A stretch of DNA of 64,000 bases. Origin: Bacteroidetes bacterium HGW-Bacteroidetes-5. GTDB taxonomy: Bacteria; Bacteroidota; Bacteroidia; Bacteroidales; UBA932. A program made the translations under genes and the position numbers. A model generated the notes under the pieces. That model was not told the DNA's origin and did no database searches. It saw nothing but the letters and a program-made list of their open reading frames with translations. Location of the stretch: positions 992,001 to 1,056,000 of the forward strand of contig PHDC01000001.1 in assembly GCA_002842515.1 (NCBI GenBank), written 5' to 3'. Positions within the stretch are counted from its first letter, which is position 1, and each line of letters starts with the position of its first letter. This document shows positions 1-64,000 of this stretch, piece after piece.

Positions 1-1131
1 AGAACCTGTGTTGAGGCTATGGCTGCAACACTCGGCCACACACAATCTCTTCACACAAATGCGCTTGACGAGGCTATTGCGCTGCCAACAGATTTCTCTG
101 CGCGTATTGCAAGAAATACACAGATATATATCCAGGAGGAGACTCAAATAACAAAATCTCTGGACCCTTGGGCAGGATCATACTTTGTTGAGAAGCTCAC
201 TGCAGAGATTGCAGAGAGAGCCTGGGGCCATATTGAGGAGGTAGAGAAGCTGGGCGGTATGGCAAAAGCCATCGAGACCGGAATCCCTAAACTTCGTATC
301 GAGGAGGCTGCTGCCCGCAAACAGGCAAGAATTGACTCACACCTGGATACAATTGTGGGTCTTAACAAATACCGTCTGGAGAAGGAAGATCCTTTAGAGA
401 TTCTGGATGTAGATAATACAAAGGTTCGTGAATCACAAATCGAAAGGCTTAAAGAGCTTCGCGCAAACCGTGACGAGGCCAAGGTTAAAGCTGCTCTGGC
501 TGCAATTACAAAAGCTGCAGCAGAAAAGAGTGGTAACTTACTGGAGCTTGCTATTGAGGCGGCAAAGGTGAGAGCAACCCTTGGAGAGATATCGGATGCC
601 TGCGAGGCTGTTGCCGGAAGATACAAAGCAATAATTCGAATGAATACAGGTGTTTACTCAAGTGAGGTTAAGAATGATGCCGAATTTGACAAAGCAAAAA
701 AACTGGTTGCAGAGTTTGCACAAAAAGAGGGACGCCAACCTCGGGTAATGATTGCCAAGCTTGGTCAGGACGGTCACGATCGCGGGGCCAAGGTTGTAGC
801 AACCGGGTATGCAGACTGCGGTTTTGATGTAGATATGGGGCCTCTGTTCCAGACACCGGAAGAGGCTGCCAAGCAGGCAGTAGAGAACGATGTTCACATT
901 GTTGGAGTATCTTCTCTGGCTGCCGGTCACAAAACCCTTGTTCCACAAATTATGAGCGAGCTAAAAAAACTGGGCCGCGAAGATATTATGGTAATTGTAG
1001 GGGGCGTTATCCCTGCACAGGACTACGATGCACTCTACAAAGCCGGTGCAGTGGCTATTTTCGGCCCCGGTACCACCATCGCCTCTGCCGCCATTAAACT
1101 GATGGAGTTGCTTTTGCAAAAATTTGAGTAA
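1..1131 (+). CDS. scpA: Methylmalonyl-CoA mutase large subunit, C-terminal part (5' end outside window)
   Basis: This is the adenosylcobalamin-dependent isomerase that interconverts succinyl-CoA and (R)-methylmalonyl-CoA in propionate/succinate metabolism, acting in the cytoplasm as a heterodimer with a small subunit. The reading frame is open from base 1, so the gene starts upstream. The visible part holds the end of the TIM-barrel substrate domain (the stretch reading [20 protein letters not shown] is highly typical) and the complete B12-binding domain, with the cobalt-ligand motif DGHDRG encoded at 769-786 and the GGVIPAQD and FGPGT elements near the C-terminus. The small subunit gene is presumably upstream. 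A hairpin terminator follows. Identification is secure; only the N-terminal half is missing because of the window edge. Confidence 0.95.
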
Positions 1132-1198
1132 CCTAACTACACAAGTCTTGAACTTGCAGTATTAAAGCATTATAATGAATGTTTTATGATTACAAAAC

Positions 1199-1242
1199 CC
1201 TTCGCACAGTGGTTAACATCCTATGTTGCGAAGGTTTTTTTT
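1199..1242. terminator. Bidirectional intrinsic terminator between mutase and RND operon
   Basis: An 8-bp perfect stem CCTTCGCA (1199-1206) / TGCGAAGG (1227-1234) is followed by eight T on the plus strand and preceded by four A. It sits between two convergent genes. The plus-strand T tract runs into the stop codon of the minus-strand adaptor gene, so it most clearly serves the mutase and probably also ends the RND operon. Confidence 0.8.
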
Positions 1243-2353
1243 ATTCAATTTGTATGTTATACACTCCATTAATCAAATATTTGTTTGATGGGAGTTGTTC
1301 TTTCAACTCAATGTAATTGTTAGCTTTACGGCCCGTGGTTACTTTTAGTCTTTTGAAATAATAAATTGAATCAATCTCTTTTTCATAAATTAAAATATAT
1401 GAGTCATTTTCAGTATTGATAATTGCTGCCTCTGGAGCCGATAAAACCGAATCTACGGCAGTAAAAACCTCGCCTTCGACAAATTGATTGTTTATAATAT
1501 TAATATCGTTAGGATTTGATATTACTGCATAACACTCTATAGATTTAGAATCACGCATTATGTTTTTCCCTACAGAGTTTATTATTGCTTTATATCTCTT
1601 AGACTTATTCCCGTTTAAGTAGAACTCCACTGTCTGCCCGGATTTTATTTTATCAATACTTTTCTCAAAGACAAAGAGTCTTAATTGAAAAGATCTGTGG
1701 TCAATAATATCTGCAATATTTTGTTGAGGTTCAACATATTGACCAATTAAAGTATTAACACTTGAAACAAATCCATTGATAGGAGATTTTATAGTATAAG
1801 AGGAATAAAATTCACCTTTTTCAATTTTCGAAACATCAAGCCCCATACTTTCAAGCGTGATTTTTAATGCTTTATACTTTGCATTTTCGGCATAATAACT
1901 ACTTTCGGCATAAGTAAACTCTTTCTGAGTTGCGATATTCTCATCAAACAAATCCTTAGCCCTTAGATAATCACTTTTCAACCTTGAAACAATAGCCGAC
2001 GACTCTGCAAAATCTTTTTGCTGGTTGATAAATTCATTTCCGGAAACTTCAAACATTGCTGATCCTTTGCTAATTATTTGTCCAGGGTTAGAATAAATTT
2101 TATCTATTATCCCAGGCAGAGGCAAACTGATTTGTGCTTGCCCGTTAACTGACGGAGTAATTGTACCTGTGAAATAAATTACATCGGCAAATGGTGAGAA
2201 CACAAGCTCTCCTATCACCATTTTTTCCGATTCAAATTGTAGTTTAGTAATTTCAATAAGTCCAGAATCGCTATTGTTGGTTTGTTGCGGGTTGCTTTTG
2301 CACGATAATATTATCACACTAAAAACGAATGCTTTAATTATTATTTTTTTCAT
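1241..2353 (-). CDS. RND efflux periplasmic adaptor lipoprotein (CusB/CzcB type)
   Basis: A 370-residue membrane-fusion protein that should bridge the RND pump and its outer-membrane channel. The N-terminus is a lipoprotein signal with lipobox residues LSC (Cys at residue 18) followed by a polar Asn/Ser-rich linker. The rest shows the HlyD-like order: a beta-barrel/lipoyl half-motif (QISLPLPGIIDKIYSNPGQ), a helical hairpin of about 70 residues rich in Lys/Glu/Ala, the second lipoyl half (INGFVSSVNTLIGQYVEPQQ) and a C-terminal membrane-proximal domain. It lies 13 nt downstream of the pump gene on the same strand, so the two are one operon. The substrate (copper/silver or zinc/cobalt/cadmium) cannot be told from the sequence; no Met- or His-rich metal-binding tail is visible. 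Confidence 0.88.
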   Translation of the reverse strand: MKKIIIKAFVFSVIILSCKSNPQQTNNSDSGLIEITKLQFESEKMVIGELVFSPFADVIYFTGTITPSVNGQAQISLPLPGIIDKIYSNPGQIISKGSAMFEVSGNEFINQQKDFAESSAIVSRLKSDYLRAKDLFDENIATQKEFTYAESSYYAENAKYKALKITLESMGLDVSKIEKGEFYSSYTIKSPINGFVSSVNTLIGQYVEPQQNIADIIDHRSFQLRLFVFEKSIDKIKSGQTVEFYLNGNKSKRYKAIINSVGKNIMRDSKSIECYAVISNPNDINIINNQFVEGEVFTAVDSVLSAPEAAIINTENDSYILIYEKEIDSIYYFKRLKVTTGRKANNYIELKEQLPSNKYLINGVYNIQIE

Positions 2354-2366
2354 ACTTTTTTACTGC

Positions 2367-5300
2367 TTACTGTGAAAAATAAATTAATTCTGAAGTTGTT
2401 TGATTGTAATTCAAAATATTAGCCAAGTAATCTAACTGAATCTGTATTGCAGTTTCGTAACTGGTTACAAACTGATAAAAGTCTATTTCGCCAAATTGAT
2501 ATGATTTTAATGCGGTTTTCATTATTTCATTCATTAAAGGCTCTCCCGATAATTCAAAATTATCAAGCAAAACTTTGAATTTATGATGATTACTCAATAA
2601 CAAGTTTAACTGATTATTTATTAATGTTAATTCGTTTTCTCTCAATAACCCTTTAGCGTTAGCAGAAAGTTTTGCTGCATTAACTCTGGCTTTTGAACCT
2701 CTATGAAACAAAGGGAGAGCAATACCCACTTGAAATCCGTGGTAATACTTACCATTTTCATATTTATTTGAACCTAAAAAATAGTTCGCGGAAAAATCCG
2801 GCAGCATTTTACTCTTTTCAACCCGAACCAGTGAATGAGAATATTCGTTCTCTTTTTTCAATAAATCAAAAATTGGCAAAGCATTTGGTGTCTCAATAAT
2901 TTCCGGCAAAATCTCTATTGCTATTGGAATAGTAAAATCAGTTTTTTTATTCATCAAAACTTTTAAACGATTATAATCATTATCAATATCAACTTTTAAG
3001 GCGTTTAGTTGAATTGAAATTTGGGTTTTTTTAGCCTTAATATTTAATACTTCGAGCTTATTGATATCTCCTATTTTTGCTCTCTTCTCAGAATTTGCAA
3101 TCAATACATCATAAAGACTATCCAAGGTATAATACAATTTTTGTTTATTCAATAGAAATTGAAAATTGAAATATGAAAAGGCGATATTCTTTTTAAGATT
3201 GTTTTTTTCAATATTCAGATTTGCTTCTGCTATTGAAACCTCAATTTGCCTTGACTTGCTTTCCGCCGAATAGAGTGTAGGAAAGCTAAAACTTTGCTCC
3301 AAGCTCCAAACGTTTAATGGATAACCATTTTCAGCGATATTATTTTGGTCTGTACCATAGCTAAAAATGGTTTTATCGGGAGCAAATGCTGTCTTTTTTA
3401 ACACTTTGCTCTCTTCTACTTTAAGCATATAAGCAGCAATTTGCTTATTATTCTGTAATGCTGTATCGATGGCTTCACTCAATTTCAAACCGGAATTCTG
3501 TCCAAATGAAGAAATTGCAGGTACACCAAGCAGAAATAATGTAATGAGGGTTTTGGAACGAATAAAACGTAATGGAAATAATTTTATCCCTTTGACATTA
3601 TAAAAAATTTCAAAAAGCAAAGGTAAGGCAATCATTGTCAACATAGTAGAAGTAATTAGCCCTCCAATTACTACCGTAGCAAGCGGGCGTTGAACTTCGG
3701 CTCCGGCACCGGTTGAAATAGCCATTGGCAAAAATCCCATTGCGGCAGCTCCTGCAGTGAGCAGTACCGGTCGCAAACGATTTTTTGTTCCGGTGAGTAT
3801 TAATTCACGAATATTTGTCATTCCCTGATGTTGTAACTCCTTCAAATGCTCAATAAGCACAATGCCGTTTAGCACTGCAATACCAAAGAGTGCAATAAAA
3901 CCAATACCTGCAGAGATGCTGAAAGGCATCCCCCTAATCCAAAGCAGAAATACTCCACCAACTGTTGCTAAAGGGATTGCAGTAAAAATCATAATTGCAT
4001 CTTTAAATGACTTGAATGCAAAATGTAGAAAAATAAATATTAAAATTAGAGCAACAGGTACTGCAATCATTAACCGGTTAGACGCATTTTGCAGATTCTC
4101 AAATTGTCCGCCATATTGAATATAATTGCCGGCTTTGAGTTTAATATTTTTATCAATTTTGTGTTGAATATCAACAATAACAGATTGTAAATCGCGGTTT
4201 CGTACATTAACACTTACCACTACCCTGCGATGAGCATTATCGTGCGATATTTTAGCAGGACCTTGGGTGTACTGAATTTCGGCAAGCTCACTTAGGGGTA
4301 TCATTTGACCGGTTGAAACAGGTACCTGAAGTTGACGAATATCGTCAATATCTGTTCTGTATTGGTGATCAAATCGCATCACCATATCAAATCTTTTTTC
4401 ACCCTCGAAAATTACGCCTGCTGTTTTCCCGCCAAACGCTGCAGATAAAAACGTGTTCAAAGTATTAACATCTACACCGTGATAAGCTATTTTACTTCTA
4501 TTGTAATTAACTTTTATTTGGGGCAATCCTGCGGTTTTTTCCATAATTACATCACTTGCACCTGGCACATCTTCAATAAGATTTTTAATCTCAAGCGCTT
4601 TTTGGTTGATGTAGTCGAGGTCTTCACCGAATATTTTAATGGCAATATCTGAACGGACACCTGTGATTAATTCATTAAAACGCATCTCAATGGGTTGTGT
4701 AAATTCGTATTCAACCCCGGGAATTACAGAAAGTGCCTCTTTGAATTTATCGGCTAACTCTTCTTTACTACTAGCAGAAGTCCACAATTTTTTAGGTTTG
4801 AGTTTAATAATCATATCAATCTCTTCCATTGACATAGGGTCTGTAGGTACTTCTGCGGCGCCTATTCTGGAGACAATCTGATCTACTTCTTCGGGAAATT
4901 TTTCTATTAAAATATTCTCCATCTTGGTAGTCATTTCAACGGTTTTAGTGAGGGAGGTTCCTGTTTTTAAAACAGGTTGTATGACAAAGTCTCCCTCATC
5001 AAGTGTTGGTACAAATTCACCACCAATTCGTGTAAACATTAACCCTGTAAGTAATAACGAAACAATAGCTGCACCAAGCACTAAGCGTTTATGACAGCAG
5101 GACCACTTAATTACCGGGGAATACAAATTATGGACCTTGTCCATAATCCAATCTGAAATATTTTTTTTCTTAGTTTTTGCAGGTTTTAAAAAAAGCGCCG
5201 AAGCTACAGGTAGCCAGGTAAGCCCTAATATCATTGCACCAATTATGGCGAAAGAGAAAGACAATGCCATTGGGCGAAACATCTTGCCTTCGACACCACT

Positions 5301-6710
5301 TAATGACAAGATGGGAATGAAAACTATAAGAATAATAACCTGTCCAAAAATAGCCGATTTCATCATTCGTGAAGCACCGGCAATAGAAATATTGTCCATT
5401 AATGTTTGTTGTTCACCATTCTGAGTCATAAGAATGTCCTCTTTTTGTAAGGACATTTTTATTACAATAAATTCAACAATGATAACGGCCCCATCGATGA
5501 TAATACCAAAATCGAGCGCCCCTAGACTCATTAAGTTGGCGTCAATACCAAAAACATACATCATTCCTATTGTGAACAATAATGCCAAGGGTATCATTGA
5601 TGCAATTACCATTGCCGATCGAAAGTTCCCTAAAAGCAAAATAACAATAAGTAATACGATGATAGCGCCAAGGATCAGGTTTTCAACTACTGTGAATGTT
5701 GTTTTGGAAATAAGTTCACTCCTTTCAAGTATAGGATTGATAAAAATACCTTCCGGTAAATTTTTCTGGATTTCGGCTACTCTGGCCTTTACTTCGTTAA
5801 TAACAACTTTTGAATTTGCATTTTTTAACATCATAATCTGACCAAGCACTGTTTCGCCCTTACCATTAGCAGTAATAGCTCCAAAACGGTTAGCATAACC
5901 AAACTTAACTTTTGCCAAATCTTTTACAAAAATTGCCGTTCCCGCACTATTCTTAACCAATATGTTTTCAATATCTTCTAAAGACCTAGCCTGTCCGTCG
6001 CCCCTGATAAAATAACTTTGATTTGTTTTTTCAATATATGACCCCCCCGTTATACTATTATTGTTTTCGAGTGCATCATAAATCTCCATTAAGCTTATAT
6101 TAAGACTTTTAATTCTAGAGGGAGAGATAGAAACTTCGTATTGTTTTAAATATCCACCCCAGCTGTTTATCTCAACTACACCATTTATTCCCGATAAGCG
6201 TCTTTTTATTATCCAGTCTTGAATTGTCCGTAAATCCATAGGGGTATATTTCTCCCTGAATTCTGGTTTTATATCTACAATATATTGGTAAATCTCGCCT
6301 AACCCTGTGGTTATTGGCCCCATTTCCGGTGATCCGTAAGCTTCCGGTATGTTAGCCGATGCCGTTTTTATTTTTTCGGCAATTAGTTGCCTGGGTAAAT
6401 AAGTTCCCATATTTTCGGCAAAAACCACTGTAACAACCGAAATCCCAAATTTTGATATGGAGCGTATCTCTTTAACGCCCGGCAGATTAGCCATCTCCAT
6501 CTCTACAGGCGTAGTAATAAACTGCTCAATCTCCTGGGTAGATAAACTACCTGAGGTGGTGATAACCTGAATCTGATTATTTGTAATATCAGGAACCGCA
6601 CCTACTGGGATATTTAAAACGGCAAAGAGGCCAAATGCGGCAATAGTTAATGTAAATAGAATTACTATCAGTTTATTCTTTACGCTAAAATCAATTATTT
6701 TTTCTAACAT
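2367..6710 (-). CDS. CusA/CzcA-family RND heavy-metal efflux pump fused to a TolC-like domain
   Basis: A proton-driven inner-membrane RND exporter of the heavy-metal subfamily. At 1447 residues it is about 400 longer than a standard CusA. Residues 1 to about 1040 form the pump: first transmembrane helix at 11-32, a periplasmic porter loop starting with PVGAVPDITNNQIQV, central membrane helices (FGIIIDGAVIIVEF carries the conserved acidic relay residue), a second porter loop and a final helix bundle. About residues 1070-1447 are a TolC/CusC-type outer-membrane factor (KLSEAIDTALQNN start, two helical-hairpin repeats). Between them, about 1053-1071, is a hydrophobic stretch ending AISSFGQ that looks like a retained signal peptide. 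Pump-TolC fusions of this size are known in Bacteroidota. Adaptor gene follows immediately. Metal specificity is not determined. Confidence 0.92.
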   Translation of the reverse strand: MLEKIIDFSVKNKLIVILFTLTIAAFGLFAVLNIPVGAVPDITNNQIQVITTSGSLSTQEIEQFITTPVEMEMANLPGVKEIRSISKFGISVVTVVFAENMGTYLPRQLIAEKIKTASANIPEAYGSPEMGPITTGLGEIYQYIVDIKPEFREKYTPMDLRTIQDWIIKRRLSGINGVVEINSWGGYLKQYEVSISPSRIKSLNISLMEIYDALENNNSITGGSYIEKTNQSYFIRGDGQARSLEDIENILVKNSAGTAIFVKDLAKVKFGYANRFGAITANGKGETVLGQIMMLKNANSKVVINEVKARVAEIQKNLPEGIFINPILERSELISKTTFTVVENLILGAIIVLLIVILLLGNFRSAMVIASMIPLALLFTIGMMYVFGIDANLMSLGALDFGIIIDGAVIIVEFIVIKMSLQKEDILMTQNGEQQTLMDNISIAGASRMMKSAIFGQVIILIVFIPILSLSGVEGKMFRPMALSFSFAIIGAMILGLTWLPVASALFLKPAKTKKKNISDWIMDKVHNLYSPVIKWSCCHKRLVLGAAIVSLLLTGLMFTRIGGEFVPTLDEGDFVIQPVLKTGTSLTKTVEMTTKMENILIEKFPEEVDQIVSRIGAAEVPTDPMSMEEIDMIIKLKPKKLWTSASSKEELADKFKEALSVIPGVEYEFTQPIEMRFNELITGVRSDIAIKIFGEDLDYINQKALEIKNLIEDVPGASDVIMEKTAGLPQIKVNYNRSKIAYHGVDVNTLNTFLSAAFGGKTAGVIFEGEKRFDMVMRFDHQYRTDIDDIRQLQVPVSTGQMIPLSELAEIQYTQGPAKISHDNAHRRVVVSVNVRNRDLQSVIVDIQHKIDKNIKLKAGNYIQYGGQFENLQNASNRLMIAVPVALILIFIFLHFAFKSFKDAIMIFTAIPLATVGGVFLLWIRGMPFSISAGIGFIALFGIAVLNGIVLIEHLKELQHQGMTNIRELILTGTKNRLRPVLLTAGAAAMGFLPMAISTGAGAEVQRPLATVVIGGLITSTMLTMIALPLLFEIFYNVKGIKLFPLRFIRSKTLITLFLLGVPAISSFGQNSGLKLSEAIDTALQNNKQIAAYMLKVEESKVLKKTAFAPDKTIFSYGTDQNNIAENGYPLNVWSLEQSFSFPTLYSAESKSRQIEVSIAEANLNIEKNNLKKNIAFSYFNFQFLLNKQKLYYTLDSLYDVLIANSEKRAKIGDINKLEVLNIKAKKTQISIQLNALKVDIDNDYNRLKVLMNKKTDFTIPIAIEILPEIIETPNALPIFDLLKKENEYSHSLVRVEKSKMLPDFSANYFLGSNKYENGKYYHGFQVGIALPLFHRGSKARVNAAKLSANAKGLLRENELTLINNQLNLLLSNHHKFKVLLDNFELSGEPLMNEIMKTALKSYQFGEIDFYQFVTSYETAIQIQLDYLANILNYNQTTSELIYFSQ

Positions 6711-6912
6711 ATCGACATAGTTATATGATTTGAATAAATATACCTAATTAATTTCTTTTATTGGTAAATTTACAAAAAACTCACTTAATAAGAAATAATC
6801 AGATTGTCTAATATTTGGGAATTGATCCGAATTCTTTAGGGAGGGCTAGCTCAAAACTGTTATTATTATAAACAACCGTAAAAAGTAGAAAATATTTACA
6901 AAGTAGGCTTAT

Positions 6913-7506
6913 ATGATTATGCTTAAAAAATCCCTTGAACAGGAATTTTTTGAGAATGCTTTTAATCTACATTATGAGCGGCTAGTGGTATATATCTACC
7001 GTTACTGCAAAGATTGGGGTGCGTCAGAAAATCTGGCTCAGGATACATTCATTACTTTTTGGGGAAATTTATCTAAGGTAGATTTTGACAGAACCCCTCT
7101 ACCCTTTCTTTTAATGGTGGCAAAAAACAAAACTCTCAATTATCTGAACAGAGAAATTGTAAAAACCAAACATAAAACTCATCTGCATAACAGTGAGATG
7201 CTGATATCATCCCGAGCTTTGGAGTGCAGCACACTGGATGATGTACACTTTAGAGAGATTGAACTTATTGTCAATAAGAGTATGTCTGAGATGGCGCCAA
7301 AAACAAAGGAGTTCTTTCAATTGAGCCGATACAGATGTAAGAAAAACGACGAGATTGCCGGAATTATGGGAGTTTCTGTTAAAACCGTAGAGTATAGAAT
7401 TATGTCTGCACTAAGGATTCTTCGCAAAAATCTAAAAGACTATTTCCCGGAATATGTTGGTGAAAACAATAAAGAAGTTAAGAACATTAAAGCAAATCAA
7501 CAATGA
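6913..7506 (+). CDS. ECF RNA polymerase sigma factor (Bacteroidota FecI-like family)
   Basis: A 197-residue extracytoplasmic-function sigma factor. Sigma region 2 is recognisable at roughly residues 15-85 (FNLHYERLVVYIYRYC ... LAQDTFITFW) and region 4 at roughly 125-185, with the helix-turn-helix NDEIAGIMGVSVKTVEYRI. The next gene, an anti-sigma factor, overlaps it by the ATGA at 7503-7506, so the two are translationally coupled. In this family the sigma factor drives the adjacent SusC/SusD genes when the outer-membrane receptor signals through the anti-sigma factor. A second in-frame ATG at 6919 is an equally possible start. Confidence 0.93.
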   Translation: MIMLKKSLEQEFFENAFNLHYERLVVYIYRYCKDWGASENLAQDTFITFWGNLSKVDFDRTPLPFLLMVAKNKTLNYLNREIVKTKHKTHLHNSEMLISSRALECSTLDDVHFREIELIVNKSMSEMAPKTKEFFQLSRYRCKKNDEIAGIMGVSVKTVEYRIMSALRILRKNLKDYFPEYVGENNKEVKNIKANQQ

Positions 7507-8585
7507 ACAAGAGATTACTAATCAGGAATATAGTTGGTGAAACTACAGAAAGTGAGAGACTGGAAGTGAAAGAATGGATATCTGAATGTAAGAATAATGA
7601 ATCCTATTATATAGATTTAATGAACCTTATTATTTCTCAGGACTTACTTAAAGAGAATTACAACTCAATTTCCGGAGAGGAGTTAAAAGAGAGGATGCTA
7701 GTAGTAAAAGAAAAAATAAGGATTAAGGAGGAACAAACAGTAATAACTTCTTATCCCCAAGAAAAAAATAACGGCATAAGATTTTATCTAGCTGTGGCTG
7801 TTGCAGCCTCTACTCTTTTATTTGTATCTGTTTTAATTAATATTTATCAGTTCAGTTCAAAGGAGGAGAGTGTCAAAAATACATCTCTGGCATTTGTGTC
7901 TAAAACAGATGTTATAAACACTTTTTATACTGAGAGGGGAGTTAAAGGTAAAATTGTGCTGGCAGACAGTACGATTGTATGGCTTAACTCAGATTCAAGA
8001 ATTATATATCCGGAACACTTTGCAGATGACTCCCGGGAGATAAAATTTGAAGGAGAAGGGTTTTTTGAGGTAAAAAAGAGTAGTGAACGGCCGATGATAG
8101 TCACCACTTCAAAGGGTATGTCAGTCAAAGTTCTGGGCACCAAATTCCATATCCGTTCTTACAACAATGATGAAACAGAACAAGCTACACTTTTTTCGGG
8201 CAAGATACAATTGGCGAAGGTGGTTAAAGGAGAGGGCGGCAATATGGAACAGCGGATAATTGAGATGATTCCTAATGAGGTGGTTATATTCGACAAAAGC
8301 GGCGTTCAATCAATTAATCACAATGCCGATACCACCAAGAAAGTTGCCTGGAAAAAAGGTGAACTCCTTTTTGAAGAGACACCTATGAGCGAGGTATTGA
8401 AGATGCTGGAGAGATGGCACGGAGCAAAAATTATTGTAACAGATAACTCTGTCCTGAGGTATCGCTTTACAGGATCATTTAACTCTGAGTCTCTGGTTCA
8501 GATACTGGAACTTATTAAGTTCACCTCACCGGTAGATTATAATATTATTGATAATAAAGTCTATTTGAAAGTAAGAAAAATTTAA
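7503..8585 (+). CDS. FecR-family anti-sigma factor
   Basis: A 360-residue single-span inner-membrane regulator. The cytoplasmic N-terminal about 90 residues bind the sigma factor; a hydrophobic helix lies at about 93-113 (FYLAVAVAASTLLFVSVLIN). The periplasmic part contains the FecR core (GVKGKIVLADSTIVWLNSDS, then EGEGFFEVKKS and VLGTKFHIRSYNNDE) and a C-terminal STN-like segment (FEETPMSEVLKMLERWHGAKI) typical of Bacteroidota FecR proteins. It should pass a signal from the N-terminal extension of the SusC protein encoded 57 nt downstream to the sigma factor encoded upstream. Confidence 0.93.
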   Translation: MNKRLLIRNIVGETTESERLEVKEWISECKNNESYYIDLMNLIISQDLLKENYNSISGEELKERMLVVKEKIRIKEEQTVITSYPQEKNNGIRFYLAVAVAASTLLFVSVLINIYQFSSKEESVKNTSLAFVSKTDVINTFYTERGVKGKIVLADSTIVWLNSDSRIIYPEHFADDSREIKFEGEGFFEVKKSSERPMIVTTSKGMSVKVLGTKFHIRSYNNDETEQATLFSGKIQLAKVVKGEGGNMEQRIIEMIPNEVVIFDKSGVQSINHNADTTKKVAWKKGELLFEETPMSEVLKMLERWHGAKIIVTDNSVLRYRFTGSFNSESLVQILELIKFTSPVDYNIIDNKVYLKVRKI

Positions 8586-8642
8586 AATTTAGGGATGCAC
8601 CACCACTAACTTGTTATAGTTATAAAACCTAATTTTTAACTT

Positions 8643-11600
8643 ATGAATAAAAAACTTAATTGTGTACTAACAAAACATAGGCTACTTTATGTTTTGTTTT
8701 TTTGTTTATTCTCGCTGGGCGTGGCCGCACAAAGTAACATTACACTTGATATGACGAACAAGCCCCTCAAAGAGGTACTGGCTGCCATTACACAAGCTAC
8801 AGAGTATAAATTTGTCTACTCCGATGTTCTTAAGGAGATTAATGAGCCTGTAACTATTAAATGCATTAACCAGAACCTGACTTCTGTTCTTAACCAGCTA
8901 TTTGGTGACAAGAAAATTATTTATAGGATAGAGGGAAAAAATATAGCTCTATCTCCTGCAACACTTTCACCAGTGGTATCCCAGGAAAAATTATTATTGG
9001 TAAAGGGTGTGGTTTCGGATGAGGCAGGAGACCCTATCCCCGGAGTGTCCATTAGGAACAGGAGCAGCAACAAATTCGTTTCGAGCGATCTTAAAGGAAA
9101 TTTCCAGATTGAAGCAAAGGAGGGAGATGCTCTTATTTTTTCTTCAATAGGAATGGAGACCAAAGAGGTTAAGGTGGGAAAGAGTAGCAACCTAAATATA
9201 ACTCTTACCACAAGTATTACCTTTTTGGAAAATGTAGTGGTAACTGGATATCAGGGGATACCTAAAGAGAGAGTCACAGGTTCAATTTCATCTGTCTCCT
9301 CAAAAAAGATAGAGGAGCGTTACACCACAAATATTTTGAACAACCTAGAGGGTCGGGTAGCGGGATTGAGTACATATGGAGGCAAAACCACCATTCGTGG
9401 AACAAGCTCTCTATATGCAGAGACAAATCCTTTGCTTGTAATAGACGGAATGCCTGTTGAGGGCAAAATGCAGGATATTAACCCCTATGATGTAGAAAGT
9501 ATTAACGTTCTGAAAGATGCTGCTTCAACGGCTATTTACGGGGCGCGTGCATCAAACGGTATAATCGTAATCACAACAAAAAACGCACGTAAAAAAGGTA
9601 AAATTGATATAGATTTCTCTACCAATCTCTCTGTTTTTGAGAAAAAGAATTTGGATTATGCCGATAACTTTTATATGAATGCCGGGCAACAGGTTAAAGT
9701 AGAATCTGATTATTATGAATACTATTTCTTCAACAATAACGGTGAAATTTCAAATCCTATAGCTGCAACCGAGTCACATATTGAGGGTGGTACAAACGGC
9801 ATATCTCCCATTCATTATGCATATTATCAACTTGCTACCAATAAGATTACCCGCGATCAGCTAAATAACGTTCTGAATGGTTTAAAGAAAAACAATTTTG
9901 CAAAGGAATATGGAGAAGCAATTTACAAACGTCAGGTCAGGCAGCAATATAACCTATCTTTACGCAACAACTCCGAGAAATTTCAAAGCAACCTAATTTT
10001 TAACTATAGAACAGATAATAACGGAATTATTAACGGGGGACAGAACCAATTAAACATCAGTTATAAAGGAGTTTATGAGGTAGCTCCTTGGCTAACTGCA
10101 ACTTTTGGAATTAACGGGATTTACAACAAAGCCAAAGAGGCCGGTTATGACGTGAATTCAAACCACACTAATATATGGGCACATCCTGCATATGAAACTC
10201 TTTATAAAAGTGATGGTTCTATAAAGCCATATTACTATTGGTACAACGGTAACCAATACTGGAGCAGCAAGAGTGAAGAGGGTCTTTATGATCTAGGTGT
10301 AAACATTATAAATGAATTCTATAACAACATCCAATCCACAGACCGTCAGAATACACGTTACCACGGTAATCTGCTTTTCAAATTATTTAAGGGTCTCACA
10401 ACAAATATCCAATACATATATGAAAATGAGCATGCTACAACTAAATGGCATGCCAATACAGAGAGCCACGTTGCGCGTTCTATAAGAAATGCTTATACCA
10501 CTCTTGAAGACGGTAAGATAACATATCTCACCCCACGCACAGGGGGCATGTTACGAACTACAAATACCGATGGCAGTTACTGGACAGCACGGGGTCAGAT
10601 TGACTATTCCAACACTTTTGGGAAACATACTGTGACTGCCCTTGCAGGTCTGGAGTTTAGACAGACAAAGCAAAATGGTACAAAATCACTTGTTTTAGGT
10701 TACGATGAACAGTTACAAAATAGCTCCACACAAACAATTGACTTTGGATCGCTTAGTCAATTAACGTTAGCTCCCTATTATATGTTAGGCACATACCCTG
10801 CAAATCAATTCGTATTCAATCCATATTTCCGTGACGGAATGGGAATCATATTAGAACAGTTTCACCGTTATGGATCGGGATATGCAAACTTTACATATAC
10901 ATATGATGAAAAGTATAATCTATTTGGCTCTTTACGTAAAGATTATGCCGATGTTTACGGTCTTAATTCAAAATTTCGCGGGAAACCACTTTGGTCAGTT
11001 GGAGTAGGATGGAATATTCACAATGAATCATTCGCAAAAAATATAAGTTGGATAAACTTCTTAAAGTTGCGTGCAAGCTATGGTGTAACAGGTAATATTT
11101 ATCAGGGAGCTACTAGCTATATGACTGCAAGTTCTACAAATTTTAACCAATATACAAATCAACCGTATAGTGAAGTTGAAAGTCCCGCAAACCCTAATCT
11201 GAAGTGGGAGCAGAGTAGAACTACAAACATAGGAGTTGATTACTCTCTTGCAGATAATCGTTTACGTGGAACAATTGATCTGTACAATAAAGTGGGAAAA
11301 GATATTTTTTCGAATAAAACTCTTGACCCAACGACTGGTTTTACCTCTATGTTTGCAAATATTGCAAGTATGCATAACAAAGGAGTTGAGATAACAGTTA
11401 ATTACGATTGGTTCCGTGAATTAAAACCGGGCAGCTTTAGCTGGACAACTGGTTTGACCTTCTCTTACAATCAGAACAAGGTAACAGATGTTGAAAACGC
11501 TTCTACAAATGCTGTAGAACTAATAGATAATCCATATCGTATAGGTTACCCAACAAGCGCCCTATGGTCATGGCGTTTTGCCGGAATCAGTGATGAGGCC

Positions 11601-12170
11601 GGGCAAAAAGGTCAGACATTATGGTACATTGAAGATGATGTTAAATCTACGAATGCTCAAAACAGAGGTATTAGTATAATGGAGTATTCAGGACAAAGCG
11701 AACCAAAGATTGTTTCAGGAATTGAGAATCGCTTTACATGGAAAGGATTCAGTTTGAATATAATGATGGCATATTACGGAGGACACAAAATGCGTGCACT
11801 TTCAGAGCTTGAAACATCAGGCGTACAATATTCAACAATTGCAAGCTATTTTATCAATGCATGGACCCCTGAAAACCCTACTAATACTCCTGGAATTGGA
11901 CGTTATGGGTCTACTGATAGTGGTTGGGAACCAAGATATTCAGATATTTCAGTAAGAGATGCGGCATTTCTTAAAGTTCGAAATATTGTTATCGGATATG
12001 ATTTACCTGAGAAATGGTATAAAGGAACAGGAATTAACAGACTAAGCCTTCGTTTCCAGATAGATAATCCAAAATATTTCTGGCTAAAGAACGATGTAAG
12101 CGTCGATCCGGAAACCCTTGGTATACGGAATCCAAGCTCATACATCTTTGGTGTAAATATTAACTTATAA
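8643..12170 (+). CDS. SusC/RagA-type TonB-dependent transporter with STN signalling domain
   Basis: A 1175-residue outer-membrane importer. Order of parts: signal peptide to about residue 30 (ending VAAQS); STN (secretin/TonB N-terminal) domain about 35-95 that signals to the FecR protein; carboxypeptidase-D-like repeat about 118-200 (VKGVVSDEAGDPIPGVSIRN); plug domain with VVTGYQGIPKERVTGSIS, LLVIDGMPVEG and the very conserved NVLKDAASTAIYGARASNG; then a large beta-barrel ending in an aromatic-rich strand (YIFGVNINL). The STN domain together with the upstream sigma/anti-sigma pair marks this as a self-regulated transducer. No glycoside hydrolase, peptidase or haem gene is next to it, so the substrate is unknown. 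Confidence 0.95.
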   Translation: MNKKLNCVLTKHRLLYVLFFCLFSLGVAAQSNITLDMTNKPLKEVLAAITQATEYKFVYSDVLKEINEPVTIKCINQNLTSVLNQLFGDKKIIYRIEGKNIALSPATLSPVVSQEKLLLVKGVVSDEAGDPIPGVSIRNRSSNKFVSSDLKGNFQIEAKEGDALIFSSIGMETKEVKVGKSSNLNITLTTSITFLENVVVTGYQGIPKERVTGSISSVSSKKIEERYTTNILNNLEGRVAGLSTYGGKTTIRGTSSLYAETNPLLVIDGMPVEGKMQDINPYDVESINVLKDAASTAIYGARASNGIIVITTKNARKKGKIDIDFSTNLSVFEKKNLDYADNFYMNAGQQVKVESDYYEYYFFNNNGEISNPIAATESHIEGGTNGISPIHYAYYQLATNKITRDQLNNVLNGLKKNNFAKEYGEAIYKRQVRQQYNLSLRNNSEKFQSNLIFNYRTDNNGIINGGQNQLNISYKGVYEVAPWLTATFGINGIYNKAKEAGYDVNSNHTNIWAHPAYETLYKSDGSIKPYYYWYNGNQYWSSKSEEGLYDLGVNIINEFYNNIQSTDRQNTRYHGNLLFKLFKGLTTNIQYIYENEHATTKWHANTESHVARSIRNAYTTLEDGKITYLTPRTGGMLRTTNTDGSYWTARGQIDYSNTFGKHTVTALAGLEFRQTKQNGTKSLVLGYDEQLQNSSTQTIDFGSLSQLTLAPYYMLGTYPANQFVFNPYFRDGMGIILEQFHRYGSGYANFTYTYDEKYNLFGSLRKDYADVYGLNSKFRGKPLWSVGVGWNIHNESFAKNISWINFLKLRASYGVTGNIYQGATSYMTASSTNFNQYTNQPYSEVESPANPNLKWEQSRTTNIGVDYSLADNRLRGTIDLYNKVGKDIFSNKTLDPTTGFTSMFANIASMHNKGVEITVNYDWFRELKPGSFSWTTGLTFSYNQNKVTDVENASTNAVELIDNPYRIGYPTSALWSWRFAGISDEAGQKGQTLWYIEDDVKSTNAQNRGISIMEYSGQSEPKIVSGIENRFTWKGFSLNIMMAYYGGHKMRALSELETSGVQYSTIASYFINAWTPENPTNTPGIGRYGSTDSGWEPRYSDISVRDAAFLKVRNIVIGYDLPEKWYKGTGINRLSLRFQIDNPKYFWLKNDVSVDPETLGIRNPSSYIFGVNINL

Positions 12171-12171
12171 A

Positions 12172-13626
12172 ATGGACAGAAAAATGAAAAAAGTTATATA
12201 CAGCCTCCTTGCAGGAGCAATTTTACTCACCGTTTCGTGTTCAAAATTTACCGATATTGAACCAAAAGGGAAAAATTTACTTAGTACAACCGATCAACTT
12301 GAGATGCTTCTCAATAAAATATTTATGATGAACGACGATGATATGCGTTGGATGTCTGGTGACGTAATAAGAACATTCCAAAATATACCAACGCTTTTAA
12401 GTAATCCCAACAAGACCCGCCCTGCAATTATTTACTCGTGGGATGAGACAAACATTGATAAAATGGCCGAACTAACAGCTTATGATTATACTTATGAGAC
12501 CGGATATGTGAATATCGGACAAATTGCAAACGCTATTCTTTCACGGGTTGATGATGCTTCCGGCCCCGAATCTGTAAAAAATCAGTTAAAATGCGAAGCA
12601 TTAGTACTACGTGCCTATTACCATTACATATTGGTTAATAAATTTGCAAAGGCTTACAATCCGGCAACTGCCGCAACAGATCCTGCCATACCTTATGTAA
12701 CCGAAAATTGGGATATAAGTATTCCAACCGAAAAAGCAACAGTTAAAGAGGTTTATGACAATATTATCAAAGATGTTGATAAAGCAATTCAGCTGAATGC
12801 TTTACCGGTTGTTGCTGTAAACCGGATGAGGATGAGTAAACCCTGTACATTTGCAGTAAAAGCTCTGGCTTTGATAAGTATGCAAAAGTTTGATGAGGCT
12901 TCAGATGCTGCAAAACAGTCACTTGCAATAACCAATGTTGTAAACAATTATAATCAAATGCTAACAACCTATAAGGGTAACATTCTTGGAAATACATACA
13001 ATGTTATATTGCGTCCTTTGTTAAAGTGTGAAGAGGACCTCTTTACAACTTTTGGAATGGAGTTGATGAATGCCATAACAACTGAAGCCTGGAATGCATT
13101 TGAAACGGGACATGCCAGTCGAGACAAGATGACTTCTGACCGAATGATGTATGACTATATTATAGGATTAGGTAACATATTATTAGGTCTTGATTATACT
13201 TTTACTTACGATATCAGTTCAGGATGGAATGGTGGTGGGTTTAAAACGACTCAAATGTACCTAATTGTTGCAGAGGCAGAAATTCGTAAAAATAACTTTA
13301 CTGCGGCAATGGAGGCATTGGACGCTATCAGAATTAAAAGAATTGATCCTTCAATTTATGCCCCACTAAAGGGAGTAATAAATAATAAGGCCGAAGCAAT
13401 AATCAGATTAAAACAGACCTCTCATGGAGAAAATTTGTATTCCTGCCACAACTTCATTAACAAAAAAAGATGGAATCAGTTGGATGATTATAAACAGACG
13501 CTAACAAAAACAATAAGTGGGAAAACTTATGAATTAAAACCAGATTCCAAACTGTGGATTTTTCCACTACCGGCAAATGCAGTTAATTTAAACCCAAATC
13601 TGCTTCCACAAAATTACAAGAAATAG
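12172..13626 (+). CDS. SusD/RagB-family outer-membrane nutrient-binding lipoprotein
   Basis: A 484-residue surface lipoprotein that forms the lid over the SusC channel. The signal peptide has the lipobox LTVSC (preceded by LLAGAILL), followed by the SusD-typical FTDIEPKGKNLLSTTDQLEMLLN. TPR-like segments occur around KNQLKCEALVLRAYYHYILVN and in the last third (MYLIVAEAEIRKNNFTAAMEALDAIR), and the C-terminus has LWIFPLPANAVNLNPNL as in many family members. It begins 2 nt after the SusC stop. The ATG at 12184 (MKKVIYS) is an alternative and more usual start. Ligand unknown. Confidence 0.93.
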   Translation: MDRKMKKVIYSLLAGAILLTVSCSKFTDIEPKGKNLLSTTDQLEMLLNKIFMMNDDDMRWMSGDVIRTFQNIPTLLSNPNKTRPAIIYSWDETNIDKMAELTAYDYTYETGYVNIGQIANAILSRVDDASGPESVKNQLKCEALVLRAYYHYILVNKFAKAYNPATAATDPAIPYVTENWDISIPTEKATVKEVYDNIIKDVDKAIQLNALPVVAVNRMRMSKPCTFAVKALALISMQKFDEASDAAKQSLAITNVVNNYNQMLTTYKGNILGNTYNVILRPLLKCEEDLFTTFGMELMNAITTEAWNAFETGHASRDKMTSDRMMYDYIIGLGNILLGLDYTFTYDISSGWNGGGFKTTQMYLIVAEAEIRKNNFTAAMEALDAIRIKRIDPSIYAPLKGVINNKAEAIIRLKQTSHGENLYSCHNFINKKRWNQLDDYKQTLTKTISGKTYELKPDSKLWIFPLPANAVNLNPNLLPQNYKK

Positions 13627-13650
13627 CATATTAGTGAATTATTAATAACT

Positions 13651-13676
13651 GAGGCTGATTATTTTTTATCAGCCTC
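13651..13676 (+). other. Hairpin between susD-like and tlpA-like genes
   Basis: A perfect 9-bp stem GAGGCTGAT (13651-13659) / ATCAGCCTC (13668-13676) with an 8-nt T-rich loop. No T tract follows, so it is not a standard terminator. It could reduce read-through into, or stabilise mRNA upstream of, the thioredoxin-like gene. Confidence 0.5.
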
Positions 13677-13692
13677 TACTTTCAATGTTAAT

Positions 13693-14811
13693 ATGAATAA
13701 TTTGGGAAAATGCTTTTTAACGCCATTAATCGTATGTTTTACCTCATTTAGTTTCGGACAAATATCTGCCATAACACTTAAAATTGGTGATTTGGCTCCC
13801 GAAGTCAAGGTTTCGTGGTTAAAAGGCACTCCGGTTGAGAGTTTCAAAAACGACAAGATTTATGTAGTGGAATTCTGGGCTACTTGGTGCGGTCCCTGCA
13901 AGGCTGCGATGCCCCATCTATCTGAACTGGCTAAAAGATACGAGGGGAAGGTTACTTTTATTGGAGTAGATGTTTGGGAAAAAGGATTTGAATCAAAATC
14001 TTACGATTCTTATACCCCAATGTTAAATGAGTTTATCGCAAGTATGGGCGAGAAGATGGCTTATAATGTTGCGATGGACAATAACGACCTGCATATGGCC
14101 AACAATTGGATGAAGGCATCTTGGCAGGAAGGTATACCGGCCACATTTCTTGTTAAAGAGGGTAAGATAATATGGATAGGGCACCCCATAAAACTTGACA
14201 AAACTCTTGAGGAGGTATTTGCCGGAACTTACGACATGAAGAGATACGCAAAAGCTTTTTATGACGAGATAAGCGAAATGGAAAATAAAATTGCTCCATT
14301 AATTATTTTAAACAAAACAGTAGCAGATGCAGTCGCTTCTAAAGATTTTTCAAAAGCGCTTAACGCTATTGATAACGCAATTGTTACAGTTGATACAGTT
14401 TTCAAGTTTCCATTTTACCTATTGAAGTTTACAACCTGCCTCAAATACGATGTTTCCCAGGCGCTCGCATTTGCGAAAGGATGGAGTAAGGAAAATCCTT
14501 CAGTCAAGTTAGTTTTAGCAAATGAGATAACGAAGAGGGATAAACTTCCGAAGGAGGCATATCAGCATGCCATCGAGTCTTATACTGAGGCCTTGTCAGC
14601 ACCTGGTTCTTTAAAACCAATGATTTACCATCTTCTTGCACAGTGTTTCTTTAAGATGAACGATCTGGCAAATGCCATTGCTAACGAAGAGGAGGCAATA
14701 GAGGCAGGCAATGCAGCCATTGCAAGTGGAGAGTTTCAGGGAACAATAAATACCGGCACAATTAAGGAGTATCAGGAGGCCTTGACAAAATACAGAGCTC
14801 TACAAAAATAA
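13693..14811 (+). CDS. TlpA/ResA-like thioredoxin-fold protein with long C-terminal helical domain
   Basis: A 372-residue exported redox protein. The signal peptide runs to about residue 24 (ending FSFGQ). The thioredoxin-like domain spans about 30-190 and carries the active site WCGPC, with Cys66 and Cys69, and a cis-Pro region at EGIPATFLV. The remaining about 180 residues are helical and TPR-like (SALNAIDNAIVTVDTVF ... AIANEEEAIEAGNAA). Proteins of this build often sit in SusC/SusD loci; the role is thought to be disulfide chemistry in the periplasm, but the client is not known. It is the last gene before a strong terminator, 66 nt after the SusD gene. Confidence 0.88.
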   Translation: MNNLGKCFLTPLIVCFTSFSFGQISAITLKIGDLAPEVKVSWLKGTPVESFKNDKIYVVEFWATWCGPCKAAMPHLSELAKRYEGKVTFIGVDVWEKGFESKSYDSYTPMLNEFIASMGEKMAYNVAMDNNDLHMANNWMKASWQEGIPATFLVKEGKIIWIGHPIKLDKTLEEVFAGTYDMKRYAKAFYDEISEMENKIAPLIILNKTVADAVASKDFSKALNAIDNAIVTVDTVFKFPFYLLKFTTCLKYDVSQALAFAKGWSKENPSVKLVLANEITKRDKLPKEAYQHAIESYTEALSAPGSLKPMIYHLLAQCFFKMNDLANAIANEEEAIEAGNAAIASGEFQGTINTGTIKEYQEALTKYRALQK

Positions 14812-14857
14812 AAAACCTTGCCAAGGATCGTGGGGCTTGATTGTTTATCAAGCATTT

Positions 14858-14892
14858 AACCCTCAAAAGTTAGCTAAACTTTTGAGGGTTTT
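14858..14892. terminator. Bidirectional terminator between tlpA-like gene and alpha/beta hydrolase
   Basis: A perfect 14-bp stem AACCCTCAAAAGTT (14858-14871) / AACTTTTGAGGGTT (14877-14890) with a 5-nt loop, running into TTTT on the plus strand and preceded by A-containing sequence for the minus strand. It separates two convergent genes and is one of the strongest hairpins in the window. Confidence 0.85.
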
Positions 14893-14925
14893 AAAAACAT
14901 CAATCCTAATAATAAATATTTTTAA

Positions 14926-15759
14926 TCAAATAAAATTAAGCAGCTCTTTATTAAACTTAATTGTCTCCTCCAGAAACATACTGTGACCGCTATTTTCAAA
15001 GGCAACAAGCTGAGAATTTTGTATACCCGACTTCATCTGTTCGGCCAAATCAAACGAACATATTTTATCTCTCTTCCCGTGTATAATTAAGGTGGGAATT
15101 GCAATTTTCTTCATATCCGGTCTAAGGTCGGTATCGCGTAAAGCCACTAAACATTGCGCTGTTGCATAAGAAGAGGCACTTAATCCAATTCCGTTTAGCC
15201 AAGCACCTATCCCTTCGTTTAAGGAGGTTTCGGTAGCTGAAAATATCTTTGCGAAATTCGAAAGAAGTTTAGGCCTGTCACTATTATTCAATTTAATCAA
15301 ATCATCAACAGCGCTCTTTGGAAGATTGTATGGAAAATCTTTACGTTGTGTCCAGATCGGGGCTGCTGCTCCACACAATACCAGCTTAGAAATGTGATCT
15401 CCATTATATATAGACATATAGCGAATTGCAATGGATCCCCCCATCGAAAAGCCAACTAAAACAGCATCGTTTATTTTAAGCTTACTTAGAACCATTTTTA
15501 TATCCGATGCGTGTTTATCATAATTATAGACTCCGTAGGGTTTATCTGACTTACCAAAGCCTCTGAGGGTAATTCCGACAGCCCGAAAACCGGCATTAAT
15601 TAAATCATTGTACTGATACTCATACATCTCATCACTTAAAGGCCAGCCGTGTATCATTACAACTGCTCTGCCTTCTCCTGCATCCGTAATATGAAGTTGA
15701 ACATTAGGTTCTACTTCGATGTACTCTGCCCTTATGGCATCTGTGTTTAATTTTTCCAT
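14926..15759 (-). CDS. Alpha/beta-hydrolase (haloperoxidase-like)
   Basis: A 277-residue cytoplasmic alpha/beta-hydrolase fold enzyme. The oxyanion-hole motif HGWPLSDEM is at about 37-45, the nucleophile elbow GFSMGG gives Ser105, the acid is the Asp in IHGKRDKI, and the catalytic His is in NSGHSMF near the C-terminus. The fold and motifs are closest to the group annotated as non-haem chloroperoxidases/esterases; the true substrate is not predictable. It is the last gene of a three-gene minus-strand set with the baeRF-type protein and a second hydrolase (5 nt and 14 nt gaps). Confidence 0.85.
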   Translation of the reverse strand: MEKLNTDAIRAEYIEVEPNVQLHITDAGEGRAVVMIHGWPLSDEMYEYQYNDLINAGFRAVGITLRGFGKSDKPYGVYNYDKHASDIKMVLSKLKINDAVLVGFSMGGSIAIRYMSIYNGDHISKLVLCGAAAPIWTQRKDFPYNLPKSAVDDLIKLNNSDRPKLLSNFAKIFSATETSLNEGIGAWLNGIGLSASSYATAQCLVALRDTDLRPDMKKIAIPTLIIHGKRDKICSFDLAEQMKSGIQNSQLVAFENSGHSMFLEETIKFNKELLNFI

Positions 15760-15764
15760 TTTAA

Positions 15765-16919
15765 TTAATATCTGAATATTGCTGCCAGACCTGTTTTTGA
15801 AGGCATCTTATCTGTTGGAAGAACCATAACCTCTCCACCCATCTTCATTACCAACTCTCCCATATCGTCGAGCAGGTCATCAACTTTCGGATTCGTCAAA
15901 TCTTTATTCTGAGTATTACCCGTTACAAGATTTGTGATTCTGACAGGAATTATCCGGTCGGCCTCAACAATAAGCATATCAACCCGTCCCTCAACTGCTG
16001 CAACAGCAACCTCTTTGTAATCGTCACTTCCTTTACAATTTGCCCTTGCCTGCTCAAACCCGGCAACAAGGCTGTCAAGTTTCAGATTATATTCGGGCTC
16101 CATTATATCCCAAGCCATTTTAGCCAATTTATCCGGTGAAAGTGATGAAGGATTAATTGCAATACCATTGGTTAATAATAGTGGGTTTTTATTTACTTTT
16201 TGAAAAAGGCTTTGGTGTTCCGGTAAAGATGCAAGAATAAGTGGCCAGCCAGAAGGTTTTGAATAATGTTCGTAGACTGCATTCGCTACAACGCGGAAAA
16301 ACCGTTCACTATCTTTTTCCGTCTCCTCTTTTCTGCCACCCTGACCGTGGTGCATAGGCGAACTCTCTCCCCCGGAACCTCCATAAGAAGCAACAGTTGT
16401 GTGTTTGTCTGTCAATTCATCACCAAGTGCTTCGGTTATGGTTTTAGGAGTATCTGCAGTTAATTCAACTTCAGCTAGTGAGTGACGGTTGCCCTCAAAA
16501 AGCCGGATATCACGCAGTGTTAAACACAAAACGTAAAAATGGTCTAGAGACTGCATATATTGTCGTAGCGGCTTGGTATGAAAACTGTCGGCCACTAATG
16601 CCAACTCCTCAAAAGACTTATGTACACCTATAACTTTAAACAAACCTGTTGCACTAAATACGGCCAAACCGTCTAATGTGTGATTCCAGGTATCATTATC
16701 TTGTGCAAGAGTCTCGAAAGGTTCAAGATATTTTTGCACCTCACCTGTCGAGTATTTCTGCAACAGTGACTCTTTCATTTGCCGGACAAGATTTTTATAG
16801 AGAATTATATCCTGAAGATTTTCAGGATGCTTTCGGTGCGTAGGCATATACACGGAAAGACAAGGAGCCATATCTGCTGCCAGAAGCTCTTGAATCAATT
16901 CTTTTGTAAGTAATTCCAT
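15765..16919 (-). CDS. Bacterial archaeo-eukaryotic release factor-like (baeRF) protein
   Basis: A 384-residue protein that I assign to the bacterial relatives of archaeal/eukaryotic peptide-release factor aRF1/eRF1. The N-terminal two thirds resemble the family (LSVYMPTHRKHPENLQDIILYKN; LAVFSATGLFKV; HFYVLCLTLRDIRLFEGN), and a glycine-rich loop at about 180-196 contains HHGQGG (residues 190-195), reminiscent of the catalytic GGQ loop of release factors. The C-terminal domain (VAAVEGRVDMLIVEADR ... DLLDDMGELVMKMGGEVMVLP) matches the L7Ae/Pelota-like third domain. Proposed roles for baeRFs concern ribosome rescue or translation under stress; none is proven. It is sandwiched between two alpha/beta hydrolases in one operon. 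Confidence 0.7.
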   Translation of the reverse strand: MELLTKELIQELLAADMAPCLSVYMPTHRKHPENLQDIILYKNLVRQMKESLLQKYSTGEVQKYLEPFETLAQDNDTWNHTLDGLAVFSATGLFKVIGVHKSFEELALVADSFHTKPLRQYMQSLDHFYVLCLTLRDIRLFEGNRHSLAEVELTADTPKTITEALGDELTDKHTTVASYGGSGGESSPMHHGQGGRKEETEKDSERFFRVVANAVYEHYSKPSGWPLILASLPEHQSLFQKVNKNPLLLTNGIAINPSSLSPDKLAKMAWDIMEPEYNLKLDSLVAGFEQARANCKGSDDYKEVAVAAVEGRVDMLIVEADRIIPVRITNLVTGNTQNKDLTNPKVDDLLDDMGELVMKMGGEVMVLPTDKMPSKTGLAAIFRY

Positions 16920-16933
16920 TGTATTGTATTTTT

Positions 16934-17752
16934 TTATTTTAATGTTTTTAAAAAATTATTTAGTTGAAAGTTGAATTGTATCGGATTTTCCATATTGCTT
17001 AAGTGCCCCGCACGGTCAATAAAGTGAATCGTTGAATTTTTTATTTTTTTATGCATCGCCAAGGCTACATCACCAGGGGTAATTTCATCGTCCTTTCCAA
17101 CCAGAATAAGTACAGGCACCTTTATTTCGTGCAGCTTGGTACAACTCTCTGCTCGCTGTGCTATAGCATATAAGGTTTTAAAGAGTGATTCTTTGGAAGT
17201 TCCTATTATCATCGCCCTCACAATTGATATCTCTTCTATCTGTTTTGAGAATGATATTGGAGCAAAAAGTCTTTTCAGACTCTCTTGGGCATATAGCTCA
17301 ACCCCTTTTTCCTTGATACTTTCAATGGTATCCATCCGTTTGTCTTTTGCTTGAGGCAAATCGGCTGCGCAATTAGTATCGCATAAAAGAAGGGCATTAA
17401 ACCGTTCGGGATAATTTTCAATAGCATTTAAAGCAATGTATCCGCCCATAGAAAAGCCACACAGTATGGTTTTATCGATCTTCAGGACGTCCATCAAACT
17501 AATCAGGTCTTTTACAAAAAGTTCAATCGAGAAATCTTCTTCACCGGAGTCAGATTTACCGTGTCCACGAATGTCATATGCGATTACGCGGTAATTATCC
17601 TTGAACTCTCCAACCTGTTTGTTCCACATCTCTTTATTCAATGGAAAACCGTGAATAAAAATGATTGTCGAAGCATTGACCAATCCTTCATCTATATAAC
17701 TAACTATTTGATTATTTGTAGTTAATGTGAGTATTTTTTCTGAATAGTGCAT
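16934..17752 (-). CDS. Alpha/beta-hydrolase
   Basis: A 272-residue alpha/beta-hydrolase. The oxyanion motif HGFPLNKEMW is at about 34-43, the nucleophile elbow GFSMGG gives Ser101, the acid lies in LVGKDDEITP, and the catalytic His in DRAGHLSNMENP. It is a distant paralogue of the hydrolase encoded two genes downstream and is the first gene of the operon. The start codon lies 8 nt from a long hairpin (17761-17823). Likely an esterase, lactonase or C-C hydrolase; substrate unknown. Confidence 0.85.
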   Translation of the reverse strand: MHYSEKILTLTTNNQIVSYIDEGLVNASTIIFIHGFPLNKEMWNKQVGEFKDNYRVIAYDIRGHGKSDSGEEDFSIELFVKDLISLMDVLKIDKTILCGFSMGGYIALNAIENYPERFNALLLCDTNCAADLPQAKDKRMDTIESIKEKGVELYAQESLKRLFAPISFSKQIEEISIVRAMIIGTSKESLFKTLYAIAQRAESCTKLHEIKVPVLILVGKDDEITPGDVALAMHKKIKNSTIHFIDRAGHLSNMENPIQFNFQLNNFLKTLK

Positions 17753-17760
17753 AAAGTTGT

Positions 17761-17823
17761 ATTTTTTCTGAAGTAAGGTAAGGATGGTTATGAAGTAAAA
17801 CCTTACATCATTTCAGAAAAAAT
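17761..17823. repeat. Long imperfect inverted repeat upstream of hydrolase operon
   Basis: A perfect 12-bp outer stem ATTTTTTCTGAA (17761-17772) / TTCAGAAAAAAT (17812-17823) continues into a 7-bp inner stem GTAAGGT (17773-17779) / ACCTTAC (17800-17806) after a 5-nt bulge on one side. Neither strand has a T tract after the stem, so it is not a classic terminator. It lies between DUF3667 (stop 17890) and the hydrolase start (17752), both on the minus strand, and would be in the 5' leader of the hydrolase operon. Confidence 0.6.
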
Positions 17824-17889
17824 TTCCATTATTCACAGATTTCGCTGGGAGTGAGCTTGCGAACAGATTAAGAAGGAGTGGGATGATTA

Positions 17890-18789
17890 TCAGGAACTTC
17901 CTAAAACCCTTGACAAAGTTAAATATGCAACAGCAGCAATCGCTACGCTTAGAACCAACATATACATAAACTGTACTGTGGTTAAGCGCAGGATTGTGGA
18001 GATCCACTTTCGGCTGTAGAGCTTCCGGCTGCCTATCACAATATAGATTGGGAAAAGGAGTAGTAGCCAGCTCTCCGGGAATGTACTCTTGTGAGGGAAG
18101 ATCAGATTTATTGATAGAAGAGTGATAAATATTATGAAAAGGAGAGCGTGCTGGTTGATTGCAAAGATAAAGTGCCCCAGAAAGAATCTCTGGTTTTTTC
18201 TAAAAAGCAGCCATAGAAAAAATGCATAGAGAGGCATCAGCAGAAACATACTCCAGGAAAGTATCGTAAGGAATCTCGTGACATAATACCCCTTATTAGA
18301 TTCAATCTTTTCAATAAAATTTTTTAACTTGTTATCACTCTCTGAGTCACTATCTTTTGTGATGGAGATAACGCTGTTTCTCACATCTTTAACTGTATCA
18401 CTCCTCTCCCGAACCGTGAGCAGATCCCAGTCTCTGTTTACACTTTTGGTTACAGATATGTTTAGTAACAGAAAAAATATAAAACTTATAAAAATATAGA
18501 GTCTAAAAGGTGGCATATAACGAGCCCTGCGACCTGCTACATAGTCCAGAGCCATATCTCCGGGTTTGAAAAGTAGCGATTTAAGTGTTTTAAATACCCG
18601 GGTATCAAATGCCCACATATTTGCCATTATGTCAAATATGAGCACCTTGAAAGGTATGTCCAGATCCTTTACAGATTGGCCACAATTGGGACAATAATGG
18701 CCTTGAAAAGAGGTATCGCAATTTTTGCAGATAATTACCGGTTTTACCGACTCCTTATTATTGATTTTAGCAGTTGATTTTTTTCTCAT
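17890..18789 (-). CDS. DUF3667 membrane protein with N-terminal zinc ribbon
   Basis: A 299-residue membrane protein. Four cysteines in two CxxC pairs (Cys21, Cys24, Cys33, Cys36; the second pair reads CPNCG) form a zinc-ribbon-like knuckle, followed by the DUF3667 signature (ANMWAFDTRVFKTLKSLLFK, then YVAGRRARYMPPFRLYIFIS) and about five hydrophobic helices. The family is common in Bacteroidota; its function is not known. It follows the SMP-30-like gene by 8 nt, so they are probably co-transcribed. Confidence 0.85.
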   Translation of the reverse strand: MRKKSTAKINNKESVKPVIICKNCDTSFQGHYCPNCGQSVKDLDIPFKVLIFDIMANMWAFDTRVFKTLKSLLFKPGDMALDYVAGRRARYMPPFRLYIFISFIFFLLLNISVTKSVNRDWDLLTVRERSDTVKDVRNSVISITKDSDSESDNKLKNFIEKIESNKGYYVTRFLTILSWSMFLLMPLYAFFLWLLFRKNQRFFLGHFIFAINQHALLFIIFITLLSINLIFPHKSTFPESWLLLLFPIYIVIGSRKLYSRKWISTILRLTTVQFMYMLVLSVAIAAVAYLTLSRVLGSS

Positions 18790-18797
18790 AAAACCCC

Positions 18798-19739
18798 TTA
18801 AAATTCAACTACTTCAAAACAGCCCCGGTCTGCCATAGTGATGTATGCCCTCTTTTCGTCCAGAGAGAGAACCACATTAGAGCAAAGTTTACCCTTAAGA
18901 GATATCTCCTGTAGCGTTACGGCACGCGGTGAGATTATAAGCAGTGTACCTTTGCCGTGACGGGTCACATAGAGATTCCCTGCGGAGTCGCAACGCATCC
19001 CATCCATCCCGAAATCTGTAAATGTCATAAACAGCTTTTTGTTTTCTACCGTACCATCTCTTTTAATATCGTACACCCAAATCTTTCTCTGAACAGATTC
19101 ATTTACATAGAGCCGTTTCCCGTCGGGACTCACCTCAATACCATTAGTTGTTCCCATATTATCTTCAAGCAGAATGACCTCACCTTTGCGGTTAATGAGC
19201 CAAAGCTTACCGGTTGACTCCTTCCAGTTAGGGTCACTGGCGTAGAGATTTTCCGTTTTAGGGCAGATTGCTATATCGTTCGGTTGGTTCATAGTCGGGT
19301 TGTGGGCAAAAACAGAGATAGATCTATCTGAGGGATCAACCTTTAAAACATTGTGCCCGGTATAATCTGCAATGTACATAAACCCCTTTTTATCAAAGCG
19401 GATGCCGTTTCCCACGGAGCCTTCGGGAAGAGTCACATAGAGAGATGCCACACCTGAAGCACCTGACACACCGGCCCCATCTTGCAGGTTTACAACTCCG
19501 ATAGTACCCTGTTTTTCAAAATTAACAGCGTAGAGATTGCCCGCAGCGTCTATTGCCGGGCCTTCGATACCCTTGGTAAAACTCCACTCGGGAAGGAGAT
19601 CTTTCACTTTTGGACTTTGAGCCTGAGCAGCAGATTCCTGAGCCTCTGCCTGAGGGATATTTGTAATGCTAATAAAGCAGAGTAACAGTAGAGCCGACAG
19701 ACTCCGGAGTATTGATCTTGGATTTAAGCAGCGTTTCAT
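18798..19739 (-). CDS. SMP-30/gluconolactonase-like exported beta-propeller protein
   Basis: A 313-residue protein with an N-terminal signal peptide (about residues 1-33, ending AEAQES) and repeated beta-propeller blades: GPAIDAAGNLYAVNFE, GIRFDKKGFMYIADYTGHNV, NGIEVSPDGKRLYVNES and GMRCDSAGNLYVTRHGKGT. The conserved metal-site residues of the SMP-30/gluconolactonase family (Glu in GIEG, Asn/Asp in later blades) appear to be present. It would hydrolyse a sugar lactone or related ester in the periplasm, but the substrate is not evident. It is divergent from the methionine operon. Confidence 0.8.
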   Translation of the reverse strand: MKRCLNPRSILRSLSALLLLCFISITNIPQAEAQESAAQAQSPKVKDLLPEWSFTKGIEGPAIDAAGNLYAVNFEKQGTIGVVNLQDGAGVSGASGVASLYVTLPEGSVGNGIRFDKKGFMYIADYTGHNVLKVDPSDRSISVFAHNPTMNQPNDIAICPKTENLYASDPNWKESTGKLWLINRKGEVILLEDNMGTTNGIEVSPDGKRLYVNESVQRKIWVYDIKRDGTVENKKLFMTFTDFGMDGMRCDSAGNLYVTRHGKGTLLIISPRAVTLQEISLKGKLCSNVVLSLDEKRAYITMADRGCFEVVEF

Positions 19740-19810
19740 ATCTAAGAATTTTGAGTAGTTAGGGCGAATTTACCTATAAATATTATACCCGTTAGAAATT
19801 TGCAGATTAT

Positions 19811-19840
19811 TTGATTATTAATTTTCAATTTATATCTTTG
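19811..19840 (+). promoter_or_regulatory. Bacteroidota sigma-ABfr promoter of the methionine operon
   Basis: A -33 element TTG (19811-19813) is separated by exactly 19 nt from a -7 element TATCTTTG (19833-19840), matching the known TTG-N19-TAnnTTTG consensus. Transcription would start near 19847, about 11 nt before the leader ORF and about 240 nt before metY. Confidence 0.8.
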
Positions 19841-19857
19841 CACCTCCTAGTTAATAT

Positions 19858-19980
19858 ATGAGTATAAACCCTAACATACAAAAGCTTACAAGCGGAACTG
19901 CTTTCGCTACGGGAATTATGTATACAGGGCTCATATCCAAACAGATGATGATGCGAATGCATCGGCAGATGCATAGATAG
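19858..19980 (+). CDS. Met-rich leader peptide of the methionine operon (40 residues)
   Basis: An ATG at 19858 opens a 40-codon frame ending in TAG at 19978-19980. The last 13 residues read KQMMMRMHRQMHR, five Met in eleven codons, just upstream of a GC-rich structured RNA and of metY-metX-thrA-asd. This is the layout of a leader-peptide attenuator: translation through a run of codons for the regulated amino acid senses charged tRNA-Met. The TSS predicted from the promoter leaves a short 5' leader. The peptide is too short for routine gene calls. The start codon and Met run are read directly; the regulatory role is inference. Confidence 0.72.
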   Translation: MSINPNIQKLTSGTAFATGIMYTGLISKQMMMRMHRQMHR

Positions 19981-20048
19981 TTTTCCGGGCCTTTCGAAGG
20001 TCCATTGGGTGTAAGCCCATAAATCCGATCCGGGCATTCACCGGAAAA
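19981..20048 (+). promoter_or_regulatory. Structured RNA leader (candidate attenuator) before metY
   Basis: Directly after the leader stop codon, TTTTCCGG (19981-19988) can pair perfectly with CCGGAAAA (20041-20048), enclosing a hairpin GGGCCTT (19987-19993) / AAGGTCC (19997-20003). An alternative arm GGTG-UAA-GCCC (20008-20018) pairs with GGGC-AUU-CACC (20032-20042), and CCGG (20030-20033) can also pair with CCGG (20041-20044). These are mutually exclusive in part, as expected of a switch. A ribosome parked at the leader stop would cover the 5' arm, while one stalled at the Met codons would leave it free. There is no T tract, so any termination would be Rho-dependent or of another kind. No SAM-riboswitch consensus is seen. 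Confidence 0.55.
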
Positions 20049-20089
20049 AGATCAAAAAAAATTATCAACTCCATTAATCATCATCTAAA

Positions 20090-21382
20090 ATGACGACAAA
20101 ACATTTTGATACCCTACAGGTACACGCAGGCCGCAATGTTACATCAAACGGGCCCTGTGCAACACCAATAGTACAGACATCTGCATTCCATTTCGACAGT
20201 GCGGCACAAGCAGCAAACCTATTCTCCCTAAAAGAGTTCGGAAACATCTACACACGACTCTCAAATCCAACTACCGATGTTTTGGAGCAGAGAGTTGCAG
20301 CCCTGGAGGGGGGTGCCGCGGCTGTGGCAACATCTTCGGGCCAGGCAGCTCAGTTTCTTGCCATCCAAAATATTGCTGGAGAGGGTGACAATATCATAAG
20401 CTCCTCTTCACTCTACGGCGGCACCTATAACCAATTTAAGATAAGCTTTGCAAGAGTTGGCATTGAGTGCCGCTTTGCACCCGTAAACGACCCGGCCGCC
20501 TTTGAAGCGCTAATTGACAACAGAACAAAGGCAATTTATATTGAGACAATCAGCAACTCCAACTTTTACATCCCGGATTTTGAAGCATTTGAAAAAATCA
20601 GCAAAAGACACGGCGTTCCAATTATTGTAGATAACACCTTCGGAGCAGGGGGATACTTATGCCGCCCTATTGAGTTGGGGGCAGCAGTTGTAACCCACTC
20701 AGCTACAAAGTGGATAGGCGGCCACGGCAACTCACTGGCGGGTGTTGTTGTAGATAGCGGGAAGTTCCGGTGGGATAACGGCAGGTTTCCTCAATTTACA
20801 ACCCGGTCTGAGTCCTATCACGGGATTAGCTTTTGGGAGAATTTCGGAGAGGGTTCGGCAACCGGAAACATCGCCTTTGCGGTGAGAGCCCGAACCGAGG
20901 GGCTTCGCGACTGGGGATGTTGTCTGAGTCCGTTCAATGCATTTCTCATCCTTACAGGGGTAGAGACACTCTCATTAAGAGTTGATAGAGTTGTAAATAA
21001 CGCTCTTGAGTTGGCAAAATGGCTTGCAGCTCACCCGAAAGTAGAGTCGGTTAACTACCCCGGGCTGGTTGATAACCCAAATCACGAAAGAGCTAAAAGG
21101 TATCTGACAAACGGGTTTGGAGGTGTACTCTCCTTTGCGATAAAGGGGAGCAAAGAGCAGGCCTCACAGCTTGTAAGCCGGTTGGATCTTATAAGCCATC
21201 TCACCAATGTGGGAGATAACAAAACCCTTATAAGCCATTCGGCATCAACTACACACTCCCAGATGACTCCGCAAGAGTTGTTAATTGCGGGAATCGGAGA
21301 GAGTTCACTGAGAGTATCTCTTGGCATTGAGCACATAGAGGATATAAAGAGAGATCTCCAAAACGCCTTTTCAACTATTTAG
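20090..21382 (+). CDS. metY: O-acetylhomoserine sulfhydrylase
   Basis: A 430-residue PLP enzyme of the Cys/Met metabolism family that condenses O-acetylhomoserine with sulfide to give homocysteine (direct sulfhydrylation). Family markers: LQVHAGRNVTSNGPCATPIVQTS near the N-terminus, SSSLYGGTYNQFK, VDNTFGAGGYLCRP, and the PLP lysine in HSATKWIGGHGN (Lys207). The length and the SLG(I)EHIEDI ending are typical of MetY rather than cystathionine gamma-synthase. It is the first structural gene of the operon, 109 nt after the leader-peptide stop, and is followed at 12 nt by the gene making its substrate. Confidence 0.95.
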   Translation: MTTKHFDTLQVHAGRNVTSNGPCATPIVQTSAFHFDSAAQAANLFSLKEFGNIYTRLSNPTTDVLEQRVAALEGGAAAVATSSGQAAQFLAIQNIAGEGDNIISSSSLYGGTYNQFKISFARVGIECRFAPVNDPAAFEALIDNRTKAIYIETISNSNFYIPDFEAFEKISKRHGVPIIVDNTFGAGGYLCRPIELGAAVVTHSATKWIGGHGNSLAGVVVDSGKFRWDNGRFPQFTTRSESYHGISFWENFGEGSATGNIAFAVRARTEGLRDWGCCLSPFNAFLILTGVETLSLRVDRVVNNALELAKWLAAHPKVESVNYPGLVDNPNHERAKRYLTNGFGGVLSFAIKGSKEQASQLVSRLDLISHLTNVGDNKTLISHSASTTHSQMTPQELLIAGIGESSLRVSLGIEHIEDIKRDLQNAFSTI

Positions 21383-21394
21383 GGAGGAGATAAG

Positions 21395-22456
21395 ATGAAG
21401 AGAGAGATTTTTAGATATTCGAAAGAGTTTGAGACGGAGAGCGGAGAGGTTCTCGACTCCCTTGAGATTTGCTATCATCATACGGCAAACTACTCTCCAG
21501 ATAAAAGAGTTATCTGGATATGCCACGCACTTACCGCCAACTCCAACCCTGAGGAGTGGTGGGATGGGCTTACAGGTCCCGGAAAACTGTTTGATACAGA
21601 GAAGTTCTATATAATCTGCGCAAATGTTCTTGGCTCTTGCTACGGCACTACCGGCCCAACATCGGTAGGCAATGATGGAAAAGAGTACCTGCTGCGCTTC
21701 CCACAAGTAACTATAAGAGACACTGTTAAAGCCCATAATATTTTAAGGGAGGCACTCGGCATAGAGCAGATAGATCTTATAACAGGAGGTTCAATAGGCG
21801 GTTTTCAGGCTCTGGAGTGGGCAGTAACCTACCCCCATATTGTTGATAAGCTGGTTCTTATTGCCTGTAATGCACGGGTCTCGCCCTGGGGTACGGCATT
21901 TAATGAATCACAAAGAGTTGCACTGTTTACCGACCCTACATTTGCAGAGCAGAGAGATAGAAACGGGGGCAAAAAAGGGCTTGAGACAGCCCGCTCAATA
22001 GCTCTGCTATCCTATCGTTCCTACGAAGGGTATGGAATATCCCAAAAAGAGCCGGATGAAGATTTTCTCTTTGCAAAAAGGGCAGGCAGTTACCAGCAGT
22101 ATCAAGGTGAAAAGCTTTCGGCCCGTTTTGATGCCTACTCCTATTTCACCTTGACCAGATCCATTGATAGTCACAATATCGGACGCAAAAGAGGTGGTGT
22201 TGTAAATGCTCTTTCCAAAATAGAGGCCAATACTCTGGTTGTAGGAATCGACAGCGATATACTCTTCCCTATTGAAGAGCAGCGCTTTATGGCAGATAAT
22301 ATCCCGAATGCATCTTTTAGGGAGATAAAATCACTCTTCGGGCACGATGGTTTTCTTTTGGAGTATAACCAGACCGCAGATGCTATATTAAACTCCTTCC
22401 CCGATCTATTCAATTCAATAACAACAGTAAATAAAAAAGTATATGCAGGTTCTTAA
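21395..22456 (+). CDS. metX: Homoserine O-acetyltransferase
   Basis: A 353-residue alpha/beta-hydrolase-fold acyltransferase that makes O-acetylhomoserine from homoserine and acetyl-CoA. Markers: CHALTANSNPEEWWDG, DTEKFYIICANVLGSCYGTTGP, the nucleophile elbow GGSIGGFQALEW (Ser133), the acid region VVGIDSDILFPI, and the catalytic His in FGHDGFLLEY. The family includes some O-succinyltransferases, but pairing with MetY supports acetyl. Its last 14 nt overlap the start of thrA in another frame, indicating translational coupling. Confidence 0.95.
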   Translation: MKREIFRYSKEFETESGEVLDSLEICYHHTANYSPDKRVIWICHALTANSNPEEWWDGLTGPGKLFDTEKFYIICANVLGSCYGTTGPTSVGNDGKEYLLRFPQVTIRDTVKAHNILREALGIEQIDLITGGSIGGFQALEWAVTYPHIVDKLVLIACNARVSPWGTAFNESQRVALFTDPTFAEQRDRNGGKKGLETARSIALLSYRSYEGYGISQKEPDEDFLFAKRAGSYQQYQGEKLSARFDAYSYFTLTRSIDSHNIGRKRGGVVNALSKIEANTLVVGIDSDILFPIEEQRFMADNIPNASFREIKSLFGHDGFLLEYNQTADAILNSFPDLFNSITTVNKKVYAGS

Positions 22457-24881
22457 GTTTGGCGGAAGCTCGGTTGCAAACGCCGCTAACATAATGAAGG
22501 TGACTACAATTGTTGCCGATGCCGTAAAAAAAGACAGGACAATTTTGGTCTGTTCGGCAATAGGGGGGTGTACAGATAAGCTGATACGGGCAGCCACCCT
22601 GGCAGCTGAGAGAGATTCCCGGTACAAAGAGATAGTTGAATCGCTGGTGAGTGCCCATAGTAACATTATTGGTGAGCTGATTCCGGAAGATTACAGAGTA
22701 CAGATCAACTCCCGATGCTGCAATCTCTTTGACTCCCTCAAAGGTCTGCTGGAGGGAGTCTCTCTTACCGGAGAGCTGACACAGGGCTCTTGCGATTTGG
22801 CCGTAAGTTACGGAGAGCTGCTCTCTACATCAATAATATCTGCAAAGCTAAACTCCCTCGGGATAAACAACATTTGGACAGACTCCCGTGAGCTTATAAA
22901 GACCATCTGCCACAATTCCCAAAACATCGTAGATATTGAATCAACAAACAAAAACATTGTCCGTTTTCTGAATGCAAACGGCACCAAGTTGTGGGTTGTT
23001 CCGGGATTCATAGCAAGCGACCACAAAGGACGAACAACAACCTTGGGAAGAGGAGGTTCGGACTACACTGCATCTCTCTTTTCGGCAGCATCGGGAGCCA
23101 GGGTACTGGAGATATGGACAGATGTAAACGGGATGATGACCGCAGACCCGAGAGTTGTTCCAGATGCCAAAACAATAGAGAACATCTCATACAAAGAGGC
23201 TCTTGAACTATCTCACTTTGGGGCTAAGGTGGTCTACCCCCCTACAATCCAACCGGCAGTTGCAGGAGGTATTCCGATTGTAGTAAAAAACACATTCGAC
23301 CCCAATGGTGCCTCAACAGTTATTGAGAACCGGCCGCCCGACAGCAGGGGAAAGATTCGCGGCATATCTGGGAGTAACAAAATAGCTCTGCTCTCTCTCG
23401 AGGGGAGCGGAATGGTTGGTATTCCCGGCTACTCTGCCCGATTGTTCACCGCTCTTGCAAACGCCAAGGTGAATATTGTTCTCATAACACAGGCCTCTTC
23501 ACTTCACACAATGTGCGTTGCAATTGAAGAGTCTGCAGCCGAAACTGCAGGGAATGCGGTAGATGAGACATTTGCATACGAAATATCGCTTTCAAAGGTA
23601 GAACCGGTTAAAGTTGAGCGGGGGTATGCAATTATATCTCTTGTTGGAGATGATATGAAAAACCAGGCAGGTACAAGCGGGAAGATGTTCGATGCGCTTG
23701 GAAGGGCAGGTATCAATATCAGAGCAATTGCTCAGGGATCATCTGAGAAGAACATATCTGCAATTGTAAAGGGAGAGGATTCCGACGATGCAGTGAGGGT
23801 GGTTCACCAAGAGTTTTTCGGATTCAAACGGGAGCGGGTTAACCTCTTTATTGCAGGTTTTGGAAATGTTGGAAAATCGCTTGTTAACCTCATAGAACAG
23901 ACCAGAAAAAACATTGCCGGGGAGTGGGGTAAAGATATTGTGGTCACCGGTATCTGCAACAGCTCAAGATCCGTTACAGATAAAGAGGGTATCGATCTCT
24001 CCCGTGCCGGAGAGTTGCTCCAAGCAGGAAAATTAACAGATATTACCGGCTTTGTGAGAGAGATATCTGCCCTCTCTCTGGGCAACTCCATTTTTGCAGA
24101 TTGCACTGCTCAAAGCGTTGTAGCTATGCAGTATGCCGATATTCTGGAAGAGGGTATATCTGTTGTAACCTGTAATAAGATAGCGCTCTCTTCATCAATG
24201 GAGTACTGGGATCAACTCAAAAGGGTGGCCCTGGACAGAAGGGTATCACTTCTATATGAGACATCTGCAGGGGCAGCCCTTCCGGTGATTGAGACCATCT
24301 CAAGGCTAAAGGTGAGCGGAGAGAAGATTCTTTCGGTTGAGGCGATACTTTCGGGAACTCTAAACTATCTTTACAGCAGTTATGACGGCTCCAAAAGTTT
24401 TGCTTCGCTCATAAAGGAGGCCAAAGAGGCCGGATATACCGAACCCGATCCAAGGGTAGATCTTTCGGGAACCGATGTGTTGAGGAAGTGTACAATCATA
24501 GCCAGAGAGTGCGGCTTCCGTGCCGAGCAAAAGGATGTAGAGATTGAACCTCTTGTAGATAAAGCCCTCTTTTCGGGAACCCTTGCAGATTTCTACACCA
24601 AAGTAGCAGAGTGGGAACCTAAGTTCCTGCAGAGATACAATGAGGCAGCCGAAAAGGGCGAGAGATTAAGATATGTTGCATCCATTGAGCAGGGGCAATA
24701 CAGAGTAGGATTGAGGTCGTTACCTACCAACCACCCGCTCTACAACATCTCGGGGACAAATAACTCAGTAATGATAACAACCTCAAACTACCCGGCGGGG
24801 GTTGTAATCTCGGGAGCTGGTGCAGGTGCACGGGTTACGGCGGGTGGAGTATTGAATGACATACTTAAAGTGGGCATATAA
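22443..24881 (+). CDS. thrA: Bifunctional aspartate kinase / homoserine dehydrogenase
   Basis: An 812-residue fused enzyme covering the first and third steps of the aspartate pathway. Aspartate kinase occupies about 1-290 (KFGGSSVANA at the start; TLGRGGSDYTASLF near 200), a pair of ACT regulatory domains about 305-460 (LLSLEGSGMVGIPGYSARLF; IISLVGDDMKNQAGTSGKMF), and homoserine dehydrogenase about 465-812 (LFIAGFGNVGKSLVN as the NAD(P)-binding loop, then GTLNYLYSSYDGS and EPDPRVDLSGTDVLRK). It lies between metX and asd in one operon, so homoserine supply is tied here to methionine rather than threonine synthesis. Confidence 0.95.
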   Translation: MQVLKFGGSSVANAANIMKVTTIVADAVKKDRTILVCSAIGGCTDKLIRAATLAAERDSRYKEIVESLVSAHSNIIGELIPEDYRVQINSRCCNLFDSLKGLLEGVSLTGELTQGSCDLAVSYGELLSTSIISAKLNSLGINNIWTDSRELIKTICHNSQNIVDIESTNKNIVRFLNANGTKLWVVPGFIASDHKGRTTTLGRGGSDYTASLFSAASGARVLEIWTDVNGMMTADPRVVPDAKTIENISYKEALELSHFGAKVVYPPTIQPAVAGGIPIVVKNTFDPNGASTVIENRPPDSRGKIRGISGSNKIALLSLEGSGMVGIPGYSARLFTALANAKVNIVLITQASSLHTMCVAIEESAAETAGNAVDETFAYEISLSKVEPVKVERGYAIISLVGDDMKNQAGTSGKMFDALGRAGINIRAIAQGSSEKNISAIVKGEDSDDAVRVVHQEFFGFKRERVNLFIAGFGNVGKSLVNLIEQTRKNIAGEWGKDIVVTGICNSSRSVTDKEGIDLSRAGELLQAGKLTDITGFVREISALSLGNSIFADCTAQSVVAMQYADILEEGISVVTCNKIALSSSMEYWDQLKRVALDRRVSLLYETSAGAALPVIETISRLKVSGEKILSVEAILSGTLNYLYSSYDGSKSFASLIKEAKEAGYTEPDPRVDLSGTDVLRKCTIIARECGFRAEQKDVEIEPLVDKALFSGTLADFYTKVAEWEPKFLQRYNEAAEKGERLRYVASIEQGQYRVGLRSLPTNHPLYNISGTNNSVMITTSNYPAGVVISGAGAGARVTAGGVLNDILKVGI

Positions 24882-24910
24882 TTAAATTCTTATCAGAAAA
24901 AAGAGGAGCT

Positions 24911-25894
24911 ATGAAAATTGCAGTAGTGGGTGCTACCGGGCTGGTAGGCACCAAGATGATTGAGGTTTTGCAGGAGCGAAATTTCCCGGTAACAGAGTTT
25001 ATTCCTGTCGCATCGTCTAAATCGGCAGGTAAAAAAATAAAATTCGCAGGTAAAGAGTGGATAGTTAAGACGCCCGAAGAGGCAGTTGAAATGAGACCAG
25101 ATATTGCTCTCTTCTCTGCTGGCTCTGATATCTCCGGGGAGTGGGCTCCCAAATTTGCGGCTGTAGGGTGCAGGGTGGTTGACAACTCATCCCGCTGGAG
25201 AATGGACCCAAAAGTAAAACTTATTGTGCCGGAGATAAACGGCGATACTATAACAAAAGAGGATATGATTATCGCAAATCCCAACTGCTCTACCATTCAG
25301 ATGGTGGTGGCACTCAATCTTCTTCACAGAAAATACAAATTAAAAAGAGTTGTTGTCTCTACATATCAGTCTGTTACTGGAAGCGGCATTAAAGGGATTA
25401 ACCAGTTGCGGAGTGAACGCGGGGAGCCGGTAACAGGGGCCGTAGATAGAGCTTATACCCACCCTATTGATATGAATCTGATTCCCCAGATAGACCTCTT
25501 TACAGAGAACGGCTACACAAAAGAGGAGATGAAGATGGTAAACGAAACCCGAAAAATATTTGCAGATAACACCATTGCAATAAGTGCTACCACAGTAAGG
25601 GTTCCGGTAGAGGGGGGACACTCGGAGAGTATAAATGCAGAGTTTCACGAAGAGTTTCTCATAGAGGATATTTTTGCTATATTGCGCAAAACTCCCGGAG
25701 CAATATTTATGGATAACTCAAATAACCCACCCTACCCTATGCCCATTTATGCATATGGTAAAGATGAAGTTTTTGTGGGGCGTGTGAGAGAAGATCTCTT
25801 TTGCAAAAAAGCTGTAAATATGTGGGTTGTTGCAGATAACTTAAGAAAAGGGGCTGCAACAAATGCCGTTCAAATAGCAGAACTGCTCTGGTGA
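24911..25894 (+). CDS. asd: Aspartate-semialdehyde dehydrogenase
   Basis: A 327-residue NADP-dependent dehydrogenase that reduces aspartyl phosphate to aspartate semialdehyde, the step between the two activities of the upstream ThrA. The nucleotide-binding loop [16 protein letters not shown] is at residues 4-19, the catalytic cysteine is Cys126 in NPNCSTIQM, and later markers are [25 protein letters not shown] and VRVP. It follows thrA by 29 nt and completes a set from aspartate to homocysteine with metY, metX and thrA. Confidence 0.95.
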
Positions 25895-25908
25895 AAAGAT
25901 AAAATTTA

Positions 25909-25916
25909 TAACTTTG
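25909..25916 (+). promoter_or_regulatory. -7 promoter element for parE
   Basis: TAACTTTG fits TAnnTTTG and is followed by C, as often seen. The -33 element is weak (CTG at 25888-25890). Transcription would start near 25923, just before the ATG pair at 25932/25935; this element overlaps the TTG that would give a longer ParE, arguing against that start. Confidence 0.5.
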
Positions 25917-25931
25917 CAGCAAATTCCCAAA

Positions 25932-27770
25932 ATGATGAGTACATACACAGAGAAAGAGATTAGAACCCTTGAGTGGAACGAACATATCCGTAAAAGACCG
26001 GGTATGTATATCGGCAAACTTGGCGACGGATCTTCTCCAGACGACGGTATATATGTACTACTGAAAGAGGTTATGGATAACTCTGTTGACGAGTATGCAA
26101 TGGGGCACGGAAAGAGCATCGTAATCACAATAGAGAACAGGGTTGTAACCATCCGCGACTACGGCAGGGGTATTCCGCTGGGTTCTCTGGTAGATGTGGC
26201 TAGCCGTATGAACACAGGTGCAAAGTATGACAGCAAAGCATTCAAAAAATCTGTCGGGCTAAACGGAGTTGGTATAAAGGCAGTTAATGCTCTCTCGGTT
26301 GCGTTCTATATTCAATCTTTCCGCGAAGGTGAGAGTCAATACGCAAGGTTCTCCCGGGGGGAGCTCATTGAGGAGATGAGAGTCCCTTCTAACGAGAAGA
26401 ACGGAACCGTTGTCACATTCACCCCGGACGAGGAGCTCTTTGGAGACTACATCTTCAATATGGAGTTTATAGAGAGTATGCTTCGCAACTACTCCTACCT
26501 AAATACCGGATTGCTCATAAAACTAAACGGAAAGGAGTTTGTCTCAAAAAACGGACTTCTGGACCTTCTCAACGAATCGCTGACAAAAGAACCTTTTTAC
26601 CCCCCAGTTCACCTTAAAGGGGAGGATATAGAGATAGCCCTAACCCACGGAAACGATTACGGAGAGGGAATCTCCTCATTTGTTAACGGACAGTTTACCA
26701 CCCAGGGAGGTACTCACCTGGCTGCCTTTCGTGAGGCGATGGCCAAAACCATAAAGGATTTTTACAAACGAGATTTTGACCCGAGTGATGTGCGGCAGGG
26801 TATGATAGCAGCTGTAAGTATAAAGGTGCAGGAGCCCATATTCGAATCGCAAACCAAAACCAAGCTGGGTTCGAAAGAGATTGCTCCGGGCGGTATCAGT
26901 ATAAGAAATTTTATCGGCGACTTTATAAAGGAGCAGCTCAACAACTATCTGCACCGGCACCCAGATGCAGCCGATGCGATGCTCAAAAAAATTCTGGATT
27001 CGGAGAAGGAGCGCAAAGCCATATCGGGTATACAGAAGCTGGCAAGAGAGCGGGCAAAGAAGGCAAACCTGCACAACAGAAAGCTGCGTGACTGCCGTGT
27101 CCACTACAACGAGAAGCACGAGAGAGCAATGGATAGCACCCTATTCATCACAGAGGGGGACTCTGCAAGCGGCTCTATAACAAAGAGCCGTGATGTGGTA
27201 TCTCAGGCTGTATTCTCCCTAAAAGGTAAACCTCTCAACACCTACGGCCTCACCAAAAAAATCATCTACGAGAACGAAGAGTTCAACCTGCTCCAGGCAG
27301 CCCTAAATATAGAGGAAGATCTTGAAAACCTCCGCTACAACCAGATTGTGGTTGCCACCGATGCCGATGTAGACGGTATGCACATACGGCTGCTGCTACT
27401 CACATTCTTTTTGCAATACTTTCCCGACCTTATTCGCCAGGGGCATCTGCACATTCTCCAGACCCCACTCTATCGGGTAAGAAGCAAGAAGGAGACCATC
27501 TACTGCTACTCCAGCGAAGAGCGGGACAAAGCCATAAGGAAACTCGGTAACAACCCGGAGATAACCCGCTTCAAAGGGCTTGGAGAGATCTCTCCCGACG
27601 AGTTTAAGTACTTTATCGGCGAGAATATCCGACTGGAGAAGGTGCGACTGGGCAACGACGACAACATCCCCGAACTGCTGGAGTTCTATATGGGAAAAAA
27701 CACCCCCGACAGACAGAACTTCATACGAGCCAACCTAAGGCCGGAGGTGGTGATGGAGGATGCTGTTTAA
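25932..27770 (+). CDS. parE: DNA topoisomerase IV subunit B (ParE-type type IIA ATPase subunit)
   Basis: A 612-residue ATPase subunit of a type IIA topoisomerase. GHKL ATPase motifs: [27 protein letters not shown] and the ATP-lid [27 protein letters not shown]. Transducer region with [10 protein letters not shown], then the TOPRIM domain with [11 protein letters not shown] and the acidic [18 protein letters not shown]. The short length and lack of a large insertion fit the ParE-like enzyme of Bacteroidota rather than GyrB. I prefer the ATG at 25932 (or 25935) over the upstream TTG. The partner subunit A gene, often adjacent in this phylum, is not in the window; the gene ends against an AraC fragment, sharing TTAA as opposite-strand stop codons. 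Confidence 0.92.
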
Positions 27771-28261
27771 TCTCTTGTAGTGCGAACCGTTAAAAAGCTT
27801 CTGTATTGAGATGGGGTGACACCCTCTCTCTGTTTAAATGTCCTTACAAAAGTTCTTTTGCACCCGAAGCCGGATGCTATTGCGAAATCTTCCGTAGACA
27901 TTGCGGGTTCATCTGTTGCAGATGAGTGAGAGTTTGACTTTTTGATTATTATACTCTTTGCGTACTCAACCCTTTTGCCGTTTATATAACCGGCAAAATT
28001 CTCCTTTTTAATATATCTGATAGACCTGGAGAGGTAGGTTCTGTTTGTCCCAATCTCTCTGGCAAGTGTCTCAATCTTGAAGTTTTGATCCAGAAACAGC
28101 TGCTTTATATTCAAAAGCTCATCCGATTTGCGGACAATTTCAATGAAATTTCTATGGTTTGAATTTTTACTCTTTCGTGAGCCTTTTATCTTCAAGAGTT
28201 TTGTAAATCGCAGCAGAGCTCTGTAGAGAGCCCGTTTTCTAATCCCTCCCTTTTTTATCAT
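27767..28261 (-). CDS. AraC-type HTH protein without sensor domain (164 residues)
   Basis: A basic, 164-residue protein whose residues about 60-160 form an AraC/XylS double helix-turn-helix: first [23 protein letters not shown], second [23 protein letters not shown], then [11 protein letters not shown] low-complexity insert ([16 protein letters not shown]) sits between the two HTHs. The N-terminal 50 residues are Lys/Arg-rich and not a recognisable sensor. It overlaps the end of the preceding AraC gene by 23 nt. It may be a degraded or specialised DNA-binding-only regulator; targets are unknown. Confidence 0.7.
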
Positions 28262-28595
28262 TTAGCCCCTTAATTTTCTGCTCCTTGCACCAATCTGCCG
28301 GAGAGTTCCCCACAAAAAACCTGAATGCAATACTGAATGTAGCCATTGAGCCAAACCCCGATAGATCACAAAGTTGTTGGATTGATAATTTAGGGTCGTT
28401 ATAGAATAGTCTTTTTGCCTCCTCTACTCTGTGGTAGTTTACAAACTGGTTGAAATTATTATCGAAACACTCGTTGATAATGCGAGAGAGATAGGTCTTA
28501 TTTGAGTAGAGATAGAGAGCAACCTGCTGTATTGTAAGATCCGGTCTTAGATAGGGCTTCTCATTTTCAAAATAGTCAACAAGCCGCCCGCGCAA
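28239..28595 (-). CDS. AraC-type HTH domain, possibly N-terminally truncated
   Basis: A 118-residue AraC DNA-binding domain: linker GRLVDYFENEKPYLRPDLTI, first HTH QQVALYLYSNKTYLSRIINE, second HTH SIQQLCDLSGFGSMATFSIAF and FVGNSPADW. The only in-frame start is TTG at 28595. Coding-like sequence continues upstream without ATG (residues NSFSDEKKSQE) to an in-frame TAA at 28629-28631; an ATG at 28615 exists but in another frame. In related proteins this linker follows a membrane sensor domain. So this may be the 3' remnant of a longer regulator, lying exactly at the left edge of the AT-rich island. Confidence 0.6.
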   Translation of the reverse strand: MRGRLVDYFENEKPYLRPDLTIQQVALYLYSNKTYLSRIINECFDNNFNQFVNYHRVEEAKRLFYNDPKLSIQQLCDLSGFGSMATFSIAFRFFVGNSPADWCKEQKIKGLNDKKGRD

Positions 28596-28823
28596 CTCCT
28601 GCGATTTTTTCTCATCTGAGAAGCTATTTTATGGATTTAATATTTTTTTCAAAAAGATAATATCATATTTTTTTAAAAAACACATAATCATTTAAATAAA
28701 TAGTATTAACTTTATGATGTTAATATCTAATTATTAGCGGTATAAAACCTCTTTTATACTTATATAAGCTAGGTATCGGTATATTTAAACTATGACTGTT
28801 TATATTAATAAGACTTATGAAAC

Positions 28824-28838
28824 ACATTAAAATGTCAA
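28824..28838. repeat. Left copy of palindromic repeat flanking the defence island
   Basis: ACATTAAAATGTCAA, of which ACATT-AA-AATGT is palindromic. A 16-nt copy with one extra T lies at 39367-39382, just past the last island gene. The left copy ends 5 nt before the ATG of the ATPase gene. It may be an insertion footprint or an operator; the AT-rich context leaves chance possible. Confidence 0.4.
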
Positions 28839-28842
28839 AAAA

Positions 28843-30207
28843 ATGCAAATAGAGAAACTCATAATAAAAGGACTTTACGGTTATATCGACAAGGAAATCA
28901 ACTTCTTTAAGGACCTTACTCTGCTTGTTGGAATAAATGGCTCTGGTAAGACAAGTATTTTAAATATTCTTAATTGGATTATAAAGCCCTCAATACCTAA
29001 CTTATGTGTAACAGAATTTACTTCAATTGAGCTTTTTTTTAAGCTAAAGGGAGTAAGTTATCATATTGTATGCAAACATAATAAGGCAACATTTAAATAT
29101 GTAGTATTAAGTGAAAAAGAAAAATACCACCCTTTAAGTGTCAGAATAAAAACTGCTCCTAAAGAAATAAAAAACGATGATGTTTTAAAAATTAACTTAT
29201 TTCAATCATATTCAGCCTTATTACCAGATGAAAAAGAAAAAAAAACATGGAACTTAATATCCACTTTTCCTAATCCAACAATCATTGGACTTGACAGAAA
29301 TTTATACACAGAGGAATCTGAAAGAATTTATATTGAAGAATCACTAAGAGGTAAGATATATAAAAAGCAAAGTGGGCCAATTATATCGCCATTGGACAGA
29401 GTAAAAGAAATTGTAAATAGAGAATATCGAAAGAGAAAGAATTTAGTATTAAATTTAACTAATAATTTAAAAAATCATCTAATGCTTTCGACATTTGAAG
29501 GAGGAATTACTTTAGAATCCTTCACAGCTGGAATTCGTCAAAAACTAAATCTAGCCCAAATTGAAATTGCAGAAAAAAGAGTAAAAGAATATTTTCTCAA
29601 ATTTGAATCCAAATTATTTTCTACTTCAGAACAAGATTCTATCACAAAATTCTTTACACATCTTAAAGAAATAACGTTACAATATCAAAAAAATCCGCAT
29701 GATGACCGAGTTAAACTATTATATGGATTAAATGCAAGCCAATTTCTAAAAGTCAATAAACTATTAAAAGAATTTGTAAAATTTGATACTGATTCATCTA
29801 GGGTACTAGAAGGTATAAATCAATATATTGTTACACTTAACTATTTCTTGAAAGATTCTGCAAAACAACTAATTTTTAATGAAGAAACATCTGAACTTTC
29901 TTTTAACACATTAGACCGTCAAGGGAATGTTATAACAGAATTTAAAGACATAAAATTTCTTTCATCTGGGGAGCAGCAAATATTAATTTTATTTTCATAT
30001 ATAGCATTTAACAGTGATGACGGCCGCATATTCATTATTGACGAACCCGAACTTTCTCTTCATATAAAGTGGCAAGAGGACTTTCTTGATAATTTAGAAA
30101 AGATAACCCCAAAATCCACACAATTAATACTAGCGACACATTCCCCGATTTTGGCAGGTAAGAAGAAAGAAAAGGCTAAAGTTTTATTACCTTATAATGT
30201 AAATTAA
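28843..30207 (+). CDS. AAA/ABC-type ATPase of a two-gene defence system (PARIS AriA-like)
   Basis: A 454-residue SMC/ABC-like ATPase. Walker A GINGSGKT is at residues 30-37, the ABC signature LSSGEQQ at 373-379, Walker B IFIIDEPELSLH with Asp400 and Glu401, and the switch His433 in LATHSP. The middle is a helical/coiled insert. ATPases of this build next to a DUF4435 protein are the A component of PARIS (phage anti-restriction-induced system) and relatives, where the ATPase holds the nuclease inactive until a phage anti-restriction protein is met. The next gene, 1 nt away, is a DUF4435 protein and a restriction-modification gene lies 5 kb downstream, both consistent. The specific PARIS assignment is inference; ATPase identity is firm. 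Confidence 0.8.
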   Translation: MQIEKLIIKGLYGYIDKEINFFKDLTLLVGINGSGKTSILNILNWIIKPSIPNLCVTEFTSIELFFKLKGVSYHIVCKHNKATFKYVVLSEKEKYHPLSVRIKTAPKEIKNDDVLKINLFQSYSALLPDEKEKKTWNLISTFPNPTIIGLDRNLYTEESERIYIEESLRGKIYKKQSGPIISPLDRVKEIVNREYRKRKNLVLNLTNNLKNHLMLSTFEGGITLESFTAGIRQKLNLAQIEIAEKRVKEYFLKFESKLFSTSEQDSITKFFTHLKEITLQYQKNPHDDRVKLLYGLNASQFLKVNKLLKEFVKFDTDSSRVLEGINQYIVTLNYFLKDSAKQLIFNEETSELSFNTLDRQGNVITEFKDIKFLSSGEQQILILFSYIAFNSDDGRIFIIDEPELSLHIKWQEDFLDNLEKITPKSTQLILATHSPILAGKKKEKAKVLLPYNVN

Positions 30208-30208
30208 T

Positions 30209-31063
30209 ATGGAGTTTGGGTTTCCTGAAATTACAGATTCTTTTTTAAGAGGGCAAAATATCGTTTATACACAATTCAACGATGTAGAATTCTATGTTGA
30301 AGACGTTAAACAAGAAAATTTCTATTTCGAAATTTTAAAAAAATTATTTCCTGACATAAAATTTGAAAAAATATTCCCGTTAGGTGGCAAGCCAAATGTG
30401 TTTACTGATGCTGCTTTAAATCTCGGAAATAAAAAGAAAGTTTATATAGTAGACCTTGATTTTGATGAAATTCTAAATATTAGAAATACTGCAACTAATA
30501 TTTTTTATTTAGAAAAGTATAGCATTGAAAATTATTTGCTTGACTTTGATGCAATTAAAAAAATAATAATAGAACAAAGACCTAAAATTAAACATCATGA
30601 AATTGAAAATACATTTGATATCAATTCATTCTTCGTTGAATGTCATTCGCTTTTTTCAGATCTAATTTGCTATTACATTACTATACAAAAACATGAATTA
30701 GGTATTGAAAACGTTAACTGTGATGCCGCACGGTTTTGTAGCTTTAATACTATACCAGCAACATTAAAAATAGAACAAGTAAATCAATATCGTCAACAAA
30801 TTGAAGGTTCACTAAGAATAAAAAGTTCAAAACTAAAATTAAATGCTCAACTTAAGACATTCAAAAAATATTTACGGAATGTTTCTAATTCTCTTAACAA
30901 TATTCCAGGCAAGTATATTTTGAACTTTCTAAAATATAGAATTGAACATCTTTTTAGTTTATCCCAAATGACACTTGAATCATTTACTTACAGACTTGCA
31001 AGAAATTGTGAATTTAAAGAACTGGCTTTTTTAAAACAACGTGTAACTAGTTATATCGAATGA
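30209..31063 (+). CDS. DUF4435 (TOPRIM-like) effector, PARIS AriB-like
   Basis: A 284-residue DUF4435 protein. The TOPRIM-type acidic residues are visible: Glu31 in FYVEDVKQE and the DxD motif in VYIVDLDFDE (Asp82, Asp84), followed by the family segment FYLEKYSIENYLLD. DUF4435 proteins are the B component of PARIS, where the freed TOPRIM nuclease cuts host tRNA and stops phage growth. It directly follows the ATPase gene, and its stop codon overlaps a 33-codon frame by ATGA. Base composition is strongly AT-rich, as in the rest of the island. It could also belong to a related, undescribed ATPase-TOPRIM pair. Confidence 0.78.
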   Translation: MEFGFPEITDSFLRGQNIVYTQFNDVEFYVEDVKQENFYFEILKKLFPDIKFEKIFPLGGKPNVFTDAALNLGNKKKVYIVDLDFDEILNIRNTATNIFYLEKYSIENYLLDFDAIKKIIIEQRPKIKHHEIENTFDINSFFVECHSLFSDLICYYITIQKHELGIENVNCDAARFCSFNTIPATLKIEQVNQYRQQIEGSLRIKSSKLKLNAQLKTFKKYLRNVSNSLNNIPGKYILNFLKYRIEHLFSLSQMTLESFTYRLARNCEFKELAFLKQRVTSYIE

Positions 31064-31161
31064 GAAAAGCAACCGATAAAAGCGACTACAAAAAAATGGC
31101 AATTCAGTGGTTAAATGAAATTTTGTCTTTTGTATCAAGTTCTTTGTTAGCAGACATTTAA
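31060..31161 (+). CDS. Possible 33-residue ORF overlapping the DUF4435 gene (or gene remnant)
   Basis: ATG at 31060 overlaps the DUF4435 stop as ATGA and opens a 33-codon frame (MRKATDKSDYKK... ending SSSLLADI). The coupling makes translation plausible. The first residues recall the start of GNAT acetyltransferases, so it may equally be the remnant of a decayed gene. The following 72 nt to the next gene hold nothing I recognise. Confidence 0.3.
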   Translation: MRKATDKSDYKKMAIQWLNEILSFVSSSLLADI

Positions 31162-31233
31162 TTGCTTCGAAATCGTCAACTGTTTGTAGCTGTGAAACGT
31201 TTACAATGCTAAAAAGACCTATTTAACTAACAT

Positions 31234-32424
31234 ATGAATATGATTTATACTGACTTTTCGGCAAAAGAACCATCTCTGGGTTACATCTATCAGATAAAGT
31301 ATGCATTATTATTATTATTAACTAATGCCCGCGAACTTAATAAACCAAAATTACGAATCGAAAACTTAGACGATGTTGAAATTGAAGATATTAATTCATT
31401 AAATTTATATCAGACCAAACTTCATATAAAAAATAAGGCTAATCTGACTGATGCAAGTGTGGACTTTTGGAAAACAATCAGAATTTGGTCAGAGCATATT
31501 ACAAAAGGATTGATTGACATTGATTCGACAATATTTAATTTAATTACAACAGAAAATGTACCCGAAACAAGTTTATTGCACAAATTTGTTGAAAATAATT
31601 ATTCCGAAAAAGAAATAGATGAAATAGTTAAGAACCTAGACTTAATAACTGAAAACTCAGACAATCAAACTAACAAAAAGGCATACAAAGAATTTCAGAA
31701 ACTTTCTCTTGAAACAAAAAAGAAAATTGTAAAAAATATTCGAATAATTGATAACACGATAAGTATTGAGGATATTGATAGTAAAATTAAGAAACAGCTT
31801 ATTCTATCATCTTACCCAGACCATTTAGATGCTTTTCTCGAAATATTAGATGGTTGGTGGTTAAAGAAAGCTATAGAGAATTTGCTATCAAAGAGCGACT
31901 ACATTAATGCAGAGGAACTTCTGCTTAAAATAGCAAATATCAGAGATTCGTTCAACTCAGATAATTTGCCTAACCACTTCCCAGAGCCATTGGAGATTAA
32001 TGACGAGGATGTAGATGTTCTTAAAGAAAAAAAATTCCTCAAACAGCTTGAAATTATTCAAGTTAACATCAATTCAAGAGCGGTTAAAAGAGCTATTAGT
32101 GATTTTAGAAGAGCTTTTGAACAAAGGTCAAAATGGCTCAGACTTCATTTATTAAATCCTGAAGAAGAAGAAGAATACGATAAAAAGCTTCAAGATTACT
32201 GGCGAAATATTTTTGAAATTCTATGTGATGAAGCAGAAGATAAAAGTCAGGAAGAATTAATCGCTTTAGGAAAAAGTTTTTATATTGACAAATTTGCAAA
32301 AAATTGTCCGCAAATTAAGATTAGAGAAAAATTTAATGAAGACTTTCTAACTCGTGGTAGCTATCAAATGCTCTCAGATATAAAAAAAGTAGGTTGGCAT
32401 CCAAATTATAAAGACAAAATATGA
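31234..32424 (+). CDS. ABC-three-component system effector-type protein (Cap4-like nuclease domain)
   Basis: A 396-residue protein, first gene of a three-gene set. The N-terminal about 90 residues follow the pattern of Cap4/DUF4297-type PD-(D/E)xK nucleases: SLGYIYQIKYALLLLL, then Glu43 and Asp46/Asp47 (IENLDDVEIED) and the QxK motif QTK at 60-62, followed by DFWKTIRIWSEH. The rest is helical and charged and matches the C-terminal part of proteins annotated as ABC-three component system. In the published computational description of ABC-3C systems this gene carries the toxic enzymatic domain. Its 3' end overlaps the next gene by ATGA. Nuclease activity is a prediction from the motif pattern. 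Confidence 0.7.
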   Translation: MNMIYTDFSAKEPSLGYIYQIKYALLLLLTNARELNKPKLRIENLDDVEIEDINSLNLYQTKLHIKNKANLTDASVDFWKTIRIWSEHITKGLIDIDSTIFNLITTENVPETSLLHKFVENNYSEKEIDEIVKNLDLITENSDNQTNKKAYKEFQKLSLETKKKIVKNIRIIDNTISIEDIDSKIKKQLILSSYPDHLDAFLEILDGWWLKKAIENLLSKSDYINAEELLLKIANIRDSFNSDNLPNHFPEPLEINDEDVDVLKEKKFLKQLEIIQVNINSRAVKRAISDFRRAFEQRSKWLRLHLLNPEEEEEYDKKLQDYWRNIFEILCDEAEDKSQEELIALGKSFYIDKFAKNCPQIKIREKFNEDFLTRGSYQMLSDIKKVGWHPNYKDKI

Positions 32425-32915
32425 AAACACCTTGGGACGATCGGAATATAATAGTTGCAAATTTATTTAATCCAGCTTTTTGCGGGGAAATAATAAGAAT
32501 TGTTGCCAATAGTTATAATAAGCACACAAATACTAAATTTCCCTTTGCTTTTTCTTTTATTGTGCTTCCTATTCTTTTACACAAACAAACAAGGTTAAAG
32601 ATGCCACGAACTACTAGAACCTATTTTTTTGCTTGGGTTGAAGAAAATGATAGTTTGTTTTATGATTTTTCTATAAGGACAAAAAGCATGGTCAAGTATA
32701 CAAAAGAAGCTCTTTCGTTTTTATTGGCATACAAAAGAATTGAATTAACTGAATATGGCCATATTGTTACACAAGAAGTTAGGGTCAAGCAAATAAATAA
32801 TAATGACCATCAAGAGTACAATGAAATAGTAAAAAAAGCTGAAATGCTAGGTAAATGGTTAGCTACAACTAGTGAAGTAAAATCAATCTATTCATTTTTT
32901 AGAATAACACCATAG
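32421..32915 (+). CDS. ABC-three-component system middle component
   Basis: A 164-residue protein between the nuclease-like protein and the DUF3732 ATPase, coupled on both sides (4-nt overlap upstream, 3-nt gap downstream). The sequence features IVANLFNPAFCGEIIRIVANSYN, PFAFSFIVLPILLHKQTRLKMP and, near the end, EMLGKWLATTSEVKSIYSFFRITP, which fit the winged-helix-like middle components of ABC-3C systems that link effector and ATPase. No catalytic motif is visible. Assignment rests mostly on gene order plus resemblance. Confidence 0.72.
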   Translation: MKTPWDDRNIIVANLFNPAFCGEIIRIVANSYNKHTNTKFPFAFSFIVLPILLHKQTRLKMPRTTRTYFFAWVEENDSLFYDFSIRTKSMVKYTKEALSFLLAYKRIELTEYGHIVTQEVRVKQINNNDHQEYNEIVKKAEMLGKWLATTSEVKSIYSFFRITP

Positions 32916-32918
32916 ATT

Positions 32919-34850
32919 ATGCAACTTAATAAAATTGTTTTATATAGCCTTGATGGCAAAAAACGGATTTTACCATTTGAATTAGGTAAAGTAAACATCA
33001 TTACGGGGGAATCAAAATCTGGTAAGTCTGCATTAATTGAAATTGTCAATTATTGTCTTGCATCATCAAGTTGTGATATACCCGAGGGTATAATTCGAGA
33101 TTCAGTTTCCTATTTTTCAATTTGTATCACATTTAATGATGGGGAAACTGTTTTTATTGGTAGAGAAAATCCAAATATAAAAGGAATTCATGCATCTTCT
33201 ACTGTATGTCTAATTAGAAACATAAAAGAAGAGCTTCCAGAATTAAATACAATTAGTCCTAATCTAAATATTGATACATTAAAAGAGTTTTTAACAAGAA
33301 AAATTGGCATCACAGAAAATTTGCATATTCCAGATTCTCTAACACGAGAGCCTTTAAAAGCAAATTTTAAGCATTCAAGGTTTTATTGTTATCAACCTCA
33401 ATATTTAGTAGCAGACCCATATCAATTATTTTACAATCAAAATAAAGATTTTGTTCCGCAATCAATAAAAGATACTTTACCTTATTTTTTAGGTGCAGTT
33501 AATGAAGAATCACTATTAATTGAGAGCGAAATCACGCAGTTAAAAAAGCAATTAAATAGACTTGTTCGAGAAAAAAAAGAATCGGATAAAATTAAGTCAG
33601 AGGGAATTAGTCAAGCCTATTCATTAATTGAGGAAGCTAAGGAAATTGGACTTTTAGATAGAAATACAAAACCCACAAATCAAAAAGAAGCTTACAAAAA
33701 TTTAGAATTAGTTGCAAATTGGGAATATCAACCCCTTAAAGCAAAGGCAGAAAATTCTGCATTAAAAGAATTAATCGATAAAAGAAATGAGCTCAAAATT
33801 GAACTTGGTAAAATATCCGATAATAGAAAAGCTGCAACTGATTATTTGAAAAATTCTTTTGGCTATTCAACAGAAGCAAAACAACAAGAAATTCGTTTAG
33901 AATCTATAAATATCTACAATACAGAAATTGAGTTTAACGCAAATTGCTGTCCGTTATGTGAAAGCCAACTCGAAGTACCTATACCGACCATAGAAAACAT
34001 TAATAATTCATTGCTGAGTATTAAAAATGATTTGAAGTTCACAAAAGCAGAAAGTCCTAGGATACAATCCTATATAGACACTATTGATTCTCAATATCAT
34101 GATATTGAATCGGAGCTTAAAAAAACAGAGAAAAGCATTTCAGCCTTGTATATAGAAAATGAAAAAGCAAGGACAATGCGAGATTTAAATATTAGAAGAG
34201 GAAAAATTATTGGGAGAGTTAGTTTGTTCTTAGAAAGTGTAGAGCATGACGTTGAATTTGAAAATATTGATTCAAAGATAAACAACATAAAAGTAAGAAT
34301 CATTGAGCTTGAGAATTCGATAGATAGTGAAAATGCAAAAGAAATATTGATGTCTATTTTAAATAAGATAAACCTTCAAATGAGCATGTGGGTAAAAGAA
34401 TTAGATGTTGAGTATGAAAACGACCCAATTAGATTTGATTTAAATAAGTTGACAATGTACATTGATACGGATACTAAGCCAATTGCGCTTCCTCAAATTG
34501 GTAGTGGAGCTAATTGGGTTGCATATCATCTTTTATTGATTTTTGCATTGCATCAACATTTCATTCAATCAAATAGACCGGTTCCTAGATTTATAATAAT
34601 TGACCAACCAACTCAAGTTTACTACCCCCCAGAGAAAACAAACGATTTAGTAGAAGTTAGTACTGACGAAATTGCAGTTAGCAAAATGTTTGATTTTATA
34701 TTTAAAGTAGTGACTTCTCTATCACCTAATTTACAAGTAATAATAACAGACCACGCATTTTTAAAAAATGATAATTTTATAAATTCGGTTATAGAAGTTT
34801 GGCGTGACGGACTGAAATTAATACCGAATGATTGGGGAAAAATAGAATAA
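32919..34850 (+). CDS. DUF3732 SMC-like ATPase of the ABC-three-component system
   Basis: A 643-residue Rad50/SMC-like ATPase. The N-terminus KVNIITGESKSGKSALIEIVNYCLA holds the Walker A (GESKSGKS), typical of DUF3732. Long coiled-coil segments with many Lys/Glu/Ile lie at about 190-520, interrupted near 350 by a CxxC zinc-hook-like element (CCPLCESQL). The C-terminal part has the signature-like LPQIGSGANWVAYHL, a Walker B region RFIIIDQPTQVYYPP and the His-switch ITDHAFL. In ABC-3C systems this ATPase is thought to sense invader DNA or its state and license the effector. It ends the three-gene set; a 189-nt gap separates it from the next gene. Confidence 0.88.
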   Translation: MQLNKIVLYSLDGKKRILPFELGKVNIITGESKSGKSALIEIVNYCLASSSCDIPEGIIRDSVSYFSICITFNDGETVFIGRENPNIKGIHASSTVCLIRNIKEELPELNTISPNLNIDTLKEFLTRKIGITENLHIPDSLTREPLKANFKHSRFYCYQPQYLVADPYQLFYNQNKDFVPQSIKDTLPYFLGAVNEESLLIESEITQLKKQLNRLVREKKESDKIKSEGISQAYSLIEEAKEIGLLDRNTKPTNQKEAYKNLELVANWEYQPLKAKAENSALKELIDKRNELKIELGKISDNRKAATDYLKNSFGYSTEAKQQEIRLESINIYNTEIEFNANCCPLCESQLEVPIPTIENINNSLLSIKNDLKFTKAESPRIQSYIDTIDSQYHDIESELKKTEKSISALYIENEKARTMRDLNIRRGKIIGRVSLFLESVEHDVEFENIDSKINNIKVRIIELENSIDSENAKEILMSILNKINLQMSMWVKELDVEYENDPIRFDLNKLTMYIDTDTKPIALPQIGSGANWVAYHLLLIFALHQHFIQSNRPVPRFIIIDQPTQVYYPPEKTNDLVEVSTDEIAVSKMFDFIFKVVTSLSPNLQVIITDHAFLKNDNFINSVIEVWRDGLKLIPNDWGKIE

Positions 34851-35039
34851 GAAGAAAACACAACCCTGTTAAGTAGAACTTTATGCGGCAAGTAGTGACT
34901 AGCCCTGAAGTCTGTATTGAACTAAATTTTGGACAGTTTGAGAAATGCCCTCAAACCAAAGATTTTGAAAATAGTTCAATCCTATAGCCTTACAACAAGA
35001 ATAATTGTACATTTAAGGACTAAATTGAATTAAGAGAAA

Positions 35040-37781
35040 ATGGTTTTAAGCTGGAATGAAATAAAAGACAGAGCTTTAAATTTCTCAAAAGAATGGGAAG
35101 ACACTTCAAACGAAGATGCTGACGCGAAACCGTTTTTGGTGGAGTTTTTTAACGTTTTTGGCATTAGTAGTAAACGTGTTGGTACTTTTGAGCATAGAGT
35201 TAAAAAACTGGACGAAAAAGACGGTTATATTGACTTGCTTTGGAAAGGAACAATCTTAATTGAAATGAAAAGTCGAGGTAAAAACCTTGACAAAGCATAT
35301 AAACAAGCAATTGACTATACACACGGACTAAAACAATATGAATTACCCAAGTACATTCTTGTTTCTGACTTTGAAAACTTTCGGCTTTACGACATTGAAG
35401 ATGATAAGCATTTAGAATTTAAACTAAAGGACTTTATAAACAACGTTCAGCATTTCGGATACATTTTAGGCTATCAAAAAAAAGTTTACAAAGAGCAAGA
35501 CCCTGCTAACATTAAAGCAGCGGAATTGATGGGTAAACTTCACGATCGTTTAAAAGAAATTGGTTACACTGGACATCCTCTAGAAGTTTATTTGGTTCGC
35601 ATTTTGTTTTTATTGTTTTCAGAAGATACAACTATCTTCAACAAGCAACAATTTCAAGACTTTATTGAACAACGCACAAATGAAGACGGTAGCGACCTCG
35701 CAGCCAAATTGCAGGAACTATTTCAAGTATTGAATACGCCAAAAGAAGCCCGGTTTAAAAATCTTGATGAAGAACTTGCTGTCTTTCCTTATATAAACGG
35801 GAAACTTTTTGAAGAAATATTGCCAATGGCATGCTTTGACAGCAAAATGCGAAATGCATTGTTAGAATGCAGTTACATTGATTGGAGCAAAATTTCACCT
35901 GCTATTTTCGGTTCAATGTTCCAAAGTGTAATGAACCCAAGCGAAAGAAGGAATTTTGGAGCCCATTATACAAGTGAAACTAACATTCTTAAACTTATTA
36001 AACCCCTTTTTTTAGACGAACTATGGTGTGAATTTGAGAGTATTAAGGACAATAAAAACAAACTACCTGAATTTCACAAGAAACTGAGTACATTCAAATT
36101 CCTTGACCCTGCTTGCGGTTGCGGTAACTTCTTAGTGATCACATATCGTGAATTACGTTTGTTGGAATTAGAGATTTTAAGGGAGTTATATAAATCAGGT
36201 CAAAGAGTTACTGACATTGGAAACATTATTTGGCTTAACATTGACCAATTCTATGGCATTGAGTGCGAAGAATTTCCCGCACGTATAGCAGAGGTTGCAA
36301 TGTGGCTTATTGACCATCAAATGAATATGCTTATAAGCAATGAGTTTGGTCAATATTTCGCACGTTTGCCTTTGAAAAAATCCGCTACAATTATTAACGG
36401 TAACGCATTGCAAACAGATTGGAAAAGTATAGTTTCCAAAAACGAACTTACTTATATTTTTGGAAATCCACCATTCGCAGGTAAACAAGTTCAAAAGCCT
36501 GAACAAAAAGTAGATATGGAAAATATTTTTGAAGGTGTAACTGGTGGTGGAACTTTAGATTATGTAACAGCTTGGTATGTTAAAGCGGCTCAATATATTC
36601 AAGACACAAAAATTAAAGTTGCTTTCGTTTCAACAAATTCAATCACACAAGGCGAGCAAGTTGGAATTATTTGGGGCTTGCTATTCCATAAATACAAAAT
36701 TAAAATCCACTTTGCTCATAGAACTTTTAAATGGGGCAATGAAGCAAAAGGAAATGCAGCTGTTCACGTAGTCATAATCGGCTTCGCCAATTATGATACT
36801 AATGATAAAAGTGTTTTTGAATATGAGGATATAAAAGGCGAAGCACACGTAATCAAAGTGAAGAACATTAATCCTTATTTGGTTGAAGGGAAAGACATGT
36901 TTATCACAACAAGAACGAAGCCTTTATGTAATGTTCCCGAAATCGTAAAAGGTAGCGAAACTACTGACGACGGACATTTTATGTTGACTTTAGAAGAAGT
37001 AAATCAACTAAAAGATAAATGTCCAGAAAGTTCAAAATTTATTAGACCATTTGTTGGAGGAGGCGACTTCATTAACGGAAATGTTAGATATTGTCTATGG
37101 TTAAAAGATGCTCCGTTAAACGAAATTAGGCATATTCCATTCATTCAAGAGCGAATTGAAAGAGTTAAAAACTTTCGATTAGCAAGTACTAAGGCAAGAA
37201 CAAGACATTGGGCAAATTTCCCAACTCTTTTTTCTGAAGATAGACAACCAACGACAAGGTATTTGATGCTTCCAAAAGTTTCATCCGAAAGACGGGTTTA
37301 TATTCCATTTGCTTATGTTGAACCTGAATTTATAATAAATAACACAGCATCATTTATTCCTGATGCAAGTTTATTTCTATTTGGTATTTTGGAAAGCAAG
37401 ATGCATATGGCTTGGATGAGTTATGTTTGTGGAAGAATGAAAAGTGATTTTATATACTCAAATAAAATCGTTTACAACAATTATCCTTGGCCAGAAAATG
37501 TAAATGAAAAGCAAATAAAGGCAGTCGAAAAAGCTGTTGAAAGTATTTTTTTTGCAAGAAATGAATTTCCTACTTATTCACTTGCTGATTTATACGACCC
37601 TTTAACAATGCCCCCAATATTAGTTAAGGCACATCAAGAACTCGACAAGTCCGTTGATTTATGTTACAGACCTCATCCTTTTATAAATGCAGCAAAAAGA
37701 ATTGAGTTTTTATTTGAACTATATGAAAAATATACTGCAGACCTTTTTACAAAAGAGAAGCCTAAAAAGGGGAAAAAATAA
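35040..37781 (+). CDS. MmeI-like single-chain restriction-modification enzyme (Type IIL)
   Basis: A 913-residue fused endonuclease / N6-adenine DNA methyltransferase. The N-terminal nuclease motif is Asp65-X9-Glu75-X-Lys77 (IDLLWKGTILIEMKS), the same spacing as I recall for MmeI (D70, E80, K82), whose length (about 919) is also close. Methyltransferase motif I is DPACGCGNF at 356-364 and motif IV is NPPF at 476-479 (IFGNPPFAGKQ). The C-terminal third contains the target-recognition region starting near RPFVGGGDFINGNVRYCLWL. Such enzymes cut a fixed distance from an asymmetric site and methylate one strand. The stop codon overlaps the next gene start by one base (TAATG), so the enzyme is coupled to the two following genes. 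Recognition sequence is unknown. Confidence 0.9.
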   Translation: MVLSWNEIKDRALNFSKEWEDTSNEDADAKPFLVEFFNVFGISSKRVGTFEHRVKKLDEKDGYIDLLWKGTILIEMKSRGKNLDKAYKQAIDYTHGLKQYELPKYILVSDFENFRLYDIEDDKHLEFKLKDFINNVQHFGYILGYQKKVYKEQDPANIKAAELMGKLHDRLKEIGYTGHPLEVYLVRILFLLFSEDTTIFNKQQFQDFIEQRTNEDGSDLAAKLQELFQVLNTPKEARFKNLDEELAVFPYINGKLFEEILPMACFDSKMRNALLECSYIDWSKISPAIFGSMFQSVMNPSERRNFGAHYTSETNILKLIKPLFLDELWCEFESIKDNKNKLPEFHKKLSTFKFLDPACGCGNFLVITYRELRLLELEILRELYKSGQRVTDIGNIIWLNIDQFYGIECEEFPARIAEVAMWLIDHQMNMLISNEFGQYFARLPLKKSATIINGNALQTDWKSIVSKNELTYIFGNPPFAGKQVQKPEQKVDMENIFEGVTGGGTLDYVTAWYVKAAQYIQDTKIKVAFVSTNSITQGEQVGIIWGLLFHKYKIKIHFAHRTFKWGNEAKGNAAVHVVIIGFANYDTNDKSVFEYEDIKGEAHVIKVKNINPYLVEGKDMFITTRTKPLCNVPEIVKGSETTDDGHFMLTLEEVNQLKDKCPESSKFIRPFVGGGDFINGNVRYCLWLKDAPLNEIRHIPFIQERIERVKNFRLASTKARTRHWANFPTLFSEDRQPTTRYLMLPKVSSERRVYIPFAYVEPEFIINNTASFIPDASLFLFGILESKMHMAWMSYVCGRMKSDFIYSNKIVYNNYPWPENVNEKQIKAVEKAVESIFFARNEFPTYSLADLYDPLTMPPILVKAHQELDKSVDLCYRPHPFINAAKRIEFLFELYEKYTADLFTKEKPKKGKK

Positions 37782-38536
37782 TGGCACAAGACAAAAAAAA
37801 AATACTTTCAGACCATAAACAAGTTGGTAAAAAACTTTTGCCACCTTTTTTAAATTCTTTCCCTAGACAGCTTTACGATTCACCATACTTATGCAAGGTT
37901 CTACCTGAAATTATTTGGCAAGGATTTTTGAATGATAAGTATGGAATTAAGAATTCAGTAGATATAACGTTGTATTTACTTCATGCGATTCATGAAGCAA
38001 CGAAATTAGAAAAGGGGAAACTTTTTTGTTTTATAAGCAATTATGAAATACTTGATGAAAAACATATTGACAAAATACGTTCTCGCTTGTTCTTTAATAA
38101 CAATTATAAAAAATTCCTTGAAGCTATCCAGCCGTTTATAAGTGTATTTCCTGAATGCCCGCTAAGAAAAATATTTTACAATAAAATTCCTGAATATTCC
38201 AAAAAAGATTTGCAATATGTGAAAAACATTACAAAAAAACTATTAAATAATGATAGCAAGGAAACGACTTTAATTTTAGCAAATACATTTTATTTTGCTA
38301 ACCAAATGGGAGTTTTACATTTGACAAAAGACAGTTGTTTACTAAATATGGACGAGGTAATTAATTATCCCGACACTGGCGAATCGAAAAAAATTGCAAG
38401 TTTCCTTCGAGCATCAATTAACCCGTTTGTTGGTAATGATATATATATATATCAAAACAGTATGTGGTCAAAATACTTTTGGAATCGGGCATACCAACTT
38501 GAGCCTTTTAACGTAGATAACTTATATTTCAGCTAA
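37781..38536 (+). CDS. Unrecognised protein coupled to the R-M gene
   Basis: A 251-residue soluble, Lys-rich, mostly helical-looking protein with no signal peptide or membrane helix. I do not recognise a named domain. Notable segments are DHKQVGKKLLPPFLNSF near the N-terminus, VLPEIIWQGFLNDKYG at about 40-56, and VFPECPLRKIF in the middle; I believe the LPPF...LPEIIW pattern recurs in hypothetical proteins but cannot check. It shares the A of the R-M stop (TAATG) and is followed after one base by a DUF5677 gene, so the three genes are a tight operon. A role as partner of either neighbour is inferred from coupling only. Confidence 0.6.
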   Translation: MAQDKKKILSDHKQVGKKLLPPFLNSFPRQLYDSPYLCKVLPEIIWQGFLNDKYGIKNSVDITLYLLHAIHEATKLEKGKLFCFISNYEILDEKHIDKIRSRLFFNNNYKKFLEAIQPFISVFPECPLRKIFYNKIPEYSKKDLQYVKNITKKLLNNDSKETTLILANTFYFANQMGVLHLTKDSCLLNMDEVINYPDTGESKKIASFLRASINPFVGNDIYIYQNSMWSKYFWNRAYQLEPFNVDNLYFS

Positions 38537-38537
38537 A

Positions 38538-39317
38538 ATGGATTACAGTGAAAAATTTGAGAAAATAATTAATCGATATAAGGAAAACATTGAGGATGAT
38601 TTAAAAATCCGTTGGAACAATTGGGAAAAAGATTTATCAATACCTGAAAAGTTTGAAGTTGTAGGTGGATTAATGTCAAGACAAGTTTCTATTGCACTAA
38701 ATTTTATGACTTGTAGTTCCATTTGGAATAGACACATTGCTCCCATCATTATGCGAAGCATGGTTGACAATTACATAAACTTTGCTTGGATTATGGAAGA
38801 CCCCTTAGAGAGAGCAAGAAAATTTATCTACTTCGGTTTAGGTCAAGAGAAACTTCTACTTGAACACCAAAAGGAACAAATGAAAAATCGTGAACCTAAA
38901 GAACAGGAAAATTTAATGATTCAAGCAAAAGAGAGTTGGATTAATAAACAACGGTTTACTTTTCTAACTGACGTTAGTTTAAAGAATTGGTCAGAGTTAA
39001 GTGTTAGACAAATGGCTGAGCAAGCCGACTGTATTAATTTATATAATTATGCTTATCAGCCATTCAGTTGTGCTGCTCACAATATGTGGAACCATATAGC
39101 AAAATACAATTTAGTTGAGTCAGAAAATCCTCTTCACAAATTTTTCCGAAAGCCAGCAATTTATAATTTTTCACCTGACATTAATTATCTTAAATTGACA
39201 GCTAAATATGTGGATATGATGTTTCGATTATTTGATAAGAAAACAAACTACACACAGACAAAAGAATATTCATTTGAAATCTTTAAAAATGAACTTTACG
39301 AATTAGAAAAAATCTAA
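38538..39317 (+). CDS. DUF5677-like protein
   Basis: A 259-residue alpha-helical protein. The segment IAPIIMRSMVDNYINFAWIMEDPLERARKF is close to the family pattern of DUF5677, and the later AYQPFSCAAHNMWNHIAKYN matches its conserved Ser/His region. Function of the family is not established; the helical build and spaced Arg/His residues (Arg-His 49-50 region, His in AAHNMWNH) make a HEPN-like RNase fold conceivable but unproven. It begins 1 nt after the preceding stop and is the last island gene, followed by the right-hand copy of the flanking repeat. Confidence 0.6.
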   Translation: MDYSEKFEKIINRYKENIEDDLKIRWNNWEKDLSIPEKFEVVGGLMSRQVSIALNFMTCSSIWNRHIAPIIMRSMVDNYINFAWIMEDPLERARKFIYFGLGQEKLLLEHQKEQMKNREPKEQENLMIQAKESWINKQRFTFLTDVSLKNWSELSVRQMAEQADCINLYNYAYQPFSCAAHNMWNHIAKYNLVESENPLHKFFRKPAIYNFSPDINYLKLTAKYVDMMFRLFDKKTNYTQTKEYSFEIFKNELYELEKI

Positions 39318-39366
39318 GAATAAATAAAGAAACAATAGCAAAAATATAGACTACGGAATTTCAAGT

Positions 39367-39382
39367 ACATTTAAAATGTCAA
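39367..39382. repeat. Right copy of palindromic repeat flanking the defence island
   Basis: ACATTTAAAATGTCAA, differing from the left copy (28824-28838) by one extra T. It lies in the 127-nt gap between the DUF5677 gene and the convergent YitT gene, where base composition returns to that of the core genome. No terminator hairpin is evident in this gap. Confidence 0.4.
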
Positions 39383-39444
39383 TATCCAACTCTATTTGTC
39401 TTACGAGTAGTATTAATTCCAAGTGAACAAAAATTTTATTACAC

Positions 39445-40344
39445 TTACCGTTTCATCTCATCAAACCCTTGCCCATACACACCCATCACATTACCAACGC
39501 TTAAGAATGCGTTACGGTCAATTTCGCGCACAACCTTGTAAACATAGTTGCTCTCGGTGCGTCTCACTATAACCATAAGCACCTTCCCCTGCTGTTTGGT
39601 AAACCAACCCATCGCATTTATCACGGTAACCCCACGCCCGATGGCGGTGATCCGGTCTGCAATCTCTTCGTGTTTCTTTGAGAAGATAAAAATCTGGATA
39701 GATTGTCTTGCCCCCGAGAGCACCAGGTCTATGGTGTAGCTTGAGACCCCTATGAGCACATAACCGTAGATAACAACTGCCACCCTGCCACCTAATGAGC
39801 CCTCTGTAGGAATGAGCAGCGAGCTGGCAATTATGATGATATCCATCATAAGGATAAGCCGCCCCGGTGATATGTTCCTATATTTATTTATTATAAGTGC
39901 CACTATATCTGTCCCACCGGAGCTTCCGCCCTGTGTGAATGTGATGGCAATTCCAGCACCCGCACAGGCACCCCCTATTATTGCAGAGAGCAGCTTCCCG
40001 TTACCAATTGCAATATCCTCTATTAGCTCCACAGGAATCACTCCGGGTAAGAATTTCAGGAAAAGTGATACCACAGCAACCGCATAGACAGTTTTGATTC
40101 CGAACTGTTTGCCTAAAATCTTTACTGCCAAAGCAAGTAGCACTGTGTTGATTATAAGATAGGAGTAACTTACCGGAAAGCCGCTCATATAGTAGATAAT
40201 TGCAGATATTCCCGTAACTCCGCCACCGACAAGGCCGTTGGGAATAAGGAACACCACCCAGCCAAGTGAGTAGATGAGCAGTCCCAGGGCAATAAGAGTG
40301 TACTCTTTTACCCCTGTAAAGATTGATTTTGTTCTCGTTTCCAT
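39445..40344 (-). CDS. YitT-family membrane protein (second of a tandem pair)
   Basis: A 299-residue protein with five or six N-terminal membrane helices (starting YTLIALGLLIYSLGWVVFLIPNGLVGGGVTG), the glycine-rich family segment AGAGIAITFTQGGSSGGTDIVALI, and a C-terminal cytosolic DUF2179 domain (QSIQIFIFSKKHEEIADRI ... VLMVIVRRTESNYVYKVVREID). Function is unknown, with a transporter role suspected. Its first 37 nt overlap the end of its paralogue in a different frame. Confidence 0.9.
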   Translation of the reverse strand: METRTKSIFTGVKEYTLIALGLLIYSLGWVVFLIPNGLVGGGVTGISAIIYYMSGFPVSYSYLIINTVLLALAVKILGKQFGIKTVYAVAVVSLFLKFLPGVIPVELIEDIAIGNGKLLSAIIGGACAGAGIAITFTQGGSSGGTDIVALIINKYRNISPGRLILMMDIIIIASSLLIPTEGSLGGRVAVVIYGYVLIGVSSYTIDLVLSGARQSIQIFIFSKKHEEIADRITAIGRGVTVINAMGWFTKQQGKVLMVIVRRTESNYVYKVVREIDRNAFLSVGNVMGVYGQGFDEMKR

Positions 40345-41213
40345 TTGAATTTTCCCCCTTTAATCTGGTCAAACCCCTGCCCGTATACGCTTGTAACAGC
40401 AGTTACACTCATAAAGGCATTGCGGTCTGTCTCTTTAATAATCTCCGTGATTTGCGGCAGTTGTGTCTTCCTGAGGATAATAACCAATACCTTGCCCTCG
40501 CTTTTGGAGTACCACCCCATAGATGTGAGTGCAGTAACCCCGCGGTTCATCGTGCTGTTTACCTTTTGAGCAATCTCCTCATATCTGGAGGAGAATACCA
40601 TAACCTGAACAGACTGTTTGTTACCAGAGAGAATCATATCTATCACATAGGAGAAGGATACCATTACAATATAACCGTAGATAACATCGGAGAGCTCCTT
40701 TCCCGGAATAAAGAATACCGAACCCACTATTATGAGGTCACAATAGAGAAAGACCCTGCCCGGAGATGTCTCCCTGTACTGAGCAATTATGAGTGCTATT
40801 ATATCTGTACCACCTGTGCTGCCACCCTGCATAAATATCATCCCTATCCCGATACCGCTTAGGGTTCCACCTATTACGGCATTAATCAGTTTGTCCTCAA
40901 TATCTGTAACCCACGGGATGAGCGGTAAAAACTCAAACATAATAGCCGCAACTATAATGCAGTAGATAGTTTTAATCCCAAATGCCTTACCCATCATAAG
41001 AACCCCTATCAGAAGCAGCACTCCGTTAATGAGTATATAGGAGTATGCCACCTTAAAGCCTGTAGCATAATTAATTACCGAAGCCAGTCCGCTCACCCCG
41101 CCGCCTGCTATCTGCTCCGGAATTAAGAAAGCCGTCCAACTGAAAACAAATACAAAAAGCCCTATTGTCATTATTGTATAGGACTTTATAGTTTTAAATA
41201 TGAGATTATCCAT
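40308..41213 (-). CDS. YitT-family membrane protein (first of a tandem pair)
   Basis: A 301-residue paralogue of the downstream gene with the same order: membrane helices (TIGLFVFVFSWTAFLIPEQI onwards), the segment SGIGIGMIFMQGGSTGGTDI, and a C-terminal DUF2179 domain (QSVQVMVFSSRYEEIAQKV). After the usual GQGFD ending it carries a 20-residue basic tail encoded by the overlap with the next gene. It is 23 nt downstream of the PhzF gene and likely part of the leuS operon. Confidence 0.9.
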   Translation of the reverse strand: MDNLIFKTIKSYTIMTIGLFVFVFSWTAFLIPEQIAGGGVSGLASVINYATGFKVAYSYILINGVLLLIGVLMMGKAFGIKTIYCIIVAAIMFEFLPLIPWVTDIEDKLINAVIGGTLSGIGIGMIFMQGGSTGGTDIIALIIAQYRETSPGRVFLYCDLIIVGSVFFIPGKELSDVIYGYIVMVSFSYVIDMILSGNKQSVQVMVFSSRYEEIAQKVNSTMNRGVTALTSMGWYSKSEGKVLVIILRKTQLPQITEIIKETDRNAFMSVTAVTSVYGQGFDQIKGGKFKWKREQNQSLQG

Positions 41214-41236
41214 TCCTGCTAAATTAATGTGCGATG

Positions 41237-42022
41237 CTAAATATTCAACTGTGAAACCGAGTAGGTTACGGCACTTCCCTTAATAAATACCCTATCCGGG
41301 GTAACTGTGCAATAAATAGTCCCTCCCCTGGAAGATATCTGTTTTGCATAGAGTGATGTTTTGCAGAGTTTTTTACTCCAGTATGGAGCGAGGGTGCAGT
41401 GGGCAGATCCTGTAACAGGGTCTTCCAGTATTGTGGCCTGTGGGGTAAAGTATCGCGACACAAAATCACAATCGACTCCAGGCGCAGTGATAATCACACC
41501 TCCTGGATTCATATTAATCTCATCAAATACCGGTCGGTCTATCTCTATATGCTCAATATCTGCCCTTGTGTTATAAACCAACATATAGTCTCTGGCTTTA
41601 TATACCTCAACGGGCTTAATGCTAAGGCTATCGTAAATTTCAATAGGAAGAGTCGCTCTCTCGCCCTCCCTGAGAGGGAAATCCATAGAGTATAACTCTC
41701 CCTCTCTCTTAACTATTAATTCTCCGGAGAGGGTGTTAAAAATTATCTCATCCCTTTCATACCCAAGCTCAGAGAAGAGAATGTGGGCAGATGCCAGAGT
41801 TGCGTGGCCGCAAAGGTCCATCTCAATATCCGGTGTAAACCACCTTAGAGAGAAGTTATCTCCCTGTGCAAGAATAAATGCTGTTTCCGGAACAAAGCTC
41901 TCTCGGGCAATCTTCATCAGTGTGTCGTCTGCAAGCTCCTCCTCAAGAATAACTACTACGGCAGGATTTCCGGTAAAGATACCCTCAGAAAACGCATCAA
42001 CCTGAAATGATCTCAATTTCAT
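41237..42022 (-). CDS. PhzF-family isomerase/epimerase-like protein
   Basis: A 261-residue cytoplasmic protein of the PhzF/diaminopimelate-epimerase-like fold, made of two similar halves. Markers are FQVDAFSEGIFTGNPAVVVIL at the start, RWFTPDIEMDLCGHATLASAHI in the first half, and SRYFTPQATILEDPVTGSAHCTLAPYW in the second. The Glu corresponding to the PhzF catalytic residue would be in the SFVPETAF segment. Outside phenazine producers the substrates are unknown. Its ATG shares a base with the leuS stop, so it is translationally coupled. Confidence 0.9.
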   Translation of the reverse strand: MKLRSFQVDAFSEGIFTGNPAVVVILEEELADDTLMKIARESFVPETAFILAQGDNFSLRWFTPDIEMDLCGHATLASAHILFSELGYERDEIIFNTLSGELIVKREGELYSMDFPLREGERATLPIEIYDSLSIKPVEVYKARDYMLVYNTRADIEHIEIDRPVFDEINMNPGGVIITAPGVDCDFVSRYFTPQATILEDPVTGSAHCTLAPYWSKKLCKTSLYAKQISSRGGTIYCTVTPDRVFIKGSAVTYSVSQLNI

Positions 42023-44784
42023 TAGAATACAATATTTATAATCTTTTTAGGAACAACTATTACCTTTTTAATCGATCCGCCGGATAGATACCGGTGTGTG
42101 TTTTCATCTTCCCGAACAGCTTTCTCAATCTCTGCAGGAGCGAGTGTGCTCGGCAAAGTCAGCTTAAACCTCATTTTACCGTTAAAGGAGACCGGATACT
42201 CAATCGAATCCTCAATTGTATATGACTCTACATATTCCGGGAATGTTGCAGATGATATAGTGCTGCTGTTTCCCAGACGGCTCCAAAGCTCCTCTGTGAT
42301 GTGCGGGGCAAAGGGGGAGAGCAAAATTAACATCGGCTCCAGAATAGCTCTCTTATTGGAGTTGAGCTCCATAAGTTCATTGATGGCAATCATAAATGCA
42401 CTCACACTGGTGTTGAAGGAGAAGTTCTCAATATCCTCCTGCACCTTTTTTATTAACCTGTGCAGAACTTTGAGCTCTGCAGCAGAGGCACTCTCATTAG
42501 AGACTCCAAACTCCCTGGATGAGAAGAACAATCTCCAGAATCTTTTCAGAAACCTGTGCACTCCGTCAATTCCGTTAGTATCCCAGGGTTTGGACTGCTC
42601 CAGCGGCCCCAGAAACATCTCGTACATCCTTAAGGTATCTGCACCGTAATTATCACAGATAATATCGGGATTTACCACATTAAACATAGATTTACTCATC
42701 TTCTCCACTGCCCATCCGCAAATATACTCTCCGTTCTCCAGAATAAACTCTGCATCTGCGTAGTCCGGCATCCACTTTTTGAATTCTTCGGTATTTAGCT
42801 TATCGTTATGTACGATGTTAACATCCACGTGAAGTTCTGTGGTATCGTAGCCATCTTTTAACCCAAGTGATACAAATTTGTTTGTCCCCTTTATCCTGTA
42901 GACAAAATTTGAACGCCCCTGTATCATACCCTGGTTTATGAGCTTTTTGAAAGGCTCCTCTTCGCATACATAACCCAGGTCGTATAGGAATTTATTCCAG
43001 AAACGGGAGTAGATAAGGTGTCCTGTTGCGTGTTCGGTGCCCCCGATATAGAGATCTACATCTCTCCAGTAGCTGTTGCTCTCCTTTGAGACTAGTGATG
43101 TGTCATTATGCGGGTCCATATACCTAAGGTAATAGGCACTGCTCCCTGCAAAGCCGGGCATAGTGCTCTTCTCGAGAGGGTATCCATTATAACTCCAGTT
43201 GGCGGCTCTGGCAAGTGGCGGCTCTCCGCTCTCTGTAGGGAGATATTTATCTACCTCCGGAAGCTCCAGCGGAAGATCTTTAAAATCTACCGGAAAGGCC
43301 TCTTCATCTTTGTAGAAGATCGGGAATGGCTCACCCCAATACCTTTGGCGGGAGAATATCGCATCCCTGAGACGGAAGTTTACCTTTCTTTTTCCAAGAC
43401 CCCTCTTCTCTACCTCCTCTATGGCGGCAGGAATAGCCTCCTTAACTGTAAGGCCGTTGAGGAATCCGGAGTTGCACATTATGCCCTCTTTGGCATCGAA
43501 GCTCTCCACAGAGATATCGCACCCCTCAATAAGTGGGATAATGGGCAGGTTAAATTGCTTTGCAAAGAGGTAGTCTCTGCTGTCGTGTGCAGGAACGGCC
43601 ATTATTGCACCCGTACCATATCCGGCCAGAACATAGTCTGCAATCCAAACCGGAATCTGTTCATTTGTAAAAGGGTTAGTTGCATAGCTACCGCAAAATA
43701 CACCGGTCGCCTTTTTTGTCTCCGCCATCCGCTCTCTCTCTGTCTTACGCTTTGTGGCAGTGATATACTCCGCCACAGCCTCCCTGCAATCTTCGGTGGT
43801 GAGCAGCTCTACCCACTCGCTCTCCGGCGCCATCACCATAAAAGTTGCTCCAAAAACAGTATCTGCCCTAGTTGTAAAGATCTCCAGATTATACTTCTGT
43901 ATGCCGTTCGAGACCTTAAAAATCATCTCGGCCCCCTGCGAACGCCCTATCCAGTTTCGTTGCATCTCCTTTAGAGAGTCTGTCCACTCCACATTATCCA
44001 GGTCGCTTAGCAGCCTTTGAGCATAGGCAGATACTCTCAGCTGCCACTGCCTCATCTTTCTCTGCTCAACAGGATGTCCACCCCTGAGTGAAAACCCCTC
44101 CTTCACCTCGTCATTGGCAAGCACCGTACCCAGAGCAGGACACCAGTTTACAGAGGTCTCTCCCAGATATGCAATACGATAGCACATCAAAATGGTGCTC
44201 TTTTGCTTATCTGTGAATGAGTTCCAACCCTCTGCACTAAAGAGCTCCACATCTGAGTGAGCTGCATCTACTTTACTATTTCCCTCTCTCTCAAAAATCT
44301 TCACGAGAGTCTCGATCTTCTCTGCCTTTTGAGCAGAGCAGTTGTACCAGTGGCCGAACATCTCAAGAAAAGCCCATTGTGTCCATTTATAATATTTAGG
44401 ATCTGAGGTTCTCACCTCTCGGGACCAGTCGTATGAGAAACCAATTCTGTCCAGTTGTTTGCGATATCTATCTATATTTTTTTCGGTAGTCTGTGCCGGA
44501 TGCTGCCCTGTCTGAATAGCATACTGCTCGGCAGGAAGCCCGAAAGCGTCATAACCCATTGGGTGCAGAACATTAAACCCTTTGAGTCTTTTATAACGAC
44601 TGAAGATGTCACTGGCGATATAACCAAGCGGATGCCCGACGTGAAGTCCAGCTCCGGATGGATAGGGAAACATATCCAGAACATAGAATTTGGGCTTTGA
44701 ATTGTCTGTATTTACTTTAAAGGTCTGATTTTTTGACCAATAATCCTGCCAATGTCTCTCAATCTCAAGAAAATTATACTCCAT
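42022..44784 (-). CDS. leuS: Leucyl-tRNA synthetase
   Basis: A 920-residue class I aminoacyl-tRNA synthetase that charges tRNA-Leu. The HIGH-type motif HVGHPLGY is at about 48-55 and KMSKS in [14 protein letters not shown] in the last third; the editing domain includes the Thr-rich/AVPAHDSRD segment and the catalytic core includes [16 protein letters not shown] and [10 protein letters not shown]. Length fits the bacterial enzyme. A -7 promoter element lies just upstream (44807-44814). The genes phzF and two yitT follow on the same strand with no or short gaps. Confidence 0.97.
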
Positions 44785-44806
44785 TTTACTGCTTTTAAAA
44801 CAGCTG

Positions 44807-44814
44807 CAAAAGTA
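44807..44814 (-). promoter_or_regulatory. -7 promoter element for leuS
   Basis: On the minus strand TACTTTTG fits TAnnTTTG, and C follows. The start site would be near 44800, 16 nt before the leuS ATG. No TTG at the right distance is seen, so only half the promoter is supported. Confidence 0.4.
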
Positions 44815-44824
44815 ATAAAAAATG

Positions 44825-46126
44825 CTATCTCTTGAGCTTGAATTCTACAGGTATGGATATTTTAACTCTCACCGGGTTCCCGGCAACTGAGGCTGCTCTC
44901 CATTTGGGAGATGCCTTTATGACACGAATAGCCTCTGCGTCCAGCAGTTCATCCACAGACTTGGTCACTTTAACATTTGTAACCTCTCCATCTTTCTCTA
45001 CAATAAATTCGGCTATTACCCTTCCCTGAACCCCCTCCTCTACAGCTGCCGGAGGATATCTCAGGTAGTGGTGTACCCATTTTTGCAGAAATTTTCTCTC
45101 GTCAGATTTTTGGAAGGTTGCTCTTTTATCTACTTCATTCTGAGAGTAAATCTTATCTGCAGAGCCCTGCTTTAAGGAGTCGGCTGCAAGCACCGTCCTC
45201 TCAAGCATATTATCGCTGTTTGCGGCACTCTTTACCAGGTTAAATGCATATTGAGAGATATCCTCCATTGTACGCAGGTTTAGCTTTTCGGGGGTATCTT
45301 TTGGTGTGTGATAGTCGCTGTGCAAAGATGTGGTAAAGAGCACAACCGGTATACCCAGTGTGGCAAAAACACGGTGGTCACTCGGGAAGTAGTCGGTGGT
45401 ATGGATCTGTGGGGTAATCATTGCCGGCATATCTGAGACATCCTTTAGAAGTGTTACCAGCTCTGTGTTTGGCAAAACTGTAAATAGCTTAAGGTCGCTC
45501 CCTTGTGAGGCTCTCCCTACCATATCCAGATTCACCATCAGTGAGATGTTGTTTACCGGGGCAAATGCCCTATTGGCAAAGTACCAGGAGCCTATCATAC
45601 CCCTCTCCTCTGCGCCGAAAGCCACAAACAGAAGAGATCTCCTGAAGTTGAACGATTGTGCTTTTGCCAATCTTGCAACCTCCATCATCACCGCAACACC
45701 GGAGGCGTTATCGTCTGCTCCGCGAAATATCTGCACGGTATCTCTCCCGTTAAAAAACATATTGTTGTAACCCAAATGGTCGTAATGGGCTCCCACAACA
45801 ATATATTGATCTTTGAGTTTCGGATCCCAACCCTCAATTATTCCCACAATATTTTGGGATCTCAGGGTATCATTACCATCCATTACCAAAGAGAAATCCT
45901 GTCCGGGAAAGGGATAGAGCAGGTTTATTCCGCTCTTTTCGAAGATAGACTCAATATATCTTGCTGCCTTTAACTCCCATAGAGTGCCTGAGGCTCTTCC
46001 CAAAAGAGAGTCTGCAGAGAGAACCGCAACATCTCTCTTCATTCTGTCTGTTGCCTCCGTCTGAGCGAAAAGCCCCGCCACACATATCGTGAGCAGAGCT
46101 ATTGTAACTGAAATTTTCTTAATCAT
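44825..46126 (-). CDS. Exported M28-family zinc aminopeptidase with C-terminal TonB-like domain
   Basis: A 433-residue exported protein. The signal peptide ends near residue 21 (AGLFAQ). The M28 peptidase domain (about 60-300) has the zinc-site motifs [28 protein letters not shown] and [11 protein letters not shown], and HSDYHTPKD. After a linker, about 345-433 form a TonB_C domain ([20 protein letters not shown] ... [24 protein letters not shown]), an unusual tail for a peptidase. It probably trims peptides in the periplasm; the tail may anchor it to a partner. It overlaps no neighbour but follows the VOC gene by 2 nt. Confidence 0.88.
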
Positions 46127-46128
46127 AT

Positions 46129-46503
46129 CTATTTTTTGGGTGGCAACACCTCGAGCCAGTAGCCATCCGGGTCGTTAATAAAATATATCCCCATTTTACT
46201 GTTTTCGTAACAGATACATCCCATCTGCAGATGTTTTTCGTGTGCCTGTTCAAAATTGTCTGTCCTGAATGCGAGATGAAACTCGTTATCTCCCAGGTTG
46301 TAGGCTCTATCCCAATCTCTGAGCCAGGTGAGCTCCAGTTGATGTGATGAGTCGCCATCTATGAGATAGACAATAATAAAAGAGCCATCTTCGGGGGTAA
46401 TTCTCCTAACCTCCTCCAGCCCCAGGGCCTCTTTGTAAAAGGCGAGGCTTTTGTCAAGCTCCCTTACATTGATATTGTTGTGGACAAATCTGAATTTTGC
46501 CAT
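46129..46503 (-). CDS. VOC-family protein (glyoxalase I-like)
   Basis: A 124-residue protein of two beta-alpha-beta-beta-beta modules. Metal-ligand-like residues are in FRFVHNNINVRELDKSLAFY (His), the SHQLELTW segment (Glu), the FHLAFRTDNFE segment (His) and the final DPDGYWLEVLPP (Glu). This matches lactoylglutathione lyase-like enzymes. Whether it acts on methylglyoxal hemithioacetal is unknown since the thiol used in this phylum is unclear. It sits between the PAS gene and the peptidase in one run of minus-strand genes. Confidence 0.85.
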   Translation of the reverse strand: MAKFRFVHNNINVRELDKSLAFYKEALGLEEVRRITPEDGSFIIVYLIDGDSSHQLELTWLRDWDRAYNLGDNEFHLAFRTDNFEQAHEKHLQMGCICYENSKMGIYFINDPDGYWLEVLPPKK

Positions 46504-46514
46504 ATTTAGCTGTT

Positions 46515-46847
46515 TTATCTTATAAAATGCGGCATTGTCTCCGGTATCTCGATGGAGAACTCAACCAACCCGCATATCTCTCCATTTTTGTGCCAAGGTG
46601 TCTGGTGAATCAGTTTTTTTACTCCTCTCTTCTCTATTGTATAGGAGTTGGAGCCTCCGCTCTCAAGCATATCCTCTATCATCTTCCAGGATTTCTCTCC
46701 GTGACAATCTTTAAGACTCTTACCTATAAGATCTCCGTATGACTCAAATGTCTTTTTTGCCTTTAGGTTTTGATACAAGACAAAGCCCTCTCTGTCGCAA
46801 ACTGTTACCGCACAGGAGAGCTCTGCTGCCCATTCGAAATTATCCAT
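46515..46847 (-). CDS. Single PAS-domain protein
   Basis: A 110-residue protein consisting almost only of a PAS fold: AAELSCAVTVCDREGFVLYQN, KTFESYGDLIGKSLKDCHGE and GVKKLIHQTPWHKNGEICGLVEFSIEIPE. It has no output domain, signal peptide or membrane helix. Similar one-domain PAS proteins are found in Bacteroidota and are called diguanylate-cyclase-like or sensor fragments in databases. It lies 8 nt after gcvT. Ligand and partner are unknown. Confidence 0.75.
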   Translation of the reverse strand: MDNFEWAAELSCAVTVCDREGFVLYQNLKAKKTFESYGDLIGKSLKDCHGEKSWKMIEDMLESGGSNSYTIEKRGVKKLIHQTPWHKNGEICGLVEFSIEIPETMPHFIR

Positions 46848-46855
46848 AATAGATA

Positions 46856-47962
46856 TTAAGCCTTATAAAACGGTGCTTTTACAACAACTGCCTTTAACAG
46901 TTTCTCTCTGATTTTGATGAAAATTTCGGAGCCTGTCTTTGAAAACTCAGGTGTAACATATGCCATTCCGACTGCTTTTTTAATTGCCGGACCCATTGTT
47001 CCGGAAGTTACAATCCCTATCTCAACCCCTTTTGAGTCGCACACAGGGTAACCGTGTCTTGGAATTCCCCTCTCAATAAGTTCGAATCCAACCAGCTTTC
47101 TGGTCACTCCCTCACTCTTTTGTTTAAGAAGCAGATCCTTATCTGTAAAATCTCCCTTTGCTTCGCTGAACTTGGTTATCCATCCCAAACCGGCCTCGAT
47201 AGGGGAGGTTGTGTCATCAATATCATTTCCGTATAGACAGAAGCCCATCTCCAGACGAAGTGTATCCCGTGCTCCAAGTCCTATTGGCTTAATATCAAAC
47301 TCTTTCCCTGCCTCAAAAACAGCTTTCCATAATTTGTCGGCATCTTTATTGGCAACATAGATCTCGCATCCGCCCGAACCTGTATAACCGGTGGTAGAGA
47401 ATATTGCATCCTTGATACCTGCAATAGTGAGTTTTTTAAAAGTGTAATACTCCATATCCTCAACACTGCTGTCACATATTTTCTGCATAGCTTTAAGAGC
47501 CAGAGGACCCTGTACTGCAAGTTGGCAAATCTCGTCAGATGCATTGTAGAGCTCTCTGCCGGGAGTGATGTTGAACTTTGGCGCTACCGAACATAGATGG
47601 TCGTAATCTTTCTCTACATTTGAGGCATTAACCACAAGCAGATAGGTTAAATTATCTATACAATATACCAAAAGGTCATCTACAATTCCCCCCTTTCCGT
47701 TTGGAAAGCAAGAGTACTGAACCTTACCCGGAGTTAACACCGAAACATCATTGGAGGTTGTGTATTGTAAAAAAGCAAGAGCGTTAGGCCCCTTTACCCA
47801 AATCTCCCCCATATGGGAGACATCAAATACCCCCACCTTTTCTCTAACGTGATTATGCTCCTCGCTAATTCCAAAATACTCTACAGGCATATTATAACCT
47901 GCAAAGGGAACCATTTTTGCCCCCAGCTCGATGTGCTTTTCGGTGAATGCTGTTGTCTTCAT
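46856..47962 (-). CDS. gcvT: Aminomethyltransferase (glycine cleavage system T protein)
   Basis: A 368-residue tetrahydrofolate-dependent enzyme that takes the aminomethyl group from the lipoylated H protein and releases ammonia and methylene-THF. Markers are [90 protein letters not shown] and the C-terminal [19 protein letters not shown]. Other glycine-cleavage genes are not adjacent. It is preceded at 27 nt by a SPOR lipoprotein gene on the same strand. Confidence 0.96.
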
Positions 47963-47989
47963 TTCTATATTAAATTCATTAATTATTAA

Positions 47990-48538
47990 TTAGTTATGCA
48001 TATTTTGCCGAACATCATAAACCCAAATATCGTCCGGTCCAAAGTTCTGGTCACGCAGCTTGTACATCTCATTAAAGGCTTGTCCCAGTGTACTGTAGGA
48101 GGAAGTTGAAACTACCCGGAAGCCATTTTTGAAATCCATAATTGTGGGAGTAAAACCTTTACTCCGTAAATACTCCGCCATTTTTGCAGAGTTAGAGTGA
48201 TCCTTAAAGCTTCCAATGATTACATAGTACCTATTGGTTAGATTTGTCTTAGCTGGAGTAGAAACTGCTACTTGCTCCGGCTGGCGTTTTTGTTCATTGA
48301 AAGCAGATGTGTCCGATATCTTCATACTTTTACCATCTGTTGCTCTCATCTCAGCGGTGTTTCCGCTTAAAGCGACAGAGTCGTTCATCAATCTCACAGA
48401 ATCGTCATATTGCCTCTCCTTTTTCATAGCAGCTATATCTTGAGAAGTTGCCATACCAAGCTGCACTCTTATCCAGTCACACCCTGTAACTACCATAATT
48501 GCAGTCATCAGGATTAAAAAAAATTTCACCGTTCTCAT
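47990..48538 (-). CDS. SPOR-domain lipoprotein
   Basis: A 182-residue lipoprotein: signal peptide with lipobox VTGC (Cys20), a polar linker, and a C-terminal SPOR domain (YYVIIGSFKDHSNSAKMAEYLRSKG ... FRVVSTSSYSTLGQAFNEM). SPOR domains bind denuded peptidoglycan, so it is probably an envelope protein at the division site or wall. It is divergent from the DUF389 gene and has a -7 element at 48572-48579. Confidence 0.88.
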   Translation of the reverse strand: MRTVKFFLILMTAIMVVTGCDWIRVQLGMATSQDIAAMKKERQYDDSVRLMNDSVALSGNTAEMRATDGKSMKISDTSAFNEQKRQPEQVAVSTPAKTNLTNRYYVIIGSFKDHSNSAKMAEYLRSKGFTPTIMDFKNGFRVVSTSSYSTLGQAFNEMYKLRDQNFGPDDIWVYDVRQNMHN

Positions 48539-48571
48539 AATTGATTAGTGTTAAGGATTTTTCTCTATATA

Positions 48572-48617
48572 CAAAAGTAACATATTTAGCTAAAAGAGAA
48601 AAATAAATGTATATTTG
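48572..48617. promoter_or_regulatory. Divergent -7 promoter elements (SPOR gene and DUF389 gene)
   Basis: TACTTTTG on the minus strand (48572-48579) is placed to serve the SPOR gene (ATG at 48538), and TATATTTG on the plus strand (48610-48617) the DUF389 gene (ATG at 48645). Both fit TAnnTTTG. The -33 elements are poor (TTA near 48586 for the plus strand). Confidence 0.5.
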
Positions 48618-48644
48618 AATTTAGAAGGTTAAATTAATATAGAT

Positions 48645-49979
48645 ATGTCTTGGATTAAAGAGCAGTTTTATGCAATTGTAAACATCTCGGATCACATAGA
48701 TATAGAGAGTACTACAGAAAATATTAAAAAAAGCATTGTTTTTAGAGGAATCAATGTATGGATTCTCGCTTTTGCAGTAATAGTCGCCTCGGTCGGGCTC
48801 AATGTTAATTCAATTCCGGTAATAATCGGAGCAATGCTTATATCTCCTTTGATGGGCCCTATAATGGGGACAGGGCTGGCAGTAGGGATAAATGACACAC
48901 AACTCCTTAAGCGCTCACTCAAAAACTTCGCAGTTATGGTTGTAATCAGCATAGCAGCATCCACAACCTATTTTTTAATCTCACCTCTGGCACTTGCAGA
49001 ACCTACCGAGCTTCTTGCCCGTACACGGCCCACAATTTACGATGTCTTTATTGCATTTTTCGGGGGTATGGCAGGTATTATTGAGAGTGCCCGCAAAGAT
49101 AAAGGGACAGTCTTTGCAGGTGTAGCAATAGCAACGGCACTGATGCCGCCACTCTGTACTGCCGGATATGGTATTGCAAATGGTAATTTCTCCTACTTTA
49201 GCGGAGCGATGTATCTATTTATTATCAACTCTCTCTTTATAGCCCTATCTACATTTATCATTATAAGGTATTTAAAATTTCCGTTTGTCCATTTTGCAGA
49301 TCCTGCCAAAGAGAGAAGAGTACGACGATCTATAAGTCTTTTTGCGATGGTAATTATTATCCCAAGTATCTACAGCGGGTTCGTGGTTATACGCGAAAAC
49401 AACTTTAATCAATCTGTAAAAAGGTTCTTATCCGAAAATAAGAGTCTTGAAATCGGATATATATACGATCATAAAATTGACCACTCAAAAAAATCCTCAA
49501 CCCTGGAGTTGTCAATTGCGGGGGAGAGATTAAGTGATACAAAAAAAGAGATAATTTTTCAGAATCTTGAAAAATACGGAATCTCCAGAGGTCAGGTTTT
49601 CTTTAATGAAAACACTGTCTATGATAATAAATCTAATGACGAAGCTGTGCTGAAGAGCATTTTTGAGAGAAGCGATAAAGAGGTTGCACAAAGAGAGGAT
49701 ATTATAAAAAACCTCAGCTCCCGTTTGGACTCAATTAAGAGCTTAGAGATTCCATACGAACAGATTACAAAAGAGATAATGGCACAACACCCGGGTGTTC
49801 TGTCGCTCTCCCTTGCCAGAGGTTCCGAAATTTCAATCTCTCCATATGCGGCAAAAAATCAGATAGTCGCAGTAATCAAATGGTCCAAGCCACTTAATGA
49901 CAACGAACTAAAAAAACTTCAGGAGTGGCTCTCTGTGAGGCTCAATACCCCGAATATAAGAATCGTACAATCCAGATGA
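48645..49979 (+). CDS. DUF389/TIGR00341 membrane protein
   Basis: A 444-residue membrane protein. The family core is seen at about 40-230: GINVWILAFAVIVASVGLNVNS, the conserved VIIGAMLISPLMGPIMGTGLAVGI, FFGGMAGIIESARKDKGTVF and AGVAIATALMPPLCTAGYGI, with about six helices. A soluble C-terminal half (about 260-444) is coiled-coil-rich. Function is unknown. It is the first of three genes chained by ATGA overlaps (CapA-like, then PhoH). Confidence 0.88.
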   Translation: MSWIKEQFYAIVNISDHIDIESTTENIKKSIVFRGINVWILAFAVIVASVGLNVNSIPVIIGAMLISPLMGPIMGTGLAVGINDTQLLKRSLKNFAVMVVISIAASTTYFLISPLALAEPTELLARTRPTIYDVFIAFFGGMAGIIESARKDKGTVFAGVAIATALMPPLCTAGYGIANGNFSYFSGAMYLFIINSLFIALSTFIIIRYLKFPFVHFADPAKERRVRRSISLFAMVIIIPSIYSGFVVIRENNFNQSVKRFLSENKSLEIGYIYDHKIDHSKKSSTLELSIAGERLSDTKKEIIFQNLEKYGISRGQVFFNENTVYDNKSNDEAVLKSIFERSDKEVAQREDIIKNLSSRLDSIKSLEIPYEQITKEIMAQHPGVLSLSLARGSEISISPYAAKNQIVAVIKWSKPLNDNELKKLQEWLSVRLNTPNIRIVQSR

Positions 49980-51058
49980 TAAAAGCGCTTATCCTCTTTA
50001 CCTTCTTTTTCGGAACTATCTCCGCACAACCGGCCGACACCTTACGGATGCTCTTTCTGGGTGATATTATGCAACACAAAGAGCAACTTGAAGCTGCATT
50101 TAACCAGACAAGTCTCCCGGGCAAAAAAAGCCCTGCCGAACCCCTCTCGTATGACTACTCTTCATACTTCTCAAACCTTAAAAGCTATTTTGAAAAGGCG
50201 CATATAGTGGGAGCAAATATGGAGACAACCTTTGCACCACCTCCATTTGCAGGCTACCCTGCATTTCGCTCACCAAGTTCACTCGCAGCCGAGTGTGTAA
50301 AGAGCGGAATAAATCTGATGTTCGCTGCAAATAACCACTCTGCAGATGCCGGGAGTGCAGGATTAAGGGGCTCAATCGAGACCTATGAACAACTTGGAGT
50401 ACCATATACCGGAATATACCGTTCCGAGGCAGATGAAGAGCTGTTAAATCCCCTTATCATTGAAAAACACGGATTTAAAATTGCCTTTCTCAATTACACT
50501 TACGGGACTAACGGTATCAAAACACCACTTCCCTTCATAATTAAACGGCTTACATCTGACCAAGTAGAGAGAGATTTAGCTTTGGCCAAAAGTAAATCTG
50601 TCGACCTTATTTGTGCTGCAGTACACTGGGGTGACGAATATATGACCGAGCCGGGTGAATATCAGCAAAAGTGGGAGAGAGAGCTCTACTCCAATGGGGT
50701 GGATATTATCATAGGTTCCCATCCTCACGTACCTCAGGATGTTGCCGTTTACAGAGATTCTGCCGGAAAAGTATCCAAGATTACCGCCTACTCTCTAGGC
50801 AATGCAATATCCAATATGACGGCAAAAAACACCCGGATAGGAGTGATGCTGGAGATTGCAGTTACCCGGGACAGCGCCGGAAAGAGAGAGATTTGCGAAC
50901 CGCAAAAGCATCTTATCTGGACAGTCAGACCTACCTTAAAGGGTGAGAACTACTCAATTCTTCACATCAAAGATTATCTTACAAACAGCCCAACCATCGG
51001 CAAATTACGGGAACACGACTTAATTGTGAACTATTATAAACAATTCAATAAGGAATGA
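49976..51058 (+). CDS. CapA-family exported metallophosphatase-like protein
   Basis: A 360-residue protein of the CapA/poly-gamma-glutamate family with a calcineurin-like fold. Motifs: LFLGDIMQHKEQ, VGANMETTFAPP, FAANNHSADAGSAG, AAVHWGDEY and IIGSHPHVPQDV. I place the start at the ATG at 49976, which overlaps the DUF389 stop (ATGA) and is followed by a signal peptide (MIKALILFTFFFGTISAQ); the frame is open upstream to 49925 but that would add 17 polar residues in front of the signal peptide. Role in exopolymer synthesis is not shown here; such stand-alone proteins are of unknown function. Confidence 0.88.
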   Translation: MIKALILFTFFFGTISAQPADTLRMLFLGDIMQHKEQLEAAFNQTSLPGKKSPAEPLSYDYSSYFSNLKSYFEKAHIVGANMETTFAPPPFAGYPAFRSPSSLAAECVKSGINLMFAANNHSADAGSAGLRGSIETYEQLGVPYTGIYRSEADEELLNPLIIEKHGFKIAFLNYTYGTNGIKTPLPFIIKRLTSDQVERDLALAKSKSVDLICAAVHWGDEYMTEPGEYQQKWERELYSNGVDIIIGSHPHVPQDVAVYRDSAGKVSKITAYSLGNAISNMTAKNTRIGVMLEIAVTRDSAGKREICEPQKHLIWTVRPTLKGENYSILHIKDYLTNSPTIGKLREHDLIVNYYKQFNKE

Positions 51059-52008
51059 CAGAGAGGGTTATAGAACTGGATGCAATAGATCCGGTAGATA
51101 TTTACGGGGTCAATAATAGAATCATTGACAGGCTGGCATATTTTTTTCCAAAACTGAAGATCGCAGCCAGAGGTTCGCAAATATTCCTAAAGGGGAGTGT
51201 TTCCGATATGAAAAAATTTGAAGATAAGCTCAATGCTTTAATTGAGATAAGAGGGAGAAAAAGGAGACTTAATGAAGATGATGTAAACTCCCTTTTTGAG
51301 GAGCAATCAACTGACTCTTCAAGGTTAGTTGCAGATGATGACGGTGAGATAATTGTATACGGAACAGAGGGTAAAATAATCCGGGCAAGAACTAAGAACC
51401 AAAGATTATTGGTAGAGAGCTACTCAAAGAGTGACCTGCTATTTGCTCTGGGGCCGGCAGGTACCGGAAAGACATATACAGCAATAGCCCTTGCAGTGAG
51501 AGCACTCAAAAATAAAGAGGTTAAGAGACTTATCCTCACACGACCTGCTGTGGAGGCCGGAGAGAGGCTGGGATTCCTTCCCGGTGATATGAGGGAGAAG
51601 CTGGATCCCTATCTGCAACCGCTTTATGACGCACTTAAAGATATGATTCCTGCCCGAAGGCTCACAGAGCTTATGGAGGAGGGGGTTATTCAGATAGCAC
51701 CACTCGCTTTTATGAGGGGGAGAACACTGGAGGGTGCCTTTGTTATTCTGGACGAGGCACAAAATACCACTATGGGGCAGCTTAAGATGTTTCTTACCAG
51801 AATGGGAAACAGCTCGAAGTTCATTGTTACCGGAGACGCTACCCAGATTGATCTCCCCAAAAAGAGCGACTCAGGTCTTTTGCGGGGGGTGGAGATGATT
51901 GGGAATCTAAAAGGGGTGGCTGTTATCAATTTCGAAAAATGTGATATAGTAAGACACCCCCTCGTTTCTCAAATTGTAGAGGCTTTCGAAAAAAGCAAAG
52001 AAGAGTAA
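51055..52008 (+). CDS. phoH: PhoH-family ATPase
   Basis: A 317-residue cytoplasmic ATPase. An N-terminal KH-like region (about 1-75: GVNNRIIDRLAYFFPKLKIAARGSQ) precedes the PhoH domain with Walker A GPAGTGKT at 133-140, LTRPAVEAGERLGFLPGD, Walker B FVILDEAQNTT and FIVTGDATQIDLP. PhoH/YbeZ proteins act in RNA metabolism, often beside YbeY. Here it instead follows DUF389 and CapA-like genes, with a 4-nt overlap. It ends 14 nt from the stop of a convergent gene with no clear terminator. Confidence 0.93.
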   Translation: MTERVIELDAIDPVDIYGVNNRIIDRLAYFFPKLKIAARGSQIFLKGSVSDMKKFEDKLNALIEIRGRKRRLNEDDVNSLFEEQSTDSSRLVADDDGEIIVYGTEGKIIRARTKNQRLLVESYSKSDLLFALGPAGTGKTYTAIALAVRALKNKEVKRLILTRPAVEAGERLGFLPGDMREKLDPYLQPLYDALKDMIPARRLTELMEEGVIQIAPLAFMRGRTLEGAFVILDEAQNTTMGQLKMFLTRMGNSSKFIVTGDATQIDLPKKSDSGLLRGVEMIGNLKGVAVINFEKCDIVRHPLVSQIVEAFEKSKEE

Positions 52009-52022
52009 AGCAGACCCGAGAG

Positions 52023-53654
52023 TTAGAGTAGCTTTATAATTTGTCCGCCTCTTTTTTGTGCCGGCTCTCCGCCGGATAGTGTCCACACTCCGTTTACCAT
52101 TACTTCATTAATCCCTTGTGCAAATTGATGCGGGTTGGCAAAGGTTGCGGTATCTATGATTGTTGCGGGGTCAAAAACCACAATATCTGCAAAATAACCC
52201 GGCAGAATCGAGCCTCTGTTTTTAAGTCCCAGCCTTGAAGCGGGCATTGAAGTACATTTTTTTACGGCTGTAGAGAGATCCATCAAAGACTCCTCTCTGC
52301 AATATTTACCCAGGAATCGCGGAAATGTCCCGTATGATCTTGGATGTGGCATACTCTCAGACAGTGTCCCAACCGGTGAGTAGACACTCCCGTCTGATGC
52401 AGGCATTGCCAGAGGGTGAGATAGAAACATCTTCACATTCTCCTCTGTCATAGCAAAGCCAATAATGCTTACAGATACACTCTCCTCAATCAGCAGGTCT
52501 CTGATAAACGGCCAAGGCTCTTTCCCGGTAAGTTGGCAACACTGCTCCACATTTTGCCCGATAAATCTCTTGTTTGAATCAACTCTGCAAGATGTGACCA
52601 CCACATTTGCGGGTCCCCCCAATCTTGCAATTCTGGAGAGCGCATACTCCCCTATCTTTTTTGATTTGGCTTCGTCTTTTAGCCGGGCAATAATATCCTC
52701 TTTGGATCCGTCCCGGTCACTCAAAGGTATAAAGGTAGACATACCTGTAGAGAATGCAATGTAGGGATAACGGTCAAATGCAATATCCACACCCTGGGAT
52801 GCTGCCCTCTCTATCTGCTTGAGAAGAGCGGGTGCTTTATGCCAGTTGGCAGCGTTCTGAGCCTTAAGGTGAGAGATCTGGAGCCTTACACCGGATTTTT
52901 TTGCTATTTCAATAGCCTCGGCTACAGCCTCCTCTACTCTGTCATCTTCATTTCTCATATGTATTGCAAAGAGGCCCTTGTAATCTGCCACAACTTTGCA
53001 AAGCTGAGCAATCTCTTCATTTGAGGCGTATGAGCCGGGAGTGTACTCCAGACCGCACGAAATCCCCAGAGAGCCCTGCTCCATTTGTGTGGCAAGAATA
53101 CTCTTCATTTGCTCCAACTGCTCATCTGTGCAACGGACATCTTTATCCCCTACAACAAACTGTCTTAAATCTCCCTGTCCGGTAAATGATCCGTAATTGA
53201 GCCCCAGCTTCTGTTGCGAAAGGGCTCCGTAAAAATCTCCGATACTCTCCCATTTGGTAGTGGGGAAAGGGCTGGAGCCGCAGTTCCCTCCTATTTCGGT
53301 AGTTACCCCTTGGTAAATTTTACTGTCACCGAGCGGAGACTCAAAAAGATTTCCATCTGTGTGGGTGTGAATATCCACAAACCCCGGAGAGACGGCTGCC
53401 CCTTTTGCATCAATTATGACATCTGCACTATCTCCGAGTGATGAGGCAATTGCAGATATCTTTCCATCCTTAATACCTATCTCCCCGGGAAAGGGTTTTC
53501 CACCCTCACCGTTGTAGATAACCCCACCTTTAATGATAGAGTCAAAGCGGTTATTCGCCTTTAAGATTCTACTGCTTGAATATCCTAAGCCGAATGCTGC
53601 TCCGGCAAATAGAGAGCTTTGGATAAATTTTCGTCTGGAAATTGTGCTGCTCAT
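52023..53654 (-). CDS. Tat-exported D-aminoacylase / amidohydrolase
   Basis: A 543-residue amidohydrolase. The N-terminus SRRKFIQSSLFAGAAFGLGY is a twin-arginine signal (Arg7, Arg8). The metal-site HxH is in VSPGFVDIHTHTDGN, with TTEIGGNCGSSPFP, QISHLKAQ and the C-terminal LGLKNRGSILPGYFADIVVFDP. This is the N-acyl-D-amino-acid deacylase/D-aminoacylase group, which removes N-acyl groups from D-amino acids; the exact substrate is uncertain. It lies 17 nt after apbE on the same strand. Folding before export via Tat fits a metal enzyme. Confidence 0.9.
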   Translation of the reverse strand: MSSTISRRKFIQSSLFAGAAFGLGYSSSRILKANNRFDSIIKGGVIYNGEGGKPFPGEIGIKDGKISAIASSLGDSADVIIDAKGAAVSPGFVDIHTHTDGNLFESPLGDSKIYQGVTTEIGGNCGSSPFPTTKWESIGDFYGALSQQKLGLNYGSFTGQGDLRQFVVGDKDVRCTDEQLEQMKSILATQMEQGSLGISCGLEYTPGSYASNEEIAQLCKVVADYKGLFAIHMRNEDDRVEEAVAEAIEIAKKSGVRLQISHLKAQNAANWHKAPALLKQIERAASQGVDIAFDRYPYIAFSTGMSTFIPLSDRDGSKEDIIARLKDEAKSKKIGEYALSRIARLGGPANVVVTSCRVDSNKRFIGQNVEQCCQLTGKEPWPFIRDLLIEESVSVSIIGFAMTEENVKMFLSHPLAMPASDGSVYSPVGTLSESMPHPRSYGTFPRFLGKYCREESLMDLSTAVKKCTSMPASRLGLKNRGSILPGYFADIVVFDPATIIDTATFANPHQFAQGINEVMVNGVWTLSGGEPAQKRGGQIIKLL

Positions 53655-53671
53655 AATATATCGTTTATTAG

Positions 53672-54673
53672 TTATCTTATTTGTATACCGGCACTCTTAT
53701 AGACCCTGAGTGAGTCTCCCTGTGAATAGACAAGGTATCCCTCAATTTTTGGGTCACTCTCAATTATCTCAATTGCTTTTTCGACTCCTGCAACCATAAA
53801 CCAGGTTGCGTATGCATCTGCAGTCATTGCATCCGGGGCTGTTACCGTTGCGCTTAAAATGCTCTCTTTGGCCGGATATCCCGTAAGCGGATTAATCGTA
53901 TGAGAGTACTTTTGGCCATCCTCTTCATAAAATTTTCTGTAGTTTCCGGAGGTGGCAAGCCCCCCGCCCGAAAGGAGCAGGATATCCTGCAGATCTTCTC
54001 CCTGCACCATATTTCCGTCAACAGGTCTGTCTATGCCCACACTCCACTTTTTGCCTTTTGGGTTTACCCCTTTGCAGAAGATTTCACCACCAACCTCAAT
54101 TAGATAGTTGTTAATCCCTATCTTTTCAAATTGAGATGCAATAACATCTGCGGTGTAACCCTGGGCAATTGCGTTAAAGTTGAGAGTAACATCCTTATTT
54201 GTCTTTATCACTTTGGACTCCTCAATATAGATTTTATCCATTCCGGTGAGTGAGAGAGCAGAGTCAACTCTCTCTTGAGTTATAGTGATCTTGTTTTTGA
54301 ATCCAAACCCCCAAATATTAAACAAAGGTGCAGCAGAGACATCAAACAGCCCTCCGCTCAATTTGTAGATCTCATAAGATCTGTCGAAGACATTCCGGAA
54401 GAGAGTATCAACAGAAAGATCCTCTCCGTTATTGATCTTTGTTATTAAAGACTCCTTGTTGTAAACCGACAGTGAAAAATCAATATCATTAAGAATGCTC
54501 TCAACAAGTGAGTCAAGGGGCACACCGTTTTCGTCACTATAAGCTATATGATATGTTGTCCCCTGAGTAAATCCGTCAATCATCCTATACTCAGTTTTTG
54601 AACAGCAGGTAAATGCTATAACAGAAAGCAGTAATAATGCGCTCTTTAAGAATTTAATTCCCCAATATTTCAT
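53672..54673 (-). CDS. apbE: FAD:protein FMN transferase (ApbE), lipoprotein
   Basis: A 333-residue periplasmic flavin transferase that attaches FMN covalently to Thr residues of targets such as NqrB/NqrC and RnfG. The lipobox is FTCC (about residue 23). Markers: YRMIDGFTQGTTYHIAY, SLSVYNKESLITKIN, FDVSAAPLFNIWGFGFKN, LNFNAIAQGYTADVIA, YLIEVGGEIFCKG, SHTINPLTGYPA and ATVTAPDAMTADAYATWFMV. No Nqr or Rnf gene is in the window. It is divergent from the FISUMP lipoprotein, with -7 elements for both in the gap. Confidence 0.93.
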   Translation of the reverse strand: MKYWGIKFLKSALLLLSVIAFTCCSKTEYRMIDGFTQGTTYHIAYSDENGVPLDSLVESILNDIDFSLSVYNKESLITKINNGEDLSVDTLFRNVFDRSYEIYKLSGGLFDVSAAPLFNIWGFGFKNKITITQERVDSALSLTGMDKIYIEESKVIKTNKDVTLNFNAIAQGYTADVIASQFEKIGINNYLIEVGGEIFCKGVNPKGKKWSVGIDRPVDGNMVQGEDLQDILLLSGGGLATSGNYRKFYEEDGQKYSHTINPLTGYPAKESILSATVTAPDAMTADAYATWFMVAGVEKAIEIIESDPKIEGYLVYSQGDSLRVYKSAGIQIR

Positions 54674-54692
54674 TCTGTGGTATACTTTGGCA

Positions 54693-54720
54693 CAAATTTA
54701 GAATAAAAATAATATCTTTG
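54693..54720. promoter_or_regulatory. Divergent -7 promoter elements (apbE and FISUMP gene)
   Basis: On the minus strand TAAATTTG (54700-54693) can serve apbE (ATG 54673). On the plus strand TATCTTTG (54713-54720), followed by C, can serve the FISUMP gene (ATG 54748), with a TTG at 54687-54689 that is 23 nt away, slightly far. Both match TAnnTTTG. Confidence 0.45.
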
Positions 54721-54747
54721 CTACTTAATTCGACCTCAGTAAATAAT

Positions 54748-55761
54748 ATGAGAAAGTATTCAATTTTTTTTCTGTCACTGCTATTTTTAACATCACTCTC
54801 TTTTACCTCTTGTAAAAAGGACGACACCGAAGAAGATGACACTCTATATATGGAAGGCACTCTTGCCTACACTCTTCCAGGTTATTTAACGGCACTTCAA
54901 GAGGTAGAACTCAACGCTACCGGCATAACAACCCCTACTTCCGGTGCAACATATAAATGGCACACCACCGGTTTTGGAGTTGACTCAATTGTTGGAGAGA
55001 GTGTCAAGATTATTGCCCCCGGAGGGTATGGAGACTACACAGTTATCCTGACCGTCTCACATCCGGATTACGCATCAAAAACACTCTCCAAGACTACAGT
55101 CGTTATCAATCCGAGTGTAGAAGGGAGCTACTCGGGAACAATTAAAGGGCCGGGAACACTCATAGATACCCGCGACGGAAAGATTTACAACTACAAACAG
55201 TTTGATAAACTATATTGGTTTACCTCAAATCTTCAATGGGAAGGTGCAGGAAAAGCATACAACAATGAGAAGGCTCTCTCTCCAATTTATGGAGTTCTCT
55301 ACACCTGGAACGAGGCTACTGGCGGGCAGAGTAAAAGCGGCCTGGGTAACGGTCCAACAGGGGTGTGCCCGCAAGGGTGGAGCATTCCCACCAAAGAGGA
55401 TTGGGAAAATTTAGGAGGGGCACTCAAAGGCTCTCCCGTTATCTTTGACTCTAATTGGGCAGGCTTGGGAGAGATCGCCTCTGCAAATGCAAAACTTAAC
55501 GGCACATCAATCTGGAAATACAGCCCAAATAACTTAAAAAACAATACAATCGGCTGGAACGCCCTTCCAGGAGGAAGCTCTTCGAACAATTTTAAGAGTT
55601 TTGCCAATATCTCACAATTTGGGTTTTGGTGGAGCTCATCCCAAAAAGACTCAAACAACGGAGAGTACCGTTTTATCCATTTTGACTCCCCGGATTTCCC
55701 ATACAACTTTGGAGACAAAGGCTATCTCGGAGCAAATGTCCGTTGCGTAAAGCTTTATTAA
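54748..55761 (+). CDS. FISUMP-domain lipoprotein with PKD-like domain
   Basis: A 337-residue surface-type lipoprotein. I start it at ATG 54748 (MRKYSIFFLSLLFLTSLSFTSC), which gives a clean lipobox FTSC; the frame is open to 54718 but that ATG lies upstream of or at the predicted transcription start. After an acidic linker come a PKD/Ig-like domain (about 30-130; GATYKWHTTGFG, GDYTVILTVSHPDYA) and a C-terminal FISUMP region (GVLYTWNEATGG, GVCPQGWSIPTKEDWENLGG, FWWSSSQKDSNNGEYRF). Role is unknown; possibly adhesion. It is followed by lemA at 26 nt. Confidence 0.88.
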   Translation: MRKYSIFFLSLLFLTSLSFTSCKKDDTEEDDTLYMEGTLAYTLPGYLTALQEVELNATGITTPTSGATYKWHTTGFGVDSIVGESVKIIAPGGYGDYTVILTVSHPDYASKTLSKTTVVINPSVEGSYSGTIKGPGTLIDTRDGKIYNYKQFDKLYWFTSNLQWEGAGKAYNNEKALSPIYGVLYTWNEATGGQSKSGLGNGPTGVCPQGWSIPTKEDWENLGGALKGSPVIFDSNWAGLGEIASANAKLNGTSIWKYSPNNLKNNTIGWNALPGGSSSNNFKSFANISQFGFWWSSSQKDSNNGEYRFIHFDSPDFPYNFGDKGYLGANVRCVKLY

Positions 55762-55787
55762 TACTAATAACTAAAATTTTTAAGCAT

Positions 55788-56384
55788 ATGAAAATGTCAA
55801 AAGGCATCATTACACTGATTATTATTCTCGGTGTCCTGTTTTTAATATTTATGTGGGGGAAGAATGGCTACAATAAGATGGTTGGCCAAGAGGAGGGAGT
55901 TACCACTGCCTGGTCTCAGGTAGAGAATGTTTATCAGAGAAGGGCAGATCTTATTCCCAACCTGGTTGCCACTGTTAAAGGTTACGCCTCACACGAAAGA
56001 GAGACTCTGGAAGGAGTTGTTAACGCACGCGCAAAAGCGACTCAGACTACCATAGATCCAACCAATATGACTCCGGAGAGTATGGCCAAATTCCAGCAAG
56101 CTCAGGGTGAACTCTCACAAGCTATCGGCAGACTGATGGTGGTTGTGGAGCAGTATCCGGATCTCAAAGCAAGTCAGAATTTTTTAGAGCTTCAGGCACA
56201 ACTTGAGGGGACAGAAAACAGAATTACAGTTGAGAGACAAAAGTACAACGAGACAGCAAGACTATATAATACAACTATTCGTCTCTTCCCTAAGAATATT
56301 CTTGCCGGAATTTTCGGCTTTGAGAAAAAGGTATACTTTGAAGCTAAAGAGGGTGCAGAGAATGCCCCTGTAGTGCAGTTCTAG
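55788..56384 (+). CDS. lemA: LemA-family protein
   Basis: A 198-residue protein with one N-terminal membrane helix (GIITLIIILGVLFLIFMWG) and a helical-bundle domain carrying the LemA signature: YNKMVGQEEGVTTAWSQVEN, VYQRRADLIPNLVATVKGYA, EGVVNARAKAT and LEAQLEGTENRITVERQ. I take ATG 55788 (MKMSKG; 55794 also possible) since the frame upstream to 55743 has only a TTG inside the previous gene. LemA and TPM-domain proteins commonly travel together in an envelope-associated operon, as here. Confidence 0.93.
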   Translation: MKMSKGIITLIIILGVLFLIFMWGKNGYNKMVGQEEGVTTAWSQVENVYQRRADLIPNLVATVKGYASHERETLEGVVNARAKATQTTIDPTNMTPESMAKFQQAQGELSQAIGRLMVVVEQYPDLKASQNFLELQAQLEGTENRITVERQKYNETARLYNTTIRLFPKNILAGIFGFEKKVYFEAKEGAENAPVVQF

Positions 56385-56386
56385 CC

Positions 56387-56824
56387 GTGGCCTCCTCAAA
56401 ATTTCTCAGCAAAGATGAGCAGGCGCAGATTGTAAAGGCTATTGAATCTGCGGAGCTCAACACATCCGGGGAGATTCGGGTTCATCTTGAATCTCTTTGC
56501 ATTGGTGATCCATTTGAAAGGGCAGTCTACCTTTTCAATAAACTGAAGATGCATAAGACAAAAGATCGCAACGGCGTTCTTATCTATGTTGCATTTGAAT
56601 CAAAGAAATTTGCAATAATAGGAGATTCCGGGATAAATGAGAAGGTTCCGGATAACTTCTGGGACGGGGAGAAAGAGCTGCTGCTCTCTTTCCTTCGCGA
56701 GGGAGAGATTGCAAAGGGACTTATTTCGGTTATTGAAATTGCCGGAAACAATCTAAAGAGTTACTTCCCATATCAAACCGACGACACTAATGAACAGAGC
56801 AATGAGATATCCTTTGGTGAGTAG
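56387..56824 (+). CDS. TPM-domain protein (short, soluble)
   Basis: A 145-residue TPM-fold protein, probably starting at GTG 56387, 2 nt after the lemA stop. Markers: FLSKDEQAQIVKAIESAELNTSGEIRVHLE, KTKDRNGVLIYVAFESKKFAIIGDSGINEKV and FREGEIAKGLISVIEIAGN. No signal peptide or membrane helix is seen, so it is probably cytoplasmic or peripheral, unlike the next TPM protein. Its last 35 nt overlap the next gene. Confidence 0.85.
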   Translation: MASSKFLSKDEQAQIVKAIESAELNTSGEIRVHLESLCIGDPFERAVYLFNKLKMHKTKDRNGVLIYVAFESKKFAIIGDSGINEKVPDNFWDGEKELLLSFLREGEIAKGLISVIEIAGNNLKSYFPYQTDDTNEQSNEISFGE

Positions 56825-57614
56825 ACTGGTGCTTGTAGCATCTTTGCTGCTCCTTTTACCTGCAACTATCTTCTGTGCAGTTCCTCAAAAACCTGTACCG
56901 ACTGTTCTGGTCAATGATTTTGCAGGGATTCTCTCCACAAACCATAAGAGCGATTTGGAAAACAGACTTGTCGAGTTCTCCAAAAAAACCTCAAACCAGG
57001 TTGTAGTGGTTATCGTTGCATCTCTGGATGGTATGGATAAAGCCCAGATGGCATACTCCATAGGTGAAAGCTGGGGTGTCGGAGATGCCAAATTCAACAA
57101 CGGAATTGTTATCCTTATAAAACCTAAAGTGGGTAATGAGAGGGGTGAAGCATTTATTGCAACCGGATACGGCCTTGAGGGCGCCCTTCCGGATGCCGTC
57201 TGTAAAAGAATCATAGAAAACGAGATGATCCCAAACTTCAAGTTGGATAACTACTATGCAGGGATAGATGCTGCTCTTTCCGTAATACTGCCTATTGCTG
57301 CAGGAGAGTATAGCTTTGAAGATTATAAAAAAGGCGAGGAGGGTGGTATTGCAGGTGCGATTGCTATTCTCTTCTTTGTATTTCTTTTTGTTGTTCTTGC
57401 AATTGGTAAAAAAGGTGGAAACACCACTAACCTTGGCGGCAGAGGCCGCAGAGGGCCTAGTGCTCTGGATCTGCTTTTACTGGGATCTTTGCTTTCGGGA
57501 GGACGAGGTAGTTCCGGCGGTTTTGGCGGCGGCTTTGGAGGTAGTGGAGGCGGTGGCTTCGGCGGGTTCGGAGGCGGTGGCTTCGGCGGCGGCGGTGCCG
57601 GTGGAAGCTGGTAA
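56790..57614 (+). CDS. TPM-domain membrane protein with Gly-rich tail (YgcG-like)
   Basis: A 274-residue exported protein: signal peptide (about 5-30, LVLVASLLLLLPATIFCA), TPM domain (about 35-180; VNDFAGILSTNHKSDLENRLVEF, GESWGVGDAKFNNGIVILI, EAFIATGYGLEGALPDAVCKRI), a membrane helix (AGAIAILFFVFLFVVLAIG) and a C-terminal stretch of Gly, Phe and Ser repeats ending GGSW. This is the YgcG layout. It overlaps the previous gene in another frame; ATG 56802 is an alternative start. It ends 2 nt from the stop of a convergent TolC-like gene. Confidence 0.88.
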   Translation: MNRAMRYPLVSRLVLVASLLLLLPATIFCAVPQKPVPTVLVNDFAGILSTNHKSDLENRLVEFSKKTSNQVVVVIVASLDGMDKAQMAYSIGESWGVGDAKFNNGIVILIKPKVGNERGEAFIATGYGLEGALPDAVCKRIIENEMIPNFKLDNYYAGIDAALSVILPIAAGEYSFEDYKKGEEGGIAGAIAILFFVFLFVVLAIGKKGGNTTNLGGRGRRGPSALDLLLLGSLLSGGRGSSGGFGGGFGGSGGGGFGGFGGGGFGGGGAGGSW

Positions 57615-57616
57615 CC

Positions 57617-58906
57617 TTAGAATGGCCCTATACTCTCAATGTTCCAAACTCCTATTGAGGACTCCAGCATTACAAGTGCTTTAGACTTCTCGTAGATAGT
57701 TGAATAGAAAGATAGTAATATATCATCATAACTTCTTTGAGCATCCATAACCTCTATAAGGTGTATATATCCTTTATAGTACTCCTCTCTTTTAATTTGC
57801 ATAACCTCTTTTGCGCTCTTAACCAATCCGGAGGTAAATAGTTTCATCTTCTTATCTGCAAACAGATATGCATTAAATGCATTTACCACCTCACTTCTCA
57901 CCTGCATCTGAGCTTGCCGGTATCTGATCTCTGCCTCCCTCTCCATTGTACGGGCAGCTAATATTTCGCCTTTGCCTTTGTTAAAGAGTGGTATAGGGAA
58001 TGATACCCCAAACTCTATGCCGTTATGTTTTGGAGCAGGTGCTATCTCATTTTTAACATCTGCGTTTACTCCGTAACCTATAAAGAGGTCAAATTCCGGT
58101 ATCCTTTCGTTTTTCGCTGCAACCAATGCATATTTAGATAGCTCTATCTCCTTTCTTGCAGCAACGATATCTACCCTGTTATTTATTGCAGTATTAATAA
58201 TCTCATCAAGGTTGTAGTTTCGGTTGTTCCAGATGTTTTTTCTTTCTGGAATATAAATAGTGTCGTTTCCTCCGGTTCCACAGTAATTGGAAATAGTTTG
58301 ATAAAGAGAGTTAAGCTCCCTCTCAATATCTAAAATCTCACTACATAAATTACCCGTCTCGACCCTGTTTTGCAAAGCATCTAGGTCACGAATAGCTTCG
58401 TGAGCCCTTCTGATACTATCGGACTGCATCATATTGATCTGATCTTTATAGCTGCTCTTTCTTAGCTCATACTGCTCTCTTAGCCGAACGGTCTCAAGCC
58501 AGGTGAGGGTTGCCTCCTGCTGCAGGATTCTCATAAAATCTGCAAGAAGCATCGCTGATATCTCCTTTGATGTATAAGCCTGTTTCATTGCAGCAGATCT
58601 TCTCCCGGGAGAGATTGTCTGGCTTATCTCCACAATTCCGCCATATCCCATCTGCATATTGTTAAGCTCACTATTGTAGTAACCAAATCCAATTGATGGG
58701 TTATTAAAGGCAGAGGCCGAGATTATCTCTGCTTCTGCAATGTCAATTGAGAGTCTCTGAGCTGCATACTCTAAGTTATTCCTTTTTACAATCTCAAGAT
58801 ATTCGGACAATTTCAGCTCTTTATAAATCTGAGCATTTGCAGATAGTGCAATTGAAAACATTAAAATTGCCAAAGTAGAGAGTCTTCTTTTAATCGTTAG
58901 TTTCAT
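57617..58906 (-). CDS. TolC-family outer-membrane efflux protein (orphan)
   Basis: A 429-residue outer-membrane factor. A signal peptide (LSTLAILMFSIALSANAQ) is followed by two repeats typical of TolC/CusC: LKLSEYLEIVKRNNLEYAAQRLSIDIAEAEI, then SFNNPSIGFGYYN, and in the second half NLDEIINTAINNRVDIVAARKEIELSKYAL and GVSFPIPLFNKGKGE. No RND pump or adaptor gene is next to it, in contrast to the fused pump at 2367-6710. It may serve a pump encoded elsewhere. Confidence 0.9.
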   Translation of the reverse strand: MKLTIKRRLSTLAILMFSIALSANAQIYKELKLSEYLEIVKRNNLEYAAQRLSIDIAEAEIISASAFNNPSIGFGYYNSELNNMQMGYGGIVEISQTISPGRRSAAMKQAYTSKEISAMLLADFMRILQQEATLTWLETVRLREQYELRKSSYKDQINMMQSDSIRRAHEAIRDLDALQNRVETGNLCSEILDIERELNSLYQTISNYCGTGGNDTIYIPERKNIWNNRNYNLDEIINTAINNRVDIVAARKEIELSKYALVAAKNERIPEFDLFIGYGVNADVKNEIAPAPKHNGIEFGVSFPIPLFNKGKGEILAARTMEREAEIRYRQAQMQVRSEVVNAFNAYLFADKKMKLFTSGLVKSAKEVMQIKREEYYKGYIHLIEVMDAQRSYDDILLSFYSTIYEKSKALVMLESSIGVWNIESIGPF

Positions 58907-58973
58907 CTTTAATTATTAGGTTTGGTTAACTTAATATTTGACAAAAAAAAATTAAAAAACTTACGCCTAAATT

Positions 58974-60101
58974 TTAGTTTTTTAGATCAATTACTACAAT
59001 CTCAGATTTTGTCCCTATCCGGAATTTTGGCCCCCATAGTCCAATGCCAGAAGATACATAATAGTGAGTATCTCCTTTGGTCTTATGTCCGTAAGAGAGT
59101 TCATACATCCACTTAACAATGAGGCTTCCCGGCCAAAACTGCCCGTTGTGGGTATGGCCGGAGAGCTGCAGGTCTACCCCCTCGTTTTGAGCCTGCTCAA
59201 GATTAAAGGGTTGGTGATCCATTAGAATAATAGGTTTCTCTCTATCAATATCTTTTAAAATCTCGCTCAGAGGAGCCCTTTTTGAGTTGGTTTTATCGTC
59301 ACGACCGACAATTTGAATACTCTCTCCCGCAATAGCCACGGAGTCTAATAACAACTTAACTCCGGACGACCTGAGGTAGCTGTATATCTTCTCTTTCTCA
59401 CCTGCATAGAACTCGTGATTACCGCTGATAGCATAGGTGCCGTATTTAGACTCAATTTTGGAGAGCCTTCCTGCAACATCCCATTTGATGAGTGGTTTGA
59501 GGCTCATATCTGCTATGTCACCTGCTATAAGCACAATATCTGCCCTCTCTCTGTTGATCATCTCCACAAATCTGCTTAAGTCGTCTCCGGTTATATTTGA
59601 GCCAAGATGAAGGTCGCTCATCATCACCAATCTTAAACCATTACCGGGGAGAGGTTTTTTGATGGAGAGCTCTAGCCTGGTGGTATTGGGGTTGTTGAAC
59701 CGATAGTTCCCGTAGAGTAGCAACAGCGAGACTCCGGTGATTGATACAATTGCAGCAATAGACTTGGCAGCAGCATAGTTCTCCTTTATAAATCGGGGAT
59801 AGATGTCAAAAAAATGGTTGACAACCCTTATAAGATCGAAGCCCAGTAATATCAATAAGAAGTAGATAACTGCCACCAGCCAGGTAAAAGCTACTGCAGA
59901 GAGCACTACATTTGCTGTTTGAGGAAGTCTATCTCCGTAAAACATTCTCACAAAAAACGTGAGGGTAAGAGTCCAAAAAACAATTGAGTATAAATATCTT
60001 ACAAATGTAATTGAGGGCATCAGTGAAAGCCCCCGTACGAATACATAGTAGTTATAACCGATTACGAAAGTGAGTATAAAGAGGAAAAATGCAATTTTCA
60101 T
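58974..60101 (-). CDS. Membrane metallophosphoesterase
   Basis: A 375-residue protein with about four N-terminal membrane helices (to about residue 130) and a C-terminal calcineurin-like phosphoesterase domain on the outer side or cytosol. Metal motifs: MMSDLHLGS, LIAGDIADM, ISGNHEFYAG, ILMDHQPF and LSGHTHNGQFWP. The arrangement resembles YkuE/YaeI-type enzymes active on lipid or nucleotide phosphates. It is divergent from the CDF transporter gene. Confidence 0.9.
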   Translation of the reverse strand: MKIAFFLFILTFVIGYNYYVFVRGLSLMPSITFVRYLYSIVFWTLTLTFFVRMFYGDRLPQTANVVLSAVAFTWLVAVIYFLLILLGFDLIRVVNHFFDIYPRFIKENYAAAKSIAAIVSITGVSLLLLYGNYRFNNPNTTRLELSIKKPLPGNGLRLVMMSDLHLGSNITGDDLSRFVEMINRERADIVLIAGDIADMSLKPLIKWDVAGRLSKIESKYGTYAISGNHEFYAGEKEKIYSYLRSSGVKLLLDSVAIAGESIQIVGRDDKTNSKRAPLSEILKDIDREKPIILMDHQPFNLEQAQNEGVDLQLSGHTHNGQFWPGSLIVKWMYELSYGHKTKGDTHYYVSSGIGLWGPKFRIGTKSEIVVIDLKN

Positions 60102-60126
60102 ATAAAACTTTAACGATTAAAACACC

Positions 60127-60134
60127 TATATTTG
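60127..60134 (+). promoter_or_regulatory. -7 promoter element for the CDF transporter gene
   Basis: TATATTTG fits TAnnTTTG; the start would be near 60141, 22 nt before the ATG. No TTG at 19-21 nt upstream is seen. Confidence 0.45.
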
Positions 60135-60162
60135 GTTTTTGTTTATAAAAGCATACTAAGTT

Positions 60163-61047
60163 ATGAACGAAAGGACTAAGATAGCAAAAAGAGTGACCTG
60201 GATTGGTTTCTTCATTAATCTGCTTCTTACGCTGGCAAAACTTTTTGCCGGGATAATTGGCAAAAGCTCTGCTATGGTTGCAGATGCTATTCACTCCCTG
60301 TCAGATTTCTTAACCGATATTGTAGTTATCGCTTTTGTAAGCATCTCCGGAAGGGAGTCAGACGAAAATCACCACTACGGACACGGTAAATTCGAAACCT
60401 TTGCAACTCTAATAATTGCTCTTGTACTATTTGGTGTTGGGGTCGGCATCCTTATAAACGGTGTTGAAAAAATCATCTCTTCAATTGGCGGCAACAAAAT
60501 AGAGCAGCCGGGAATGATTGCATTTTGGGCTGCCATTATTTCAATTATTTCAAAGGAGATACTCTTCCGCTACACGCTTAAAATAGGCAAAGAGATAAAG
60601 AGCGATGCTGTAATTGCAAACGGTTGGCACCACCGCTCTGATGCCTTCTCCTCAATAGGAACAGCTCTGGGAATTTCCGGAGCAATCTTCCTGGGAGAGA
60701 ACTGGAGGATTCTGGACCCCATTGCAGGGGTTATAGTGAGTTTCTTCATCATTAAGGTCGCCGTTGAGCTATCCATACCAAGTATTAAAGAGCTTCTGGA
60801 GTCCTCCTTACCGGAAGAGATTACCACAGAGATAGACTCAATTATTAACAGCCATCCGGAGATTGTAAGATATCACCACCTGAGAACCAGAAAAATAGGC
60901 AGTATATACGCCATTGATGTCCACATCAAACTACACAAAGAGATTACCTTTGTAAGATCGCACGACATTGCTACCGAACTCGAGACCGAACTCCGCAACC
61001 GATTCGGGAGAGGAACACAGATAAGCGTCCACACAGAACCCGTATAA
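60163..61047 (+). CDS. Cation diffusion facilitator (CDF) transporter
   Basis: A 294-residue divalent-metal/proton antiporter. Six membrane helices, with the metal-site motifs ADAIHSLSDFLTD in helix 2 and ANGWHHRSDAFSS in helix 5, a His-rich loop HHYGHGKFET, and a C-terminal cytosolic domain (SIINSHPEIVRYHHLRTRKIG, then IDVHIKLHKEI and ISVHTEPV). The likely cargo is zinc, iron or manganese, not resolved. A modest hairpin CTGTTTT (61051-61057) / AAAACAG (61069-61075) follows the stop but lacks a T tract. Confidence 0.93.
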   Translation: MNERTKIAKRVTWIGFFINLLLTLAKLFAGIIGKSSAMVADAIHSLSDFLTDIVVIAFVSISGRESDENHHYGHGKFETFATLIIALVLFGVGVGILINGVEKIISSIGGNKIEQPGMIAFWAAIISIISKEILFRYTLKIGKEIKSDAVIANGWHHRSDAFSSIGTALGISGAIFLGENWRILDPIAGVIVSFFIIKVAVELSIPSIKELLESSLPEEITTEIDSIINSHPEIVRYHHLRTRKIGSIYAIDVHIKLHKEITFVRSHDIATELETELRNRFGRGTQISVHTEPV

Positions 61048-61181
61048 CCTCTGTTTTATTCTATAGACAAAACAGATTTAGGTCATTTCTATTTTATACA
61101 CAAAACAATATTGAAAAATCTTCAATACTTTACACAATAGGTTGCCTAAATGTCTCCGTTTCGATACAAATACAAATAAAA

Positions 61182-61205
61182 AAACGGAAGAACTTGCTTC
61201 CGTTT
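61182..61205 (-). terminator. Intrinsic terminator on the minus strand, downstream of the 33-residue ORF
   Basis: A perfect 9-bp stem AAACGGAAG (61182-61190) / CTTCCGTTT (61197-61205) with a 6-nt loop; on the minus strand it is followed by a run of seven T (61184-61178). It lies 80 nt after the stop of the small ORF at 61286-61387 and has no other gene to serve on that strand. Confidence 0.75.
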
Positions 61206-61285
61206 ATAACTTTCATTCTTTATTGCAAATAAACTAAATAAGGTATTTGTTGTTAATTAATTACATATTAAATTGTTTAGCAATA

Positions 61286-61387
61286 TTATAGCTTCTTATA
61301 AAGCTTAATAAATAATTTTACAACAAAGTAGATGACAATAACTATTACTACTAAAGCAATAATTTCAATAACACCGAGTTTAATCAT
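61286..61387 (-). CDS. 33-residue single-span membrane peptide with basic tail
   Basis: ATG at 61387 opens a 33-codon frame in an otherwise empty 645-bp gap: MIKLGVIEII, then a hydrophobic run ALVVIVIVIYFVV and the basic end KLFIKLYKKL, stop at 61286-61288. The single helix plus lysine-rich tail is the shape of small stress proteins and of type I toxins. Support for a real transcript is the minus-strand terminator downstream. A -7-like element (TAAATTTG, 61486-61479) and a 9-bp hairpin (61438-61460) lie upstream. No homologue is recalled. The rest of the gap, 61048-61181 and 61500-61692, holds only AT-rich sequence with a small hairpin at 61109-61127. Confidence 0.55.
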   Translation of the reverse strand: MIKLGVIEIIALVVIVIVIYFVVKLFIKLYKKL

Positions 61388-61437
61388 ATTAGTATATTTT
61401 TAAATAAAGTTATATAGCTAAATATAACTTTCCACAC

Positions 61438-61460
61438 AATTACTCTAATGAAGAGTAATT
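61438..61460 (-). promoter_or_regulatory. Hairpin in the leader of the small membrane peptide
   Basis: A perfect 9-bp stem AATTACTCT (61438-61446) / AGAGTAATT (61452-61460) with a 5-nt loop, between the candidate -7 element (61479-61486, minus strand TAAATTTG) and the ATG at 61387. It could affect translation or be an operator. Confidence 0.4.
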
Positions 61461-61692
61461 AATTGTAGAACAGTGCATCAAATTTAAAAATTTAAAATGA
61501 ATAAAAAAAATAGTTATTATACTTTTTTGTTTCTGGAGTTCCCTAAAAATCAAGATTTAACACCTAAAAAATGTTAAAAAACTTACAAAGTAGATACTAT
61601 TCCATAACAGGAAGAACAATAGGGGAATAAAACATTACCTGGAATCCGAGTAAAATTATCTGATTAAATGTCAGGAATTAAATATCAGGAAC

Positions 61693-63318
61693 TTACAACA
61701 GCCCACTAAAGAAGTCATTGCCTTTGTCATCTACGAGGATGAAGGCCGGGAAGTTCTCCACCTCTATTTTCCAGATCGCCTCCATTCCAAGCTCCGGATA
61801 CTCTAGCATCTCCACCTTTTTTATACTCTCCTGTGCAAGAATGGCAGCCGGGCCACCGATGCTGCCCAGATAGAATCCTCCGTATTGTTTACAGGCATCT
61901 GTAACCTGTTTGCTCCTGTTACCTTTGGCTATCATTATTAGGCTACCACCCTGGCTCTGGAAGGGATTAACATATGAGTCCATCCTCCCTGCGGTTGTGG
62001 GGCCGAATGAGCCGCTTGCATAACCTTGAGGTTTTTTTGCCGGACCTGCATAGTAGATAGGGTGATCCTTTACATACTGCGGCAGACCCAACCCTGAATC
62101 TAATCGCTCCTTCAGTTTCGCGTGGGCAGAGTCTCTGGCAACCACAATTGTACCGCTTAGAAGCAAAAATGTAGATACCGGATATTGTGACAGATTGGCC
62201 AATATCTCTCTCATCGGGCGGTTGAGATCAATTTTAACAGCTCCGGTGTGAGTCGCCTGAATATTTCTGAGTTTTTCGGGGATTAGTCTTGCCGGATTTG
62301 AGTCCAGAGTCTCAAGCCAAATACCCTCTCTATTAATTTTGGCTTTTATGTTTCTGTCGGCACTACAGGAGACACCCATCCCCACCGGACAGGAGGCACC
62401 GTGTCTTGGCAGGCGTATAACCCTTATGTCGTGTGCATAGTATTTCCCTCCAAACTGGGCACCTATTCCAAGAGAGTTTGCGGCCTTGAGCAGCTTAGCC
62501 TCCAGTTCAAGATCCCGGAAAGCGTGACCCTCTTCGCCCCCTTTTTTTGGAAGCTCATCCAGATATTTTGCCGAAGCAAGCTTTACGGTTTTCATACACT
62601 GCTCGGCAGATGTTCCTCCAATCACAAATGCAATATGGTATGGAGGGCAGGCAGATGTTCCGAAGAGCTTCATCTTCTCTACAAGGTACTTCTCCAGGGT
62701 TGCAGGGTTTAAAAGCGCCTTCGTCTCCTGGAAAAGGAAACTCTTATTTGCAGATCCCCCACCCTTTGCAACGAAGAGAAACTTGTATTCACTCCCGTTT
62801 GAGGAGTAGATATCTATCTGTGCAGGCAGATTGTTTCCCGAGTTCTTTTCTGTATACATATCCAGTGCTATGGTTTGGGAGTATCTCAGGTTATCCTGTT
62901 GGTATGTGTCGAATACTCCGTGGGCAAGAGCCTGCTCGTCACCACCTCCGGTCCACACCCTGTCGCCCTTCTTGGCAACAACTGTTGCTGTGCCGGTATC
63001 CTGACAAAAGGGTAAAACACCCTTAGATGAGATATCGGCATTAAGCAGCATTGTGAGAGCAACCGCCCTGTCATTCACACTTGCCTCGGGGTCATTCAGG
63101 ATTTTAGATACCTGTTCATTATGCTCCGGTCTCAACATAAATGCAATATCGTGCATTGCCTGTTTTGCCAGAACTCTCAACCCCTGCAGGTCAACTTTAA
63201 GTATCTCCTCTCCATCAAAAGATGAGGTAGATACATATTTATCTGTAAGCAGATGATAATCTGTTTTATCAGTTCCTAAAGGGAACATCTCATTGAATTT
63301 AAACTCCATCTCTCTCAA
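61693..63318 (-). CDS. Class I (iron-sulfur) fumarate hydratase
   Basis: A 541-residue fumarase of the FumA/FumB type, interconverting fumarate and malate with a [4Fe-4S] cluster. Markers: [85 protein letters not shown] and the C-terminal part [26 protein letters not shown] (split at the family beta domain). The cluster cysteines are in PFCQDTG, SACPPYH and the third in ASCPVG/VSCSAD. The start is ATG 63318 or 63309 (MEFKFNEM). In strict anaerobes this enzyme serves succinate formation, which fits the mutase at the other end of the window. Confidence 0.95.
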
Positions 63319-63404
63319 TTTTTATTTATTCTTCAGTACACAATTTATAAACAAACCAAACAGCAAATTGTGCGCCTCTCTCCTATTTGTAGAGGCAGTT
63401 CTCT

Positions 63405-64000
63405 CTAATTTGCACTGGAATTCTGCATTAAGTACTCTCTCATAAAGCCGTTAAGGCCTCCGTCCAGCACCTCCTGTGTATCTGATGTCTCAAAATCTGT
63501 CCTCAGGTCCTTTACCATCTTATAGGGGTGAAGTACATAGCTTCGAATTTGGGAGCCCCACTCAATCTTTAACTTCTTTCCCTCCAGCTCTGCCTCTCTC
63601 TCCCTTTTCTTCTTAAGTTCAAGTTCATAGAGGTGAGACTTTAATATCCTCAATGCATTCTGCCTGTTATCCAGCTGAGAACGAGATTCTGTGTTCTCTA
63701 CGGTGATTCCGGTAGGAAGGTGTCTAACCCTAACCCCGGTCTCCACCTTGTTCACATTTTGCCCGCCGGCTCCACCGGAGCGAAAGGTGTCCCACTCAAT
63801 ATCCCCAGCATTTATCTCAATGTTTATGGTATCGTCTACAGCAGGGTATACAAATACAGAGGAGAATGTGGTCTGTCTCTTACCCTGAGCATTGAATGGA
63901 GATATTCTCACCAGCCTGTGAACACCGTTCTCGGCTTTTAGATAGCCGTATGCATACTCCCCTTCAAACTCTATGGTAACAGACTTTATCCCCGCCTCTT
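63405..64000 (-). CDS. prfB: Peptide chain release factor 2, C-terminal part (5' end outside window)
   Basis: The frame is open to base 64000, so the gene begins outside. The visible about 198 residues include [26 protein letters not shown], the catalytic GGQ loop in [20 protein letters not shown], and [22 protein letters not shown], which follow RF2 rather than RF1. It releases peptides at UGA and UAA stops. The SPF-type recognition motif and the usual programmed frameshift near codon 25, if present, are beyond the window edge. An 86-nt gap separates it from the fumarase gene on the same strand. Confidence 0.93.

Follow-up and report, generated by a model that had tools for sequence, protein, structure and literature searches.

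The five genes between positions 6913 and 14811 of the window (the whole 64,000-nucleotide stretch of DNA analysed here) belong to a recurring class of importers, in which a FecR-linked SusCD pair is accompanied by a thioredoxin-like gene, and do not form a singular arrangement. The reading we favour, tentatively and at slightly below an even chance, is that of a cell-surface-signalling SusCD importer of the FecIRA type, with a thiol-redox partner that acts on an imported peptide or small protein. SusCD systems are usually taken as sugar importers, and a locus devoid of enzymes tends to be filed as "substrate unknown"; by recurrently combining SusCD with thiol-redox proteins, the present class gives a concrete way into non-glycan cargo, since its promoter element makes the regulon searchable and one solved relative binds a protein. 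The class is also a natural setting in which to ask whether outer-membrane import is coupled to disulfide reduction. The literature searched, a limited collection, yielded no paper dealing with DsbD and SusD together, and among the matches listed none had SusCD with thioredoxin as its subject; a TlpA and SusD genes are given separately in the excerpts of PMC10434189.

Gene organization and regulation

The preliminary description had recognised a sigma/anti-sigma pair, an STN-bearing SusC, a SusD and a TlpA-like protein, and all five genes are confirmed on the forward strand, as are the features described with them. The first gene (6913–7506) encodes a FecI-like ECF sigma factor (TIGR02985, 128.7 bits, cut-off 126.4) and shares a four-base overlap with the gene of a FecR-like anti-sigma factor (7503–8585; Pfam FecR and FecR_C). 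The SusC/RagA-family TonB-dependent transporter (8643–12170) matches TIGR04056 with 562 bits (cut-off 368) and a second curated family, TIGR04057, with 57.6 bits. Its STN signalling domain (residues 55–106, positions 8805–8960) scores 21.8 bits, below the Pfam cut-off of 28.4, and is accepted because the SusC N-terminus aligns with the N-termini of orthologues over this region. Directly 3′ of susC lies the gene of a predicted SusD-like lipoprotein (12172–13626; SusD-like_3, E 1.8e-21), which has the SusD fold and whose Cys23 shows no variation across 15 aligned sequences. A SusC above its curated cut-off with SusD directly next to it characterises the locus as a SusCD importer, while the ECF sigma factor, the FecR with its C-terminal domain and the sub-threshold STN on the transporter supply the FecIRA components.

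The last gene (13693–14811) encodes a thioredoxin-like protein that matches Thioredoxin and AhpC-TSA, both above their cut-offs. Its WCGPC active site (13885–13899) has W, both C and P identical in six of six aligned sequences, and the predicted thioredoxin fold with CxxC assigns it to the TlpA/ResA type. A putative N-terminal signal-like stretch is visible by eye only, and the C-terminal region is weakly TPR-like. Profile scanning of the five genes recovered no hydrolase, peptidase or metal gene, in agreement with what had been noted before; with no glycan-active enzyme among them, the locus is not a polysaccharide utilization locus. The terminator placed 3′ of the TlpA-like gene corresponds to a hairpin followed by TTTT at 14858–14890 (−19 kcal/mol, z −5.4). 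It was not listed by the consensus terminator scan, which requires five T and whose sites are no more numerous than in shuffles (6 vs 5.2). A further hairpin (13651–13676), located in the gap that separates susD from the thioredoxin gene, is a possible attenuator or processing site.

Matches of the generic sigma-70 promoter scan are no more numerous than in shuffles (30 vs 27.7). A bipartite candidate promoter element occurs twice in the window, against 0.02 copies expected: as TTTAGGGA-N15-TGTTA 5′ of the sigma gene (P1, 6835–6862) and as TTTAGGGA-N16-TGTTA 5′ of susC (P2, 8588–8616). The genome-wide search for the promoter of the sigma factor, proposed earlier, brings the exact copies to three, the single one outside the locus being within ilvD. 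Reversed versions of the pattern, used as a control, occur about as often as the element itself (8 vs 10 in five genomes), so the argument rests on position and not on number. In both G017 and G004 the element is also found upstream of the sigma gene and of susC, and in G004 it additionally precedes an unlinked thioredoxin orthologue (C43:43542–43569, 196 bases 5′ of the start codon, gene from 43766), a site that took no part in motif derivation. G010 has no copy, and its sigma factor is a different one; G018 also has none, but its contig starts inside susC, which makes it uninformative.

The barrels of G004 and G010 are nearly equal in identity to that of the window (77 and 75%), in contrast to their STN domains (78 vs 36%), FecR proteins (69 vs 41%) and sigma factors (74 vs 38%). 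Among relatives, STN identity thus tracks FecR and sigma rather than the barrel, a sequence pattern that supports cassette exchange, with STN, FecR and sigma covarying apart from the barrel. Taken with the promoter element shared by the sigma gene and susC, this covariation supports the self-regulation suggested in the preliminary description.

Signalling from an STN domain to FecR and on to sigma release is general knowledge for this family. Through its STN domain, SusC would report its state to the inner-membrane protein FecR, which would then free the sigma factor; either STN binding or STN release may be the trigger (PMC11637429). The sigma factor would read its own promoter twice, before sigma-fecR and before susC-susD-trx, in a putative positive loop for which the motif is observed and sigma action inferred. 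The resemblance to FecI, FecR and FecA lies in the ECF sigma factor, the FecR anti-sigma factor, the STN-bearing TonB-dependent transporter and a candidate promoter for the sigma factor 5′ of the gene that encodes the transporter. The window transporter differs in being a SusC with a SusD lid, and the window sigma gene seems to carry the promoter element of susC too, whereas FecI is not known to control fecIR in E. coli.

Redox partners in this genome and in orthologous loci

The genome contains 27 SusC, 16 in FecR-linked SusCD clusters and 11 without FecR. A thioredoxin-like gene is present in 13 of the former and 2 of the latter (30 additional cluster proteins were scanned, confirming the remaining thioredoxin genes), and the FecR-linked cluster with a thioredoxin-like gene is the commonest SusCD cluster kind (13 of the 27 SusC). 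Hydrolases are absent from the scanned genes of 11 of these 13 clusters, and the degradative genes scanned in the 13 are exclusively peptidases, namely C11 (L218) and trypsin-PDZ (L228). In L099, a FecR-linked cluster of the same SusD clade, three thioredoxin-like proteins accompany a DsbD_TM-thioredoxin protein, which is, judging from its domains, the membrane part of such a redox relay.

Fourteen loci with SusD at least 35% identical and readable context were treated as orthologous. The cluster includes a thioredoxin-like or DsbD_N gene in 11 of them, and no redox gene in three (G017, the closest, L105 and L108). L102, whose contig ends inside susD, is outside the count, as are L114–L125 and the too distant L110–L112 (SusD 24–28%), in each of which a thioredoxin-like gene follows susD. 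A DsbD_N protein of ~640 aa is part of the set in 8 of the 14 loci; it is absent from the window locus, and a paralogue adjoins another SusCD pair of this genome. It combines an N-terminal CxC with a C-terminal Pfam DsbD_N domain (8 of 8), and all 12 aligned sequences retain its four conserved cysteines, a count that excludes five loci (L128–L132) missed by the extraction filter. The N-terminal region receives no Pfam name at E up to 5 and appears ThuA-like by eye only. Because the mean pLDDT of the protein model is 58.8, better in the C-terminal part, the model was used for the C-terminal domain alone, whose fold matches are 3pfu, 1jpe and 6c29, ScsB being among them. The likeness to the nDsbD of DsbD/ScsB is therefore confined to the C-terminal domain, which in the relatives is joined to the Pfam-unmatched, CxC-bearing region. 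In these relatives the protein would belong to the set as a second redox component.

A more specific reading, possible but doubtful, is that the window locus represents a slimmed-down form of an importer class that recurs in Bacteroidales and neighbours the protein-binding ButCD lineage. Disulfide-bearing peptides or small proteins would there be taken up and opened by a dedicated periplasmic relay, consisting of the double-dithiol DsbD_N protein (CxC and C-x4-C), the thioredoxin-like proteins and, in one cluster, the DsbD_TM part. On this reading, the nutrient importer would have a disulfide-reducing line as well as a sigma factor of its own.

Solved relatives and the probable cargo

By both profiles the nearest solved pair is the SusCD complex ButCD (PDB 8ypt, 8ypu; reportedly published by Tong in 2024), whose structure was determined together with the ubiquitin-like BfUbb (SusD E 1.9e-48, SusC E 1.6e-109); ButD is also the top fold match of the SusD model. 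The window SusD is 19–27% identical to ButD or its homologues (19% by fold alignment, 23% by BLAST), and in the tree its group stands beside the ButD homologues as a separate neighbouring group (93/99). Within five genes of the ButCD homologues there is no match to the FecR, sigma or thioredoxin seeds of the locus (18 of the 20 loci could be read; in L208 and L209 ButD was not called at the threshold used). Their gene neighbours also differ: a protein of ~860–900 aa, a Met-zincin in L195 where scanned, adjoins 16 of the 18 homologues (one cut at the contig end). WCxxC matches of 126 aa (L192) and 484 aa (L206) beside ButCD homologues, with no seed match, were left uncounted. Orthology to ButCD was rejected on identity, gene neighbours and the separate tree group, and since the pair is distant and its homologues lack these matches, its cargo is not transferable to the window pair. 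Excerpts of PMC12853789 and PMC5705921 contain nothing on a BfUbb receptor.

Further solved matches are RagA (2.3e-81), RagB (1.8e-16) and BT_2264 (2.1e-43). RagAB is a SusCD importer with oligopeptide ligands (PMC7782687) and BT2261-2264 a peptide-bound SusCD complex (PMC11817032); both are importers of the same kind as the window pair but match it more weakly than ButCD, and the excerpts of both papers mention no redox partner. L226 encodes a DUF4843 and a PKD_2 lipoprotein, for which a PDB link to the BT2261-2264 complex was tried and rejected, neither having matched.

The preliminary description had proposed a peptide, thiol compound or metal complex rather than a glycan. The pair has no close homology to a glycan-importing pair, its nearest solved relative being itself distant. 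A non-glycan cargo is tentatively favoured, which may be a peptide or a thiol compound; nothing positive emerged for metal. Peptide-like cargo appears more likely than sugars, thiol- or disulfide-bearing peptides being the best reading. The cargo would be bound under the SusD lid and drawn through SusC with TonB energy. In the periplasm the WCGPC protein would most likely reduce cysteines or disulfides of the imported oligopeptide or small protein. General peptidases would then finish the reduced cargo, which we propose as the reason for the absence of an enzyme in the locus. The genome encodes five S46 dipeptidyl-peptidases; the immediate neighbours of the window locus are not peptidases.

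It is unlikely that the locus imports a glycan, with enzymes encoded elsewhere and the thioredoxin-like protein keeping those distant periplasmic enzymes folded. Most SusCD pairs characterised so far do import glycans, sigma/FecR systems control glycan loci as well, and among solved SusC structures the dextran transporter 8aa4 ranks second by profile and first when the single sequence is used. Against this, the levan SusD is a much weaker match (~2e-10) than ButD, and no glycosidase is found among the scanned genes of the 13 FecR- and thioredoxin-linked clusters. Moreover, neither FecR nor thioredoxin accompanies the three scanned SusCD clusters of this genome in which glycan enzymes are encoded, namely GH20 alongside an amidohydrolase, GHL10 alongside a GlcNAc-2-epimerase family protein, and chondroitinase B alongside an alginate-lyase/heparinase-like protein.

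Similarly improbable, and a little more so, is a thioredoxin-like protein that serves the machine itself, keeping SusC, SusD or FecR reduced or signalling periplasmic redox state to the sigma system. The element before the unlinked thioredoxin gene of G004 agrees with such a role, and the SusCD pairs followed by a thioredoxin gene come from more than one SusD lineage, as expected of a general helper. The low cysteine content of SusC (0.3%) and SusD (1.0%) nevertheless leaves little to reduce, and the association of thioredoxin with FecR-linked clusters disfavours a general SusCD need, although a need of FecR would produce the same pattern.

Import of a metal such as copper, or of a metallophore, with the thiols handling the metal, is very unlikely. 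In its favour, classical FecIRA systems import iron, ScsB is among the fold matches of DsbD_N, the paired cysteines of the DsbD_N protein could bind metal, SCO1/SenC is also matched by two of the thioredoxin-like proteins encoded in other SusCD clusters, and a CusA/CzcA pump is the divergent neighbour. Against it, SusC, SusD and the thioredoxin contain few Cys and His residues (judged without a reference set), inspection by eye together with seed BLAST brought up no metal gene in the scanned part of the orthologous clusters, and the ligands of the named solved SusC relatives are glycans, peptides or a small protein.

The divergent gene (2367–6710) encodes a CusA/CzcA-type efflux pump that carries a fused outer-membrane-factor domain. 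Because no such pump was noticed by eye next to the orthologous loci, its adjacency was taken as chance and a functional link was dropped. Past the terminator hairpin, two alpha/beta hydrolases are encoded on the opposite strand.

Organization and control of the locus

The locus comprises five genes on the + strand, encoding an ECF sigma factor (6913-7506), FecR (7503-8585), SusC (8643-12170), SusD (12172-13626) and a thioredoxin-like protein (13693-14811), and is followed by a terminator hairpin (14858-14890). As the preliminary description stated, no degradative gene lies inside it. The last two genes, susD and the thioredoxin gene, are separated by a strong hairpin of 9 pairs (13651-13676), which may lower expression of the thioredoxin gene. 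The product of the latter carries WCGPC, and its C-terminal region resembles TPR only weakly (best E 0.0011, below cut-off). The window spans positions 992001-1056000 of contig C1. The host genome, G000 (2.8 Mb, completeness 92.85%), has as its nearest named relative found the metagenome-assembled Bacteroidetes bacterium GWF2_40_14, with a SusD 88% identical to that of the window. The set is flanked by a convergent alpha/beta hydrolase and a divergent CusA/CzcA-type efflux pump; the latter is an RND pump fused to an outer-membrane-factor (OEP) domain in a single 1447-aa frame (2367-6710), beside an adaptor-like gene (1241-2353). A low-GC stretch of the window (28843-39317) contains matches to the defence proteins AriA/AriB (PARIS-like) and LmuA/LmuB (Lamassu) and to a type IIG restriction-methylation enzyme. 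In addition, the halves of DitA are matched by two separate ORFs.

Comparison of the sequences upstream of sigma and susC in the window and in two related genomes, G017 and G004, yielded the element TTTAGGGA, followed by 15 or 16 bases and TGTTA. It occurs twice in the window, ahead of sigma at 6835-6862 and ahead of susC at 8588-8616, where 0.02 occurrences would be expected. Since the pattern was built from these sites, their presence is no independent test; the independent evidence comes from searching five genomes. The only further exact copy in G000 lies within ilvD. G017 has only its two sites, G010 and G018 have no copies, and G004 has its two sites, two antisense copies inside other reading frames and one at C43:43542-43569. 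This last copy, 196 bases ahead of the start codon of the G004 thioredoxin orthologue (54% identical to that of the window), has a different susD on its other side; consequently, the thioredoxin gene, where unlinked, seems to be preceded by the same control element. Total matches (10 vs 8 for the reversed control pattern) are not clearly above background, and the argument is therefore carried by position.

The SusC barrels of G004 and G010 are equally distant from that of the window (76.6% and 75.3% identity), but the signalling parts are not: identities are 78.0 vs 35.8% for STN, 68.8 vs 40.5% for FecR and 74.1 vs 38.4% for sigma, G010 having another sigma factor and lacking the element. Across eight loci, identities correlate at r = 0.97 for STN-FecR and 0.89 for barrel-FecR, values that are descriptive because the loci are related by descent. 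Judged from these sequences, STN, FecR and sigma look to have been swapped together as a single unit, which is what a joint function would lead one to expect. Together with the paired element, this makes regulation of the locus, described earlier as self-regulated, well supported.

Recurrence of thiol-redox genes with SusCD

G000 encodes 27 SusC proteins above the curated cut-off. With clusters taken as same-strand genes separated by gaps <450 bases, and FecR detected by BLAST to the window FecR, 16 clusters contain FecR, and 13 of these a Pfam-confirmed thioredoxin-like gene, compared with 2 of the 11 FecR-less clusters (C1:923192, C2:300810; Fisher p = 0.002, the paralogues not being independent). 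Far from being exceptional, the arrangement of the window locus is thus the most frequent one in this genome. The three remaining FecR clusters are C1:1154854; C2:222038, where a thioredoxin-like gene lies on the same strand outside the cluster, past an opposite-strand sigma gene; and C2:241467, which includes a Met-zincin.

Most further genes of the 13 clusters were scanned, and encode lipoprotein-like DUF4843, PKD_2, DUF4465 and Fib_succ_major proteins, FG-GAP repeats, additional thioredoxin-like proteins, regulators and unknowns. Peptidases occur in two clusters (clostripain C11 in L218, trypsin-PDZ in L228), and no glycosidase was found among the scanned genes. Three FecR-less clusters in which no thioredoxin gene was found carry glycan enzymes: GH20 with an amidohydrolase, GHL10 with a GlcNAc-2-epimerase family protein, and chondroitinase B with an alginate-lyase/heparinase-like protein. 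In one FecR-linked SusCD cluster on contig C1 of G000 (L099, 5677-18126), three thioredoxin-like proteins accompany a DsbD_TM-thioredoxin protein, a type of protein that would supply a redox set like this with electrons.

A second redox partner is a 640-660 aa protein near susD in G018, G010 and G004, with a C-terminal DsbD_N domain (Pfam) that matches nDsbD structures; the window locus has no such member. Among 149 family genomes, 60 gave matches, mostly to the DsbD_N part alone; full-length matches occur at 13 places in 11 genomes, the query's own counted. At the 11 such places with a locus, a SusD-like stretch lies within 1.5 kb in 8 (in L133 by the ButD seed only) and a TlpA-like stretch in 9 (not L127 or L136). 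At L128-L132 the nearby SusD is 51-58% identical to that of the window, and upstream of the DsbD_N gene in G000 and G017 the same cluster includes a SusCD pair. Exactly four columns of the 12 aligned proteins are at least 70% cysteine, and all four are invariant, within DW[YF]CxC and [YW]QxCxxxxC. Contig C2 of G000 has a second redox-rich SusCD locus (L166, 3462-15445): it encodes sigma and FecR, SusC preceded by a thioredoxin-like protein, then SusD, a DUF4465 protein and an FG-GAP protein, as well as a DsbD_N protein in which all four cysteines are present.

A thioredoxin-like or DsbD_N gene is present in 11 of 14 orthologous loci (SusD at least 35% identical, readable context: window, G017, G018, G010, G004, L101, L103-L109, L113; L102 dropped; L104, L106 and L109 being close kin), the DsbD_N gene in 8 of these 11. 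The clusters of G017, L105 and L108 have neither; L105 has an 837-aa WCxxC frame upstream on the other strand.

Relatives of the transporter and nature of the cargo

A profile of 15 SusD sequences matched ButD (8ypt_A), from a pair solved with the ubiquitin-like BfUbb, over its full length at 1.9e-48, ahead of 3mcx (6.4e-30), RagB (1.8e-16) and levan SusD (about 2e-10). The SusC profile (11 sequences) gave ButC (1.6e-109), followed by 8aa4 (6.2e-96), described as a dextran SusC (PMC7618045), levan SusC (2.1e-88), RagA (2.3e-81) and BT_2264 (2.1e-43). The predicted SusD model (pLDDT 86) also has ButD as its best fold match (E 9.5e-18), at only 19% identity. A single-sequence SusC search placed 8aa4 first (3.1e-74 vs 1e-64). 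No close homology to a glycan-importing pair of known substrate emerged from these comparisons, the dextran transporter being the second-best solved match of SusC by profile.

In a tree of 51 SusD proteins, from which PDB SusD proteins are absent, the window SusD falls in a 12-row group (support 100/100) nested in a 20-row group (93/96), whose six G000 members all have thioredoxin genes, and which adjoins 10 ButD homologues (93/99 for 30 rows); the two deeper supports are below the tool's 95/80 mark. The SusD proteins of L226, L230, L211 and L225 in G000 form a separate lineage with the same redox habit, SusC-SusD being followed by DUF4843, PKD_2 and thioredoxin-like proteins. No FecR, sigma or thioredoxin seed match lies within five genes of the ButD homologues (18 readable loci of 20), and ButCD is thus a relative of the window pair rather than a member of the same class. 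A protein of ~860-900 aa lies near SusC in 16 of the 18 readable ButCD-homologue loci (L191-L207, L210; one cut at a contig end); that of L195, the sole one scanned, is a DUF5117/DUF4953 Met-zincin.

Collectively, these findings favour a peptide-like, cysteine-bearing cargo, because thiol-redox genes recur with SusCD pairs of this type, the nearest solved pair binds protein, peptidases are the only degradative genes seen in the sister clusters, and five S46 dipeptidyl-peptidases are encoded in G000 (a count for this one genome). BfUbb is reported to have a C-terminal cysteine and to have bound human E1 covalently in the absence of reducing agent (PMC3352274); this indicates only that the ligand of a relative can bear a reactive cysteine. 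The earlier suggestion of a non-glycan cargo is favoured to this extent, with peptide and thiol compound both candidates. Two observations weigh against a peptide-like, cysteine-bearing cargo: the dextran SusC is a close solved relative, and in G017, the closest orthologue, SusCD has no linked redox gene, although the G017 pair is surrounded by M16, S46 and M3 peptidases.

Follow-up and report, generated by a model that had tools for sequence, protein, structure and literature searches.

Here we report a methionine-rich leader open reading frame (ORF) upstream of metY in Bacteroidetes bacterium HGW-Bacteroidetes-5, which is probably a methionine-responsive leader-peptide attenuator acting on translation initiation. 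Comparison with related genomes gives good support to the existence of the leader and to its connection with methionine, and we hold both to be very likely. That it operates as a translational switch through a long-range pairing, here called P0, in the lineage of the window (the whole stretch of 64,000 nucleotides that was analysed) is a likely reading of the sequence comparisons and of folding models. The aligned sequences display the ORF and its conservation, a core hairpin, a second hairpin designated C, and an AUG run that coevolves with the start region of metY, each of which is described below.

A first-pass annotation of this DNA had drawn attention to a 40-codon ORF behind a recognisable promoter, and both stand as it described them:
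19810..19840, forward strand: predicted sigma-A type Bacteroidota promoter (TTTG, 19 nt, TATCTTTG)
19858..19980, forward strand: leader ORF of 40 codons plus TAG, with the Met-rich end MMMRMHRQMHR (supported by translation, conservation and a chance control)
The ORF translates to MSINPNIQKLTSGTAFATGIMYTGLISKQMMMRMHRQMHR followed by a stop, giving 40 sense codons, and AUG accounts for five of the last 11 (at 19945, 19948, 19951, 19957 and 19969), as had been claimed. The promoter is a Bacteroidota-type match, with TTTG at 19810-19813 and, after 19 nt, TATCTTTG at 19833-19840 (predicted transcription start). Any window holds many short ORFs, 1567 of 8-60 codons over the six frames of this one, so that a chance ORF has to be considered; yet the leader is the sole one among them whose last 11 codons include five or more Met, and 30 first-order Markov windows yielded none in 65228 such ORFs. 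Of the 59 leaders analysed, 54 have a TAnnTTTG box with an in-frame start (ATG or GTG) 4-40 nt beyond it (median 10.5), from which the frame stays open to the core (the exceptions being L057, L080, L059, L074 and L084), against 4 of 590 shuffled upstream sequences. These Markov and shuffle controls, with conservation in relatives arguing strongly in the same direction, lead us to reject a chance ORF, a reading that we consider scarcely credible. As the start lies no more than 10 nt from the box in 27 of the 54 leaders, those 27 are probably translated leaderless. In the same 54 leaders the +1 frame is closed in 51 and the +2 frame in 14, the latter being open up to the core in the other 40; an open frame would on its own be weak evidence for coding.

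The genes claimed to follow the leader, metY, metX, thrA and asd, are recognised by NCBIfam and Pfam, with metX scoring below the NCBIfam cut-off:
20090..21382, forward strand: metY, O-acetylhomoserine sulfhydrylase, the first gene under the proposed control (TIGR01326, 595 bits, cut-off 495; Pfam)
21395..22456, forward strand: metX, homoserine O-acetyltransferase-like (best match TIGR01392, 323 bits, under the cut-off of 500; Pfam)
22443..24881, forward strand: thrA-type aspartokinase/homoserine dehydrogenase (NF006959, 897 bits; Pfam)
24911..25894, forward strand: asd, aspartate-semialdehyde dehydrogenase (NF011456, 427 bits; Pfam)
From the stop codon of the leader to the metY AUG at 20090 is 109 nt, and the corresponding distance ranges from 72 to 390 nt across 57 leaders. 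These figures bear on the idea that the leader merely raises metY translation through ribosome reinitiation and has no regulatory role. PMC4833913 reports reinitiation as a proposed function of leader genes and gives, for Bacteroidetes, a peak at 11-14 bp from the structural gene; the stop-to-start distances found here lead us to reject short-distance reinitiation, and the idea would in addition leave the Met codons without a reason, which makes it very improbable.

The leader is conserved across many Bacteroidales, most of them uncultured. A metY search covered 199 genomes of the window's family, 144 of which matched. The window's genus contributed 16 matches besides its own genome, of which 15 were fetched and one weak match (G010) was left out; at least three further genomes of the genus gave no metY match. 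According to the first-pass annotation, a genuine leader should keep its short ORF and AUG cluster among relatives while its other codons vary, and an alignment of the relatives agrees on both counts: all 15 of the same-genus metY loci that were fetched retain ORF and cluster, each with MRMHR, a short tail and the core pattern, and the codons outside the cluster differ. Those before the ...MRMHR core differ synonymously 33 times and nonsynonymously 81 times (0.289 observed against 0.222 expected, over 16 close pairs that are not all independent, some sharing a member). This part of the peptide seems almost free to drift, as a leader peptide would be, with start, frame and core staying in place. 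An ORF rich in codons for the product of the pathway, lying before the operon and keeping its codon cluster and frame while other codons drift, is what is generally expected of a leader attenuator and is what was found here.

Beyond the genus, the core leader occurs in five loci fetched from the rest of the family (L016, L023, L026, L028 and L029), and no leader was found in the fetched metY loci of L030 and L031, also from other genera. Among 40 further metY upstream regions of the family, each of 260 nt, the core was present in 16, the form MIMQMHR in one and a Met-rich variant, MRMRRMC, in two, and 21 had none of these. Upstream of metY in L136 and L140, MRMRRMC stands with a different possible hairpin, the Met codons being kept and the core sequence lost. 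In most of L146-L159, the sequence upstream of metY resembles, by eye, the end of another pathway gene, and on that visual impression metY would be operon-internal there. The contig of one of them, L157 (193449 bases), is exactly as long as the contig of L093, in which the leader precedes metX.

A scan of the GTDB species collection with the pattern ATGCGNATGCATCN{3,4}AGATGC returned 83 stretches, 80 of which are listed as loci; since the pattern fixes the core sequence, the metY-based set is the one to consult on how well the core is conserved. In 58 of the 80, metY (43) or metX (15) comes next (56 under a stricter next-gene rule). These 58 are labelled Bacteroidales, Bacteroidetes or Bacteroidia, except that L053 is labelled uncultured bacterium only, and they include Candidatus Cryptobacteroides, Egerieousia and metagenome-assembled genomes (MAGs) labelled Prevotellaceae or Rikenellaceae. 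Because the same leader stands before metX in 15 of the 58 loci, it is tied to the pathway and not to one gene. The remaining 22 matches adjoin neither gene. Sixteen in other phyla and one in Chitinophaga look like chance, in three (L044, L094 and L100) the sequence ends before the next gene, and the other two are L085 and L086. Near position 3248 of L085, from a Prevotellaceae MAG, an MRMHR core lies within a 63-codon ORF, with neither metY nor metX adjoining. When 395 genomes of the phylum were searched with a 14-base core pattern, six matches were obtained, namely the window and five sites without the rest of the element.

The core has the form AUG CGN AUG CAU C, with the hairpin AUGCAUC-N4/5-GAUGCAU, and in the long form of the leader, the window's type, it is followed by hairpins C and D and then by the metY start:
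19957..19974, forward strand: core hairpin B, AUGCAUC/GAUGCAU (19957-19963 with 19968-19974; aligned leaders)
19987..20003, forward strand: hairpin C (19987-19993 with 19997-20003; both sides changed in four of seven pairs)
20006..20019, forward strand: hairpin D (20006-20010 with 20015-20019; fold)
The inner 5 bp of hairpin B are invariant in 20 aligned leaders, 17 of them found with the pattern that fixes those bases; the metY-based set, which is free of this bias, has the core in 15 of 15. Its outer two pairs are broken in five and six of 18 distinct rows. A shorter alternative hairpin, AUGC-GAAU-GCAU, has one arm in common with hairpin B; as its other arm holds a Met codon, all of these arms would be pinned. 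The ORF of the window's type runs through hairpin B, and most short-form leaders end within its loop (MRMHR and stop). In hairpin C the innermost pair is unpaired in 10 of 18 distinct rows, and in hairpin D the closing pair changes, by eye, from U-A to C-G in L096 and L105. Over hairpins B, C and D together, where the pair counts of D are unreliable because part of alignment A1 has it displaced by one column, five pairs (four in C) and 13 cells have changed on both sides. The covariation score is 0.139; shuffles gave 0.075, with none of 500 reaching 0.139, and sliding the structure gave 0.067 at most. Further pair types, one of five covariation measures, did not rise above the shuffles (254 of 500), and RNAalifold alone proposed 13 pairs, three of them with double changes.

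The nearly invariant core, the covarying hairpin C and a 5' region that folds better than shuffles (z -3.9) are also what might be seen if the element were a structured RNA, either a riboswitch or a protein-binding site, in which hairpins B, C and D are the sensor and the ORF is incidental. Searches for known elements speak against this. Rfam gave nothing in the window at gathering score, there being two weak snoRNA matches only (E 0.56 and 7.9), and a known Rfam element in the window is accordingly rejected, as is a SAM-I riboswitch (RF00162), for which no covariance model match was obtained in the window or in the genome (92.85% complete), against matches in three of 14 control genomes. No T-box in the window scored above the gathering threshold. 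The SAM-II model (RF00521) matched neither the window nor the genome, nor any control genome, and is uninformative here. Promoter, in-frame start and core coincide far more often than in shuffles (the 54 of 59 leaders above), Met-rich ORFs persist in L136 and L140 despite the lost core sequence, and unrelated Met/Cys-rich ORFs precede metY in other families. On this evidence we regard a structured RNA with an incidental ORF as improbable.

The evidence for an effect on metY itself comes from a pairing between the leader and the start region of the gene:
19943..19952, forward strand: AGATGATGAT, the Met-codon run, 5' arm of P0 (pairs with 20077-20086, -13.6 kcal/mol)
20077..20086, forward strand: ATCATCATCT, 3' arm of P0, ending 3 nt before the metY start codon
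All 10 pairs of P0 are present in the minimum-energy fold of the window's leader. In 20 long-form leaders the pairing of each Met cluster with its own start region averages -12.0 kcal/mol, and none of 5000 permutations of the partners was as low. The result held after dereplication, with 0 of 5000 for 14 leaders (3 of 5000 with another seed) and 4 of 5000 for 12 leaders. For these structure tests L043 and L089, in which no ATG was found, were left out, L007 and L008 were added, and duplicates from the metY search were used once. A scan along the 12 leaders placed the signal at the Met cluster (8 of 5000, segment -9..+12), with a weak signal where the cluster is partly covered (190 of 5000, -21..0) and none in the other seven segments (546 to 4856 of 5000); a long-form test of the segment ending before the core (-45..0) likewise gave 771 of 5000. 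Some arms have changed and still match, as in L045 (GGUUAUG/CAUAACC) and L096 (GGAUGAUGAUGAUG/CAUCAUUAUUAUCC), and the pairing is weak in four of the 20 leaders (L073, L049, L104 and L114). Taken at the level of sequence, the window's group shows a clear signal of coevolution between the Met-codon run and the start region of metY. The signal is absent from short-form leaders, both in 37 leaders (4048 of 5000) and, with a wider leader segment, in 23 dereplicated leaders of the metY short form (4742 of 5000), and P0 is therefore rejected as the mechanism of the whole leader family. Upstream of metX, leader codons near 7-11 may pair separately with the metX start codon, as CAUAUCUGU/ACAGAUAUG in L062, L093 and L091 and, changed and matching, as CAUAUUUGUUGU/ACAACAGAUAUG in L058; over the group of 10 leaders 231 of 5000 permutations were as good, so that this pairing is suggestive but weak.

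We propose that a ribosome would translate the leader and that its progress would depend on charged elongator Met-tRNA, which we infer to be the species sensed. Were this plentiful, the ribosome would pass the AUG run and end at the stop codon some 25-35 nt later, leaving the run free to pair with AUCAUCAUCU, which immediately precedes the metY start codon, and P0 would then block initiation so that metY is closed. Were it scarce, the ribosome would stall on the AUG run and cover it, and the metY start would stay open. A leader that pairs with the start region, which a stalled ribosome then frees, is the mark of translational attenuators, and prediction and coevolution both give such an arrangement here. 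Folding with ribosome footprints imposed as constraints is consistent with it, in that the computed alternative RNA structures depend on the position of the ribosome. For the window's leader, the energy needed to open the start region was 8.4 kcal/mol with the leader free, 4.3 with a ribosome stalled and 8.7 with a ribosome at the stop; the corresponding means were 8.4, 5.2 (stalled on the core AUG) and 8.3 kcal/mol. The stall value lay below the stop value by more than 1 kcal/mol in 16 of 22 long-form leaders, the difference did not exceed 1 kcal/mol in the other six, and the order was reversed in none. With its own start region a leader gave a stop-minus-stall difference of 4.0 (above 1 in 10 of 12), against 2.0 with foreign start regions (33 of 60), so that half of the modelled opening effect is seen with foreign start regions as well, and part of it is not specific. 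The 37 short-form leaders show a weak trend in stall versus stop (9 against 5). The model ignores co-transcriptional kinetics, and its ribosome footprint is a convention. One consideration counts against an attenuator of this kind, namely that a shortage of methionine would be expected to slow initiation on the leader as well.

The same Met codons could instead govern transcription, through an unrecognised intrinsic terminator or Rho-dependent termination within the 109 nt between leader and gene, relieved by a ribosome stalled on these codons, and with the core hairpin acting as an RNA polymerase pause hairpin. Pause hairpins of this type are present in the trp and his leaders, and the placing of the stop codon within the loop of hairpin B in most short-form leaders recalls trpL, whose stop codon lies in a hairpin loop. 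Terminator-like hairpins below -6 kcal/mol occur in 17 of 37 short-form leaders (including L063, L109, L055 and L059), against 11 of 185 shuffles, and several of these are hairpin B itself followed by U. A U-rich stretch follows the core hairpin in L058, L060, L087, L092, L095 and L097, where the core hairpin may itself be a terminator or pause hairpin. In another genus of the family (g19), Met/Cys leaders lie upstream of metY in L018, L020, L021, L022, L024, L025 and L027, with sequences such as ...MAMCMCCMCC... and ...MIAMCMCFCLC..., and 7 of 7 have strong terminator hairpins, of -12 to -19 kcal/mol with a U-tract. By eye, a GCCGGA near the end of several g19 ORFs can pair with the 5' arm of the terminator, in the classic attenuator layout. 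Against a transcriptional output in the window's own lineage, no terminator hairpin stands before the gene in the window or in 20 of the other 21 long-form leaders (1 of 22, with 5 of 110 in shuffles), the terminator finder having found none in the window's leader, for which an intrinsic terminator is rejected; nor would termination explain the coevolution of P0 with the start region. We therefore consider a transcriptional output unlikely there, while granting it some weight. The first-pass annotation had seen in the leader a hallmark of ribosome-mediated attenuation after the manner of the his, thr and trp operons; comparison upholds a Met-leader attenuator, and its output looks like metY translation initiation, not a transcription terminator.

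Leaders of related composition are found more widely. A class-wide metY search matched 148 genomes, of which the best 29 loci were fetched; upstream of metY, 14 of the 29 have a short ORF in which a stretch of 10 codons includes five or more Met/Cys, as against one of 29 for the reverse strand and none of 580 shuffles. These loci belong to other families (L162, L164, L167-L170, L172-L175, L177, L178, L183 and L184), and their ORFs are unrelated to the window's leader. A second, very Met/Cys-rich short ORF lies upstream of the first in L172 (MHRMHHCMCMCCMCM, -390 to -342 from metY) and in L175 (MHAMCMHMCCCMCS, -370 to -325). The 14 loci point to sulfur amino acid attenuation being widespread among Bacteroidia. 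As a tentative proposal, which we put at somewhat less than even, the window's leader would represent an attenuator class in which the tandem control codons themselves act as antisense RNA that closes off the start region of the first biosynthetic gene, with metY translation reporting directly whether a starved ribosome occupies them; it would form part of a wider set of Met/Cys-rich leaders before metY in Bacteroidia, whose coding sensor is retained from genus to genus and whose output module is swapped (start-region lock, start-codon lock or terminator).

The trp, his and thr leader peptides are transcription attenuators. As in those systems, a short ORF rich in the amino acid of the pathway precedes the biosynthetic operon, with hairpins around the control codons; unlike them, the window's leader showed no terminator hairpin with U-tract, and its own control codons pair with the start region of the structural gene. 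In ermC, a ribosome held up in the leader frees the start region of the next gene. The release proposed here is of the same kind, whereas the cause in ermC is an antibiotic or a general slowdown without amino-acid specificity, and for the window's leader we propose scarcity of a single amino acid. Polycysteine leaderless short ORFs of mycobacteria were reportedly described by Canestrari et al. in 2020. They are said in a review (PMC9031893) to regulate downstream translation via ribosome speed, and are likewise amino-acid-specific leaders, theirs being for cysteine and in Actinobacteria. Both leader-peptide systems and ermC-type translational attenuation are mentioned in PMC2965389.

Methionine leaders had been called uncommon in the first-pass annotation, a statement that needs qualifying, as one has already been predicted in Streptomyces lividans, where metL precedes metNIQ, ends in CMCRRMCAF and is said to lack a typical Rho-independent terminator (PMC8079986). 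From what that source describes, metL resembles the window's leader in containing Met, in standing before a methionine gene set and in the missing terminator, and differs in belonging to another phylum, in preceding a transporter operon and in its mixed Cys/Met codons. Leader ORFs are on record from the same phylum as well, with leader-peptide attenuation noted before amino-acid operons in Flavobacterium psychrophilum (PMC9723704, which also describes Bacteroidota as lacking Shine-Dalgarno sequences) and leader-like sORFs in Bacteroides thetaiotaomicron (PMC7366714); the passages concerned name no methionine leader.

We found no earlier account of the window's leader in the open-access papers searched. 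To our knowledge, how Bacteroidota adjust methionine synthesis is poorly known, and the leader offers a concrete, testable switch common to many species. It would add methionine, the start codon's own amino acid, to the better documented cases of leader-peptide sensing, and it would show sensor codons doubling as a regulatory antisense strand.
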